Source: a virus. Taken from it: a stretch of DNA of 39,259 nt. The stretch spans positions 1 to 39,259 of IMG/VR virus record IMGVR_UViG_3300005563_000063. One strand, written 5' to 3'. The translations under genes were made by a program, and so were the position numbers. The notes beneath the pieces are model-generated. The model did no database searches. It was given only the letters and a program-made list of their open reading frames with translations, and was not told the origin of the DNA. Positions 1-39,259 of this stretch are shown here, piece after piece (positions within the stretch are counted from its first letter, which is position 1; each line of letters starts with the position of its first letter).

Positions 1-47
1 AATCCACCTGCTGGATGACCTTGTAGATACCGGCCGGCAGTTTCACG
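1..47. repeat. Contig-end direct repeat, left copy
   Basis: The first 47 bases match 39213-39259 at 46 of 47 positions; the single difference is T at 22 against C at 39234. This is the overlap expected when a circular or terminally redundant phage genome is assembled as a linear contig. It lies inside the leftward gene that crosses the junction, where the mismatch changes Lys to Glu. A true short terminal repeat cannot be excluded. Confidence 0.85.
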
Positions 48-292
48 GTGGCGTGTTCTTTGTGGCGTACCTGCGCACCGCCCGCGACGGACAGGAAGCG
101 CCGCACGACGTCCTCCGCGTCCTGCATCGTGTACTCGACCGCTTCCGCGTTCTCGGTACGGTGTTTGTGACCTGTCCGCTCGCCTAGGGCGAGAACAACC
201 TCACCATTCGGAGAGTCTTTCTTGACTGCGCCGCTCGGAAGCTCGGCCACCTTGCGGAGCATCACATCACCCTGTCGATAGATCGTGTTCAT
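1..292 (-). CDS. Conserved 108-aa partner of the DUF6745 protein, N-terminal part (gene crosses the contig junction)
   Basis: The ATG at 292-290 follows a GAGGAG Shine-Dalgarno. The 97 complete codons in the window encode MNTIYRQGDVMLRKVAELP... with a central ALGERTGHKHR segment and then HKEHATVKLPAGIYKVIQQVD. The reading frame continues at 39259-39178 to give about 108 residues ending in IRNVAD. From memory, proteins with this layout (RQGDV near the start, GE.TGH in the middle, LP.G.Y.V..Q..YSP..I..VAD at the end) occur beside DUF6745 proteins in bacteria. Here too the next gene downstream is DUF6745. Function is unknown. The His-rich GHKH and HKEH segments could bind metal, but that is inference. 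Confidence 0.8.
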   Translation of the reverse strand, partial: MNTIYRQGDVMLRKVAELPSGAVKKDSPNGEVVLALGERTGHKHRTENAEAVEYTMQDAEDVVRRFLSVAGGAQVRHKEHATVKLPAGIYKVIQQVD

Positions 293-298
293 CTTCAC

Positions 299-607
299 TT
301 ACTCCTCGTCATGCGCCAACGCGGCGCGGTGGTCGTCCTCGTCGTCTCGCGCGTCCTGCGCCTCCTTGTCCGCCAACTCCTGCGCCCTGCGTTCGATCCG
401 CTCCTTGGCGTGCACCAGCACGGCCGCGCGGAAGGCGGAGGACGTTTTCAGCAGGTGCGCAGCATACCCCGCGATGGCCGGCGATTCCGCCAGCACTTCG
501 CCCAGATAGTCCTCGTCCTCGAACACTTCCGTAATCGCGTCGTCGATGTTGGCCTGCGACGGCGGATTGTCGTTCCAGTCGGGCGGATCGAGGTGGAAGC
601 CGTTCAT
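299..607 (-). CDS. Hypothetical acidic phage protein
   Basis: 102 aa, starting at an ATG that overlaps the upstream stop as ATGA. It is acidic, with a Glu/Asp-rich helical C-terminus (RIERRAQELADKEAQDARDD...). The middle (AITEVFEDEDYLGEVLAESP) looks helical. I do not recognise a family. It sits in the leftward early unit immediately before the DUF6745-partner gene, separated by 6 bases that carry that gene's ribosome binding site. Confidence 0.75.
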   Translation of the reverse strand: MNGFHLDPPDWNDNPPSQANIDDAITEVFEDEDYLGEVLAESPAIAGYAAHLLKTSSAFRAAVLVHAKERIERRAQELADKEAQDARDDEDDHRAALAHDEE

Positions 608-948
608 TTGAACCATTTGCGCCACCACTTGTTTTCTTGACGCAACTTCTTGGATGCCTCTAACGCCGCTACGCTGGCTTGGTACTTTTCGGCCGCGAGA
701 TGTCGAACTTCTTTCGCTCGTTCGATGCTCGCTTGTCTCTCGTCGAAGTGCGCCATCGCCTTTTCGAGGTCGATGAATGTGAATGTCCTCACGCATGGAC
801 CATATCCGAATGCGAAGCCTTCGTCGTAGTGGTAGGTCCATGTACCATCGGCATCACGCCAGATGCGGAGAAAGACCTCGCCAGTCTTGGCATACACGAC
901 AAGCGCAACATTCTCGCGCACGTCCCACTCGTATTCGTCGCGTTTCAC
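604..948 (-). CDS. Hypothetical phage protein with C-terminal coiled coil
   Basis: 114 aa from a GTG start that overlaps the preceding stop (GTGA). The N-terminal half is beta-like (VALVVYAKTGEVFLRIWRDADG, WTYHYDEGFAFGYG). The C-terminal half (about residues 65-114) is a charged helix ending KWWRKWFK, which could be amphipathic or membrane-associating. No family recognised. Longer upstream extensions of this frame overlap real genes and have no start signal. Confidence 0.75.
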   Translation of the reverse strand: MKRDEYEWDVRENVALVVYAKTGEVFLRIWRDADGTWTYHYDEGFAFGYGPCVRTFTFIDLEKAMAHFDERQASIERAKEVRHLAAEKYQASVAALEASKKLRQENKWWRKWFK

Positions 949-1046
949 AGCGCACCTCGCAGGAACAGGCCGAACACGAGTCCGATCGCGGCCGAAACGC
1001 AGGCGGCGAGTGCGGCGGTGGTTAAAGCTTCGGTGAGCTTGTTCAC
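945..1046 (-). CDS. 33-aa membrane microprotein
   Basis: This tiny gene lies between two GTGA overlaps: its GTG start overlaps the stop of the gene at 1043 and its own stop overlaps the next GTG. The product is a single hydrophobic helix (about residues 7-28, ALTTAALAACVSAAIGLVFG, then LFLR) with a positive residue after it, as in small inner-membrane proteins. The tight coupling on both sides is the main evidence that it is translated. Its role is unknown; early phage membrane microproteins often act on host processes, but nothing here shows which. Confidence 0.65.
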   Translation of the reverse strand: MNKLTEALTTAALAACVSAAIGLVFGLFLRGAL

Positions 1047-1366
1047 GGCGCACCTGCCTTCGCCAGAATACGGCGGACTCTCTCCTCGGTCGATTCGCAC
1101 GGCATCGCATCGACGATGCGGAAATTGGTCGTGCGGTCCGGCATCCCGAGTTCACTACCACCTTCCAGCGTTCCGAAGGCATAAGGCCAGTTGGCGCCCC
1201 ACAGCTCTACGCCATTCAGCGTGATGGTGAAATGGTCTTCACGCACGGGCGCGTAGCCGGCGTCGAGTTGTTCGTTGATCCACGCGCTAAGTACGCGCGA
1301 TGTATGGAAATTCCTGATCCAGCATCCGGGCGTCCGGACGATTCGCAGAATGTCTTTCAGCTTCAC
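1043..1366 (-). CDS. Hypothetical phage early protein
   Basis: 107 aa. The GTG start overlaps the stop of the upstream gene (ATGCCGTGA), so translation is coupled. It starts MKLKDILRIVRTPGCW and has a compact mixed alpha/beta appearance (FTITLNGVELWGANWPYAFG). The C-terminal helix TEERVRRILAKAGAP ends in Gly-Ala-Pro, whose codons form the Shine-Dalgarno of the next gene. No family recognised. Confidence 0.75.
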   Translation of the reverse strand: MKLKDILRIVRTPGCWIRNFHTSRVLSAWINEQLDAGYAPVREDHFTITLNGVELWGANWPYAFGTLEGGSELGMPDRTTNFRIVDAMPCESTEERVRRILAKAGAP

Positions 1367-1689
1367 GGCATCCCCCTCTTGAAGTAGTTGGCCAACTCGT
1401 CGATCTGTGCCTGCACGCCTGCCGGCGTACCGATGTTCACCACCTTCTGCCCGCGCTCCTGCTTGGTCTCCGGCGGTAGGGCGCCGCGGATCGTCGCCAC
1501 CGCGGGCCAGCGCGTGGCCGTGCGCTCGACCGCATCGAACGCGACGGACAGGCGCGTTTCGCTGTAGATGCCGAGGTGCTTCAACCATACCTCCGCCGTG
1601 CGTTCGATTACTGCCATCGACGGCGTGCCTTCCAGCCCGAGCGCCATCAACGCCTGCATGCGGGAGAGAATCAGGGCGCGGGTGCTCAC
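1363..1689 (-). CDS. Possible helicase loader / G39P-like replication protein
   Basis: 108 aa from a GTG start overlapping the DUF551 stop. The first 75 residues are helical, with the pattern AVIERTAEVWLKHLGIYSET..LSVAFDAVERTATRWPAVATIRGALP. This resembles the N-terminal fold and the 'FPP.IAEIR' tail of phage helicase-loader proteins such as SPP1 G39P (PF11417-like). The match is by pattern only and could be coincidental. A loader would fit with the DnaT-like gene further down the operon and the absence of a phage polymerase, implying recruitment of the host replisome. Confidence 0.5.
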   Translation of the reverse strand: MSTRALILSRMQALMALGLEGTPSMAVIERTAEVWLKHLGIYSETRLSVAFDAVERTATRWPAVATIRGALPPETKQERGQKVVNIGTPAGVQAQIDELANYFKRGMP

Positions 1690-1883
1690 TTGGGCGGCTC
1701 CGGATAGGGCATCCAATGGGTTGGCGTGAACTTGTGTTCGTTGCCATCGATAGCTCCCTGCCATTCATCACAGATGAACATGATCGTATCGGCCGAACGC
1801 GTATCCGCACAGCACCACTTGCCATACCCAAGTATTTTGGTGCCATCCTTCGGCGCCGTCTCGATCGGCTGCCACTCGTTCAC
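1686..1883 (-). CDS. DUF551 family protein
   Basis: 65 aa, GTG start overlapping the Cro-like stop. The beginning (MNEWQPIETAPKDGTKILGY) and the end (PTHWMPYPEPPK) are the hallmarks of DUF551, a small family common in early regions of temperate-type phages of Proteobacteria. Cys28-Cys29 and Cys42 could pair or bind metal. Its biochemical role is unknown. Confidence 0.85.
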   Translation of the reverse strand: MNEWQPIETAPKDGTKILGYGKWCCADTRSADTIMFICDEWQGAIDGNEHKFTPTHWMPYPEPPK

Positions 1884-2068
1884 GACTTCCCCTCCTTCTC
1901 GAACAATTCTGGCCGGCGCTCGCGCAGCTCGTCCATCCGGTTCTCAGGCACGTACGTCCACTGCTGGACGGCTTGGACGGAAATGCGCAGGGTTTCGGCA
2001 ATCGCCCGCTGCGTGCCGAACAGGCGTAGCAGGCGGGTCTTGTGTACGCGGAGGCGCTTGCGGGGCAT
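1880..2068 (-). CDS. Cro-like helix-turn-helix repressor
   Basis: 62 aa, first gene of the leftward unit, with an AAGGAAA ribosome binding site. Residues about 17-40 (LFGTQRAIAETLRISVQAVQ) form a helix-turn-helix, followed by QWTYVPENRMDELRERRPELF, typical of P22-type Cro proteins (PF14549-like). It probably binds the palindrome at 2115-2134 and could repress both divergent promoters. A further half-site, CCTTGTC at 2077-2083, lies in its own leader and suggests autoregulation. No CI partner gene was found. Confidence 0.85.
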   Translation of the reverse strand: MPRKRLRVHKTRLLRLFGTQRAIAETLRISVQAVQQWTYVPENRMDELRERRPELFEKEGKS

Positions 2069-2104
2069 GTCGTTTTCCTTGTCGTGCGAAACACTGTAGC
2101 ACAC

Positions 2105-2144
2105 AGGATAATCGCTTGACAAGGCCTTGTCAAGTGGATAGGAT
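2105..2144. promoter_or_regulatory. Divergent early promoters sharing an operator
   Basis: Rightward: -35 TTGACA at 2116-2121, a 17-base spacer, -10 TAGGAT at 2139-2144. Leftward (minus strand): -35 TTGACA at 2133-2128, a 17-base spacer, -10 TATCCT at 2110-2105. Each -10 matches four of six consensus bases. The two -35 elements are the arms of one palindrome, so the promoters point away from a common centre. They would drive the 2177 unit and the cro unit. Confidence 0.75.
2115..2134. promoter_or_regulatory. 20-bp perfect palindromic operator
   Basis: CTTGACAAGGCCTTGTCAAG reads the same on both strands. It covers both -35 hexamers of the divergent promoters. The most likely ligand is the Cro-like protein encoded just to the left. 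A dimer bound here would block RNA polymerase in both directions at once. Confidence 0.75.
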
Positions 2145-2176
2145 GCGAACATCACACAACGGAGGAGGAAGGCGGC

Positions 2177-2677
2177 ATGAAAGCTACGCTGAACACGCGG
2201 GAGCGGGAAGAAATCCTGAAGGTGATGGATGCGCTGGCGAATGCGCTGCGCCAAGCAGAGATGGACTTGGAGTCCGAAGGCATCGGCAACGAAACTGCTA
2301 ATCGCGCAGCGCTCGCCGCCTACGACGCCCTCCTCATCGAAGGAAGCGCGAGCAGCGAAGGGGCGGAGGCGGTGGGATATCTGAATGTCCGACGTTTTCG
2401 CGGCGTCGACAGCATGGTCAATCATGACTTCGAGTACACCGGAAATCTGCCGGACGGAAGCTATCCGGTCTACACCAACCCGCAGCCCGCGCAGGGCGAA
2501 CACGAGCAGCGTAGCAGCGAAGGATCGGAGCTGCGGCCGATAGCGGATGAGGTGGTGGAGCGTGTGCTCCATGCCGCCGATGGCAGTTGCCACGAATTCG
2601 CACAGGTAAAAGCCGTGCTAGAAGCCCTCCCGCGCGGCCTGCCTGCCGGGAGCGATGCGAAGGAGGATTCGCGATGA
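2177..2677 (+). CDS. Ead/Ea22-like early phage protein
   Basis: 166 aa, first gene of the rightward early unit, with a GGAGGAGGAAGG ribosome binding site upstream. The N-terminal 50 residues are helical. The middle holds a VGYLNVRRFRG...LPDGSYPVYTNPQP segment, the short beta module seen in many phage early proteins (often annotated Ead/Ea22-like). A related VGYLN module occurs in the gene at 5152. It ends in ATGA overlap with the next gene. Function unknown. Confidence 0.75.
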   Translation: MKATLNTREREEILKVMDALANALRQAEMDLESEGIGNETANRAALAAYDALLIEGSASSEGAEAVGYLNVRRFRGVDSMVNHDFEYTGNLPDGSYPVYTNPQPAQGEHEQRSSEGSELRPIADEVVERVLHAADGSCHEFAQVKAVLEALPRGLPAGSDAKEDSR

Positions 2678-3039
2678 AATATATCACCGACAAGATCGCG
2701 CTCGAATGGGCTGAACGTCAGGGCCTCTACGGCATTCCGACGATGACGCTCAGGTGCGCGATCAGCGATGCGCGTTCAATCCCGGAACTCGCCACCGCAG
2801 AACAGCCGCCCTGCGGGCAGGATGCGCGGGATGCGGAGAGGTGGAGGTCGCTCGACAGGTTCGTGCAGTACGGCGAAATCCGAGTGCCTGGCGCTGGTTT
2901 CGGTCGCCGCTTCAAGATCGTCGAAATCTGCCCAACGTTCGGCGACGAGAAGGATCGCGAGTTCGGCGAGCTTATGGCGGTCGTCGACGCAGCCATCGCC
3001 GCCCAACAGCGGCAGGGTGGTGAGAAGGAGAACGTGTGA
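2674..3039 (+). CDS. Hypothetical early phage protein
   Basis: 121 aa, starting at the ATG in the ATGA overlap with a GAAGGAGG Shine-Dalgarno. It contains a DARDAERWRSLDRFV helix and RRFKIVEICPTFGDEKDREFG, a layout common in small phage proteins of the 'DAERYRWLR' type. C-terminal helix AVVDAAIAAQQ. No defined function. Confidence 0.75.
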   Translation: MKYITDKIALEWAERQGLYGIPTMTLRCAISDARSIPELATAEQPPCGQDARDAERWRSLDRFVQYGEIRVPGAGFGRRFKIVEICPTFGDEKDREFGELMAVVDAAIAAQQRQGGEKENV

Positions 3040-3182
3040 TGTCGTTTGAAGAAATCAGCAAGGCCATCGACAGGATGTTCGGCGACTTGTCCGTTTCGCG
3101 AGCCACAACGCGGGAACGACTCGAAGAAATTATCGACCAGTGCGAAACGATGCTTGCGGCGCTCGACGATGACGAGGACTGA
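3039..3182 (+). CDS. 47-aa hypothetical protein
   Basis: Starts at the ATG overlapping the previous TGA by one base (TGATG). It is predicted all-helical and acidic (MSFEEISKAIDRMFGDLS... ending LAALDDDED). The position in the coupled chain and the GAGAAGGAG just upstream support translation. No family recognised. Confidence 0.6.
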   Translation: MSFEEISKAIDRMFGDLSVSRATTRERLEEIIDQCETMLAALDDDED

Positions 3183-3185
3183 ACC

Positions 3186-3413
3186 ATGACCAACGAACTC
3201 CGCACCAACGACGAACCGCAGCGCATCCTGTTGGAGGCGTATCACCGCATCCGGGCGTGCTATCCGAACGGGACGCGGGTTGAGGCGCTGATCCACGGCG
3301 AACGCGTGTTCGGCCATCTCGAATATGAAGGCCTCGGCCACTGGACGTTGCGCAACGGCATGGGCTACCGCCCCTTCTTTCCCCACGCCCATCCCCACCG
3401 GGTGCTGCCATGA
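3186..3413 (+). CDS. Hypothetical early phage protein
   Basis: 75 aa, three bases after the previous stop. It has an N-terminal helix (RILLEAYHRIRACYPNG), then a beta segment ending in a His/Pro-rich tail (FFPHAHPHRVLP). The tail could bind metal, which is inference. The stop overlaps the next start (ATGA). Confidence 0.7.
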   Translation: MTNELRTNDEPQRILLEAYHRIRACYPNGTRVEALIHGERVFGHLEYEGLGHWTLRNGMGYRPFFPHAHPHRVLP

Positions 3414-4042
3414 ACACGAACAACGACAAAGGAGCCACGAACGTGGCGAACGATACCCCCGCCGCGCTGTTGCCGGAAATCGGCGAATATGTGCTAGCAA
3501 CGAAGTATAGCGATGGCGACCCCGGCGATCCGTGGGCGCTTGGTTTCTACGCTGGTGTTACCGAGCGCGGAAGGCATCTTGTGAAGGACTCGAATGGCGA
3601 TCAAATTCGTGCAGGCGGGTTCCGCCGTGTCGGTCGCATCGAACAGGAAGTAGGGACGTGGTTGTGGAATAACCGCGTTGCGCTCGAATCGTCTCCGCCC
3701 GGCACCGTCAATCTGTGGGCGCTCGTTAAGCGCGATGAGCCAGACTCCACCGCTCCCGTTGCAAGCGAGAGCCGAGGGAGCGTGCCGGAGGGGTGGGTGC
3801 TGGTGCCGCGTAAGGCGACGCAAGAAATGCTTCGGGCCGGCTACTACGCACCTATTAACCATTCAGCACTGAATGGGCAAAGCAACAACGCAGTTCGCAT
3901 GAAGTTGGAGATTTCTCCGATCTGGAGTCGGATGATTGGCGCCGCCCCCACGCCGCCCGGCAACGAGGCGCTTCGTGAAGTACGCGAACGCGCCAAGGAA
4001 ATTGCACTCGCCCGCAGCGCAGCGGCGAAGGGGGAAGGATGA
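3410..4042 (+). CDS. Early phage protein with VPEGW/AAP module
   Basis: 210 aa. The N-terminal domain is beta-rich (IGEYVLATKYSDGDPGDPWALGFYAG). Around residues 123-175 it carries SVPEGWVLVPRKATQEMLRAGYY...IWSRMIGAAPTP, the common small phage module 'PEGW.LVP..PT.EM..A...Y..ML.AAP'. A C-terminal charged helix follows. Starts at ATGA. Function unknown. Confidence 0.75.
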   Translation: MNTNNDKGATNVANDTPAALLPEIGEYVLATKYSDGDPGDPWALGFYAGVTERGRHLVKDSNGDQIRAGGFRRVGRIEQEVGTWLWNNRVALESSPPGTVNLWALVKRDEPDSTAPVASESRGSVPEGWVLVPRKATQEMLRAGYYAPINHSALNGQSNNAVRMKLEISPIWSRMIGAAPTPPGNEALREVRERAKEIALARSAAAKGEG

Positions 4043-4287
4043 GCTGCGTCCTGAAATGCTGCACGTGCGGGCGCCTTGCACAGATCGATCAGGGGCCTCC
4101 GCGCTTCGCCTTTGAACTCGCCGGATGGGCTAACGATATCGGGTGGGTCGGCGTCATAGACGATCGATACCACCGAGCCTTGGTGTTCTGCTCGCCGTAT
4201 TGCAAGCAAGCGCAGATGACGAAAGGCGGCCGGTTTCGCCAACGTTTGCTGCAAGTAGACCTGAGCGAACAGGAGAAGCCGCGATGA
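4039..4287 (+). CDS. Small putative zinc-binding protein
   Basis: 82 aa starting at ATGA. CCTCG near the N-terminus (CxxC at about residues 8-11 with a flanking Cys) and CSPYC near residues 51-55 form two Cys pairs about 40 residues apart, an arrangement consistent with one zinc site. It could be a nucleic-acid or protein adaptor; family not recognised. Confidence 0.65.
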   Translation: MSCVLKCCTCGRLAQIDQGPPRFAFELAGWANDIGWVGVIDDRYHRALVFCSPYCKQAQMTKGGRFRQRLLQVDLSEQEKPR

Positions 4288-4670
4288 GCACGGTAGAGCT
4301 GACGAAGGCGGAAACGAGCGGATTGCAGTACATTCGCGGCGATCACGAGTGCATGCCAACCGCGGCTACCTTCGGCCGACTTCACGATAGAGGGTTGTGC
4401 ACGCCCGGTGGCGGTCAGCTCACACCCCGCGGTCACGCCGCCCTCGCTGCGCCGAGGATGACGAAAGCGGAATTGGCGTTGCTGACGCGCATCGGCGACG
4501 GCAGCATGTCTGTCAGACGCGGAGAACGCCGCGTCGCATTGCGCTTGAACCGTCGTCGGTTGGCGCTGTACGACCTGTTCGATGAAACGATTCAGATCGT
4601 GGACGCCGGCCGCATCGCACTCAACAACGTAAGGGCTGCGATGGGTAGCCCGGATTGGAAGGAGGACTGA
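4284..4670 (+). CDS. Possible tandem winged-helix protein
   Basis: 128 aa, ATG in an ATGA overlap after AGGAGAAG. Two similar segments follow each other: residues 6-55 (LTKAETSGLQYIRGDHE...LTPRGHAAL) and residues 58-110 (MTKAELALLTRIGDGSM...). Each begins 'TKAE' and ends like the wing of a winged-helix domain. It looks like a duplicated DNA-binding fold, but no family is recognised. Confidence 0.65.
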   Translation: MSTVELTKAETSGLQYIRGDHECMPTAATFGRLHDRGLCTPGGGQLTPRGHAALAAPRMTKAELALLTRIGDGSMSVRRGERRVALRLNRRRLALYDLFDETIQIVDAGRIALNNVRAAMGSPDWKED

Positions 4671-4671
4671 T

Positions 4672-4818
4672 ATGGGAACTGATTTCGGGAGAGCGCTTGG
4701 CGCGCAAATCGCTATGGTGTGGCTAATTTCAATGGTAATAGCTGCCGTCGTTGGTTGGGCTGCTATTGAAGGGGCCATCTGGTTGTTTCATCACCTTCGC
4801 ATCGGTTTAGTGCCATGA
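4672..4818 (+). CDS. 48-aa membrane protein
   Basis: Follows a strong Shine-Dalgarno (AAGGAGGAC) inside the end of the previous gene. One hydrophobic segment spans about residues 11-40 (IAMVWLISMVIAAVVGWAAI then EGAIWLF), long enough for one helix or a tight pair. The stop overlaps the next start as ATGA. Function unknown. Confidence 0.65.
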   Translation: MGTDFGRALGAQIAMVWLISMVIAAVVGWAAIEGAIWLFHHLRIGLVP

Positions 4819-5159
4819 CCACCCCAACCAACGACCGCCAGACGAGCGAGCGGGAGAGGCTTGCGACGATCCTCGGCTGGACAGGAGCAATCAGCGCAGA
4901 CAAGGCGATTTTGGATGCCATCCATCGAGCGTCCGAACTACTCCGCGCCGACGAGGCCGAGATTGCCGCCCTCCGCGCCGAGAACGAGGCGTTGCGGACG
5001 GTGACTACGGACGACGCATGCGCCGTCGCTGCGGCTTACGCAAACGCCGTTGTTGCCATGCATGCGGCTGATGATCCGCGCGAAGTGTGTGCCGATCCTG
5101 AAGCGATGCTTACCGCCATCCAATCCTTCATCCGCAGCAAGGAGAGCCGCCGTGGGTGA
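4815..5159 (+). CDS. Hypothetical coiled-coil protein
   Basis: 114 aa. Residues about 40-62 (SELLRADEAEIAALRAENEALR) form a short coiled coil with a leucine/alanine heptad pattern, flanked by helical segments. Starts at ATGA and overlaps the following GTG start by 8 bases. No family recognised. Confidence 0.7.
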   Translation: MTTPTNDRQTSERERLATILGWTGAISADKAILDAIHRASELLRADEAEIAALRAENEALRTVTTDDACAVAAAYANAVVAMHAADDPREVCADPEAMLTAIQSFIRSKESRRG

Positions 5160-5646
5160 CGATCAGATCATGTCCGGACCGTGCATCGTATGCGGCCGCA
5201 CCAACTATCCGCTCAGCTGCGGAGGCCCGTCCATTTGCCCTCCGTGCGATTGTGGAAGCACTGGAGAAGCGTTGGTGGCATTGCAGCGCGACGAAATCGA
5301 ACGCCTGCGCGCGGAGGTTGCACAGTTGCGCAGTGAGCGTGACTTTCTTGTTGAGGAATACGAGCGCGCAGTTGGATGCGGTGAACAAGGCTACATCCAC
5401 TGCGCCAGCCATCTGTTCAACGCAATCACGAACGCGCGGATAGATGCCAACATCGCCGAGCGCGAGCTGGCAGAGCTGCGGGAGAGGTTCGAGAAGGCGC
5501 CGGTTGGCTACTTGAATGCCTATCCTGACGGTTACCGCTTCCTGCTTGACTCGCACGGAACTTGGGGTCAGATGGAGGAGCAGGAAAACAGTTTCAGTGC
5601 GTGGATTGATGGAAGCAAGCGCGTGCGGCTGGTGGTGGAACCGTGA
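5152..5646 (+). CDS. Zinc-ribbon / coiled-coil early protein
   Basis: 164 aa from GTG at 5152, chosen because AAGGAGAGCC is well spaced before it; an ATG 18 bases further in is the alternative. The N-terminus has CIVCGRTNYPLSCGG..ICPPCDCG, a likely zinc ribbon. A coiled coil covers about residues 42-70 and another 105-120. The C-terminus holds a VGYLNAYPDGYRFLL module like that in the gene at 2177. Function unknown. Confidence 0.7.
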   Translation: MGDDQIMSGPCIVCGRTNYPLSCGGPSICPPCDCGSTGEALVALQRDEIERLRAEVAQLRSERDFLVEEYERAVGCGEQGYIHCASHLFNAITNARIDANIAERELAELRERFEKAPVGYLNAYPDGYRFLLDSHGTWGQMEEQENSFSAWIDGSKRVRLVVEP

Positions 5647-5801
5647 ACGCCTCCCTTCCCGACCGCCTGCGCGTACTGGCGGAGCTGCTGTGGGACCGCG
5701 AGGATCGCGCGATGCTGTTGCAAGCCGCGGACGAGCTGGAATCCCTGTACGCGCAGCCTGTGGGGCTGCGCTTCACGTTACCGAAGGAGGAAGTGGAATG
5801 A
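5643..5801 (+). CDS. 52-aa hypothetical protein
   Basis: GTG start in a GTGA overlap; stop overlaps the next ATG (ATGA). Helical (LPDRLRVLAELLWDREDRAM, LLQAADELESLYAQP). The phrase 'LLQAADELE' is common in small phage early proteins. No known role. Confidence 0.65.
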   Translation: MNASLPDRLRVLAELLWDREDRAMLLQAADELESLYAQPVGLRFTLPKEEVE

Positions 5802-5992
5802 TTACGTTTCTGCGTGCAGTTGCGTGGCTGACGATCGTTTTTTGGGTTCTTGTCGGCATCGCCAATATCGTCATCCGCCGTGATCCCTTGCAAATGTTGC
5901 GGCTGGCGCTGGATAACAAAGAGCCGAGGATGCCGCTGTGGCTTGGTCTGGCCGGGATCGTCGCCGTCCTGTTCCTCTGGAACGTCCACTGA
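5798..5992 (+). CDS. Small two-helix membrane protein
   Basis: 64 aa starting at ATGA with GAAGGAGGAAG upstream. Hydrophobic stretches at about residues 3-26 and 45-62, with the basic loop IRRDPLQML and a charged NKEPR between them. Likely an inner-membrane protein with both ends on the same side. Function unknown. Not in the lysis region, so it is not called a holin. Confidence 0.7.
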   Translation: MITFLRAVAWLTIVFWVLVGIANIVIRRDPLQMLRLALDNKEPRMPLWLGLAGIVAVLFLWNVH

Positions 5993-6003
5993 GGATCACG
6001 TCC

Positions 6004-6699
6004 ATGAAACCCACCACCTTGAAACGCCTGCCCGTCGCGCTCGCGGTCGCTGCGGCGATCGGAGGCGGCGCGCTGTTCCTGTCGCAGACCGAGCCGGGCC
6101 CGATCTTCTCGAACGGGTTCGACCCGCCCGCTCCCGTCGGCTGTCCCGCCTCGGTGACACTGGACGGCATCCCGCGCACGCGCTTGACGGTCAGCAACAT
6201 CGCCTACGGTGCGTCGCTGACGACCCGCCCCGCGGTACGGCTGGACGAATACGGCGCGGTCTACAGCTACAACAGCGGCGCTCCGGGGCCCGTGCTTCCC
6301 TTCCCCGGCCTCGCCGGCTCCGCCCCGCGGTACACGGCGTTCCGGCCGTCGAGCTACATCGGCCTGCGCTTCACGGTACCCGCCGACATCGACCCGCGCA
6401 GTGCGGGCCGGTGGATGGCGCCGAGCGCGTGGCCGGGGAGCCTGCCGATTACCGTTGCCGTTTCCAGCGCCTGCGGCGACTTCTCCGCGCATCTCCCGTC
6501 TACCGGCTGTAGGGTACAGGGGGTACCCGCCGCCGACGCGCAGCTCGTGTTCTGGACGCTTTCCGGGGCATCTCCGGCTACATCCTGCGTCCTGCGTCCG
6601 GGCGGGGTGTACTACCTCAACATCGCGCAGACCGATCCGGGCAAGCAGCCGGCGTGCTCGGGCAACGTCTGCCAGGCGCCCGCGGCGTGGATCAACTAG
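6004..6699 (+). CDS. Secreted Cys-rich protein (moron-like)
   Basis: 231 aa. It starts with a basic n-region and a hydrophobic core at residues about 10-27 (VALAVAAAIGGGALFLS), a signal peptide or signal anchor. The next segment, EPGPIFSNGFDPPAP, resembles the 'IF.NGF[DE]' motif that I associate with exported proteins of Xanthomonadaceae. The mature part is beta-rich with seven Cys, suggesting disulfides outside the cytoplasm. It lacks the ATGA coupling of its neighbours and is followed by a non-coding stretch, as an acquired moron would be. A role in altering the host surface is inference. Confidence 0.7.
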   Translation: MKPTTLKRLPVALAVAAAIGGGALFLSQTEPGPIFSNGFDPPAPVGCPASVTLDGIPRTRLTVSNIAYGASLTTRPAVRLDEYGAVYSYNSGAPGPVLPFPGLAGSAPRYTAFRPSSYIGLRFTVPADIDPRSAGRWMAPSAWPGSLPITVAVSSACGDFSAHLPSTGCRVQGVPAADAQLVFWTLSGASPATSCVLRPGGVYYLNIAQTDPGKQPACSGNVCQAPAAWIN

Positions 6700-6740
6700 G
6701 GTCTTGTGTTTCGTTTCGGAGACGAGTAGAACGTTTTCCA

Positions 6741-6779
6741 GAAAGAAAAACGCCCCGGCACGGAAGTGCTCGGGGCGTT
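6741..6779 (-). terminator. Intrinsic terminator facing leftward
   Basis: Arms 6749-6761 and 6766-6779 pair (AACGCCCCG.GCAC with GTGCTCGGGGCGTT, one bulge) around a GGAA loop. On the minus strand the hairpin is followed by TTTTTCTTTC (6750-6741). On the plus strand no U-tract follows. It should therefore stop leftward transcripts, although all identified genes nearby run rightward. Confidence 0.65.
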
Positions 6780-6780
6780 A

Positions 6781-7136
6781 CGTCGGCGAAAGGCGATTCC
6801 CGACGGGTGACATCGGTGTATGGGCACCGAGTGACGAGAAGCATACACCCTTCCGTCCCTCCCGCAAGTCCCTCCCCGAATCCCCGTTCAGAAATCACCT
6901 CTCGCCGGCTCCCGGCGCAGGGTCGCTTAGCCTTGCCACTGGCTGCGTCGGGAACTCCGTTACCAGGGCCTCGGGAAACCGAGGGGTCGAGAAAGCGGCG
7001 CTGCCGGCGTGCGTGGCGGTAGCGAAAGAGTAGAAGCCACCGGGCTACGGTCTGTCCGAAAGGATCACCCGAAGCCGAGAACCCCGAAAGCCTGTCCGGC
7101 CGAGGGAAGGCTCGGCTTTGTCGAACCGAAGGATCA
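6781..7136 (+). ncRNA. Candidate structured RNA upstream of the HNH gene
   Basis: This gene-free stretch is packed with inverted repeats. Paired arms: 6781-6786/6800-6805; 6815-6822/6842-6849 (8 bp); 6903-6908/6912-6917 (CTC loop); 6969-6974/6979-6984 closing a GAAA tetraloop; 6999-7008/7015-7024 with one mismatch; 7043-7046/7073-7076 enclosing 7049-7051/7067-7069 and 7054-7057/7062-7065 around another GAAA; 7099-7104/7111-7116. GAAA tetraloops make sense only on the plus strand, the same sense as the HNH gene that starts at 7137. CCAC at 7037-7040 could pair with GTGG at 7137-7140, covering the start codon. The layout recalls HNH-associated RNAs (HEARO/omega RNA), but the ORF is not IscB; a group I intron remnant is another option. 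Confidence 0.55.
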
Positions 7137-7718
7137 GTGGGTATAAGCCAAGTGACCAATACTCCTAGAAAACAGTTGAACAGGTTGAAGAATCAGCTAC
7201 GCAAGGGAGTGCGTAGAAAACTTGGCCTGCCCAACAAAGCGACGTGCGCTCAGGTCGCCGAAGCATTGGCAGCGCATGGTTTCAAAGGGTCGAAGTTGAA
7301 GACGTACGCTGCATTTCTCGGGATGGACTATCACGCTGAACGATCGGCCATCAAGGACGCAGCACGAAAGACCTACCTGCCGCCTCGGAAGCCTTTGGTG
7401 GTTCGTCCTGCCTACTTACCGCCGATGCCAAAGCGCAGCCCGGATTACCGTAAGGACGAGGGATTCTACGAATCGAGCGAGTGGCGTCAGGTGCGGTACT
7501 TCGCCCTTCGCAGGGCGGACGGATGCTGCCAATGCTGCGGAGCGCGTGCAATGCCTGACAACCCGCTTCACGTCGACCACATCAAGCCACGCTACACGCA
7601 TCCCGAGCTGTCGCTGGACCCGAACAACCTGCAAGTCCTGTGCGTCGATTGCAACATGGGCAAAGGCGCATGGGACGATACCGACTGGCGTTCCAAAACG
7701 AGAGGGGAGTCTGTATGA
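7137..7718 (+). CDS. HNH endonuclease
   Basis: 193 aa from GTG at 7137 (GAAGGA just upstream; GTG at 7152 is possible). The C-terminal half is a clear HNH domain: SSEWRQVRYFALRRADG, a CQCC zinc pair at residues 131-134, HVDHIKPR at 145-152 with the DH catalytic pair, DPNNLQVLC at 161-169, and the second zinc pair C169/C172. The basic N-terminal 85 residues (RKQLNRLKNQLRKGVRRKLG...) look like a separate nucleic-acid-binding domain. No RuvC motifs, so not IscB. Possible roles are a free-standing homing nuclease or a packaging/recombination nuclease. The structured RNA region abuts its start. Confidence 0.85.
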   Translation: MGISQVTNTPRKQLNRLKNQLRKGVRRKLGLPNKATCAQVAEALAAHGFKGSKLKTYAAFLGMDYHAERSAIKDAARKTYLPPRKPLVVRPAYLPPMPKRSPDYRKDEGFYESSEWRQVRYFALRRADGCCQCCGARAMPDNPLHVDHIKPRYTHPELSLDPNNLQVLCVDCNMGKGAWDDTDWRSKTRGESV

Positions 7719-7975
7719 CCAACGTAGAACTCACCGCCGCCCGCGTCCGCCACCTCGCGCACCGCGGCCAGTTGCCGAAGACGGCGCGGATGTTGGCGGA
7801 GGAAGCGTACCGCGACATGACGGACGCCAACCGCCGCGGGGATATTCCGATGGCGCATGCCAAATCGATCCAGTACCAGTACTGGATGCGCTGCACAGCG
7901 CGCTCCACGTACCGCGGCGAAGCGATGGTCCCGCATGGCGACTCGTGGCTGTACCCGTGGCGGAGGACCGCATGA
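7715..7975 (+). CDS. Hypothetical early phage protein
   Basis: 86 aa starting at the ATGA overlap with the HNH stop, after GAGAGGGGAG. Helical (VRHLAHRGQLPKTARMLAEE, AYRDMTDANRRGD) with an aromatic C-terminal part (YQYWMRCTARSTYRG, SWLYPWRRTA). No family recognised. Confidence 0.7.
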   Translation: MTNVELTAARVRHLAHRGQLPKTARMLAEEAYRDMTDANRRGDIPMAHAKSIQYQYWMRCTARSTYRGEAMVPHGDSWLYPWRRTA

Positions 7976-8136
7976 GCCACCCGACCGAGTTGGACGGCAT
8001 GGCCGTCCAGCGCGAAGTTGACATGAGTCACGTCATTCGCGCGTTTCTTTGGCTAGACGTATGGATGCCTTTGTGGTTACAGCAGCCGGATGGATGGATC
8101 AGGGCGCGACTGGCGGGAGATACCGACGATGACTGA
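7972..8136 (+). CDS. 54-aa hypothetical protein
   Basis: ATGA start. Trp-rich (FLWLDVWMPLWLQQPDGWIRAR), possibly amphipathic or membrane-peripheral. Overlaps the next gene by 8 bases. Supported mainly by coupling to its neighbours. Confidence 0.55.
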   Translation: MSHPTELDGMAVQREVDMSHVIRAFLWLDVWMPLWLQQPDGWIRARLAGDTDDD

Positions 8137-8332
8137 CGACCTCGCCCCGATCTTCTCGGCGATCGAGCGCATCCAAGCCGACTGCCGCAGGCGGAACATC
8201 GACAAGGAGGCCGTCGCCGCCAACAACCGTGCCCGCCTCAAGCGGTGGAGTCCCGAATGTGCCCGGATGATCGAACAACTGCGCGAGCGCGGGATGTTCG
8301 GTCGCGTGGTCCTGTTGGAGGTGCCGGAATGA
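8129..8332 (+). CDS. 67-aa hypothetical protein
   Basis: ATG at 8129, inside the end of the previous gene, with GGCGGGAGA upstream. Helical and basic (AIERIQADCRRRNIDKEAVA, ARMIEQLRERGMFGRVVLLE). No family recognised. Stop overlaps the next start (ATGA). Confidence 0.6.
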   Translation: MTDDLAPIFSAIERIQADCRRRNIDKEAVAANNRARLKRWSPECARMIEQLRERGMFGRVVLLEVPE

Positions 8333-8511
8333 ACGCGAAGGAATTGACTGACATAAAGGATGCCGGGCTTTGGATGGGAGGTCGTGTCCCGTTCTCGTCA
8401 ATCTGGCGTGTGATAAACACGCTAGACCTGACTTGGGAGTTTCGCGAGCAGACGAATTCTGACCTTCACCAAGGCGCCGTGGAGCCGTCGTGGCCGCCTC
8501 CTTCACTCTGA
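8329..8511 (+). CDS. 60-aa hypothetical protein
   Basis: ATGA start after TTGGAGGTGCC. MNAKELTDIKDAGLWMGGRV... is followed by a Trp-containing segment. It overlaps the NinB gene start by 22 bases. Function unknown. Confidence 0.55.
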   Translation: MNAKELTDIKDAGLWMGGRVPFSSIWRVINTLDLTWEFREQTNSDLHQGAVEPSWPPPSL

Positions 8512-8903
8512 CCGCCGCCACCCTGCGCGCCGGGCTGGTGGCGCTGGAGCGCGCTGTGCGGTCCGCAGTGGCCGACGCGGGGGCGGTGCAGGTGCTCGTC
8601 GGCTCCGGCGCGAACGCCCCGCGTAGGCGCAACGGTGCGCAGAACGACCGGCTAAATGCGATGTGCGGGGATGTGGCCAAGCAGGTCGTCTGGCACGGGC
8701 AGCGCCTCTCCCGCGACGACTGGCGGCACATGTTCGTCGCGAGCTTCCGCAAGGGGCAGAAGGTCGTTCCCGGCATCGACGGCGGGTTCGTCGTGCTCGG
8801 CGCCAGTAGTCGGCAGTTGACGGAGGCGGAGTGCTCGGAGGTGATCGAGCTACTGTTCGCCTTCGGGGCGGAACACAACGTGCAGTGGAGGAACGAGAAG
8901 TGA
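8490..8903 (+). CDS. ninB: NinB / lambda Orf-like recombination mediator
   Basis: 137 aa, GTG start. The core NGAQNDRLNAMCGDVAKQVVWHG at residues 48-70, LSRDDWRHMFVASFRKGQKVVPGIDGGFVVLG at 73-104 and the MSxAE-like 'LTEAECSEVIELLFAFGAEHNVQW' at 110-133 match NinB (PF05772), the lambda Orf family. These proteins bind ssDNA and SSB and help load the recombination annealase in place of host RecFOR. The exonuclease, SSB-like and RuvC-like partners lie in the opposite operon. Confidence 0.9.
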   Translation: MAASFTLTAATLRAGLVALERAVRSAVADAGAVQVLVGSGANAPRRRNGAQNDRLNAMCGDVAKQVVWHGQRLSRDDWRHMFVASFRKGQKVVPGIDGGFVVLGASSRQLTEAECSEVIELLFAFGAEHNVQWRNEK

Positions 8904-9427
8904 AACAACGCGACATCGCCGAGGGCACGCGCCGCCATCCACGTGACCTGCACTACGAAATCCGCAAAAAGGACGAAATGGAGTTCGTCTACGCCGCGTT
9001 CTTCGAGACCCCGACGGGTCGCGTGCTGATGAAGTTCGGCCGGAGCTGCGTTCCGGCGAAGCGCATTCGCGACATCGCCATGCAGTGCCCTTATGCGATC
9101 CAACAGGCATGTTTCGCGCAGGCCGGATCAAAGGCTATCGCTACGGCGATCGAGTATTCGATCTTCCGAAGGCTCAAGGTATTCCACACGCGCGGCGAGT
9201 GGTACGAAATGGACGAGGAGGAAATAAAGCTGTTCGGAGTGACTGTTTTTGAAGTGTTCGGCCGCGTTACGGGCCGCAAGCTCAAGTGGACCCACATGGA
9301 CATGACTGCCATGTTGGCGGAGGTAGCGGAATCGCTGCGTAAGTTCAATCCCGTGCGATACATGATCGCCGCGAAAGCGCTTGCCGTGAAGTCAGGGGCG
9401 GTTGACGAAAAGGAGGAAAAGGAGTAG
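8900..9427 (+). CDS. GIY-YIG-like (MUG113/T5orf172-type) protein
   Basis: 175 aa from GTG in a GTGA overlap. Residues 29-104 show the order typical of the T5orf172/MUG113 branch of the GIY-YIG fold: FVYAAFFETP, MKFGRSCVPAKRIRDI (Arg48, Arg55), E85 in ATAIEYSIFRRL, then RGEWYEM at 98-104. Such proteins may be nucleases or DNA-binding regulators. A charged C-terminal helix ends EKEEKE. Last gene of the rightward early unit; an intrinsic terminator follows. Confidence 0.75.
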   Translation: MKQRDIAEGTRRHPRDLHYEIRKKDEMEFVYAAFFETPTGRVLMKFGRSCVPAKRIRDIAMQCPYAIQQACFAQAGSKAIATAIEYSIFRRLKVFHTRGEWYEMDEEEIKLFGVTVFEVFGRVTGRKLKWTHMDMTAMLAEVAESLRKFNPVRYMIAAKALAVKSGAVDEKEEKE

Positions 9428-9487
9428 CCTGCAAACCCTATCGACGAAGCTGCCACCGAAGGTTTCGCCGCCAGCTTCCATCACTCC

Positions 9488-9522
9488 CGCCCGATCCGCT
9501 TTGGACCGGGCGTTTTTGTTTT
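9488..9522 (+). terminator. Intrinsic terminator of the rightward early unit
   Basis: CGCCCG at 9488-9493 pairs with CGGGCG at 9507-9512, extended by TCC/GGA inside, and is followed by TTTTTGTTTT. It lies 61 bases after the last early gene and about 140 bases before the lysozyme. Late expression therefore needs either a promoter in 9523-9661 or antitermination. Confidence 0.85.
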
Positions 9523-9661
9523 CGCATCGCTGATCCTCCCGAACGGAAAGCAGAGGGGACCTCCCCTTCGCCCTCCGCTACGTGCCTCGCCGGCTCGCCG
9601 TTCGAGTGGCCCTTCCTCCTCCTAGGGTCCGGAGGATCGGCGGCCTTCCACCGGAGTCCGC
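9523..9661 (+). other. Leader between early and late regions
   Basis: 139 bases without a gene. I see a short GGGG/CCCC inverted repeat near 9555-9567, and CCGGAG as a Shine-Dalgarno just before the lysozyme ATG. No convincing sigma70 -35/-10 pair is visible. A late promoter recognised with help from a phage factor could sit here, but this is inference. Confidence 0.35.
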
Positions 9662-10216
9662 ATGTTCCGCACCATCAGCGAACACGGCCTCCAGTTCATC
9701 AAGGGTTGGGAAGCCCTGCGGCTGTACGCGTACCCCGATCCCGCCAGCCCGCTCGCCCTGCAATCGCAGAGCGTGCGTACGCGGTGGGGCATGGAGCCAG
9801 CCTCGGCGATCCTTGCCGACCTGCCGGAGCCTGTCCGGCTGCTCTCCGGAGCGCCTTGGACAGTGGGTTATGGGCACGTAGGCGATGTGAAGCCAGACGA
9901 CCACATCACCGAGCATCAGGCCGAGGAGCTATTGCGCTTCGACCTCTCGCCGGTCGAGGTCGGGGTGAACAACGTGGGCATTCCGCTCACGCAAAACCAG
10001 TTCGACGCGCTGTGCTCGGCCTGCTTCAACCTCGGCACCGGCATCCTGCAAACGCATCGCTCGCTCGGGATGGCGCTGCGGGGGATCGAGAGCACGCCGG
10101 GCGATGCGCTGCTGCTGTACGATCACGCCGGAGGGCAGAAAGTCCCCGGCCTCACCCGCCGCCGGAAGGCGGAGAAACGGCTGTACGAGACGCCCGATAC
10201 GGAGCCTGCTGCATGA
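9662..10216 (+). CDS. Endolysin, GH24 lysozyme with an insertion
   Basis: 184 aa. GLQFIKGWEALRLYAYPD gives the catalytic Glu17 and Asp26 of the T4-lysozyme/GH24 family (PF00959). WTVGYGH at 66-72 supplies Thr67. QFDALCSACFNLGTG and the C-terminal GLTRRRKAEKRLY are also family marks. The usual distance from Asp to Thr is about five residues; here about 40 intervene (SPLALQSQSVRTRWGMEPAS...), an insertion next to the active site. No signal peptide or SAR segment, so it probably depends on a holin. First gene of the lysis cassette. Confidence 0.9.
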   Translation: MFRTISEHGLQFIKGWEALRLYAYPDPASPLALQSQSVRTRWGMEPASAILADLPEPVRLLSGAPWTVGYGHVGDVKPDDHITEHQAEELLRFDLSPVEVGVNNVGIPLTQNQFDALCSACFNLGTGILQTHRSLGMALRGIESTPGDALLLYDHAGGQKVPGLTRRRKAEKRLYETPDTEPAA

Positions 10217-10464
10217 ACCTCCCTGTCCCGCCTGACGTGAAGCTGGTCCCCGAGGCCGGCGACTGGACGAAGCTCTGGAGCATGCGCTTGTGGATGCTGG
10301 CGCTGATCCTCGGCTCCAGCGCGGCCTACGTGACCGAGCACCCGGAAGTGCACGACCTCCTTCCGACGTGGGCCGATGCGGCCCTGCGCTGGATGTCCGG
10401 CGCGTCCGGCTTCCTCGGCATGCTCGCCCGCGTCATCATCCAGCCGGGACTCGGCAAGCCGTGA
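10213..10464 (+). CDS. Holin-like small membrane protein
   Basis: 83 aa, ATGA overlap with the endolysin. Hydrophobic segments at about residues 24-42 (MRLWMLALILGSSAAYV) and 61-77 (MSGASGFLGMLARVIIQ), separated by a LLPTWADAALRW helix. Size, topology and position suggest a holin. It resembles small phage membrane proteins now grouped under DUF7940, from memory. Confidence 0.7.
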   Translation: MNLPVPPDVKLVPEAGDWTKLWSMRLWMLALILGSSAAYVTEHPEVHDLLPTWADAALRWMSGASGFLGMLARVIIQPGLGKP

Positions 10465-10778
10465 CACCGGATGTAGGCTGGTACGCCCTCGGCGCGACGA
10501 TCCTGCTTGCGTTCGTCGGTTGGCTGTTCCGCACGCCCAAGGAAGCTTCCGTCGAGATAGCGACCCGTCTGGCGTCGCTGGAATCGAAGGTGGCGACGAT
10601 GGCGGAAACCTATGCCGGCATCCATGCTCGCCACGACGAAACGATGCGCGGCATGACTGCCTCTCAGCAGACGTTGACGGCCGCGTTGGACCGCCTTACC
10701 AACCGCATGGACGTGGTGCACGAGGCGTTGCTGTTCCTCAAGAGCGACGGCAATGGCGAAACACGACGTCGAGGGTGA
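10461..10778 (+). CDS. Membrane-anchored coiled-coil protein (possible i-spanin or lysis accessory)
   Basis: 105 aa, GTG in a GTGA overlap. One N-terminal transmembrane helix (residues 5-23, VGWYALGATILLAFVGWLF) is followed by a long coiled coil (about 30-95, RLASLESKVATMAETYAG... LTNRMDVVHEALLFLK). This is the topology of an Rz-type inner-membrane spanin, although orientation and partner are unproven. Confidence 0.6.
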   Translation: MTPDVGWYALGATILLAFVGWLFRTPKEASVEIATRLASLESKVATMAETYAGIHARHDETMRGMTASQQTLTAALDRLTNRMDVVHEALLFLKSDGNGETRRRG

Positions 10779-11091
10779 TTCCACCACGCGAGCGGATTTG
10801 GCCATTGACATGGTCAACCAGCTCTGCGCGAAGGTGGACGTCTCGATGGAGGAATTCCGCGAGCTGGTCAAGGCTCGCGCGAACGGCAACACACAGACCG
10901 TCATCCATAAGACAGCCGGCCTAGGCCCTTGGGGCGCTGCCGCTGTAACTGCCTGTTTCTTCACGTTTCTTGGACTGATTCTGCTGGCGATCATGATTCT
11001 CCCGGACCTGCACGACCTGAAAGCGTGGTCCGACATCTACCGCACGCGCATCCAAGAGATTTCCGCAACCATCAAGAAGGAGGCACCCTGA
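10753..11091 (+). CDS. Membrane protein of the lysis region
   Basis: 112 aa, overlapping the previous gene by 26 bases. A cytoplasmic-looking helical N-terminus (about 50 residues) is followed by a transmembrane segment at about 58-84 (GPWGAAAVTACFFTFLGLIL, then LAIMIL) and a charged helix ending IKKEAP. It could be a second holin or antiholin component. No family recognised. Confidence 0.6.
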   Translation: MAKHDVEGDSTTRADLAIDMVNQLCAKVDVSMEEFRELVKARANGNTQTVIHKTAGLGPWGAAAVTACFFTFLGLILLAIMILPDLHDLKAWSDIYRTRIQEISATIKKEAP

Positions 11092-11286
11092 ATGTCCACG
11101 GTCATCATCGGAAATGGCGGCACCGCCCGCAGCGCGATCGGCAAGCTCGAACAGGCGTCGCTGACCATGACGCAGGAGCAGCGCGATACCTCGGAAACCT
11201 ATCTCGCCAAGGTCGCCGACTTCATCGCCTCGGCCGTAACGTACGGCGATTACTCGAAGCTGGAGGCGGTATGCGAAATCTGCTAA
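11092..11286 (+). CDS. 64-aa hypothetical protein
   Basis: Begins immediately after the previous stop with AAGGAGGCACC upstream. Soluble and mixed (MSTVIIGNGGTARSAIGKLE ... YLAKVADFIASAVTYGDYSK). Two Cys at the C-terminus (VCEIC). Overlaps the lipoprotein start by 16 bases. Function unknown. Confidence 0.65.
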   Translation: MSTVIIGNGGTARSAIGKLEQASLTMTQEQRDTSETYLAKVADFIASAVTYGDYSKLEAVCEIC

Positions 11287-11654
11287 CCGCCCTCGCGCTC
11301 GCCGGCTTCATCTGCATCGGCGGTTGCGCGAACACGCTCCCCAAGCCCAACAGCGCCGCGACCGCCGCCGTCGAGCTGGATGTCGCCTACGGCCTCGCCG
11401 CGCACGAGGTCACGCGCTACCTCGCTTACCCGACCTGCACCGCGCCACTCACCGTCGTCCCGTGCAAGCGCCAGGACATCGCCGAACGCCTGAAGGCGGC
11501 CGACGCCAAGGCGTGGGACATGAAGGAGGCGGCGCGAACGGAGCTGAAGACGCTCGGCCCGGACGCCACCGAAGTGCAGAAGATCATGGCAGCGACGCGG
11601 ACGGCGATTGCCTTCCTCGCGTCCCTCACGCCGTCGAAGGAGGCCAGCAAGTGA
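11271..11654 (+). CDS. Lipoprotein, possible outer-membrane spanin
   Basis: 127 aa from ATG at 11271, with GGAGGCGGT upstream. The signal peptide MRNLLTALALAGFICIGGC ends in a lipobox (Ile16-Gly-Gly-Cys19), so Cys19 is the probable lipidated residue. The mature protein is Ala-rich and helical with two further Cys (TCTAPLTVVPC). Its place in the lysis cassette suggests an o-spanin-like role, though it is longer than Rz1 proteins and not Pro-rich. Confidence 0.65.
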   Translation: MRNLLTALALAGFICIGGCANTLPKPNSAATAAVELDVAYGLAAHEVTRYLAYPTCTAPLTVVPCKRQDIAERLKAADAKAWDMKEAARTELKTLGPDATEVQKIMAATRTAIAFLASLTPSKEASK

Positions 11655-11860
11655 ACCCCGCCACGCTCCAGCTTATCAGCATGGTCCTGGAAGGCGTCCT
11701 GCGCATCGTGCCCGAGACGGCCGAGGACTACGCGCTCGTCCAGCAGTGGGTCGCCTTCTGCAAAACGATCGTCGACGAGAACCGCGACCCGACGCCGGAC
11801 GAGGAAGCGGCCGCGCACGCGTTCGCGCAGGCACAGCACGACGCGATCCAAGGAGGCTGA
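11651..11860 (+). CDS. 69-aa hypothetical protein
   Basis: GTGA start after GAAGGAGGCC. Helical throughout (LQLISMVLEGVLRIVPETAED, ALVQQWVAFCKTIVDENRD), with a C-terminal AAAHAFAQAQHDAIQGG. No family recognised. Confidence 0.65.
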   Translation: MNPATLQLISMVLEGVLRIVPETAEDYALVQQWVAFCKTIVDENRDPTPDEEAAAHAFAQAQHDAIQGG

Positions 11861-11861
11861 C

Positions 11862-12014
11862 ATGTCCACCAAGCACAGCAAGACCGCACCGCGTACTGCG
11901 GACGAAGACCTCACGCTCGAACAGCGCGTCAAGCGTCTGGAGAAGCGCGCGATGGAGCACGGGTGGGACCTCGACGCCCCGCCGGCCGGCGACACGGAAC
12001 CGGAGGGAGGCTGA
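11862..12014 (+). CDS. 50-aa hypothetical protein
   Basis: The ATG follows AAGGAGGCTGAC, the Shine-Dalgarno lying in the end of the previous gene. A short charged helix (LTLEQRVKRLEKRAMEHGWD) with disordered ends. Function unknown. Confidence 0.6.
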   Translation: MSTKHSKTAPRTADEDLTLEQRVKRLEKRAMEHGWDLDAPPAGDTEPEGG

Positions 12015-12015
12015 C

Positions 12016-12129
12016 ATGGCCTACCTAGGCATCCTCGCTGGCGCTGTGTCGATCGCGCTGGCCCTGTTCGCGCTGGCCGACTGGCTCAGCCGCCCCGCCG
12101 AGCGGGACGAGCACGAGGACGGGGTGTAA
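12016..12129 (+). CDS. 37-aa membrane microprotein
   Basis: The ATG follows GGAGGGAGGCTGAC. One transmembrane helix (residues 3-23, YLGILAGAVSIALALFALAD) and an acidic cytoplasmic-type tail (RPAERDEHEDGV). It could be a lysis regulator, but only its position suggests that. Confidence 0.6.
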   Translation: MAYLGILAGAVSIALALFALADWLSRPAERDEHEDGV

Positions 12130-12134
12130 GCGCC

Positions 12135-12323
12135 GTGGACAAGCCGATCGAGCGCAAGCTGCTCGCGTACGTGCTCACCGCGCACGACCCCATGCAGCCG
12201 GTCTGCATCGCCAACTCGTTCGACTGGCTACAGGTTGTCGGCCTCAAGGACACCGACGCGGAGGACAGGGACATGTTCCAGAAATGGCTACTGGAAATCG
12301 CAGAGTGCGAGGGGACGGCATGA
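12135..12323 (+). CDS. 62-aa hypothetical protein
   Basis: GTG start with no strong Shine-Dalgarno. Reads MDKPIERKLLAYVLTAHDPM... with a DAEDRDMFQKWLLEIAECEG helix. Stop overlaps the next start (ATGA). No family recognised. Confidence 0.55.
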   Translation: MDKPIERKLLAYVLTAHDPMQPVCIANSFDWLQVVGLKDTDAEDRDMFQKWLLEIAECEGTA

Positions 12324-12478
12324 ACGAAAAGCTTCCATCGTGGATAACGCCAAGCGAACTTATCGCCTACGCCGTGAAATTGCACGAAGGCACGAGTTCA
12401 TACTCTAGCGTGCAGCAGGCGCTAGACGATCTGGTTAGGGCCGTGCAGAAACTCGAGGAATTGCAGCGTTGTGACTGA
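12320..12478 (+). CDS. 52-aa hypothetical protein
   Basis: ATGA start. Helical (ITPSELIAYAVKLHEG, VQQALDDLVRAVQKLEELQ). It overlaps the small terminase start by 8 bases. Third codon positions are less GC-rich than in its neighbours, which may mean recent acquisition. Function unknown. Confidence 0.6.
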   Translation: MNEKLPSWITPSELIAYAVKLHEGTSSYSSVQQALDDLVRAVQKLEELQRCD

Positions 12479-12965
12479 TCCAAAGCCAAAGTCCATCGGC
12501 CGTCCCACCAAGTACGCCCCCGAATGGATGATCCCGGCTGCCCGAAAGATTTACGAGCTGGGCGGCACGGACGACGACTGCGCCCAAGGACTGGGCGTCA
12601 ACCGCTCCAGCATCGACCTCTGGCTGAACCAGCACAGCGCGTTTTCCGACACCAAGAAGGAAAAAGAGCTGTACGACGCCGACGTCGAGCGCTCCCTGCG
12701 CCAGCGGGCGATGGGGTACACGCTGCCGGACGGCACGCACATCCCCGCCCACCCAACCGCACAAATCTTCTGGCTGAAGAACCGCCAACGCGCCAAGTGG
12801 CGTGACCGGCAGGAAGTCGAACACTCGGGCGCGATCCAGACGACCGCCGACCCGCAGGCCATCGCCGACCAGCTCGTGACGATGGCGAACAGCCACCCCA
12901 CCTACCGCCCCACGCTCGTGCAGTGGGCCAGCGACCTGCTCAAGAGGCTACAGGAGACCACATGA
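12471..12965 (+). CDS. terS: Terminase small subunit
   Basis: 164 aa from GTG. GRPTKYAPEWMIPAARKIYELGGTDDDCAQGLGVNRSSIDLWL is the N-terminal helix-turn-helix that recognises DNA. The HPTAQIFWLKNRQRAKWRDRQEVEHSG segment (about residues 97-124) is typical of phage small terminases that start 'GRP.KY'. It should recognise the packaging site and load the large subunit encoded at 14624, from which it is separated by three other genes. Confidence 0.88.
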   Translation: MTDPKPKSIGRPTKYAPEWMIPAARKIYELGGTDDDCAQGLGVNRSSIDLWLNQHSAFSDTKKEKELYDADVERSLRQRAMGYTLPDGTHIPAHPTAQIFWLKNRQRAKWRDRQEVEHSGAIQTTADPQAIADQLVTMANSHPTYRPTLVQWASDLLKRLQETT

Positions 12966-13279
12966 GCGCCCCTACCAACCTCATCGCCCCCACAACCGCT
13001 GGCAGCGGGTTCGTGCAGCTGGACGCCACCGAGTTCGACAAGGTCTGGATCAACGTCACCGCGCCGCTGGCGGGCGTCGAGGTCGTGGACGTATTCCTCC
13101 CCACGACACAGAACGGTCGCGTGGTGGCTATCGACAATGCCACGCTCCTGCCGATCCAGCTTACCGCGTCTGTCCCCAGCATCGTGCTGGAGGGAGGCGC
13201 GCTGTACATCATCCGCCTGAATGCGACCGTAGGCAGCACGGGCGTCGACTACAGCCCGAAGCCGCGTCAAGGAACGTAA
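12962..13279 (+). CDS. Beta-rich probable virion protein
   Basis: 105 aa, ATGA overlap with terS. Nearly all beta (GFVQLDATEFDKVWINVTAP, VEVVDVFLPTT, LPIQLTASVPSIVLEGG, YIIRLNAT) with Thr/Val/Gly-rich composition as in capsid decoration or small fibre proteins. A structural role is inferred from fold and from two similar neighbours. No family recognised. Confidence 0.6.
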   Translation: MSAPTNLIAPTTAGSGFVQLDATEFDKVWINVTAPLAGVEVVDVFLPTTQNGRVVAIDNATLLPIQLTASVPSIVLEGGALYIIRLNATVGSTGVDYSPKPRQGT

Positions 13280-13356
13280 CAAACGCGCGCCGCACGCGTT
13301 CCTGCGGCAACCCAAATGGTCAGTAGAACAAACGGCCCACAAGAGGACATGCAGCA
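13280..13356 (+). other. Short intergenic region with hairpin
   Basis: 77 bases. GCCGCA at 13289-13294 pairs with TGCGGC at 13303-13308 around an 8-base loop; no U-tract follows, so it is not a standard terminator. AAGAGGAC provides the Shine-Dalgarno for the next gene. No clear promoter. Confidence 0.4.
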
Positions 13357-13893
13357 ATGAGTCAGCGTATCCGCAACATCGAAATCGCACTCCAGCAGTG
13401 CTTCCCCGCCAAGCAGGTGACCGCGCTCAAGCAGGCGTTCGGTTACCCGATGGGCGTGTACAAGACCGCCGCGCAGACCGTCAGCGCCAGCACCGCGTTC
13501 GTCAATGACGACACGCTCTGGACCGAGCTGTACGGCGCAGGACGTCACCGCGTCACCTTCACGATGGCCACGCCGGGCATGACCGCCGCGGGCGGCCTGA
13601 AACTCCAGCTCGTGGCCGATCAAGGCCTGACTGTCACCAGCGTCACGATGGCGGCCTACTACTACCTCACGGGCGTCGCCCCGGCCGTCACGCCGATCAC
13701 CGCGCTCTCCAGCGCTGTCAACGGCGGCACGACGAACGCGTGGACGAACGTCATCATCACCGGCACGGTGGACGTCGCCAACGGGGGCGTGCTCCAGCTC
13801 CAGTGGGCCCAGCAGGCCGCGAGCGGCAGTACGACCGTAGGTCTCGGCTCGTGCATCGACACCGTCATGCTCAACACGCCGCCGGCCCCGTGA
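13357..13893 (+). CDS. Beta-rich probable virion (decoration or fibre) protein
   Basis: 178 aa. A short helical N-terminus (IRNIEIALQQCFPAKQVTAL) is followed by a beta sandwich (RHRVTFTMATPGMTAAGGLK, LQLVADQGLTVTSVTMAAYY, NVIITGTVDVANGGVLQLQW). The Ala/Thr/Gly composition is like that of the 20770 protein downstream of the capsid gene. Probably on the virion surface; not assigned to a family. Confidence 0.65.
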   Translation: MSQRIRNIEIALQQCFPAKQVTALKQAFGYPMGVYKTAAQTVSASTAFVNDDTLWTELYGAGRHRVTFTMATPGMTAAGGLKLQLVADQGLTVTSVTMAAYYYLTGVAPAVTPITALSSAVNGGTTNAWTNVIITGTVDVANGGVLQLQWAQQAASGSTTVGLGSCIDTVMLNTPPAP

Positions 13894-14621
13894 TGCTGAG
13901 TACGCTGGCACTGCTTACGATGCTCCTCCCCGCAGACTCCGCAGCGCTCCAAGGCTCACGCCTCCTGCCGAACGGACAGAACGCCATCGCGCAGGTGGCG
14001 TCCATCCGAGCGGCCACGGTGGCTACGGCGCAGTACACGAGCTATGCCGCCGACAGCACGGAACACCCCATCATCGGCTACACCGTGCCGCCGGGTGTCC
14101 TGCGCGCCGGCAATCAGTTCCGATTCCACGTCTACGGGACTGCGCTGAACGGCGTTGGCCTGCCGGGCGTGTTCTCGCCGTTCGTGAACATCACGCAGAC
14201 CACGCAGATTCAAGCGGTGGGCGCGGGTTGGCAGATCCCAGCCGGCGCCGGCCAGCCCATTGCGTGGGAAATCGAAGGACAGGTCACCTTCAGTACGCCC
14301 GGCAGCGCCATCACCGGATCGGACCAGAAGTTCACAACGCAAGTGCCGTCCTACACGAAGTCCAAGGGCAGCAATGCGGGCCTCGTCGTGGGCGGCATGT
14401 TGAAGCGTACCTTCACGAACACGGCGGCCAACGCAGGCAACGTGGTCGGTGGCAATCCGCTGTCGGGCGCCACCAATCAGCAAAGCCTGTTCGTGACGAC
14501 GCTGGACCCGAACTCCGCCACACTCGTCAACCCAACGCAGCCGGTCGGCATCACGGTGAGTGTGTTCAACGACTTTTTCGTGTCGTTCACCGTCCAAGGC
14601 GGCTGGATCGAGGCCATGTAA
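13893..14621 (+). CDS. Beta-rich probable virion protein
   Basis: 242 aa. Start chosen at 13893, where ATG overlaps the previous stop (TGATG). Starts MLSTLALLTMLLPADSAALQ, hydrophobic but without a clear cleavage signal, then a beta-rich body (HPIIGYTVPPGVLRAGNQFR, FFVSFTVQGGWIEAM). Similar in style to head-fibre or decoration proteins. Ends two bases before the large terminase GTG. Confidence 0.65.
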   Translation: MLSTLALLTMLLPADSAALQGSRLLPNGQNAIAQVASIRAATVATAQYTSYAADSTEHPIIGYTVPPGVLRAGNQFRFHVYGTALNGVGLPGVFSPFVNITQTTQIQAVGAGWQIPAGAGQPIAWEIEGQVTFSTPGSAITGSDQKFTTQVPSYTKSKGSNAGLVVGGMLKRTFTNTAANAGNVVGGNPLSGATNQQSLFVTTLDPNSATLVNPTQPVGITVSVFNDFFVSFTVQGGWIEAM

Positions 14622-14623
14622 CC

Positions 14624-16072
14624 GTGCTCGACCTCTCGCGCCTACCGCAAGCGTTCGCCAAAGGCTTCAAGGAGACGTTCTTCGCCGACTCCGGCGAGTT
14701 CGCCCGGTACCACTACCCCCGCCACATGGAGGCGATGGAGGCGACGCGTAGCTACAAGCGCTGCACCATCTTCGGCGCCAACCGCGTCGGCAAGTCGCTC
14801 GGATGGTGCTACGCGCTCGCCTGCTTCCTGACGGGCAAGTACCCGCACTGGTGGCGGGGGCGCGTGTTCGCCAAGCCCATCATGGCGTGGGCTGCGGGCG
14901 TCACGGCGACGCAGGTGCGTGACTCGTTGCAACGCTACCTGATCGGCACGCGCGAGCAGCCGGGTGCGTTCGTGGCGGCGGAGGACATCGAGGCGGTCAG
15001 TTGGGGCAAGGACGGTTGCGCAGAGCGCGCGATTATCCGCTCGACCCACGGCGGGTTCAGCCAGATCGAGTTCAAGACCTACGCGATGGAGCAGGAGCGC
15101 TTCCAGTCCGCGACACTCGACTGCGCGCTGATGGACGAGGAGCCCAAGGCGGGCATCTACACGGAAGCCGTCACCCGTACGGCCACGACCGGCGGGCTGG
15201 TGCTGACGGGCTTTACGGCCCTCAAGGGCGTTACGCCGCTGATTGCGCACCTGCTGCCCGAGTTCGCCGACGGCAAGCCGACGGACCCGGAAGCGTCGGG
15301 GCATTGGTACACGTTCATTGGCTGGGACGACATTCCGCTCGCGCACCTGTCCGCCAAGGACCGTGCCGAGACGATCGCCTCCTACCTGCCGCACGAAATC
15401 GACGCGCGCACCAAGGGCATTCCTCGCTTGGGCAGCGGCAAGGTGTGGCCGGTCGACGAGCGCGAGTTCGTCATCCCGCACTTCGAGATTCCCGACAGCT
15501 GGCCGCGCATTGCAGCGATCGACCCCGGCTACCAAGACCCGACGGGCATGCTGTGGGGTGCTGTCGACATGGAGTCGGACACACTCTACCTGTACGCCGA
15601 GTACCGCAAGAATCTGCAACCGCTGCCGGTGCATGTCGATGTCGTGCACCGCCGCGGCGACTGGATTCCGTGCGTGATCGACTACGCGGGCGCCAACATC
15701 ACCGACGGCAAGGGCGTGTTCGAGCAGTACCGGAACGCGCTGCACAATCCGTGCTTCCAAGCCAACAAGAACCTCACCGAGGGGTTGGCCGAGGTGTACG
15801 ACCGCATGCTGGGGTCGCGCTTCTACGTGCTGGACACGCTCTCTCTCTGGCGGCAGGAGTACGCGACGTACTCGCGTGACGACAAGGGCCGGATCATGGA
15901 CCGCACGCAGGACCATCACTACGACCTGATGGCGGCTACGCGTTACCTCGTGATGGGCTTGAAGTACGCCAAGCAGCGTCCGCCGGGGTGGAAGCCGAAC
16001 AACCACCACATGCGCGCCTACGACGCCAGCCTGCCGCAGCAGTCGCTTTCCCTCACCGACGCGATCCTCTAA
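14624..16072 (+). CDS. terL: Terminase large subunit
   Basis: 482 aa from GTG at 14624, right after the previous stop; a longer upstream frame is spurious because it overlaps that gene. Walker A is GANRVGKS (51-58). Walker B is LDCALMDEEP with Asp171-Glu172. The C-terminal RNase H-like nuclease has Asp300 (AAIDPGYQDP), Asp353 (VIDYAG) and Asp434 (HHYDLMAATRY). It should pump DNA through the portal and cut the concatemer. The ATPase and nuclease order is standard and complete. Confidence 0.95.
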   Translation: MLDLSRLPQAFAKGFKETFFADSGEFARYHYPRHMEAMEATRSYKRCTIFGANRVGKSLGWCYALACFLTGKYPHWWRGRVFAKPIMAWAAGVTATQVRDSLQRYLIGTREQPGAFVAAEDIEAVSWGKDGCAERAIIRSTHGGFSQIEFKTYAMEQERFQSATLDCALMDEEPKAGIYTEAVTRTATTGGLVLTGFTALKGVTPLIAHLLPEFADGKPTDPEASGHWYTFIGWDDIPLAHLSAKDRAETIASYLPHEIDARTKGIPRLGSGKVWPVDEREFVIPHFEIPDSWPRIAAIDPGYQDPTGMLWGAVDMESDTLYLYAEYRKNLQPLPVHVDVVHRRGDWIPCVIDYAGANITDGKGVFEQYRNALHNPCFQANKNLTEGLAEVYDRMLGSRFYVLDTLSLWRQEYATYSRDDKGRIMDRTQDHHYDLMAATRYLVMGLKYAKQRPPGWKPNNHHMRAYDASLPQQSLSLTDAIL

Positions 16073-16087
16073 AGAAAGAGAAACAGA

Positions 16088-18358
16088 GTGGACGACCTCA
16101 GCATCCAAGGCTTGCAGGCGCTTGCCGCCAGCGACCCGCGCTCGCTCGACCTCGCGCTGCTCGACCCGCTGCGCCAGCAGATGCAGGCCGCGGGCGACAA
16201 CGCACCGCCCGAGCTGTCCGCCGCCGTCGATGCGTTGGTGGCCGAGCAGGTATCGCGCCTCAATCTCCTCGCCAAGGAGCTGGAGGAGGACTGGCAGCGC
16301 GCGGTGAAGGCCAAGCAGCCGATCGAAGACCGCTGGATCGACGACGAACGCCAGTTCAAGGGCGAGGATCGGCTCGACGGCAGCAAGGCCTACCCGGCAG
16401 ATGCAGCCGACAGCAGCAAGACAGGCCCGCAGCAGATTCAGATTCACGCCACGCGCAGCAAGACGCTCAACTGCGCGGCTCGTCTGGCCGACATGCTCCT
16501 GCCGGCGAACGACTTCCCGATGCGCGTGGACCCGCCGGACGAGCTGTCGCCCGAGGAAGTCCAGCGCTACGCGCAGGCGATGCCACAGCCGCAGCCCGGC
16601 CCCGACGGTCAGCCGCAGCCACCGCCCGACCCGAAGTCAGCCGCGCAGGCGGCGTGCAAGCAGGCGGCCGAGAAGATGCAGCAGAAGGTGTTCCAGCTCC
16701 TTCGCGACTGCAAGTTCCAAGCCGAGGCACGCAAGGCCATCTTCGACTGCGCGCGCATCGGCGTCGGCATCCTCAAAGGGCCGTATCCGACCACCAAGTA
16801 CAAGCGCACGTTCGGCCCGGACGGCTCGCTCAACATCGAGGAGCTGCCCAAGGCCGAGTTCTGCCGCGTCGATCCGTGGCGGTTCTACTACGACATGACG
16901 CCGAGCCTGCGCCAGTCGAGTGCGACCTACGAGGTACAGATTCTCTCCAACCGCGAGCTGGCCGAGTTCAAGCGCTACCCGCGCACGATCGCCAGCACGA
17001 TCGACGAGCTGCTCAAGGAGGAAGACCCGAAGTTGGAGGGTGCCTTCCGCACGTCCGTCACCAGGCGCAACCTGCACACCGACCTGCGCGAGCCGGTAGA
17101 CGACGTGTATGCCGTGCTCGAAACGCACAAGGTCATCGACCCCAAGCGCCTGCGCGACTGCCTCGGCATCGAGTGGGAGCACGAGGACATGCCGCTCCTG
17201 CACCTGTGGAGCTGCAATGGCAAGTGCATCAAGTTCAAGCTGACCCCGCTGGAGCGCGATTTCCGGGTCGACTACTACAACTTCACGATCATGCAGGCCG
17301 ACGACACGATCTTCGGCTACGGATACCCCTACCTCGCGCGCGCCAGCCAGCGCGGCCTCAACGGCGGCGTGCGGGCGATGCTCGCCAACGCTGCGGCCGG
17401 CGTTGCGCCGATCATGCTCGTCTCGCAGGGCAAGGTGCAGCCCAACCGCGAGCAGTGGCGCATGACCGGCCTCAACGTGTTCTCCGTCGAGAACCAAGGC
17501 CAGCCGTTGGAGCAGTTCTTCGCGTCCGTCAACGTACCGACGAACGTGGAGGGGAACCTCCAGATGGTGAAGTTCTTCTTGGACATGATGGACGACGACA
17601 CGTTGTTCCGTCAGATCATGGAGGACGGTGGCGCGAACCGCGAGGAAATGCCTGCCAGCGGCATGGTGATGGCGGCCAACATCGCGAATATCTTCCAGAA
17701 GATGATTGCTGCCTACGCGGACGACAACGCGTTCGAGCCGATCTGCGAACGCGCGATGTGGTGGATCAAGCTCTACCAGCCGGACGAGACAACCGGCTTC
17801 GACATGGTGCCCAAGGCGATCGCCTCGACGCAGCTCGTCGCGAAGGACCTCGCGTTGCAGCACCTGCAAATCCTGATGAACGTATCGAGCAACCCGAAGT
17901 ACGCCGGATTCTCGGACCCGTACGAGGAGTTCAGCGCGTTCGTCGCCCTCATCGACGGGCTGAACAACAAGGATGCGATCGTCCTCCCGCGCGACAAGGC
18001 GATGGCCAATCAGGCCGCGATCCAGCAGCAACAGCAGCAGGGCGACCCGAACAAGCTGGCCGAACTCCAGAGCAAGGAGCGCATCGCACAGATGCAGATG
18101 GTCGCCGAGCAGCAGAATCTGGCGCTGCGCATCCAAGGCGACATCACGGTCGAGCAGTACCGCATGAAGGTGGCCTTGATCGAGGCCGCCACCAGCCGCG
18201 AGCTGGACATGGCGGCGCTCGCTGTCGAGGCCGACAAGGCCGCCCGTTCGGACGACACCCAGCGTTTCAAGGCGGTGCTCGACGCGAAGATGAGTGCTAC
18301 GCAGCAGGTGATGGCGGAGCATAACAAGCCATCCGACCCCCACAGCCGATTCGACTGA
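16088..18358 (+). CDS. Portal protein
   Basis: 756 aa from GTG with AAAGAGAAACAGAG upstream. Its size is in the range of P22/N4-type portals and larger than T7 gp8. RSKTLNCAARLADMLLPAND (about residues 122-141), FDCARIGVGILKGPYPTTKY (about 221-240) and SATYEVQILSNRELAEFKRY mark a portal core. The C-terminal region is a long helical, Gln-rich segment (QQQQQQGDPNKLAELQSKER... AALAVEADKAARSDD), consistent with an extended barrel reaching into the capsid. It lies between terL and the scaffold, as expected. Confidence 0.88.
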   Translation: MDDLSIQGLQALAASDPRSLDLALLDPLRQQMQAAGDNAPPELSAAVDALVAEQVSRLNLLAKELEEDWQRAVKAKQPIEDRWIDDERQFKGEDRLDGSKAYPADAADSSKTGPQQIQIHATRSKTLNCAARLADMLLPANDFPMRVDPPDELSPEEVQRYAQAMPQPQPGPDGQPQPPPDPKSAAQAACKQAAEKMQQKVFQLLRDCKFQAEARKAIFDCARIGVGILKGPYPTTKYKRTFGPDGSLNIEELPKAEFCRVDPWRFYYDMTPSLRQSSATYEVQILSNRELAEFKRYPRTIASTIDELLKEEDPKLEGAFRTSVTRRNLHTDLREPVDDVYAVLETHKVIDPKRLRDCLGIEWEHEDMPLLHLWSCNGKCIKFKLTPLERDFRVDYYNFTIMQADDTIFGYGYPYLARASQRGLNGGVRAMLANAAAGVAPIMLVSQGKVQPNREQWRMTGLNVFSVENQGQPLEQFFASVNVPTNVEGNLQMVKFFLDMMDDDTLFRQIMEDGGANREEMPASGMVMAANIANIFQKMIAAYADDNAFEPICERAMWWIKLYQPDETTGFDMVPKAIASTQLVAKDLALQHLQILMNVSSNPKYAGFSDPYEEFSAFVALIDGLNNKDAIVLPRDKAMANQAAIQQQQQQGDPNKLAELQSKERIAQMQMVAEQQNLALRIQGDITVEQYRMKVALIEAATSRELDMAALAVEADKAARSDDTQRFKAVLDAKMSATQQVMAEHNKPSDPHSRFD

Positions 18359-18362
18359 CCCC

Positions 18363-18581
18363 ATGACCATCGACGAACTACGCCAGCGTATCCAGCTCGA
18401 CAGCACGACGTGGCAGGCGGTGCTCCAGCACGCACAGGACATGCGCGCGGATCATGTGGAGGCGGTCATGGCGCTGGCCAACTCGCGCGAGTCCGACCTT
18501 GTGAACAAGGCGAAGGCCGTTGCATGCAGCGAATGGCTTTCGATCGACCGACAGCTTCGGAAACTACCCGATGAGGGATAA
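18363..18581 (+). CDS. 72-aa hypothetical protein between portal and scaffold
   Basis: ATG four bases after the portal stop. All-helical (MTIDELRQRIQLDSTTWQAV, HVEAVMALANSRESDLVNKA). Possibly a small assembly factor or head-completion piece. No family recognised. Confidence 0.65.
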   Translation: MTIDELRQRIQLDSTTWQAVLQHAQDMRADHVEAVMALANSRESDLVNKAKAVACSEWLSIDRQLRKLPDEG

Positions 18582-18584
18582 CGC

Positions 18585-19724
18585 ATGAACACCGAACACG
18601 ACCCCTATGCGGACGCCATTGCCGGCGACGGCTACAAGGCATGGAAAGAGGCCGACGAACCGTCGCCGGCCAGGCCGGCCGAGGCCGCGCCTGCTACGGC
18701 GCCCGAGCCTGCCGCTGCGGAACCCGTGCAGGCCGCACAGGACGCCGCAGGACAGCCGCGCAATCCGGACGGCACCTTCGCTACCAAGCCGGCGGACGGC
18801 GCTCCTGCGACCGCACAGGCGGCGGAACGGCTACCGTTCGATGGGTTTGACAAACTGGACCCTGCGGTTCAGAATCATTTTCGCCGATTGCAGTCCGAGG
18901 CCGCCGATTTCAAAGAGCGGTACATCCGGACGAACGGACAGCTTCATCGTTACAGAAACGGGAACCCAGCCTCCCTTCCCGCTCGTCAGACCCCGGCCCC
19001 GGCACAAGCCCGCGCCGACAATCTTGCCGATGCTCGTGCTGCCACGGCGGCGATCCCCCAAGGAGCGGATCGACAGGCCGCGCAGGCGCAGCTCGACAAG
19101 TGGGAACAGCACGTCAAGGCATATCCCGACGACGCTGCAGCGATCGACCAGCGAATCCAAGCCTTCCGAGACGATCTGGCCCGTGGCATCGATCCGATGC
19201 AGCGGGAATTGCAGTCCTTGCGCGAGACCGTGCAGGAATTGCGCAGCGGCTACGCCGCGATCGAGTCGGAGCGCGCCGAACGGCGGATGCACGAAGCATT
19301 CGACACGATCGGTGAAGTCGCAGGCGACAACTGGCGTCAGATTTGCGGGATCGAGGACGAGCACGGCAACCGCATTCCGGACGACAAGCGACAGTGGCAT
19401 CCCGAGTTCGCCGCATGGGTCAACGGTCACGACCCGGACGAGGCGAGCTACCTGTGGGACACCCTGCGCCATCCGTCGCCCCGCGTGGTCGGTGGCGTGA
19501 TTGCCCGATTCAACCGCGAAGTGTTTGCGCTGGACAACCCGAGTACGGCCGCCCCTTCCACGCCGGACCTCACCCAGCGCCGACAGGAAGCCTTGAGAGA
19601 CACCACGCCACGCACCGGAGGCGCCCGCACGACGGGCAACGCGGTGTGGACGCCGAGCGGCGATCCGTACGCGGATGCGATCGCAGGCGGCGGCTACGAC
19701 GAGTGGAAGCGAAACACCGCTTAA
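18585..19724 (+). CDS. Scaffolding-like protein with the same motif at both ends
   Basis: 379 aa, AGGGATAACGC before ATG. Composition is Ala/Pro/Glu-rich and disordered at residues 22-80, with a coiled-coil centre (about 150-250: QRELQSLRETVQELRSGYAA). It directly precedes the major capsid gene, the standard scaffold position. DPYADAIAGDGYKAWK (6-21) near the N-terminus and DPYADAIAGGGYDEWK (360-375) at the C-terminus are nearly identical, so each end may bind the same surface of the coat or portal. A small basic tail (KRNTA) follows the second copy. Confidence 0.8.
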   Translation: MNTEHDPYADAIAGDGYKAWKEADEPSPARPAEAAPATAPEPAAAEPVQAAQDAAGQPRNPDGTFATKPADGAPATAQAAERLPFDGFDKLDPAVQNHFRRLQSEAADFKERYIRTNGQLHRYRNGNPASLPARQTPAPAQARADNLADARAATAAIPQGADRQAAQAQLDKWEQHVKAYPDDAAAIDQRIQAFRDDLARGIDPMQRELQSLRETVQELRSGYAAIESERAERRMHEAFDTIGEVAGDNWRQICGIEDEHGNRIPDDKRQWHPEFAAWVNGHDPDEASYLWDTLRHPSPRVVGGVIARFNREVFALDNPSTAAPSTPDLTQRRQEALRDTTPRTGGARTTGNAVWTPSGDPYADAIAGGGYDEWKRNTA

Positions 19725-19736
19725 GGAAACGCCATC

Positions 19737-20759
19737 ATGGCCCTCACTACCTATGCACAGCAGAACGTTCCCAACGGTTCTGTCAACCCGCAATACTTCA
19801 TCAACAAGGACCTGCTGGAGTCCGCCGACACCTTTCAGGTCATCGACGAGTTCGCGGACGTCGACACGCTCCCGCCGAACTCCAACGCGTTCCTCGCCAG
19901 CCGTCGCTACCTGACGCCGGCCCCGGACGCGACCCCCGCGCCGGAAGGCACGAGCAAGGAAGCGCGCACGCAGATTTACGAGGACTTCACGGTCCAGATG
20001 TTCCGCTACTCGGAGATGTTCCAAATCTCCCGGCAGACGCTCAAGCTCACCCCGTTCCCGGCCCTCAAGGGCGCCCGCAGCGAAATGGCGAAACTCGTCA
20101 TCCTCGACCGCGAACGCGTGCGCTGGAATGCGCTCCTCACCCTCCCGAACATCGCCTACAACTCGGTCGCCGTCGGCGCCATCAACCAGGTGAACGGTCC
20201 GGTCACGGCCTCCCGCCTCCAGATGCTGACCCGCGCCATCCTCAAGGCGAAGGGTAGCTATGTCTCGGTCGGGCAGGGCGGCACGAACAAGGAAGGCACG
20301 AATCCGGTCGAAGCCTCGCTGGTGTTCCTCGGCCACACCGACCTCCAGCCGGACATCCGCGCACTGCCGGGCTTCCAGCCGTCGATCAGCCTCCCGAGCG
20401 GCAAGCCCAAGCACAAGACCCACTTCGGCAACTGGCTGAACATCGAGTTCTACCTCACGCAGGAAGCGCCGATCCTCACGGGTTCCGGTGCGTCCTCGAC
20501 CACGCTCATCAACACCGCGGGCGTGGCGGATGTCTATCAGAACATCCTCATGGCGAAGAACACGATTCGCACCGTCAAGCTCGGCGGTTCGGGCAAGGAA
20601 GGCGGCGGCAATCTGGAGACGCAGCTCCTCGACCAGCCGGACAAGTACGATCCGACGAACGCCTACGCGGACCTCGTCTGCACGTGGTGGGACGCGGCCT
20701 ACATCATCACCAACGACTGGGGCTGGCGTCTGTACACCGGCGCCACGCTGACGCCGTAA
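19737..20759 (+). CDS. Major capsid protein (N4 gp56-like)
   Basis: 340 aa, AAGGAAACGCC before ATG. Contains YFINKDLLESADTFQVIDEF, an N-arm-like start, FLASRRYLTPAPDATPAPEG, VTASRLQMLTRAILKAKGSY and a 'LGHTDLQPDIRALPGFQPSI' segment. These resemble the N4-gp56 family of HK97-fold capsid proteins. Position after the scaffold and before a decoration-like gene and a strong terminator fits the most abundant virion protein. Family assignment is by pattern only. Confidence 0.85.
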   Translation: MALTTYAQQNVPNGSVNPQYFINKDLLESADTFQVIDEFADVDTLPPNSNAFLASRRYLTPAPDATPAPEGTSKEARTQIYEDFTVQMFRYSEMFQISRQTLKLTPFPALKGARSEMAKLVILDRERVRWNALLTLPNIAYNSVAVGAINQVNGPVTASRLQMLTRAILKAKGSYVSVGQGGTNKEGTNPVEASLVFLGHTDLQPDIRALPGFQPSISLPSGKPKHKTHFGNWLNIEFYLTQEAPILTGSGASSTTLINTAGVADVYQNILMAKNTIRTVKLGGSGKEGGGNLETQLLDQPDKYDPTNAYADLVCTWWDAAYIITNDWGWRLYTGATLTP

Positions 20760-20769
20760 GGAGAACATC

Positions 20770-21249
20770 ATGGCCACCTACTACGCCGACAACACCTACA
20801 AGCAGAACCCCCTGCGCTCGACCCTGTACGAGGCGCTCTACCCGCCGTGCGACAAGGCGGGCATCCTCTACACGAGCTACTTCCGCGGGAACATCCCGGT
20901 TGGTTTCACCACGGCCGATGTGTTCAAGCTGATCGACTTCGCGGCCGCGTTCCCGACCACCTCGCCGCAGTTCGCCGGCATCCGATTCGCGCGCGTCGTC
21001 CTGCGCTCGGCGGGTGACGTCGGCGGCTCGGTGACGGTCAACTTCGGCACGACCGGCAGCGCGACCGCCTTCGGCTCGGCCCTGACCACGCTCCAGAGCG
21101 CGACCACGCTGGACGTGGCCATCGCCACGGTGCTGGCGGGTCCCGTCCTGCTCGCCAACGACACGCTCCAGCTCGTCGCGGCGGCCGGCACCTCGACCAC
21201 GCTCCGCCTCGTGGACGGTTACGTCCAGTACTACGTGACGGCCCCGTAA
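20770..21249 (+). CDS. Capsid decoration-like protein
   Basis: 159 aa, AAGGAGAACATC Shine-Dalgarno. The N-terminal 60 residues are mixed; the rest is beta (IRFARVVLRSAGDVGGSVTV, TLDVAIATVLAGPVLLANDT, LQLVAAAGTSTTLRLVDGYV). Placed right after the capsid gene and ended by the 21276 terminator, so probably highly expressed with it. Similar in style to the 13357 product. Confidence 0.7.
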   Translation: MATYYADNTYKQNPLRSTLYEALYPPCDKAGILYTSYFRGNIPVGFTTADVFKLIDFAAAFPTTSPQFAGIRFARVVLRSAGDVGGSVTVNFGTTGSATAFGSALTTLQSATTLDVAIATVLAGPVLLANDTLQLVAAAGTSTTLRLVDGYVQYYVTAP

Positions 21250-21275
21250 GCGACCCGCTTCGGGCTTTCCCTTCC

Positions 21276-21307
21276 GGGCCGCAGCTCATCCCTGCGGCCC
21301 TTTTTCT
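21276..21307 (+). terminator. Intrinsic terminator after the capsid genes
   Basis: GGGCCGCAG (21276-21284) and CTGCGGCCC (21292-21300) form a perfect 9-bp stem with a 7-base loop, followed by TTTTTCTT. It lies inside the late region, so it probably reduces expression of the tail genes relative to the capsid gene. Confidence 0.9.
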
Positions 21308-21319
21308 TAGGAGATTCAC

Positions 21320-22114
21320 ATGGCCGGCAAGCGATCCATCGGCAACCTCTTGAAGAACAACTTCATCGACGCGACCCGCGCGGAACTCGTGGACGCACAT
21401 ACGCTCCTCCTTGGCACCGCGCCGGCGGAGTCCTTCACGGACGAGGAACTTCGCGCCGTCGTGCAGGGTTCGCGGGAGCAGCGCAGCGAGCCGCGCGTGG
21501 CGACGATGCAGCCGCCGCAGCCGGAAGGCGAGCCGACGCCCGTCAAGGCCAAGGGCATCCCGAACCTCGGCACCACGGGCAAGTGGGGCGGCCGCATGCG
21601 TCGCGTGACACTCCAGCGCCGCACCGATACGCAGGAAGCCTACTGCCAGCCGGTGGGCTGGAACGGCCTCATCTGGAACGTGCCGGTGGGCGTACCGGTG
21701 GACATGCCGTGGCCGTACTACGAGAGCATGCGCAACACGCAGCTTCGCGACGACGGATCGGATGCGGTGTCCCGCTACGAGCGCGACGGCAAGGGCAAGG
21801 TCACGAAGATCATTACCCCGACCGTCAAGGACACGATCCCGTTCATCGACCACGGCGACGTGCCGGGCACGGAGAACCTTCCGACGAGCTACTTCGACTT
21901 CTTCACCCGCGAGGCGAAGGCGACGGAGTGCTTCAAGAACAAGACCCGTTCCGCGCTGATCGGCATCCATAACATCCTGTTCGAGCAGATGCCGATGTTC
22001 GCCTTCCGCGACATGACCAACCACGACATCCGCCTCAAGATCGCGATGGCGCTCGGCGGCGACATCGAGGACATCATGCGCGACGAGCAGTACGACCTGG
22101 AGGCGACTGGCTGA
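21320..22114 (+). CDS. Hypothetical virion-region protein
   Basis: 264 aa, TTAGGAGATTCAC before ATG. Two parts: a helical N-terminus with disordered linker (residues 1-85), and a globular C-terminal half with aromatic-rich strands (GWNGLIWNVPVGVPVDMPWP) and a helical end (RDMTNHDIRLKIAMALGGDI). It lies between the capsid and adaptor genes, so a head-completion or connector role is plausible. No family recognised. Confidence 0.7.
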   Translation: MAGKRSIGNLLKNNFIDATRAELVDAHTLLLGTAPAESFTDEELRAVVQGSREQRSEPRVATMQPPQPEGEPTPVKAKGIPNLGTTGKWGGRMRRVTLQRRTDTQEAYCQPVGWNGLIWNVPVGVPVDMPWPYYESMRNTQLRDDGSDAVSRYERDGKGKVTKIITPTVKDTIPFIDHGDVPGTENLPTSYFDFFTREAKATECFKNKTRSALIGIHNILFEQMPMFAFRDMTNHDIRLKIAMALGGDIEDIMRDEQYDLEATG

Positions 22115-22115
22115 C

Positions 22116-22865
22116 ATGGCCGCGATGACGTACCTGCAACTCTGCCAGTACGCGCATCGGTACCTGCGTTCGGGCAACGCGGCCGGCGGTTCGCAGCCGA
22201 CGGCCATCCCGCCTGCCGCAACAAGCGATCAGGTGGCGTTGGACATCGCGGACGCGATCCCGCGTGCGTGGGAGTGGTTGCAGAACGAGCATCCCTCGTG
22301 GGACTTCATGCGCAAGCAAGGCGTCCTGCAACTTACGTCCGGCCAGCGCACCTACACGCAAGCGCAGATTCAGGTGCAGATCGCGGACTACTACAGCTTC
22401 ATCCCGTTTTGGGCCGAGAACAATCAGCCTTACTTCCTGCTCTACGACGGCGGCGCCTCGTTCGAACAGGACTACGTCTATCCGTTCGTCGAGTACATCG
22501 ACTGGCGCGGCTTTCGCGACCGCCTGCCGCGCCCAGCGGCCGCACAGCCGAACTTCCTCACCGAGCAGCCGAGCCTGACGCTGGAGCTGGACCCCACGCC
22601 CGCCCTCGCGCCGTCCGGTAGCAATTGGAAAATCAAGTTCGATTACCGCATCAAGAACCAGATCTTGAGCGCCGGCACCGACGTGCCGATCCTGCCGCCG
22701 ATGTACCATGAGGCGATTGCGTGGATCGCGATCCGCATGATCTGCGAGTCGCGCATGAACACAGGTCCCCTGCTGCAAGCCTCGATCGCCGAGTGCAATC
22801 GCTACATGGACCGCCTGAAAGCCCGTTTCCTGCCGCGCGTTCAGGTGGACACCTGCTATGCCTGA
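22116..22865 (+). CDS. Head-tail adaptor protein
   Basis: 249 aa. The pattern of a helical bundle (TYLQLCQYAHRYLRSGN, ALDIADAIPRAWEWLQNEHP) with an inserted beta region and the C-terminal 'LPPMYHEAIAWIAIRMICES' helix resembles podovirus adaptors such as P22 gp4 and T7 gp11. It sits immediately before the nozzle-like gene and overlaps it by 8 bases. It would bridge the portal and the tail nozzle. Confidence 0.7.
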   Translation: MAAMTYLQLCQYAHRYLRSGNAAGGSQPTAIPPAATSDQVALDIADAIPRAWEWLQNEHPSWDFMRKQGVLQLTSGQRTYTQAQIQVQIADYYSFIPFWAENNQPYFLLYDGGASFEQDYVYPFVEYIDWRGFRDRLPRPAAAQPNFLTEQPSLTLELDPTPALAPSGSNWKIKFDYRIKNQILSAGTDVPILPPMYHEAIAWIAIRMICESRMNTGPLLQASIAECNRYMDRLKARFLPRVQVDTCYA

Positions 22866-25800
22866 AACCTTGGTGTCCATCGAAGGCGGCGTCGACCTTC
22901 GCACCTCGTCGATCAATTCGCCGAAGGGGTCGCTCACCAACTGCCTCAACTTCGAGAAGGACCAAGGTGCCGGCCTCGTGCGCCGACTCGGCTGGACGCG
23001 CTACGATGGGCGCGTGTCGGGGCCGGAAATCGACGATGCAGTCATCTGCTTCTACAACTCGGCCAACAAGACCGGCGCTTTCATCTACGGCGAGCAGGTG
23101 ACGATCTTCTCCGCCGGCCGCCCGACGCTGAATGCGATCTTCATCGGCGACGCAGCACCGACCGGCAGCTTCCCGAGCGCGCTGGCGCTGGCCTACCCCA
23201 TCCAGACCTTCACGGACTGGACGGACGTCACGGCCTATCCGAATGCGACGGTCATCACGGGGGTGTCCTCGGGCGCACAGGTGTCGGTTCTCACGACGCC
23301 GCCCGTGCTCATGAACGTGTCGGACATCACGATCCCGTGGTACGACAACATCAAGAACGTGATTCAGCTCGCGCACTCGGCCTCGGTGGGCAAGGTGCCG
23401 GGCCGGAACGAAAGCCCGATCGATGCCGAGTTCACGTTCGGCAACAACTCCTACGCGATCCACGATTGCGTGACGTACACCTTCACCGCCGGCATGGGTA
23501 CGCCCTATCCGCTGGAGGGCCATGTCCTCGTCGAGAATGCGACGGGCAACATGGTCGGCAAGATTCTGTCCGTCAAGCTCAACTCCGGCGACTGGACGAG
23601 TGCGGATGCGGCCGGGCAGTTCGTCGTCTACGACTACCCGCTGGGGCAAGCCTTCCCGGCGACCAATGCGTTCCTCGACCTCTATTCGGCCGACGGGACG
23701 ACGCTGCTGCTCGCGCGCGTCTGCCGGTTCGGCACGACCTCAGCCCTTAGCGCCGATCCGAACAACACACGCGCGCTGCTGTACCAGACGTACGAGCAGT
23801 ACGTAAAGAACCAGTCCTACGCCAAGGCCTACGGCGCGCAGATCATCGACCCGCCGAAGTGGCAGGTGCCGAGTCCGCCGACGTGGACGCGTCCGCGCAT
23901 CACGCGCGAACTCCCGTACTACCTGAGTTCCACCGGCTCGCCGGCCGGGTTCGGACCGAAGGGCCAGCTCGACTACTCGATCTACGAATACAGCCGGCAG
24001 GGCTTGACCGCCAATATCCAATTGCTCGATCCCGTCAACACGGGCGAGGTGTTCCCGACGGTCGCCGCGACGCCGGGCGGCTGGGTCAACCCGAACAACA
24101 TCCTCGTGCAGGACGGCGCGGTAGCGACGTGGACCAGCTCGGCGGCCGCGGGTCAGGTCACGTCCTTCCTCACGGGCAAGACCTTCAACTTCGCGTCCAT
24201 CCCGGACGACAGTACGATCCTCGGTGTCGTCGTGCGCCTGCGCGCGGACGGCAATGCGGCCGGCACGAACGGGTGGATCGATAGCGAAGTGCGCCTCACG
24301 TCGAGCGCCTTCCCGAACGGCATCGGATCGCAGAACAAGGCGAATGGCTTCATCGTCCCCGGCGCGCTCACCGATCGCACCTACGGCGGATCGACCGATG
24401 CGTGGGGCGAGCAGCTTACCACCACGATCATCAAGGACCCGTCCTTTGGTGTTGCAGTGCGGTGGCGGAAGTTGAACGGCACCATCGCATCGGCCGTGCA
24501 GGTCGACGCGTACGCGATCACGGTCTACTACACGCCCACCACGCGCACGGTCTGGATTCGCGACCCGACGATCGTCGCGGCGCCCGCGCAGGACGTTGCG
24601 GCGAACATCATCCACTACTGCGTCGACACGGGCGATGCTTCGTTTGTCGTCAAGGACGCGGTCGGCGTCCTCACGGTCGTCATCGGTACCAACGAATACG
24701 AAGGCACGGCAGCCGGCAAGATTCGGCGTCTGAAAGCCGGCGACGAAATCCGCACCGGACCCTCGAATCCCGCAACGAACGCCGCGACGGGCACGCTGCT
24801 GGCGTACGTGGGTGCCGAGGACTATCCCTCGACCTTCCCGCCGGGCGCAGCGATCGACGCGAACATCTCGCGCTACGAGGTCATCGACGCGAACTTCTGG
24901 GACGTGCCGGAAGGACGCGCCGCCTACATCGCGAACGGCGCCGAGTACGCCACGATGTGGGATGGCACGTTCACCGTGCGCATCCGCACCGGCCGCCCGG
25001 TCGCCTCGGACAACCCGCGCCACCTCGCGGCGCACCTCGGTTATTTGCATCTCGGCTTCGCTGCAGGCGCTGTCGTCAACACGGCAACGGGTAAGCCCTT
25101 GACGGTCGTCGGTGCGATCGGTGCGGCGGTGTACAACTTCGGCGAGCCGATCACCGGCATGCTGACCTTGAACGGCCAGACGCTCGGTGTCTGGACAGAT
25201 CGATCCACGCGCGGATTGCAGGGTAACAGCCCTACCACGGCAGGCGGTGGCTCTGGCTATACGCCGATGATGATTTCGCCCGCGATCAACTGCATCGAGT
25301 ACACGCTGGTGAACCTCGTGGGGCAGGCGGTGTGGACGAGCTACCGCGGCGTCGAGACGGTGCGGACGGTCAACGCCTACGGCGACTTCGAGACGCTGCC
25401 CTTGAGCGCTGCTGCACAGCTCTGGCTGCAAGGCCGACTGCAAGCGGACCTCTCGATCGGCTCGCGCCCCTCGCGCGCGCTGTATGCGATCGGCGTGCGC
25501 AACAAGCGCCAGTATCGCCTCTACTTCGCCGACGGCTATGTGTACACGCTCACGATGTTCGACGCGGGCGACCAGCCGGTGTCGACGTTCCAGCGCGTGG
25601 AGCGGCCCAACTCGATGACAACGGGTACGGTGCCGAACACGTTCCCGACCAACGCGGGCGTGATCCGGCACATTTACAGCGGCACGCTGTCGGACGGCAA
25701 GGAAGTCATCCTCGCCTCGTTCGAGAACCAGAACAGTACGGTTGTGACGACGGGCATCACGCCGTACTTCCCGTACGTCGTCAAGATCGACAGCGGTTAC

Positions 25801-26235
25801 GCGGACGATGTGGCGTCGTACATGCCCTGCTTCATGGAGCTGGCGGCGATCTATCCGGCCTATCCGACGATCGACAACCAATGGCAGTCCGCGACGGTGT
25901 TCGTCAACGCGTACGGCGGCAGCCAGTTGACGCTCTACACGCGCGTGAAGTTCGACGCGCCCATCATCGACTTCACCTTCTTCGAGGAAGTCATCAAGTC
26001 CGACGACCCGGATGTCCGCTCGGAAACCCAAATCCTTCCCCTCATCGAGTACCGCGCCTACATCCCCGTGCCGCAGCGGTATCTGAAGTTCGACACGCAG
26101 GCGGAAGGGCGCATGCTGAAGCTCCTGATCGACGGCACGCAGAAGCCCGCGCTGCTGAACCCGGCGTTGGTGCCGGTCCGTATCACGCACATCTCGCTTA
26201 CCACGTCCAATCCGTTGACCACGGACAAGACGTAA
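22858..26235 (+). CDS. Tail nozzle-like large structural protein
   Basis: 1125 aa, overlapping the adaptor gene. The start, VSIEGGVDLRTSSINSPKGS then LTNCLNFEKDQ...LVRRLGWTRYDG, matches the opening of podoviral nozzle proteins (T7 gp12 and P22 gp10 class: 'GG...NSP.G....NF......G..RR.G'). The rest is beta-rich and Gly/Thr/Asp-rich. It is longer than T7 gp12 (about 790 aa), so it may carry an extra receptor-binding part. No separate tail fibre or spike gene was found. The nozzle call is moderate; the receptor-binding part is inference. Confidence 0.75.
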   Translation: MPETLVSIEGGVDLRTSSINSPKGSLTNCLNFEKDQGAGLVRRLGWTRYDGRVSGPEIDDAVICFYNSANKTGAFIYGEQVTIFSAGRPTLNAIFIGDAAPTGSFPSALALAYPIQTFTDWTDVTAYPNATVITGVSSGAQVSVLTTPPVLMNVSDITIPWYDNIKNVIQLAHSASVGKVPGRNESPIDAEFTFGNNSYAIHDCVTYTFTAGMGTPYPLEGHVLVENATGNMVGKILSVKLNSGDWTSADAAGQFVVYDYPLGQAFPATNAFLDLYSADGTTLLLARVCRFGTTSALSADPNNTRALLYQTYEQYVKNQSYAKAYGAQIIDPPKWQVPSPPTWTRPRITRELPYYLSSTGSPAGFGPKGQLDYSIYEYSRQGLTANIQLLDPVNTGEVFPTVAATPGGWVNPNNILVQDGAVATWTSSAAAGQVTSFLTGKTFNFASIPDDSTILGVVVRLRADGNAAGTNGWIDSEVRLTSSAFPNGIGSQNKANGFIVPGALTDRTYGGSTDAWGEQLTTTIIKDPSFGVAVRWRKLNGTIASAVQVDAYAITVYYTPTTRTVWIRDPTIVAAPAQDVAANIIHYCVDTGDASFVVKDAVGVLTVVIGTNEYEGTAAGKIRRLKAGDEIRTGPSNPATNAATGTLLAYVGAEDYPSTFPPGAAIDANISRYEVIDANFWDVPEGRAAYIANGAEYATMWDGTFTVRIRTGRPVASDNPRHLAAHLGYLHLGFAAGAVVNTATGKPLTVVGAIGAAVYNFGEPITGMLTLNGQTLGVWTDRSTRGLQGNSPTTAGGGSGYTPMMISPAINCIEYTLVNLVGQAVWTSYRGVETVRTVNAYGDFETLPLSAAAQLWLQGRLQADLSIGSRPSRALYAIGVRNKRQYRLYFADGYVYTLTMFDAGDQPVSTFQRVERPNSMTTGTVPNTFPTNAGVIRHIYSGTLSDGKEVILASFENQNSTVVTTGITPYFPYVVKIDSGYADDVASYMPCFMELAAIYPAYPTIDNQWQSATVFVNAYGGSQLTLYTRVKFDAPIIDFTFFEEVIKSDDPDVRSETQILPLIEYRAYIPVPQRYLKFDTQAEGRMLKLLIDGTQKPALLNPALVPVRITHISLTTSNPLTTDKT

Positions 26236-26245
26236 AGGACCGTCC

Positions 26246-26974
26246 ATGCCTACCGCACCGCCCCTCTCGCAATTCAACGTCAATGCGCCAATGGTGAACG
26301 GCATTTCGCAGACCCCGACCGGTGTTGCGCTGACGAGCGTCGGCAACAACGAACTGCTGAGCAACCAGCTTGGCAACCTCATGCGCAGCGACAATCCGCT
26401 CGTGCAGAACGCGCAACAGAACGCCCGCGCGTTCGCGGCAGCCCGTGGCGCCGGCCTCTCGGGCAGTCTCTACAGCGACGCGGCCACACGCGCCGCGTAC
26501 GACCAGATGATGCCGATCGCGCAGTTCGACGCGGGCCAGTACGCGGACGTGCGCGACCGCAATCAGGAGGCGCTGAACCAGCAGAACATCGAACGGATGG
26601 GCAACCAGACGTCCGTGCAGGTCGCTGGCATCGGTGCGCGCGCACAACACGATGCCTTGATCGAGCAGGCCCGCCAGTTCGACATCAACCAGCAGAACCG
26701 TCAACAGAACCGCGAGTGGGAGCTGGCGGACCAGCGCGCCGCCGCACGGGCGAACCAGCGTTCGGCCACTTTCAACACACTCCTTCAAGCGGCCTTTTCC
26801 GATCCGTCGATCTGGCGCGATCCGCAAGGTGTGATGGGCTTCTTCAACACCTATTCGTCGAACATCGACGACATGCTGTCGAACTTGTTCCCAGAATATC
26901 AGGAGCCGGGCACAGCCGCGCCCGACACGAACCCGCGACCGGGCTACGCGCTGCCCGCAGGAGGTACGCCGTGA
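26246..26974 (+). CDS. Ejection-type virion protein with two P[LI][SA]QF motifs
   Basis: 242 aa. PLSQF at residues 6-10 and PIAQF at 90-94 are two instances of the motif shared by this block. The body is helical and rich in Gln, Asn and Ala (NPLVQNAQQNARAFAAARGA, RQFDINQQNRQQNREWELAD), as in internal or ejected proteins of podoviruses. The C-terminal tail is Pro-rich. First gene after the nozzle. Confidence 0.7.
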   Translation: MPTAPPLSQFNVNAPMVNGISQTPTGVALTSVGNNELLSNQLGNLMRSDNPLVQNAQQNARAFAAARGAGLSGSLYSDAATRAAYDQMMPIAQFDAGQYADVRDRNQEALNQQNIERMGNQTSVQVAGIGARAQHDALIEQARQFDINQQNRQQNREWELADQRAAARANQRSATFNTLLQAAFSDPSIWRDPQGVMGFFNTYSSNIDDMLSNLFPEYQEPGTAAPDTNPRPGYALPAGGTP

Positions 26975-27432
26975 GCCGTCCCGTGAAGCCCTTCAACGGA
27001 CCACGCCGCCAGGGCGGTTGGATTGGACTCGCCGTCGCTGTCGTCGGCGCCTACGCGTCGTCCCGTTCGCAGAGTGCGCAGAACAAGGACAAGGACAAAA
27101 TGTCCTACGAAAGCCAGCGCGACCTCTCGAATCTGGACTTCCAGCAGCGCCAGTGGTTGCAGGAACAGGCCCGCGCGTGGCAGTTGCAGGACAAGCAGTT
27201 CGACCTGAACTACAAGGAGAACGCGATTGCGGGCTTCCGCGACGCGGCTCCCCCCAACAGCGTGGGCGACAACGGCGCGTGGGGCGCCCCGCCTGCGCCC
27301 ACGTCGATCGACACGTCCAACCTCGCCCGCACGCAAGCGAACGGACAGGCGGCGATTGTCGATCCGCGCACGGGCCAGCCCGTGAACGCGAATGCGGTAC
27401 CCTTGTCGCAATTCGGAGGTGGGTATGGCTGA
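26971..27432 (+). CDS. Ejection-type protein with membrane segment and C-terminal PLSQF
   Basis: 153 aa, GTG in a GTGA overlap with GCAGGAGGTAC upstream. A Gly/Ala/Val hydrophobic segment (residues about 16-31, GGWIGLAVAVVGAYAS) could insert in a membrane. A Gln-rich coiled coil (LDFQQRQWLQEQARAWQLQD) and a disordered end follow, finishing PLSQFGGGYG (PLSQF at 144-148). Likely part of the genome-ejection complex. Confidence 0.65.
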   Translation: MSRPVKPFNGPRRQGGWIGLAVAVVGAYASSRSQSAQNKDKDKMSYESQRDLSNLDFQQRQWLQEQARAWQLQDKQFDLNYKENAIAGFRDAAPPNSVGDNGAWGAPPAPTSIDTSNLARTQANGQAAIVDPRTGQPVNANAVPLSQFGGGYG

Positions 27433-27937
27433 CATGCAGCAACCGATGCCCAAGCAGGCACCCGAGCAGGGCAGCGCGCCGGATGGCGGCGATCCCTCGC
27501 AAATGGTCGGCTACATCCCCGAGGAGTATCCGGCCAAGATCAAGACCTACCTCGCCGCCGCGCGCAAGGTGTATCTGCGCGACGAGACCGCGGCGATGAT
27601 TCGCAAGATGCTCGGCGCGGCGAACGATCCCGCGCATGCGCTGGCGCTGTTCGTCGGGAAGCTGATCGACAGCCTCGAAACCAAGCTCGGGCCGCTGACG
27701 GACGACGAGCACGACAAGGTCGCGCTGATTATCTGCGGTTGGCTCGCCTCGACGATGCAGGCGATGGGCATGCCCGGCATGGACAGCCCCGAGGGGCGGC
27801 AGGACTTCATGGGCCGCATCCTCACCCAGCTCGACAGCATGCAGCAGGAGCAGCCGCAGGAAGGTGCCGAGGACGCGCAGCAGGCGCCGATGAGCCAGTT
27901 CCAGCCGCAGCAGGCGCCGCCGGGAGGTGTCCCGTGA
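27425..27937 (+). CDS. Small helical ejection-type protein with PMSQF
   Basis: 170 aa from ATG at 27425 (CGGAGGTGGGT upstream). Disordered Gln/Pro-rich N-terminus; a helical domain at about 30-130 (YPAKIKTYLAAARKVYLRDE, DKVALIICGWLASTMQAMGM); then a disordered C-terminus with PMSQFQP at 155-161. It overlaps both neighbours, so stoichiometry with them may be coupled. Confidence 0.65.
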   Translation: MADMQQPMPKQAPEQGSAPDGGDPSQMVGYIPEEYPAKIKTYLAAARKVYLRDETAAMIRKMLGAANDPAHALALFVGKLIDSLETKLGPLTDDEHDKVALIICGWLASTMQAMGMPGMDSPEGRQDFMGRILTQLDSMQQEQPQEGAEDAQQAPMSQFQPQQAPPGGVP

Positions 27938-28716
27938 GCGGCGATATCTGGGCCGCCATCGCAGGCGGCGCGAACTACATCGGCCAGCAGCAGAAGGACG
28001 CGCAGGACGAGGAACGCTGGCAGCAGCGCTACGAGCTCATGCGCCAGCAGCAGATGGAGGACGAGAAGGCGAAGCAGCGCTTCTTGATGTCGATCCGTCC
28101 GCCCGAGACGCGCAAGGTCAACACCACGGACACGGCCGGAAAGCCGATCGTACGCACCGAGGAATGGCGCCTCAACGGCGATCAAGGCGCGTGGGCGAAC
28201 GTCGGCGAGGCGCCGGACATCAATTTCGAGAAGTTGGACGAGGCGCAGCGTCACAACGTGGAATCCGAAGGTCTGCGCCGCGAAGCGGATACCGCCAAGC
28301 GTGAGAATCAAATTACCCGTCTCGGGTTGGAGCGCGAACGACTGGAAAACACGCGCACGAAAGTGGGCGCAGGCAAGCTCGTCCGTAAGGTCAATCAGGA
28401 CGGCTCTGCTGTCTATGGCACCGTGACGGATGGCGTGTTCAAGCCCGTCACGGACGAGGAAGGAAACCCACTGGACACCACGGCATGGCGCCCGCGGCAG
28501 GGTAAGCCCGGCGATGGCGATGCGATCGGCCCTCCGCGCGGCAAGGTGCAACCCGTATTCGTCGATCCGAGCGAGCAACGTCCGATGTCGCAATTCCAGC
28601 CGCAGGCCAAGCCGCAAGCTGCGCCCGCTCCGAATCGCGCGCCGCCGGATGGAACGGTGGTCTACAAGAACGGCCAGAAGTACATCGTACGCAACGGCGT
28701 ACCGGTGCCTGCATGA
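27934..28716 (+). CDS. Ejection-type coiled-coil protein with PMSQF
   Basis: 260 aa, GTG after GGGAGGTGTCCC. Starts with MSGDIWAAIAGGANYIGQQQ, similar in style to the membrane-like start of the 26971 product. A charged helix (ERWQQRYELMRQQQMEDEKA) and a helical stretch (residues 108-150) follow. PMSQFQP at 217-223 lies in a Pro/Ala-rich linker before a small beta end (GTVVYKNGQKYIVRNGVPVP). Same motif architecture as its neighbours. Confidence 0.65.
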   Translation: MSGDIWAAIAGGANYIGQQQKDAQDEERWQQRYELMRQQQMEDEKAKQRFLMSIRPPETRKVNTTDTAGKPIVRTEEWRLNGDQGAWANVGEAPDINFEKLDEAQRHNVESEGLRREADTAKRENQITRLGLERERLENTRTKVGAGKLVRKVNQDGSAVYGTVTDGVFKPVTDEEGNPLDTTAWRPRQGKPGDGDAIGPPRGKVQPVFVDPSEQRPMSQFQPQAKPQAAPAPNRAPPDGTVVYKNGQKYIVRNGVPVPA

Positions 28717-28877
28717 ACGACCGTGCGCTCGCGTGGACGATGCTCTACGGGTCGATCCTCGGAATCTCCCACCATCCCCGTGCGATGCAGGAAGGTGAGC
28801 CGATGAGCGCCGCCGAGGCTGCACGCAGGACGGACGATGCCATGCGTGAGTGGGAGGCCCGTTTCGGGCAGGAATAA
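28713..28877 (+). CDS. 54-aa hypothetical protein
   Basis: ATGA overlap with the previous gene. Short helical protein (MNDRALAWTMLYGSILGISH, SAAEAARRTDDAMREWEARF). It contains EPMSA but not the full P[LMI][SA]QF motif. Ends 6 bases before the 1382-aa gene. Function unknown. Confidence 0.6.
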   Translation: MNDRALAWTMLYGSILGISHHPRAMQEGEPMSAAEAARRTDDAMREWEARFGQE

Positions 28878-28883
28878 GCGGAC

Positions 28884-31800
28884 ATGGCCCCCGAAGTCGA
28901 TTGGTCCCAATTCACCACCGAGCCTCCGCCGGAAGCAGCGCCGGCGACACCGGAGGATGTGGACTGGTCGCAGTTCACGGAGCAGCCGCCCGACTTCGGC
29001 AACGTCCAGTCCGGCTCCGCGTCTGCGCCGCTTGCGCAGTTCCAGCCGAGCGCGTGGGAGCGCATGAAGGCGAGCGCACGCCAGATCGGCGACCAGATGG
29101 CGACCGGCGCGCAGGCGATCTTGCAGGGCGGTGACTACGAGGTCGCGCCCGACGATCCGCGCCAGCTCGTGTCCGATCCGGCCGTGTTCGGCCGTACGGT
29201 CGCGGGCGACGTGACCGGCATGGCGCAAATCGCCTACGACTACGGCACGCCGGCCGGCATTACCACCAAGTTGGCCGAGACATTCGGCGCGCCCAAGGTG
29301 GACCCCGTGCGCGCGTTGCTCGGCAAGCAGGCCGAAGCGGTCGAGTTCAACCCCGAAACGATGCGAGCGCAGTCACCGCGTGGCGAGGCGTTCGCCTCCG
29401 GCGTCGGGCACCTGCTCGCCGGCTACATCCCTGAATCCCGCCTCGCGAAAAGCCTCGACGACCTCCTGTCGCCAGAAGCGCGCGCGGTGATGAACGGTAG
29501 CCGGGAGGGGCGCGAGCTGGCCTTGACCGGCGACCTGGGCCCCGAAGCGCAAGGGAGCGCGACCGCCGATGAAATCCTGTCCCGAGCCGTTGCCGAACAG
29601 CCCCGTCCGCCTGCTGTTCCCGAGCGACCCGCTGCCGAGGTGGTGCCAGCCGAAGCAGCCGAATCCGTTCCGGGCGAAACTGGAATCGCTGTTCGGGGCA
29701 CGGAGAGCGCTCCTGCGCCCGCACCGGAAGCGGTCCTTGCGCCTCGTGCCGAAATCCCCGAAGCCGCTCCAGCGCCCTCCGGTGAAGCCGTAGAGGTATC
29801 GGAGCTATCGCCGGAGGATGTGCCGGAGGAATTCCGTGCGCGCCTCCAGCAACAAGAGACGCCGACGGCCGAAGCGACGCCCGAGGAGTTGGCCGCGTTC
29901 GAGCGCCAGCGCCAGCCCACGGAACCGGATGCGACGTTCGAGAACAACGCCAGCGGCGAGAGCGCGGCGAGTCTGGAAGCGCAGCACCGCATTGCGGACG
30001 AGAAGGCGGCCGGGCAGACGCGTGCGCTGATCGAGCCGAACGGCGAGGTGCGCCCGTTGGTCGGTGTCGATGCCGTGGATACGGTCGCCCGTCCGGGGCA
30101 GGTGATCGTCCAGCGCGGCATCGGCAAGGACGACTGGACGATCCTGTCCCACGGCGACAACCTGCCGCCTCGCCTTGCGCAGGCGCGGGTGAACGCCACG
30201 CGCAACAGGCTCGACGAGCTCCATGCCGCGCAGAACGAGGATCGCGGTCCGCTACCGGGTCCGATCGACACCAGCACGATTCCTTTCGAGTCCGCACAAG
30301 CCCTGCCGCCACGGCTGAGGAGCGCCCATGCCCGCACAGTACGAAGCGATACGCGACCGCCTGCTGTCGCAAGGGAAGTCCCGCAAGGAAGCCGAACGGA
30401 TCGCAGCGGCGACGTTCAATTCCCGCCGCCCGAAGGGCGCTCCATCCCTGAACGACTACGTGCAGGCGGAGAAGGAGCACCGCCCGCTCGCCCAATTCCA
30501 GCCGAAGGCGGCGGACGAGTAGAACCGCCCTCCGGGCGCCTGCCGCCAAGCGGAGAGGGCGGCAACCCCCGCCTGCCGTCCCGCCCCGGCGAAATCGCCA
30601 AGGTGCGCGGCATCTGGGATTCGGCCGTCGACGTGCTCAAGCGCTCGCCCGAGTTCCGCCCGCTCGGCGAGGCGGTGGAACGGCACTACGACACGATGCA
30701 GCGCCGCGAAGGCGAGGCGTCGAAGTTCCTGCGGGAAGCCTTTGCCGACAATCGTACGCTGAGCGATCCATTGAAGCGCCAGCGAAAGGCCGATCGCGAT
30801 GCGTTCGCCGAGTACCAAGCTGCGATCCAGAACGGCCGTACGCCGCCCAAGCTCACGCCCGGCGCGCAGAAGATGGTGGACGCGTGGCGCGGCTTCGCCG
30901 AGCACTCGGGCGCCGAGAATCAGCGCGTTGGCGTCAAGGTGTTCGATCCCAAGCTCGGCAAGTCCCGCCCGATCGGCCGCGCAAAGGACTTCTTCCCGCG
31001 CACGTTGAAGCGCGAGTACGCGGACGCGATGCGCGATCCCGGCAAGCACAAGGCGGCGTGGGAACGGATGGTCGGCATCCTCAAGGACAAGGGCGTCATC
31101 GACACGGACGAGGAGGCCGGCCGGTTCCTGCGCGATCACTTCGACGACACGAGCTCCAACGACTACTTCGCCGGCATCGAGAAGGCGCGCGGTGAGCCGT
31201 TGCCGGAAGAACTCTACGACTACAGCACGGACGCGGCGGTCCGTTACGCGAAGCGCTGGGCCGAGCGCCTGAGCCAGATTGAAGCGTTCGGGCAGAAGCT
31301 CGGCGAGTACGACAAGGACCTGTTCGACGTGTTCAAGGGCAAGACCACGGACGAGGGGACCAAGGCCTACATCGATGCCGTCGGCAAGCTTGTCTACAAC
31401 GTGCGCAGCAAGGACGACTTCGCCCGCTTCGCGCAGACCTTGAATACGATCGCGACGGGTTTGCAGCTCGGCAACCCGGCGACCTCGGCGCTGAACCTGA
31501 TCGGCGGCCTGTTCCAGAACGCGTCCACGTTCGGCGTATCGAACATGATCCGCGGACTGGCAGACCTTCGCCAGCTCTCCAAGGCGATCAAGGACGCGCA
31601 CGACATCGGCATTCTGCGCGGCGACTTCCTCGACCTCTTGCATGACAACGAGGTGATGGACGTGCCGCGGATCGCGAGCAACGCGACGAAGGTCGCGCTC
31701 TCGGTCGGAGGCTACAACCTCACCGAGTCGATCAACCGCATGCACGCGTACATGACCGCCAAGGCATGGCTGCGCGAAGCATTGAAAGCGAAGCCTGGCA

Positions 31801-33032
31801 GCGGCGCGGCGCGGCAGTACCAGCGCTTGCTCGACAAGTCCGGCGCGGACGTGGCCAAGCTCAAGGGCGGCGATGCTGCCGAGACGGAGAAGTTCTATCG
31901 CAAGGCGGTCAACGAGGCGCAGTTCTCCTACAACCTCACGCAGACGCCCGTCTACGCGAACACGCCGGTCGGCAAGTTCCTGCTGAAGTATCAGAAGTTC
32001 GGCCTTCAGATGTCGCGGTTCTACTGGCAGAACGTGATGGAGCCGTCCATCACGTCGCCGAATGCGCGTACGCTCGGCAACCTCCTGCGCTACTGGATCG
32101 CGGCAGCGGTAGGTGGCGGCCTGATCCTGTCGCTGCGGCAAAACCTGTTCGGCTATCAGAGCAGTGCGCCGGAGACGAGCGAAATCGAGAAGGCGTGGCA
32201 GGACAAGAAGTACCGCGACGCCATCACCCTCGCCGCGCATCGCGCGTGGGTGGGCAATCTCGCGATCGGCGGTCTCGGGTTCTTCTCCAACTATGTCCAG
32301 CTCGGGCAGGACATCGCGGACCGCCAGCGCGTGAAGAACCCGCTGAACCCACCCGGCATCGCGCCGATCGTCGGCCTCGCTAACCTCGGCCTCACGCTCT
32401 ACGACCAGAAGGGAACCGGCGTCAAGCGTGCGCTGGAAGAATTCGCCACGGCAAACGTGTCGGCCTACCGAACGGGCAAGCGCCTGCTGGGATTTGCGAC
32501 CGGCTCGGACAGTGCGGATCGCGACTATGCGTTCGCGAAGAAGATGACGCGCCGGTACGCGGACGATCGCAACATCGAGGCCAAGCGCCGCGCGCCGTCC
32601 GACATCATCGCGACGCCTATGACGCCCGTGAACAAGGACATCCACGACGCGCTGATCGTGGGCGATGCGAAGGAGGCCAAGCGCCTTGCGCGTGCCTACC
32701 TCGAATCGCTCGACACCGCGGCCGAGCAGAAGGCGGCGTGGAACAGCATGAAGGCCAGTGCCCGTGCGCGCCAGCCGACGCTCGTCAGCGTGTCCCCGTC
32801 CGCCGCCGAGCGCAGGGACTTCCTCGCGTGGGCGCGCGAGCACTTGGAGAAGCCCGAGTACGAGCGCATCACCCGCCTCGACGACACCTACCGCAACGCC
32901 GCGATTGAAGCGGGACTATTGCGGGAGGAGAATGCGGACAAGCTCGACCGCGCGGCCGGCAAGCGCGAGCAGGAGCGGCAGGAAAAGCTCTCGCCGGATG
33001 CGCTGGATAAGATGCTCGGAGACACCGAATGA
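28884..33032 (+). CDS. Large ejection (internal virion) protein, 1382 aa
   Basis: The longest gene. Its N-terminus has VDWSQF at 5-10 and again at 26-31, then PLAQFQP at 49-55. Residues about 210-360 are low-complexity Pro/Ala/Glu-rich. A Pro/Gly/Arg-rich linker (about 480-570) overlaps the nested gene at 30328. From about residue 575 a large helical region follows (VLKRSPEFRPLGEAVERHYD... GLQLGNPATSALNLIGGLFQ... TESINRMHAYMTAKAWLREA), resembling the helical domains of phage large internal or polyvalent proteins. Hydrophobic segment at about 1066-1085. Probably stored in the capsid and ejected with the DNA. No catalytic motif identified. Confidence 0.75.
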   Translation: MAPEVDWSQFTTEPPPEAAPATPEDVDWSQFTEQPPDFGNVQSGSASAPLAQFQPSAWERMKASARQIGDQMATGAQAILQGGDYEVAPDDPRQLVSDPAVFGRTVAGDVTGMAQIAYDYGTPAGITTKLAETFGAPKVDPVRALLGKQAEAVEFNPETMRAQSPRGEAFASGVGHLLAGYIPESRLAKSLDDLLSPEARAVMNGSREGRELALTGDLGPEAQGSATADEILSRAVAEQPRPPAVPERPAAEVVPAEAAESVPGETGIAVRGTESAPAPAPEAVLAPRAEIPEAAPAPSGEAVEVSELSPEDVPEEFRARLQQQETPTAEATPEELAAFERQRQPTEPDATFENNASGESAASLEAQHRIADEKAAGQTRALIEPNGEVRPLVGVDAVDTVARPGQVIVQRGIGKDDWTILSHGDNLPPRLAQARVNATRNRLDELHAAQNEDRGPLPGPIDTSTIPFESAQALPPRLRSAHARTVRSDTRPPAVAREVPQGSRTDRSGDVQFPPPEGRSIPERLRAGGEGAPPARPIPAEGGGRVEPPSGRLPPSGEGGNPRLPSRPGEIAKVRGIWDSAVDVLKRSPEFRPLGEAVERHYDTMQRREGEASKFLREAFADNRTLSDPLKRQRKADRDAFAEYQAAIQNGRTPPKLTPGAQKMVDAWRGFAEHSGAENQRVGVKVFDPKLGKSRPIGRAKDFFPRTLKREYADAMRDPGKHKAAWERMVGILKDKGVIDTDEEAGRFLRDHFDDTSSNDYFAGIEKARGEPLPEELYDYSTDAAVRYAKRWAERLSQIEAFGQKLGEYDKDLFDVFKGKTTDEGTKAYIDAVGKLVYNVRSKDDFARFAQTLNTIATGLQLGNPATSALNLIGGLFQNASTFGVSNMIRGLADLRQLSKAIKDAHDIGILRGDFLDLLHDNEVMDVPRIASNATKVALSVGGYNLTESINRMHAYMTAKAWLREALKAKPGSGAARQYQRLLDKSGADVAKLKGGDAAETEKFYRKAVNEAQFSYNLTQTPVYANTPVGKFLLKYQKFGLQMSRFYWQNVMEPSITSPNARTLGNLLRYWIAAAVGGGLILSLRQNLFGYQSSAPETSEIEKAWQDKKYRDAITLAAHRAWVGNLAIGGLGFFSNYVQLGQDIADRQRVKNPLNPPGIAPIVGLANLGLTLYDQKGTGVKRALEEFATANVSAYRTGKRLLGFATGSDSADRDYAFAKKMTRRYADDRNIEAKRRAPSDIIATPMTPVNKDIHDALIVGDAKEAKRLARAYLESLDTAAEQKAAWNSMKASARARQPTLVSVSPSAAERRDFLAWAREHLEKPEYERITRLDDTYRNAAIEAGLLREENADKLDRAAGKREQERQEKLSPDALDKMLGDTE
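30328..30522 (+). CDS. Nested 64-aa gene inside the large ejection gene (+1 frame)
   Basis: The ATG at 30328 is preceded by GAGGAG at 30317-30322, an ideal Shine-Dalgarno spacing. The protein starts MPAQYEAIRDRLLSQGKSRK then EAERIAAATFN, which resembles free-standing small phage proteins of the 'Y.AIRD.L...G.S...A.RIAAA.FN' type. It ends HRPLAQFQPKAADE, with PLAQF at 53-57, the motif of the surrounding virion proteins. By hand count, third positions are about 83% G/C in this frame but about 47% in the host gene's frame over the same bases, so the nested frame looks like the coding one. It is probably translated from its own start. Confidence 0.7.
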   Translation: MPAQYEAIRDRLLSQGKSRKEAERIAAATFNSRRPKGAPSLNDYVQAEKEHRPLAQFQPKAADE

Positions 33033-33379
33033 ACGTCGTCACCGCCAACCCGTACGTAAGCCCCAGCTCCCAGCCACAATCGTCCGTCATGCAACAGTTC
33101 CCTGACTCAGGAGTCCAAGCCATGCCCCTCATGCCCACCATGCAGCCTCCGCAGGCGCCCGGTATGACGCCGGGCCAGCGCGCCATCGCCAACTACCGGA
33201 TGAACCCCAACGCCCCGCGCCTCGGCCCCACGTCGCCCGGCATGGCGCCGACGCCGGCCACGATGCCCGTGCAGGGCCAGCCGGCCCCGAGCATGGGGAC
33301 GAACGCGGGCGCGATGGGCGCAGGCCGGATTCGTCCGCCCTCGCCGAACTCGCTCCGCCCCGGCTACCGGACGCGCTGA
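33029..33379 (+). CDS. Disordered Pro/Met-rich virion-region protein
   Basis: 116 aa, ATGA overlap with the 1382-aa gene after CTCGGAGACACCGA. Almost entirely Pro, Met, Gln, Ala and Gly (MPLMPTMQPPQAPGMTPGQR) and predicted disordered. VMQQF at residues 20-24 is a possible divergent copy of the block motif. Probably a structural accessory of the ejection complex. Confidence 0.6.
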   Translation: MNVVTANPYVSPSSQPQSSVMQQFPDSGVQAMPLMPTMQPPQAPGMTPGQRAIANYRMNPNAPRLGPTSPGMAPTPATMPVQGQPAPSMGTNAGAMGAGRIRPPSPNSLRPGYRTR

Positions 33380-33380
33380 C

Positions 33381-33911
33381 GTGAGCTGGCTAACGGATGG
33401 GCCGCTGAGCCGCGTGGGAGGCGATTCCTACGCCGCGCAGGGTGCGCGCGCAGGTGCCGCCGCGGGTCCGCTCGGAATGGCCGCAGGCGCGCTCGGAGGC
33501 TGGCTGTACGGCCGCTATCAGGCGGGTCGGTTGCAGGACATGTTCCAGCAGAACAACCAGTCGTTCAGCGAGCGACAGGGATCGCGCACGAATTGGGACT
33601 TGCAAGGCGACTCCCCGCTCGCGCAATTCGGCAACTTCGGCCACGGCTCTCCGGCCGACATTCCGGACGGCGGCAACATCGGCACCGAACTCGGGATCAC
33701 CGACTGGAGCCAGCCGGACACGAACGAGGACGACAAGCCGCAGCACGAGAGCTTGAAGGAGTCGCGCGAGAACGACTCTCGCGCGTTCGCGCTACAGGGC
33801 GTCTCCAACTTCCTCGTCGGCGGCCAGCCCGTCATCAACGGAAGTCGCGGCTACGGCGCTTTCGGCGGAAGCGGGCAGGGCTATTTTCAGGGTCGCAAGC
33901 CCGGCAAGTAG
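33381..33911 (+). CDS. Last late gene: Gly/Ala-rich protein with PLAQF
   Basis: 176 aa. GTG start, one base after the previous stop. A Gly/Ala-rich hydrophobic stretch (residues about 21-45, GARAGAAAGPLGMAAGALGG) is followed by a Gln-rich part, PLAQFGNFGHG at 79-89, and DWSQ at 108-111, echoing the VDWSQF repeats of the 1382-aa protein. It ends Gly/Tyr-rich (GYGAFGGSGQGYFQGRKPGK), like the GGGYG tail of the 26971 product. The leftward gene 33792-34040 overlaps its 3' end. Confidence 0.65.
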   Translation: MSWLTDGPLSRVGGDSYAAQGARAGAAAGPLGMAAGALGGWLYGRYQAGRLQDMFQQNNQSFSERQGSRTNWDLQGDSPLAQFGNFGHGSPADIPDGGNIGTELGITDWSQPDTNEDDKPQHESLKESRENDSRAFALQGVSNFLVGGQPVINGSRGYGAFGGSGQGYFQGRKPGK

Positions 33912-34040
33912 GGGCCATGCAATCGCCCAGTCTGTTGCATCGTATACGGGCCATCGAGCTATCGTCCTGACCCTACGGGTGCCACCAACGTCGTTGCCAT
34001 CCAAGTACTGCCACGGCCACTCACTTAGCTCGCGCTTCAT
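33792..34040 (-). CDS. Possible last gene of the leftward unit, antisense to the final late gene
   Basis: 82 aa. The ATG overlaps the previous stop as ATGA with GGAGGTGGAGGG just upstream, so initiation signals are strong. The first 45 residues (MKRELSEWPWQYLDGNDVGG...) are encoded in otherwise non-coding DNA. The last 120 bases run antisense to the end of 33381-33911, giving a low-complexity Ala-rich tail. It could be real with a convergent overlap, or the tail may be read-through of a formerly shorter gene. Confidence 0.45.
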   Translation of the reverse strand: MKRELSEWPWQYLDGNDVGGTRRVRTIARWPVYDATDWAIAWPLLAGLATLKIALPASAESAVAATSVDDGLAADEEVGDAL

Positions 34041-34429
34041 CCCTCCACCTCCTCTGTCTGCAACCCGATCGACCGCGCCACCCGATCCCGCGCCACGCGC
34101 AGGTGGAAGTAGTAGCGCGTCCTGCCCAAGTTCTCCCCCATCCGCCGGAGCTGGTAGAGCTTCGATTCCAGCGGTTGGCCGGGCTTCTGGTACTCCAGCA
34201 TGAGGACGAGCGCCGGCACGCGGTGGCCGTCCTTCTGCATCGCCTCGTACACGGTCTGCACCTCGTCGGCCGGCGTGTTCAGCACGATGCGACCGAGCCC
34301 CTGTGGCGCACGTCCGCCCCACTTTACGAGCGAGGCGATCGGCGACGCCATGTCGTGCAGCTCGTAGCGCGATCCGCCGTACTCGCGCCCCCACTCCTCC
34401 AAGCGGTCCTCCAGCTCACGGCTGCGCAT
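34037..34429 (-). CDS. Possible late antitermination / sigma-like regulator
   Basis: 130 aa from ATG at 34429, chosen for GGAGG seven bases upstream; a TTG 18 bases further out is the alternative. It starts MRSRELEDRLEEWGREYGGS and ends with a helix-turn-helix-like segment (LYQLRRMGENLGRTRYYFHL RVARDRVARSIG). This layout recalls late-gene antiterminators of the ArpU/Q-like type found in prophages. If so, it would let polymerase pass the 9488 and perhaps the 21276 terminators. Tentative. Confidence 0.5.
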   Translation of the reverse strand: MRSRELEDRLEEWGREYGGSRYELHDMASPIASLVKWGGRAPQGLGRIVLNTPADEVQTVYEAMQKDGHRVPALVLMLEYQKPGQPLESKLYQLRRMGENLGRTRYYFHLRVARDRVARSIGLQTEEVEG

Positions 34430-34607
34430 CGGTGGCCTCCACGACAACAGTTTCGACGAATTTCAGAAGCCACCTCATTTGCAAACTCATACCGAATGAA
34501 TTCGGCATAGCTTCTGCTACCACTTCGTTCCATGTCGTGCGCCCGATTTTGCGTAGCAATCGTCTTTCCAAACCATCCTCTATGTTTGTATTATCCTGCA
34601 CGCTCAC
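34416..34607 (-). CDS. 63-aa hypothetical protein
   Basis: GTG in a GTGA overlap with the RuvC-like gene, AAAGGAGGAT upstream. Helical (IEDGLERRLLRKIGRTTWNE, MSLQMRWLLKFVETVVVEAT). Lower GC than its neighbours. Overlaps the next gene by 14 bases. No family recognised. Confidence 0.6.
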   Translation of the reverse strand: MSVQDNTNIEDGLERRLLRKIGRTTWNEVVAEAMPNSFGMSLQMRWLLKFVETVVVEATDAQP

Positions 34608-35053
34608 CCATCCTCCTTTGCCGTGATCGCCATGGCCAGTGCTGCCCACATGTGGGACTTGACGGAGTAGAGCGGCCCCGGCGCTTTCTTGCTGCCGATC
34701 GCGCGCTCCTTCCCGCCGTACAGGTCGATCAACCGCTGCCGGACGGCGGCATCGTTCGCCCGCGGCGTGTTGCACAAGTGCAGCAGCACGCGCTTGCGGG
34801 GGATCAGCAGCACCGATTCCGGATCGCGTGATGCCTGCTGGAATCGACCGATCCACCTGACGGTCGCAAAGACCTCCTCCCCGACCGGCATGCCGTAGCT
34901 CGCGACGTTCTCGATCGCGAACCGATCGCAGACGATGTGCGGCACCCACGCGAGCAGCCCGGCGTTGTCGGACACGCCCGCAGCGATCGCCTCGTCGTCC
35001 AGCATGCACCAACCAGACTGCGTGGGGCCGGGGTCAATCGCGCAGATTTTCAT
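34604..35053 (-). CDS. RuvC-like Holliday junction resolvase
   Basis: 149 aa from ATG at 35053 (a GTG six bases upstream is possible). MKICAIDPGPTQSGW gives catalytic Asp7 of the RNase H/RuvC fold. FAIENVASYGMPVGEEVFAT supplies Glu48. HLCNTPRANDAAVRQRLIDL with Asp101, and PGPLYSVKSHMWAALAMAIT with His134, complete the phage RuvC-like pattern. It should cut branched DNA during recombination or before packaging. It is near the exonuclease and SSB-like genes. Confidence 0.88.
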   Translation of the reverse strand: MKICAIDPGPTQSGWCMLDDEAIAAGVSDNAGLLAWVPHIVCDRFAIENVASYGMPVGEEVFATVRWIGRFQQASRDPESVLLIPRKRVLLHLCNTPRANDAAVRQRLIDLYGGKERAIGSKKAPGPLYSVKSHMWAALAMAITAKEDG

Positions 35054-35201
35054 CGACACGTCCCGCCATCGTCATTTGTATCCAACGGGCCTCGCTGCGC
35101 ATATGGAAAACGATTTTATCGTTTTCTTCGGAAAGTCCGTCGACTCCGAATCCACGGAGCCACGGATGACTTTCAATTCCCGTCTGTTCTTTTGCGCTCA
35201 C
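35034..35201 (-). CDS. 55-aa hypothetical protein between exonuclease and resolvase
   Basis: GTG overlaps the exonuclease stop (GTGA) with GGAGGTGAAGG upstream; the 3' end overlaps the RuvC-like start by 20 bases. Starts MSAKEQTGIESHPWLRGFGV. Its coding sequence includes the AT-rich inverted repeat at 35106-35126. Function unknown; supported by tight coupling on both sides. Confidence 0.6.
   Translation of the reverse strand: MSAKEQTGIESHPWLRGFGVDGLSEENDKIVFHMRSEARWIQMTMAGRVDENLRD
35106..35126. repeat. Perfect AT-rich inverted repeat
   Basis: GAAAACGAT (35106-35114) and ATCGTTTTC (35118-35126) are perfect 9-base arms around TTT. It is AT-rich in a GC-rich genome and lies within the 55-aa gene. 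No U-tract follows on either strand, so it is not a standard terminator. It may be a protein-binding site or chance. Confidence 0.5.
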
Positions 35202-35947
35202 CCTTCACCTCCCGGATAGTGCTTGTGCATGCAGCGCCACAGGTGCAGCGCTGCTCGGAAAATCTCCCATCCCTCTTGCATCTCGTCCGCGCTCCATACG
35301 TGCGCGCGGACGTGCCCCGGATGCGTCCGGCTGACGAACAGGTTAGCCCCCTCGCGCAAGGTCAGGCGAAGCCCTGCGCTGTACGCGGCGAGCTGCCGGT
35401 GTTGGTCGTACGCCAGCCGCTTGTCGTCCTCCGGCCCGACGTTCGCGCCCTTGAAGTCAACGACGATCCCAGTGTCCGGCGAGTGCAGGTCGCAGCACCC
35501 GCCGAACCCGCGCGGATCGCCGAACGTCTGTTCGGTCTGCCAATCCGTGACGCCGGGGAACAGCTCGGCCAGCTTCGCGTGTACCGCATCCACATGCGGC
35601 CGGTACGCGTCCGGGTAGGAGCGATTGAGGAAGCTGCGCTCGATCGCCTTGTGGATGCGCGTCCCTTCCTGCGCCGCCTCCCGCGCCTCCCGCGAGGCGT
35701 CCGAGCGGATGCGAGCGAGGTACGCCGCATCCGGCTCGTCCGTCCGCTTGGGGAGCGTGAGCGCGGCGAGGATGGACTGGTCCAGCTTCCACCGCTCCAG
35801 TCCCGGCTTGGCGATCACCGCCAACACCTCGGACACGCTCGGCAGCAGGTTCAGCGCCCGTGCGTCCCGCAGCGTGGTCCCGCGCAGGAACCCGTTGCGG
35901 GCACGCACGTAGTGCATCGGCTTGCCGTCGAGCGTGTACCAGTGCAT
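35198..35947 (-). CDS. PD-(D/E)XK exonuclease (lambda Exo/RecB-like nuclease)
   Basis: 249 aa, AGAGGA upstream of ATG. The nuclease motifs occur in order: EGTRIHKAIE (94-103, motif with Gly95 and His99), Glu139, Asp153 (CCDLHSP), Asp164-Phe-Lys166 (VVDFKG) and QLAAYSAGL (185-193, the Q...Y motif). This is the Cas4/RecB-type branch of PD-(D/E)XK nucleases used by phages for recombination. An annealase (Redbeta/RecT/ERF) was not recognised, so it may work with the SSB-like protein upstream and NinB. Confidence 0.88.
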   Translation of the reverse strand: MHWYTLDGKPMHYVRARNGFLRGTTLRDARALNLLPSVSEVLAVIAKPGLERWKLDQSILAALTLPKRTDEPDAAYLARIRSDASREAREAAQEGTRIHKAIERSFLNRSYPDAYRPHVDAVHAKLAELFPGVTDWQTEQTFGDPRGFGGCCDLHSPDTGIVVDFKGANVGPEDDKRLAYDQHRQLAAYSAGLRLTLREGANLFVSRTHPGHVRAHVWSADEMQEGWEIFRAALHLWRCMHKHYPGGEG

Positions 35948-36005
35948 CCGTCAATCCTCTAGCAGAGTGATACGTGGTCCGTTCGGACCGCTGATCGCAT
36001 CACCC

Positions 36006-36617
36006 TCAACTAAAAGGCACTTCATCATCGATGAACTCGGCCGCTTCCGCGCTCGACACTTCCCGCTGTTCGACCAACTGCGCGTCGATCTTCTTGCGCA
36101 GCCACTCGGGCAGGCGGTCGTAGGCGGACACGTCGCCCGGCGTGTAGACGATCGGCTTGTTCTCGGGACCATCCGGCACGGGCATGCCCTTCGGCACGGG
36201 CGAGATGCCCTTGATGTTGGCGTAGGTCTTGCCGTTGCCTCCGGCCTCGTGCACGACCGTAATCATGCAGGGGTTGCCGACCACCTTGGCGATGTCGAAA
36301 TCGGCGGCTTCCGCGTCGGTGAACGGGCGCCCTCGCCAGCTCTCCAGATGCTGGCGCAAGAACGCCTTGGAGGACATGGACGCCGTGTAGGTCGAGCCGA
36401 TCACCATCGGCGCTTCGATCTGCCGGCCATCCTTCTCGTACTCGGTGCGCTCGTTCGGCGTCTCGAAGCGCAGATGGAGCTGGTGTTTTGGTTTCGGGAA
36501 GCGGCCGGCGCCGGGCTGCAAGCCCAAGTCGACAACGGCGATGCAGAAGGCCAGATGCGAGCCGGCGGGGACGAGCTTGAAGTCGGTGCCGCCAGAAACG
36601 GGGTACTTGAGTGGCAT
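36006..36617 (-). CDS. SSB-like / DUF669-type phage protein
   Basis: 203 aa. MPLKYPVSGGTDFKLVPAGS, FCIAVVDLGLQPGAG, KHQLHLRFETPNER, then GSTYTASMSSKAFLRQHLES and WRGRPFTDAEAADFDIAKVV, GNPCMITVVHE form a pattern I know from phage proteins encoded next to Exo-type nucleases and treated as ssDNA-binding (OB-fold, DUF669-like). The C-terminus is acidic and ends EAAEFIDDEVPFS, a tail like that of SSB. Probably coats ssDNA and recruits partners. Confidence 0.7.
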   Translation of the reverse strand: MPLKYPVSGGTDFKLVPAGSHLAFCIAVVDLGLQPGAGRFPKPKHQLHLRFETPNERTEYEKDGRQIEAPMVIGSTYTASMSSKAFLRQHLESWRGRPFTDAEAADFDIAKVVGNPCMITVVHEAGGNGKTYANIKGISPVPKGMPVPDGPENKPIVYTPGDVSAYDRLPEWLRKKIDAQLVEQREVSSAEAAEFIDDEVPFS

Positions 36618-36644
36618 GTTCGTAGGTCTCGTGTGTGTGTTCGT

Positions 36645-36821
36645 TTAGGGCTTTGTTTCTGTACTCGGATCATCCTTGGCAATAACGATGTTGCGGATAA
36701 CACCGAATACACATTCAAAGTTTGGTTCAGTAGGTGTATCGAAGTCGGGCAACGAGCGGAGCATGTCCTCCCATTCTGTGTCTGGTCCGATTCTCCGTTC
36801 CGGTGGTTGCTTGCCGGTCAT
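36645..36821 (-). CDS. 58-aa hypothetical protein
   Basis: ATG with AACAGGAGAG upstream, 15 bases after the previous gene. Acidic (TEWEDMLRSLPDFDTPTEPN) with a short strand FECVFGVIRNIVIAKDD. Lower GC than its surroundings. No family recognised. Confidence 0.6.
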   Translation of the reverse strand: MTGKQPPERRIGPDTEWEDMLRSLPDFDTPTEPNFECVFGVIRNIVIAKDDPSTETKP

Positions 36822-36836
36822 CACACACTCTCCTGT

Positions 36837-36998
36837 TCAGCCAAGGTCGGAACAGTCCTCGTCCGACCAGTCGTCTGCGGACGCCGCTTCCATGTCGGCG
36901 TACTCGCGTCCTTGCAGGTAGTCGGCGAGCACCTTCCGTTGCCGCTCGCGGGTTTCTTCGAGGTGCCGCAGCACCTCACTCGGGCTAGACCAATTCAT
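36837..36998 (-). CDS. 53-aa hypothetical protein
   Basis: ATG with GGAGGAGTTGGGCG upstream, overlapping the previous gene by 14 bases. A charged helix (SEVLRHLEETRERQRKVLAD) followed by an acidic end (ADDWSDEDCSDLG). No family recognised. Confidence 0.6.
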   Translation of the reverse strand: MNWSSPSEVLRHLEETRERQRKVLADYLQGREYADMEAASADDWSDEDCSDLG

Positions 36999-37137
36999 CG
37001 CCCAACTCCTCCTCCATGTTGTTACGCAGCGCTAGCAGATGTTCAGGAATAGGTTGCGTTACCCCGATACCAATGCGGCCAGGAAATACGACAAGCCAGT
37101 TACAGTCTGTGACCTCCTTCACTGTGGAGGCATTCAC
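36985..37137 (-). CDS. 50-aa hypothetical protein
   Basis: GTG in a GTGA overlap. MNASTVKEVTDCNWLVVFPG then RIGIGVTQPIPEHLLALRNN, ending in an acidic helix (MEEELGDELV). A longer upstream reading in this frame overlaps real genes and is rejected. Function unknown. Confidence 0.6.
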   Translation of the reverse strand: MNASTVKEVTDCNWLVVFPGRIGIGVTQPIPEHLLALRNNMEEELGDELV

Positions 37138-37340
37138 GACACCACCACCAACGCACGATGCCGCGGAATCTCCGCCATGCGGCCGAGGATGCGGCGCTTT
37201 GCCACCACGCCGCGCGCTTCCTGCTCCATCACCTGCGGGTCGTCCCGATTGATGCGCGCCTCGTACAGCCGGCGGCGCTCGCTCGGGTCCAGCGATCGGC
37301 AGTCCTCCCACGTACGGGCACGGACAACGCTTGCGTTCAC
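37134..37340 (-). CDS. 68-aa hypothetical protein
   Basis: GTG overlapping the DnaT-like stop (GGAGGTGCGCCGTGA). Helical and charged (TWEDCRSLDPSERRRLYEAR, VMEQEARGVVAKRRILGRMA). The first four residues, MNAS, match those of the following gene. No family recognised. Confidence 0.6.
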   Translation of the reverse strand: MNASVVRARTWEDCRSLDPSERRRLYEARINRDDPQVMEQEARGVVAKRRILGRMAEIPRHRALVVVS

Positions 37341-37738
37341 GGCGCACCTCCTTTCAAGTCTCCTACCTTCATGCGTTCGAGGGCGCCGATCGCCGCTTCC
37401 GTGCGCGACGCAGGCGGCATCCGGCCGCTCATCGATCGGGCGTTGCGAATCCAGTTCTTGAACGTCGCATTCCAGTCGAGCTTGCGGCCATCCTTCCCCG
37501 GCTTGGCGCACCAGTAGTCGCGGAACGCGTCGAGCTGCTGCTGGATCACGAGGTCCGGCCGCTCGTCCATCGCCCACCGCCACGTTAGGCTGCTCGGCGT
37601 CCAGTCCGGCCGCAGGCGCGATCCACGCGCGTTCGACAGGCTCGCGATGCCGTCGTCCACCGCCCGCGCCAGCTCGGCCGGTATGTGCTCCCTGCACTGC
37701 CGTAGCAGGTCCGCGATGTACTCGTCATGCGCACTCAC
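37337..37738 (-). CDS. DnaT-like replication protein
   Basis: 133 aa, GTG after GGGAGGTAACCC. Residues 44-100 (PDWTPSSLTWRWAMDERPDL, then QLDAFRDYWCAKPGKDGRKL, DWNATFKNWIRNAR) match the DnaT C-terminal domain (PF17948-like), found in phage replication and primosome-loading proteins. It probably binds ssDNA and helps load the host DnaB helicase. The domain is complete; a larger N-terminal initiator domain is absent. Confidence 0.8.
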   Translation of the reverse strand: MSAHDEYIADLLRQCREHIPAELARAVDDGIASLSNARGSRLRPDWTPSSLTWRWAMDERPDLVIQQQLDAFRDYWCAKPGKDGRKLDWNATFKNWIRNARSMSGRMPPASRTEAAIGALERMKVGDLKGGAP

Positions 37739-37901
37739 GGGTTACCTCCCAGCGGAATATCGAATACACGAGCCATGTAGCGCCGTCGCTTAGAGCGCAT
37801 TCGTCTGCGACTACACGCCCGGTTCGATCCATAACACACGCTTCATCCATTGTCTCGCTTATCTTCGTCGCATCACGACTCGAACGCGGGGGCGTATCCA
37901 T
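37725..37901 (-). CDS. 58-aa hypothetical protein
   Basis: ATG at 37901, inside the end of the DUF6745 gene, with GAGGTGAGGAGG abutting it; stop overlaps the DnaT-like gene by 14 bases. Reads MDTPPRSSRDATKISETMDE ... GATWLVYSIFRWEVTREC. The spacing of the Shine-Dalgarno is unusually short. Moderate support. Confidence 0.5.
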   Translation of the reverse strand: MDTPPRSSRDATKISETMDEACVMDRTGRVVADECALSDGATWLVYSIFRWEVTRECA

Positions 37902-39144
37902 CCTCCTCACCTCGCAATCCGAAGGTACTCGCCACCGCATTGCGGGCCGTCAGTGCCTGCGGATCGCCGCGCCAGCCGTCCGCGCGCATTGGGCGAAGGT
38001 CCGGGTCGACGCGCAGGAAATACTCTTTCCACCGCGTGTCCCGCGTTGCCTTCGCCGCCAGATGCGCCGCCGGGCCGAAGGTGGCGATCGCCTCGTCCCG
38101 CGTCATCGTGCCGTCCGGCTCGGGCGTGGAGTTCAGCACGCGCACCATCACCAGCGGCTCGTCGTCGGGCTGCTCCTTGCGGTAGAGGATGCCGTATTCG
38201 TCGTGGCTGACGACCTTCGCGCCGGAGTCGACGAGGTAGCGGCCGGCGCCGTACTTCTCCGTCAGCACGCGCCGCACTTCGGCGTTGCGCTCGCTCTCGA
38301 TCATCGACACGGTGATCTTCTGCGGCTCCTCGACGACGAGCGCGGGCACGGCGACGCCGTGGATGTGATAGCCCCGCCAGCCGTCGCGGAACACGTAGGA
38401 CGGTCCGTCCGCGTTGTGCAGGCGGTTGCTCGCGTCCATGCCGATGCGCTGCGCGGGGAAGTCCGACACCATGCAGAAGTCGTCCCCCATCCAGCGGAAC
38501 CCGCCCTCCTTGGCGCACGCCTCCCACGCGGCGAACTTCTCCGCCTGCGGCAGGCGCAGGCCCAGCACGTCCCGCAGACCGCACAGGTACGACGGCCACG
38601 CCGCCATCATGTTGCCGCCTTGGTAGTGCTGCTCCCACTCGCGCATGCGCTGGATCATTGCCTTGGCGAGCGCACCCTTGCCGCCAATCGTCTCGGCCAG
38701 CGCCCGCGCCATCGCGGGTCGGCTTTCCGGGATCGGCGAGTCCTTGCCGGGCGGCGCGTAGGGCAGCGTACTGCCCGTCAGCGCGGAGACGACCGCCTGC
38801 ACGACCTGCCACTCCAGCGGCCCGAAGGGCGACTTCTGGCTTGCGTCGCTGATGCGCTTCAAGCACGCGTCCTCGGCCTTCGCCTGCTTGATCGCGGACG
38901 CGAACCCGCCTGCGACCGCCATCACCAGCGGCGACGAGACGACGATCACCTGCGGCGCGGCGAGGCCGGAGGCGGTGTACAGCGACTGGATCGCCGGGAC
39001 GATCTTCGCTTCGTCGATCGGCGTGGAGCGGAAGGCGACCTCCGTCCAGTACGCCGCCACCTCGCGCAAGCGCGCCTTCTCGTCCTCGGACAAGGGTCCG
39101 GCGACGTAGTCGGGCGTGCGGATTACTTCCTGATTTTCTGCCAT
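37873..39144 (-). CDS. DUF6745 family protein
   Basis: 423 aa, AAGAAGGGGAG upstream of ATG. The N-terminal 230 residues are helical. The diagnostic part starts at HNADGPSYVFRDGW (243-256) and GYHIHGVAVPALVV (259-271) and continues through ITVSMIESERNAEVRRVLTE, a YGAGRYLVDSGAKVV segment, YRKEQPDDEPLVMVRVLNST and PEPDG (321-345), then KEYFLRVDPDLRP (373-385) and ASTFGL. These match DUF6745 as I know it. Function is not established. It lies downstream of a partner protein that crosses the contig junction. Confidence 0.88.
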   Translation of the reverse strand: MAENQEVIRTPDYVAGPLSEDEKARLREVAAYWTEVAFRSTPIDEAKIVPAIQSLYTASGLAAPQVIVVSSPLVMAVAGGFASAIKQAKAEDACLKRISDASQKSPFGPLEWQVVQAVVSALTGSTLPYAPPGKDSPIPESRPAMARALAETIGGKGALAKAMIQRMREWEQHYQGGNMMAAWPSYLCGLRDVLGLRLPQAEKFAAWEACAKEGGFRWMGDDFCMVSDFPAQRIGMDASNRLHNADGPSYVFRDGWRGYHIHGVAVPALVVEEPQKITVSMIESERNAEVRRVLTEKYGAGRYLVDSGAKVVSHDEYGILYRKEQPDDEPLVMVRVLNSTPEPDGTMTRDEAIATFGPAAHLAAKATRDTRWKEYFLRVDPDLRPMRADGWRGDPQALTARNAVASTFGLRGEEDGYAPAFES

Positions 39145-39177
39145 GTTGCTCCCCTTCTTCCTCGTGGTTGGGTGGTG

Positions 39178-39259
39178 TCAATCGGCAACGTTTCTGATGG
39201 CTCCCGGCGAGTAATCCACCTGCTGGATGACCTCGTAGATACCGGCCGGCAGTTTCACG
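39178..39259 (-). CDS. Conserved DUF6745-partner protein, C-terminal part (gene crosses the contig junction)
   Basis: This is the distal part of the gene that begins at 292. It reads VKLPAGIYEVIQQVDYSPGA and then IRNVAD before a TGA stop at 39178. The Glu after GIY corresponds to Lys in the left copy of the end repeat. The stop is 33 bases before the DUF6745 start, with a purine-rich Shine-Dalgarno (AAGAAGGGGAG) in between, so the two genes are co-transcribed. Confidence 0.8.
   Translation of the reverse strand, partial: VKLPAGIYEVIQQVDYSPGAIRNVAD
39213..39259. repeat. Contig-end direct repeat, right copy
   Basis: Counterpart of the repeat at 1-47, with C at 39234 where the left copy has T at 22. 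Joining the ends through this overlap leaves the crossing gene open and in frame with a sensible stop, which supports circularisation of the contig. Confidence 0.85.

Follow-up and report, generated by a model that had tools for sequence, protein, structure and literature searches.

A five-residue tag of the form P[LMI][SA]QF is carried by seven mutually dissimilar proteins, one copy in each, encoded in a late gene block of an uncultured short-tailed phage (IMG/VR record IMGVR_UViG_3300005563_000063). That unrelated proteins have one consensus in common is the main finding. The window, i.e. the whole 39,259-nt sequence studied, was compared with six diverged relatives, giving a set of 7 independent genomes. 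P[LMI][SA]QF was the exact pattern scored, and the broader form across the genomes is [PT]-[LMI]-x-Q-F.

Carriers and sites of the tag

The block lies on the plus strand, as do all features described below, and adjoins the gene for a 1125-aa protein (22858-26235) whose counterpart in relative L011 matches stabilisation/head-closure proteins. This late-operon position after a head-closure/stabilisation gene is a trait of ejection blocks. The block proteins were compared with PHROGs and Pfam, with no match to any characterised ejection-protein family, and all-against-all phmmer (E up to 10) found no similarity among them, in agreement with the original prediction that they are otherwise unlike one another. 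The tagged proteins probably reside within the phage capsid, a location suggested by gene order and distant homology.

The first gene, g1 (26246..26974, 242 aa; called from its ORF and the codon model, and conserved in 7 diverged genomes), carries PLSQF at its N-terminus (residues 6-10, 26261..26275). It has profile matches to late-block proteins of StenR_269 (E 7.5e-7) and vB_Pun_Y3 (E 4.4e-7), which are uncharacterised and adjoin the giant protein in those phages. The next three genes were called from the codon model: g2 (26983..27432, 149 aa), with a predicted N-terminal hydrophobic stretch and a long helix, has PLSQF near its C-terminus (27400..27414); g3 (27425..27937, 170 aa) has PMSQF(QP), also near its C-terminus (27887..27901); and g4 (27934..28716, 260 aa) has PMSQF(QP) within its C-terminal third (28582..28596). 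The giant 1382-aa protein g5 (28884..33032; ORF and codon model), with a modular C-terminal half, has PLAQF(QP) in its N-terminal region (29028..29042). The g5 N-terminus also contains two copies of a possibly related element, DWSQF (28899..28913 and 28962..28976), present likewise in two copies in L019 and L006, and L005 and L018 have WDDE-type elements. The last two genes are supported as ORFs. The 116-aa, proline-rich g6 (33029..33379) is without the exact tag and contains VMQQF (33086..33100), a possible degenerate tag that aligns with VMNQF in L008 and L019, while the 176-aa g7 (33381..33911) carries PLAQF internally (33615..33629).

The seventh tag, PLAQF(QP) at 30484..30498, is an exact match as predicted, and its frame is that of a nested ORF, n, and not that of the 1382-aa gene in which it lies. 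This 64-codon ORF (30328..30522) is in the +1 frame of g5, is marked by a frame switch in the codon model, has an AGGAG ribosome-binding site and carries the tag near its C-terminus. L018, L019, L005 and L006 all have it inside g5 in the matching frame, with GGAGG or AGGAG upstream in each, and its tag reads APMSQFAG, SPMSQYD, GTLKQFQS-stop and GTLSQFRP in relatives. The excess of +1-frame identity over g5-frame identity is strongest at n. Judged by these sequence comparisons, n is a real, conserved overlapping gene.

All eight exact matches listed in the original prediction were found at their coordinates, with the longer QFQP form at four (27887, 28582, 29028 and 30484), and the window holds no ninth match in any of its six frames. 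The remaining match, PIAQF(D) in g1 (26513..26527), was rejected as a tag and is probably due to chance: the corresponding site in relatives reads PIAQT, PIATA, PIASE or PLASE, only L018 has PVAQF, and the surrounding part of g1 is its conserved main body, which is probably helical.

The placement of the tag varies as had been noted, being N-terminal in g1, C-terminal in g2, g3 and n, and internal in g4 and g7. The predicted disordered setting agrees with the low pLDDT (<50) at the start of g1 and at the end of g2. In the AF2 models, which are weak overall (mean pLDDT 52 for g1 and 54 for g2), g1 residues 1-33 and the last g2 residues are of low confidence, as for flexible tails. Few fixed positions, a flexible segment and less conserved flanks (from alignments and pLDDT) are traits of a short linear docking motif, as is the turnover of its position among homologues of g3 and g4.

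Enrichment, conservation and concerted change

The pattern is confined to the block, as claimed: among 56 predicted proteins it occurs in 7/8 block proteins and in 0/48 others. Shuffling the block proteins 20,000 times gave a mean of 0.009 instances and never reached seven proteins. In a motif search made without prior choice of pattern, the tag was top in the window (score 14.1; no shuffle exceeded 6.4), and it was likewise top in L018, L019, L005 and L006, the scores in these five genomes being 12.4-18.6 against shuffle maxima of 5.6-6.8. It was also top in L009 (12.4 vs 6.8), for which a cruder gene set was used, and was marginal in L010 (7.1 vs 6.3). Control protein sets (head/tail, early, P22 and T7) gave no comparable motif signal. 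The portal (16088-18358) was considered as a further carrier, as it matches the relaxed pattern at PLEQF, but was rejected because the site is not kept in relatives.

All six diverged relatives retain the tag along with the syntenic proteins, with 7 tagged proteins in the window and 4-7 per relative, and it is kept across proteins of 40-70% identity. Its form is specific to the genome: PL/PM[SA]QF in the window, PM.QFAG in L018, QFD in L019, GTL.QF in L005/L006 and GTL.Q[LVM] in L010. At the aligned g1 position, PxxQF is found in L018, L019, L009, L005 and L006 and TLGQL in L010, while the g2 tag aligns with PLAQFG-stop (twice), TLRQF, TLPQF and TLPQV, and with PMNQF in L018. The tag of g5 is PLAQFD in L019, PMSQFAG in L018 and PLSQFA in L009, with no [PT]LxQF site in g5 of L005 and L006; that of g7 aligns with PMGQF, TLGQF and TLPQF.

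In g3 and g4 the tag shifts position between genomes while its presence is constant. The g3 tag is C-terminal in the window, L018, L019 and L009, and N-terminal in L005/L006, which have a second copy (GTLPQM) at the C-terminus. The g4 tag is PMGQF or PLSQF in the P-type relatives and is displaced in L005/L006/L010 (GTLSQF/GTLKQV).

Within a genome, the tags of different proteins are more alike than expected, with 0/5000 permutations giving a likeness as strong (5/10,000 when alignment-anchored sites alone were used), and no such effect was detected 12-48 residues from the tag.

Among more distant phages (L011, StenR_269, Y3, PTXU04, HMO-2011, P22 and T7), the block is present without a statistically supported common tag, and ejection proteins therefore do not require the tag in general. 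Other distant podovirus blocks tested for tags were at or near shuffle level. In L028, QGL[LM]S.Q occurs at three C-termini (score 8.3), a score reached by 0/40 shuffles in one run, while the shuffle maximum was 10.1 in another. No relative was found in the bacterial genome contigs scanned, no close DNA relative in INPHARED, and a query with a made-up sequence of DFSQF repeats gave nothing useful.

Possible functions of the tag

On balance, we favor the tag being a docking motif that is read by one head-assembly partner and loads the ejection proteins into the procapsid. Each of g1-g5, n and g7 would present one copy on a flexible terminus or linker, to be read during head assembly by a single phage-encoded partner, most likely the scaffold (18585-19724), or a portal/core organized by the scaffold. 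Binding to this partner would collect the tagged set into the procapsid as the future ejection proteins. The strongest argument for docking is that the tag changes in concert and differently in each genome, the pattern that a single recognizer would produce. The original suggestion of a docking or cargo tag is thus partly upheld: it withstood both of the refuting checks named with it, as the motif is conserved with its proteins and exceeds chance, and the motif changes in concert; the portal, scaffold or core partner and the capsid loading are what we infer from this, together with there being one reader, its role in head assembly and the virion-internal location of the proteins.

The conservation and concerted change would fit any common phage partner, including one met during or after ejection, and the tag might instead be an assembly contact within a trans-envelope conduit, joining the proteins to each other or to the giant protein, with no role in loading. 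The hub could then be g5 or the small g6, both encoded in the same block. We regard such a contact as unlikely: g5 is itself tagged in most genomes and would have to be hub and client at once, and a 64-aa nested protein and carriers with disordered tails fit a loading tag more simply. A shared protease, of phage or host, would also give concerted change, and maturation signals have precedents in the common cleavage motifs of T4 and giant-phage head proteins (PMC5694885) and in the removal of the N-terminal 20 residues of P22 gp7 by host OpdA (record note). However, several sites lie 1-5 residues before the stop codon (PLAQFG-stop, TLPQFAG-stop, PMGQFGGG-stop), where a cut would do little, and L010 tolerates V, L and M at the F position. 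No known protease family was found by Pfam among the head-region proteins searched, though a divergent protease could escape such a search, and the maturation signal offered as an alternative in the original prediction is accordingly improbable.

Since ejected proteins act in the host, a shift of host could alter all tags together if they bound a host protein inside the cell (a membrane, replication or transcription factor), but seven structurally different proteins, one of them only 64 aa, would then need an identical target, and we rate this marginally lower still. The closeness of several copies to gene ends might suggest a nucleic-acid repeat (a regulatory, recombination or ribosome-loading signal) that encodes the motif incidentally. 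Other copies are internal or N-terminal, and codons vary synonymously between copies (CTC/TTG/CTT/CTG, TCG/AGC, CAA/CAG), indicating that selection acts at the protein level and making a repeat very hard to sustain. The tails are P/Q-rich, but chance or the composition bias of proline/glutamine-rich linkers is scarcely credible given that composition-preserving shuffles never attain the observed count, that the tag is conserved at the identities given above and that neighboring windows are without effect.

Returning to docking, a broader form of it can be put forward tentatively, in which the tag is an uncleaved, position-independent five-residue passport through which one head-assembly reader loads the ejection proteins of short-tailed phages. 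Any gene, even an overprinted 64-codon gene, could then join the cargo by gaining the tag, and the code would drift from clade to clade, other podovirus lineages having codes of their own (e.g. the L028 motif).

Comparison with known systems and significance

In T4, a number of different internal head proteins share a short capsid-targeting sequence (CTS), which takes them into the prohead and is sufficient for foreign proteins (PMC9024508, PMC5694885). The phage tag is similarly one sequence on several different putative internal proteins. However, the CTS is an N-terminal propeptide of 10-20 residues that the prohead protease cuts off at an xxE-type site, whereas the tag has ∼5 residues, is N-terminal, internal or C-terminal, contains no E and has no cleavage in evidence. 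The CTS stands at the extreme N-terminus, a placement that the tag has only in g1 and in g3 of L005/L006, and the phage described here, being short-tailed, belongs to a different head lineage from T4.

In P1, the first 30 residues of DarB suffice for head targeting, and truncations implicate residues 6-10 (PMC9024508). This signal brings DarB, a giant protein that is injected, to the head, as the tag may do for g5, but [PT]LxQF is absent from the DarB N-terminus, and the Dar proteins have no common consensus (PMC9024508), unlike the unrelated proteins of the present block.

Incorporation of the P22 ejection proteins requires the scaffold and not the portal (PMC4992974), and the inner end of the scaffold column was proposed as their docking site (PMC12005531). 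The block resembles those of P22 and T7 in directly following a gp10-like head-closure protein and in encoding several small proteins and then giant ones, whereas P22 gp14/7/20/16 and the T7 internal proteins have no common short motif in the same test. Poorviridae/StenR_269-like podophages share with the phage an N4-type major capsid protein (19737-20759 in the window), a gp10-like stabilisation protein, a homologous g1 and the block layout, but their blocks lack a statistically supported common tag.

To our knowledge, how short-tailed phages select their ejection proteins for packaging is largely unknown, and in P22 only the need for scaffold is known. A five-residue tag on seven proteins recasts cargo selection as a question of point mutation and peptide binding. 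It also offers a sequence rule by which ejected cargo may be recognised in phages that have not been cultured, even where it is encoded by small nested genes that annotation overlooks. Should the tag prove sufficient, it could serve to package proteins of choice in a phage head, for which the T4 and P1 signals have already been used.

Late gene order and the putative ejection block

The window, a 39,259-base IMG/VR virus record, has no DNA match among INPHARED phages. Its late genes lie on the + strand in the order terminase large subunit (14624-16072), portal (16088-18358), scaffold-like protein (18585-19724, assigned by position), N4-gp56-type major capsid protein (19737-20759, called N4-type by analogy to an annotated relative), tail proteins and a 1125-aa protein (22858-26235). 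The last is linked to the P22 gp10 type by way of its counterpart in the distant relative L011, which leads to proteins labelled 'stabilization / head-closure' in StenR_269, vB_Pun_Y3 and PTXU04. The block of genes g1 to g7 begins immediately 3' of it. PHROGs and Pfam gave no curated family match for any block protein, and g1 (26246-26974) has profile-level relatives at the equivalent location in StenR_269 and Y3. Gene order and the neighbouring giant protein (1382 aa, g5, 28884-33032) suggest that the block products are ejection proteins.

In the scaffold-like protein, YADAIAG.GY..WK occurs close to the N-terminus and again close to the C-terminus, as though each end bore a capsid-binding element; the L009 counterpart shows a similar duplication. 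Several distant relatives carry a small gene between the g1 and g2 counterparts (L028 12760-13194, L035 17332-17715, L038 7689-8126, L014 21064-21516), which is annotated as N-acetyltransferase in vB_Pun_Y3 and is absent from the window. The g3-position proteins of very different podoviruses (L028 14253-14861, L038 8947-9447, L016 21108-21794, L059 15799-16359, L060 3822-4316) share a similar G[LM][MVA] ending, in many cases with GG after it (e.g. QQGLMSGQ, QQGLMAALGG, PQGMAAAMGGA, QQGMVSPLVGGM, PTGLMARRK).

A short tag shared by block proteins

The original prediction listed eight P[LMI][SA]QF sites, beginning at 26261, 26513, 27400, 27887, 28582, 29028, 30484 and 33615. All are present, and a six-frame scan gave no further sites. 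In the codon-model gene set the exact pattern occurs in 7 of the 8 block proteins (g1 to g7 and a nested gene, n) and in 0 of the 48 other predicted proteins; shuffled block proteins held a mean of 0.009 instances, and seven proteins were reached in 0 of 20,000 trials. A free search for gapped patterns of 4-5 residues, with pattern choice left open, returned P-h-x-Q-F as the top pattern of the block (score 14.1 vs a shuffle maximum of 6.4). Nothing comparable was found in head/tail genes, two early-gene sets (one of which scored 7.6 vs a shuffle maximum of 7.2) or the blocks of P22, T7, StenR_269 and L011. The window tags are PLSQF, PMSQFQP and PLAQFQP (two each) and PLAQF. Site 26513 (PIAQFD), inside the conserved body of g1, was rejected as a genuine tag and is probably a chance match: the aligned relatives have PIAQT, PIATA, PIASE or PLASE in this column, with PVAQF in L018 only.

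Besides near-identical records, scanning viral contigs by alignment turned up six relatives that are clearly diverged. Their identity in the 1125-aa protein is 57% for L018, 59% for L019 (one contig with L008), 65% for L009 (one contig with L017), 44% for L005 and 43% for both L006 and L010. The syntenic proteins of all six keep the tag, in a genome-specific form. L018 has PMAQFAGG, PMNQFAGG, PMGQFGGG, PMGQFSGG and PMSQFAG, with PMSQFAG in n; L019 has P[LM].QFD for the most part; and L009 has PL[SA]QF in 5 of 5. L005 and L006 have GTLxQF or ATLxQF in g2, g3, g4, n and g7, while g1 retains PP[IL]SQF, and L010 has TLGQL, TLPQV, TMPQM and TLKQV. With curated genes, the free search returned the tag as top pattern in L018 (18.6), L019 (12.4), L005 (13.3) and L006 (12.9); in L010 it was marginal (7.1 vs 6.3). 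Placement within the proteins is flexible: the g3 tag (window gene 27425-27937) lies at the C-terminus in four genomes and at the N-terminus in L005 and L006, the g4 tag (window gene 27934-28716) shifts among genomes, and several copies stop 1-5 residues short of the stop codon.

The tags of different gene families were compared within and between genomes, with genome labels permuted inside each family, and the within-genome excess of similarity was reached in 0 of 5000 permutations. As a guard against site choice by resemblance, the comparison was repeated on only the families whose sites are anchored by alignment (g1, g2, n and g7): 5 of 10,000 permutations reached the excess for the five-residue core and 0 of 10,000 when flanks were included. 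Windows displaced 12 to 48 residues from the tag had no within-genome excess, so genome composition is not behind the concerted change. Tag codons differ from copy to copy, and the constraint therefore acts on the protein.

The nested gene and the giant protein

Site 30484 does carry the motif, located not in the 1382-aa frame but in a 64-codon ORF (n, 30328-30522) in the +1 frame. Codon usage moves into the +1 frame exactly at 30328-30522 and then returns to the g5 frame. L018 (15812-15994), L019 (17454-17645), L005 (9717-9899) and L006 (18150-18341) each have a counterpart nested in this relative frame, with GGAGG or AGGAG shortly 5' of its ATG, and in four genome pairs the windows with the greatest +1-frame over main-frame identity coincide with n. 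Judged from sequence, n is an overlapping gene that has a ribosome-binding site of its own, and it terminates with the tag in 5/5 genomes carrying it. It weakly resembles DUF7218, below cutoff.

Near the g5 N-terminus, DWSQF is repeated (28899-28913 and 28962-28976) and may be a second short tag; it is doubled in L006 and L019 too, and L005 and L018 have WDDE/WDTPP-type elements there. The L005 giant protein (7793-10576) includes a stretch, LYHASLSPDIEQFD..GQGIYF, that by eye looks similar to the ADP-ribosyltransferase-like domains known from injected phage proteins. The window protein lacks it, which suggests modular exchange.

A probable docking signal

The tag and its conservation are firm observations, from which we infer a function. 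Since a short, mobile motif in flexible segments changes in concert on unrelated proteins, one recogniser reading it would best explain the pattern; since the carriers lie in the presumed ejection block, the simplest candidate would be a head-assembly protein, with the tag serving as a docking signal for capsid loading. Such a role seems somewhat more probable than its alternatives taken together. Concerted change and flexible placement favour the docking or cargo tag of the original prediction, whose recogniser and capsid-loading role are both putative. Structure models of g1 and g2 as single chains were weak. It is unlikely that the tag instead makes a contact within the conduit formed on ejection. 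The maturation-cleavage signal originally offered as an alternative is quite improbable, because some copies are at the extreme C-terminus, the F position tolerates V, L or M, and a Pfam search of head-region proteins found no known protease family. Binding to a host partner merits slightly less credence still.

In P22, ejection proteins require scaffold, not portal, for procapsid entry (PMC4992974), and the docking site proposed for them is at the scaffold column's inner end (PMC12005531). T4 internal proteins have a capsid-targeting sequence (PMC5694885), and in P1 the N-terminal 30 residues of DarB direct a reporter to the head, with no consensus found for the P1 Dar proteins (PMC9024508). 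Tests for N-terminal location and cleavage were negative, and the tag is therefore not a T4-type capsid-targeting sequence.

No firm shared motif was found in more distant blocks. QGL[LM]S.Q at the C-termini of the g2, g3 and g4 counterparts of L028 (14200-16024) and GLL[ST][QE] in the g1-g4 counterparts of L035 (16204-19739) are possible tags of other clades; the former scores above most but not all shuffles and the latter at shuffle level, so both are leads only. As far as the statistics go, the tag is clade-specific, and it would work like a capsid-targeting sequence.

Follow-up and report, generated by a model that had tools for sequence, protein, structure and literature searches.

The closest described parallel to the locus analysed here is the out-of-frame insertion of HNH endonuclease genes into phage methylases, known from the ShiLan domain and Pacc40 gp60 (PMC11855218). 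There, as here, a large phage ORF containing a gene read in another frame remains open, the insert read in the host frame gives a loop or a disordered segment, and related free-standing genes exist, in the ShiLan case adjoining the host gene. The nested product in those phages is a homing endonuclease without a detectable RBS, whereas in the present case a canonical Shine-Dalgarno (SD) sequence precedes the gene and the product is a small hairpin protein. Unlike the ShiLan host, the present hosts are many unrelated giant, cysteine-poor polyvalent or virion proteins, and stand-alone kin of the nested gene lie in packaging modules. Two further systems resemble the hosts rather than the insert. 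Polyvalent proteins are marked by LPD38, InPase, ART-PolyVal and like domains (Iyer et al. 2017, PMC5512222), and the main text of that study nowhere mentions overlapping genes or frameshifts. N4-like virion RNA polymerases are described, in the sections consulted of PMC2784036 and PMC3715699, as giant, cysteine-free and ejected with the DNA, the absence of cysteine being thought to ease passage into the cell; no nested gene is described for them in those sections. A literature search, with subscription journals mostly outside its scope, returned no description of the present case.

The window, by which we mean the whole 39,259-nucleotide stretch of viral DNA, contains a plus-strand ORF of 1382 aa (28884 to 33032) that is stop-free throughout. 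Entirely within it, on the same strand and in the +1 frame, lies an ORF of 64 aa (30328 to 30522) with its ATG at 30328 and its stop codon at 30520-30522. The SD sequence GAGGAG occupies 30317 to 30322, 5 nt before the nested ATG. The preliminary description had reported this arrangement from the sequence alone, and both the nested ORF with its SD and the open host frame are located where it placed them. Its reading of the surrounding host segment as a linker rich in Pro, Gly and Arg, here within a large gene of the virion block, holds as well: the host-frame segment across the nested gene (30327 to 30524) is rich in Gly, Pro, Arg and Glu, and separates a host N-module (28884 to 30326), common to the window and its closest relative, the syntenic L080, from a C-module (30525 to 33032) without homologue in L080. 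Third-position G/C, estimated earlier at about 83% in the nested frame and 47% in the host frame, was computed over the shared bases as 82.8% and 46.2%, respectively, against 80-88.5% for the host outside the overlap. When the host was shuffled synonymously, an out-of-frame ATG ORF of at least 64 aa arose in 98.6% of shuffles, and such an ORF together with a strong SD in 5.4%. The length of the ORF is thus unremarkable in this host, and the case for the nested gene rests on homology.

What does the nested frame encode? When viral contigs were first searched with the 64-aa protein, 17 loci sharing its N-terminal half were returned. The family was widened by DNA patterns for the gene start, with candidates scored by profile; members were found via a conserved start, so all family frequencies given below are conditional on that start. 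Every family locus is metagenomic except that of Thermus phage phiYS40. L126 and L138, which lie at opposite ends of the same contig, entered the count as one. The family motif is approximately MPxQYEAIRD-x(~11)-A-x(3)-AA-x-I-YN-x-(K/R)H-P, followed by a mostly basic tail, and the window protein has the N-terminal MPxQYE, the AA..(Y/F/W)N core and the hairpin by which members are recognized. AlphaFold2 predicts this helical hairpin at nested residues 3-14 and 19-33 (30334 to 30426), with a pLDDT of about 90-95 over residues 1-30 and a loose tail. About half of the members found are stand-alone genes, in keeping with the earlier remark that the N-terminus looks like that of stand-alone small phage proteins. 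Several of these lie in head/packaging modules beside TerL, portal or capsid genes: one is shortly upstream of the terminase and portal genes (L094), another upstream of a terminase (L098), and a third between an SU10-type portal gene, which it directly follows, and the capsid gene (L104).

Across 84,980 genomes of bacteria and archaea, the start pattern occurs in 5 places, none of them a family member; as judged by this search, the family is virus-only. DNA and protein searches of 50,697 annotated phages found no relatives of the host or the nested gene, and a search of annotated phages with the family consensus matched only phiYS40/TMA. In phiYS40, the N-terminal 34 residues of YS40_168 are 44% identical to the consensus and share its start methionine, but the protein is 361 aa long, the hairpin being joined to a larger C-terminal part, and its gene is not nested. 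The hairpin is also N-terminal in two longer proteins of 174-178 aa with a Pro/Gly-rich tail (L166, L167). Two families of unknown function, DUF7218 (PF23855) and phrog_32268, show weak profile similarity over the hairpin in 15 and 18 of 34 family members, respectively. The window protein scores 15.3 bits (E 0.023) against DUF7218, below the gathering cut-off of 27, and was not assigned to it. It has no match in PHROG, fold searches with the hairpin gave nothing significant, and a PDB sequence search gave matches at chance level.

In 28 members, the window's included, the small gene is entirely enclosed by a larger same-strand ORF, which measures from 756 to over 4,300 aa (L075-L091, L155-L164 and the window), and in all 28 the small gene is in the +1 frame. 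A 29th nested case, L183, was found by a search with a host domain rather than the small gene. The nested loci range in GC from 0.37 to 0.66, some of them lying at 0.37-0.44, a range in which chance cannot account for long ORFs. An SD core precedes 25 of the 28 nested starts; among the remaining out-of-frame ATGs of these hosts, 176 of 1321 (13.3%) have one (p=3e-19). The copies without a good SD are those of L078, L081 and L091. Beyond the SD, nothing is conserved in the flanks. Phase-1 overlaps are known to be commoner in general (PMC2542354), and a phase bias is expected here, since in the +1 phase the stops of the host frame depend on the third base of nested codons. The nested ORF is very probably a real overprinted member of the family, expressed by internal initiation. 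One nested copy, L084 (start at 3892, minus strand), has a premature TAG at codon 15 with homology continuing past the stop, and could be either a decaying copy or one with a recoded stop.

Are both frames under selection? Where nested members have an open host frame, stand-alone homologues have as many as 13 stops. At two-fold codons of the nested frame where a third-base T would create a host stop, T was found at 0 of 129 sites (52.6 expected), a count that is not independent because openness of the host frame partly defined the nested cases. At harmless two-fold sites, T is also depleted (17 of 140, against 53.9 expected from each host's codon use), which provides independent evidence for constraint on the host frame. 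A few close pairs extend this to both frames. The hosts L075 and L160 are 95% identical in amino acids over the 150 codons upstream, and their nested core is a divergent allele, yet both frames are open; in the conserved nested tail, changes occur at a rate of 0.24 at nested position 3, versus 0.07 at position 1 and 0.14 at position 2. These are near-identical giant polyvalent genes (93% in the C part) in which the nested core and about 50 following codons have been replaced, and by alignment the pair is a natural allele swap inside a dual-coded stretch. Between the window and L080, the nested protein is about 56-59% identical (56% over 61 aa), the host frame over the nested gene 41%, and the host N-module about 51-57%. 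The outcome named beforehand as counting against the gene, loss of the nested frame from homologues or no suppression of synonymous change there, did not appear: homologues keep the nested frame, and overlapping pairs differ mostly at nested position 3.

Where a host can be assigned to a class, it is a modular 'polyvalent' protein. In seven of the scanned hosts (L075, L078, L081, L085, L086, L090 and L156), Pfam detected LPD38, InPase, ART-PolyVal, ddrB-ParB, strawberry-notch helicase, methylase and RadC domains, so that several hosts share with polyvalent proteins the LPD38, InPase, ART-PolyVal, ddrB-ParB and helicase/methylase domains. The remaining scanned hosts, the window's among them, gave no polyvalent or LPD domain by Pfam, and in this the window's host differs from polyvalent proteins; it matches nothing in Pfam or PHROG. 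Together, the 28 hosts have 12 cysteines in 61,784 aa, whereas cysteine makes up 1.06% of the other long ORFs at these loci, and the window's host has none in 1382 aa. ORFs with an InPase domain are generally cysteine-poor too (82 in 159,516). The hosts therefore resemble the N4-like virion polymerases in being giant and nearly cysteine-free, but the scanned hosts give no RNA polymerase match. Near-absence of cysteine makes ejection likely. For the window's host, the absence of cysteine and a location in the virion gene block, with terminase, head and adaptor genes upstream, are suggestive of a virion-ejected protein, and the label of ejection gene given to it earlier is plausible.

A second feature connects the nested protein with virion proteins. 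The preliminary description had pointed to a PLAQFQP tag at the end of the nested product, shared with surrounding virion proteins and hard to explain by chance. The tag is present at the C-terminus of the nested protein (30484 to 30504, nested frame) and at the N-terminus of the host (29028 to 29048, host frame). More generally, seven virion-block proteins have a single P[LM][AS]QF each, where shuffles predict 0.01: between 26246 and 33911 its carriers are the ORFs starting at 26246, 26716, 27392, 27739 and 33381, the host at 28884 and the nested protein, and it mostly lies near a terminus of its carrier. The syntenic L080 also has the tag, and in the unrelated phage L159 the sequence PAISQF is common to the nested protein and a tape-measure-like ORF. 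This distribution suggests that the nested protein may bind the same partner as the six other tagged proteins. From the tag, position and composition, a role in virion assembly or in the docking of ejected proteins is possible, though we put it short of probable.

How would such an arrangement work? In the explanation we favor, the nested ORF would be translated by internal initiation at its own SD within the host mRNA, yielding a small, mostly basic helical-hairpin protein of a virus-specific family whose genes stand alone, several of them in head/packaging modules, or are overprinted in +1 in disordered inter-module linkers. The hosts of nested copies would be giant cysteine-poor proteins, probably virion-ejected and often 'polyvalent', and the nested and giant proteins would presumably be co-expressed. 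Nesting may be tolerated for two reasons: stops arising in the host frame in the +1 phase could be removed by synonymous choice of the nested third base, and the host segment needs only to be a flexible linker. Homology, doubly open frames, the SD, two-frame constraint and mosaic context can all be read from the sequences; more tentatively, we would see in them a recurrent form of dual coding, in which a small virion-associated protein has been repeatedly embedded, in one fixed phase, in the linkers of ejected giants, and is co-inherited and co-expressed with them; for these giants it would act as an assembly factor or docking partner, by way of a PLAQF-like tag specific to the lineage.

How did the gene come to be nested? 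The host modules adjoining it are mostly unrelated between phages. In a tree of 56 members, nested and non-nested genes are interspersed, and 13 changes are required where shuffling gives a mean of 18.9; few branches are supported, which leaves the number of nesting origins unfixed. Among 75 loci retrieved by the InPase domain alone, four have the nested gene, indicating that it is dispensable for an InPase-type host. Such sporadic presence in unrelated hosts would also be expected of a mobile, selfish out-of-frame insert of the ShiLan kind, readable in the host frame and encoding its own protein in another. The allele replacement between L075 and L160 and the precedent with HNH endonucleases favor that account, which is compatible with real expression and differs from ours over what maintains the gene in place. 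We nevertheless consider it unlikely, given that Pfam detects neither an HNH nor any other nuclease signature in the 45-80 aa protein, the insert ends are as unconserved as described above, and several stand-alone copies reside in packaging modules. A homing insertion proper was rejected for want of any nuclease match. Nor was a base-level empty site found among InPase hosts; the nearest candidates, L204 and L205, have flanking modules that are about 40-50% identical, and in the linker of similar length between them the profile detects no nested gene. Whole-record searches of 40 InPase-host records yielded no convincing family member except in the L084 record, and one marginal match (E 9.5e-4) inside a 6,630-aa frame.

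The earlier proposal that a small gene lying between two ancestral genes became enclosed when these fused fared poorly. The nested gene does sit at a module junction, which favors fusion, but no locus was found in which separate N and C genes flank the small gene, L080 retains the window's N-module and nested gene with an unrelated C-module, and the many unrelated host contexts would require as many separate fusions. We regard fusion as improbable. Repeated insertion or module exchange at linkers, with the nested arrangement arising or being transferred several times, fits best with a gene found in so many unrelated hosts, as far as these comparisons go.

Could selection instead act on the host-frame linker as a transferable cassette, with the nested ORF a by-product? 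Host-frame overlap peptides do match one another (D-A-x-x-[VI]-R-S-D...), and L084 keeps its host frame despite the nested-frame stop. That similarity, however, follows from the nested codons, stand-alone genes keep the protein while having stops in the corresponding frame, SDs are enriched at nested starts, and it is nested position 3 that varies most; the by-product account is thus very improbable. A chance ORF, readily as such frames arise in the shuffles, is refuted by nested and stand-alone relatives with SDs in dozens of phages, and we give it virtually no weight.

Overprinted genes are usually viewed as de novo proteins, each born once inside an older gene. An existing family that has apparently entered unrelated giant genes again and again, keeping to one phase, and whose stand-alone members serve as a comparison, would amount to a replicated natural experiment on how genes become nested. 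The nested protein is of a kind that gene callers would discard as overlapping, and it may provide a way into the little-understood assembly of the giant, cysteine-poor phage proteins that are ejected.

Two minor observations concern other ORFs of the window. The ORF listed at 26716-27432 begins inside the gene at 26246-26974, and its true start is probably near 26970, judged from its 145-aa counterpart in L080. On the strand opposite the virion block, a 423-aa ORF (37873-39144, minus) has a strong match to DUF6745 (E 1e-40).
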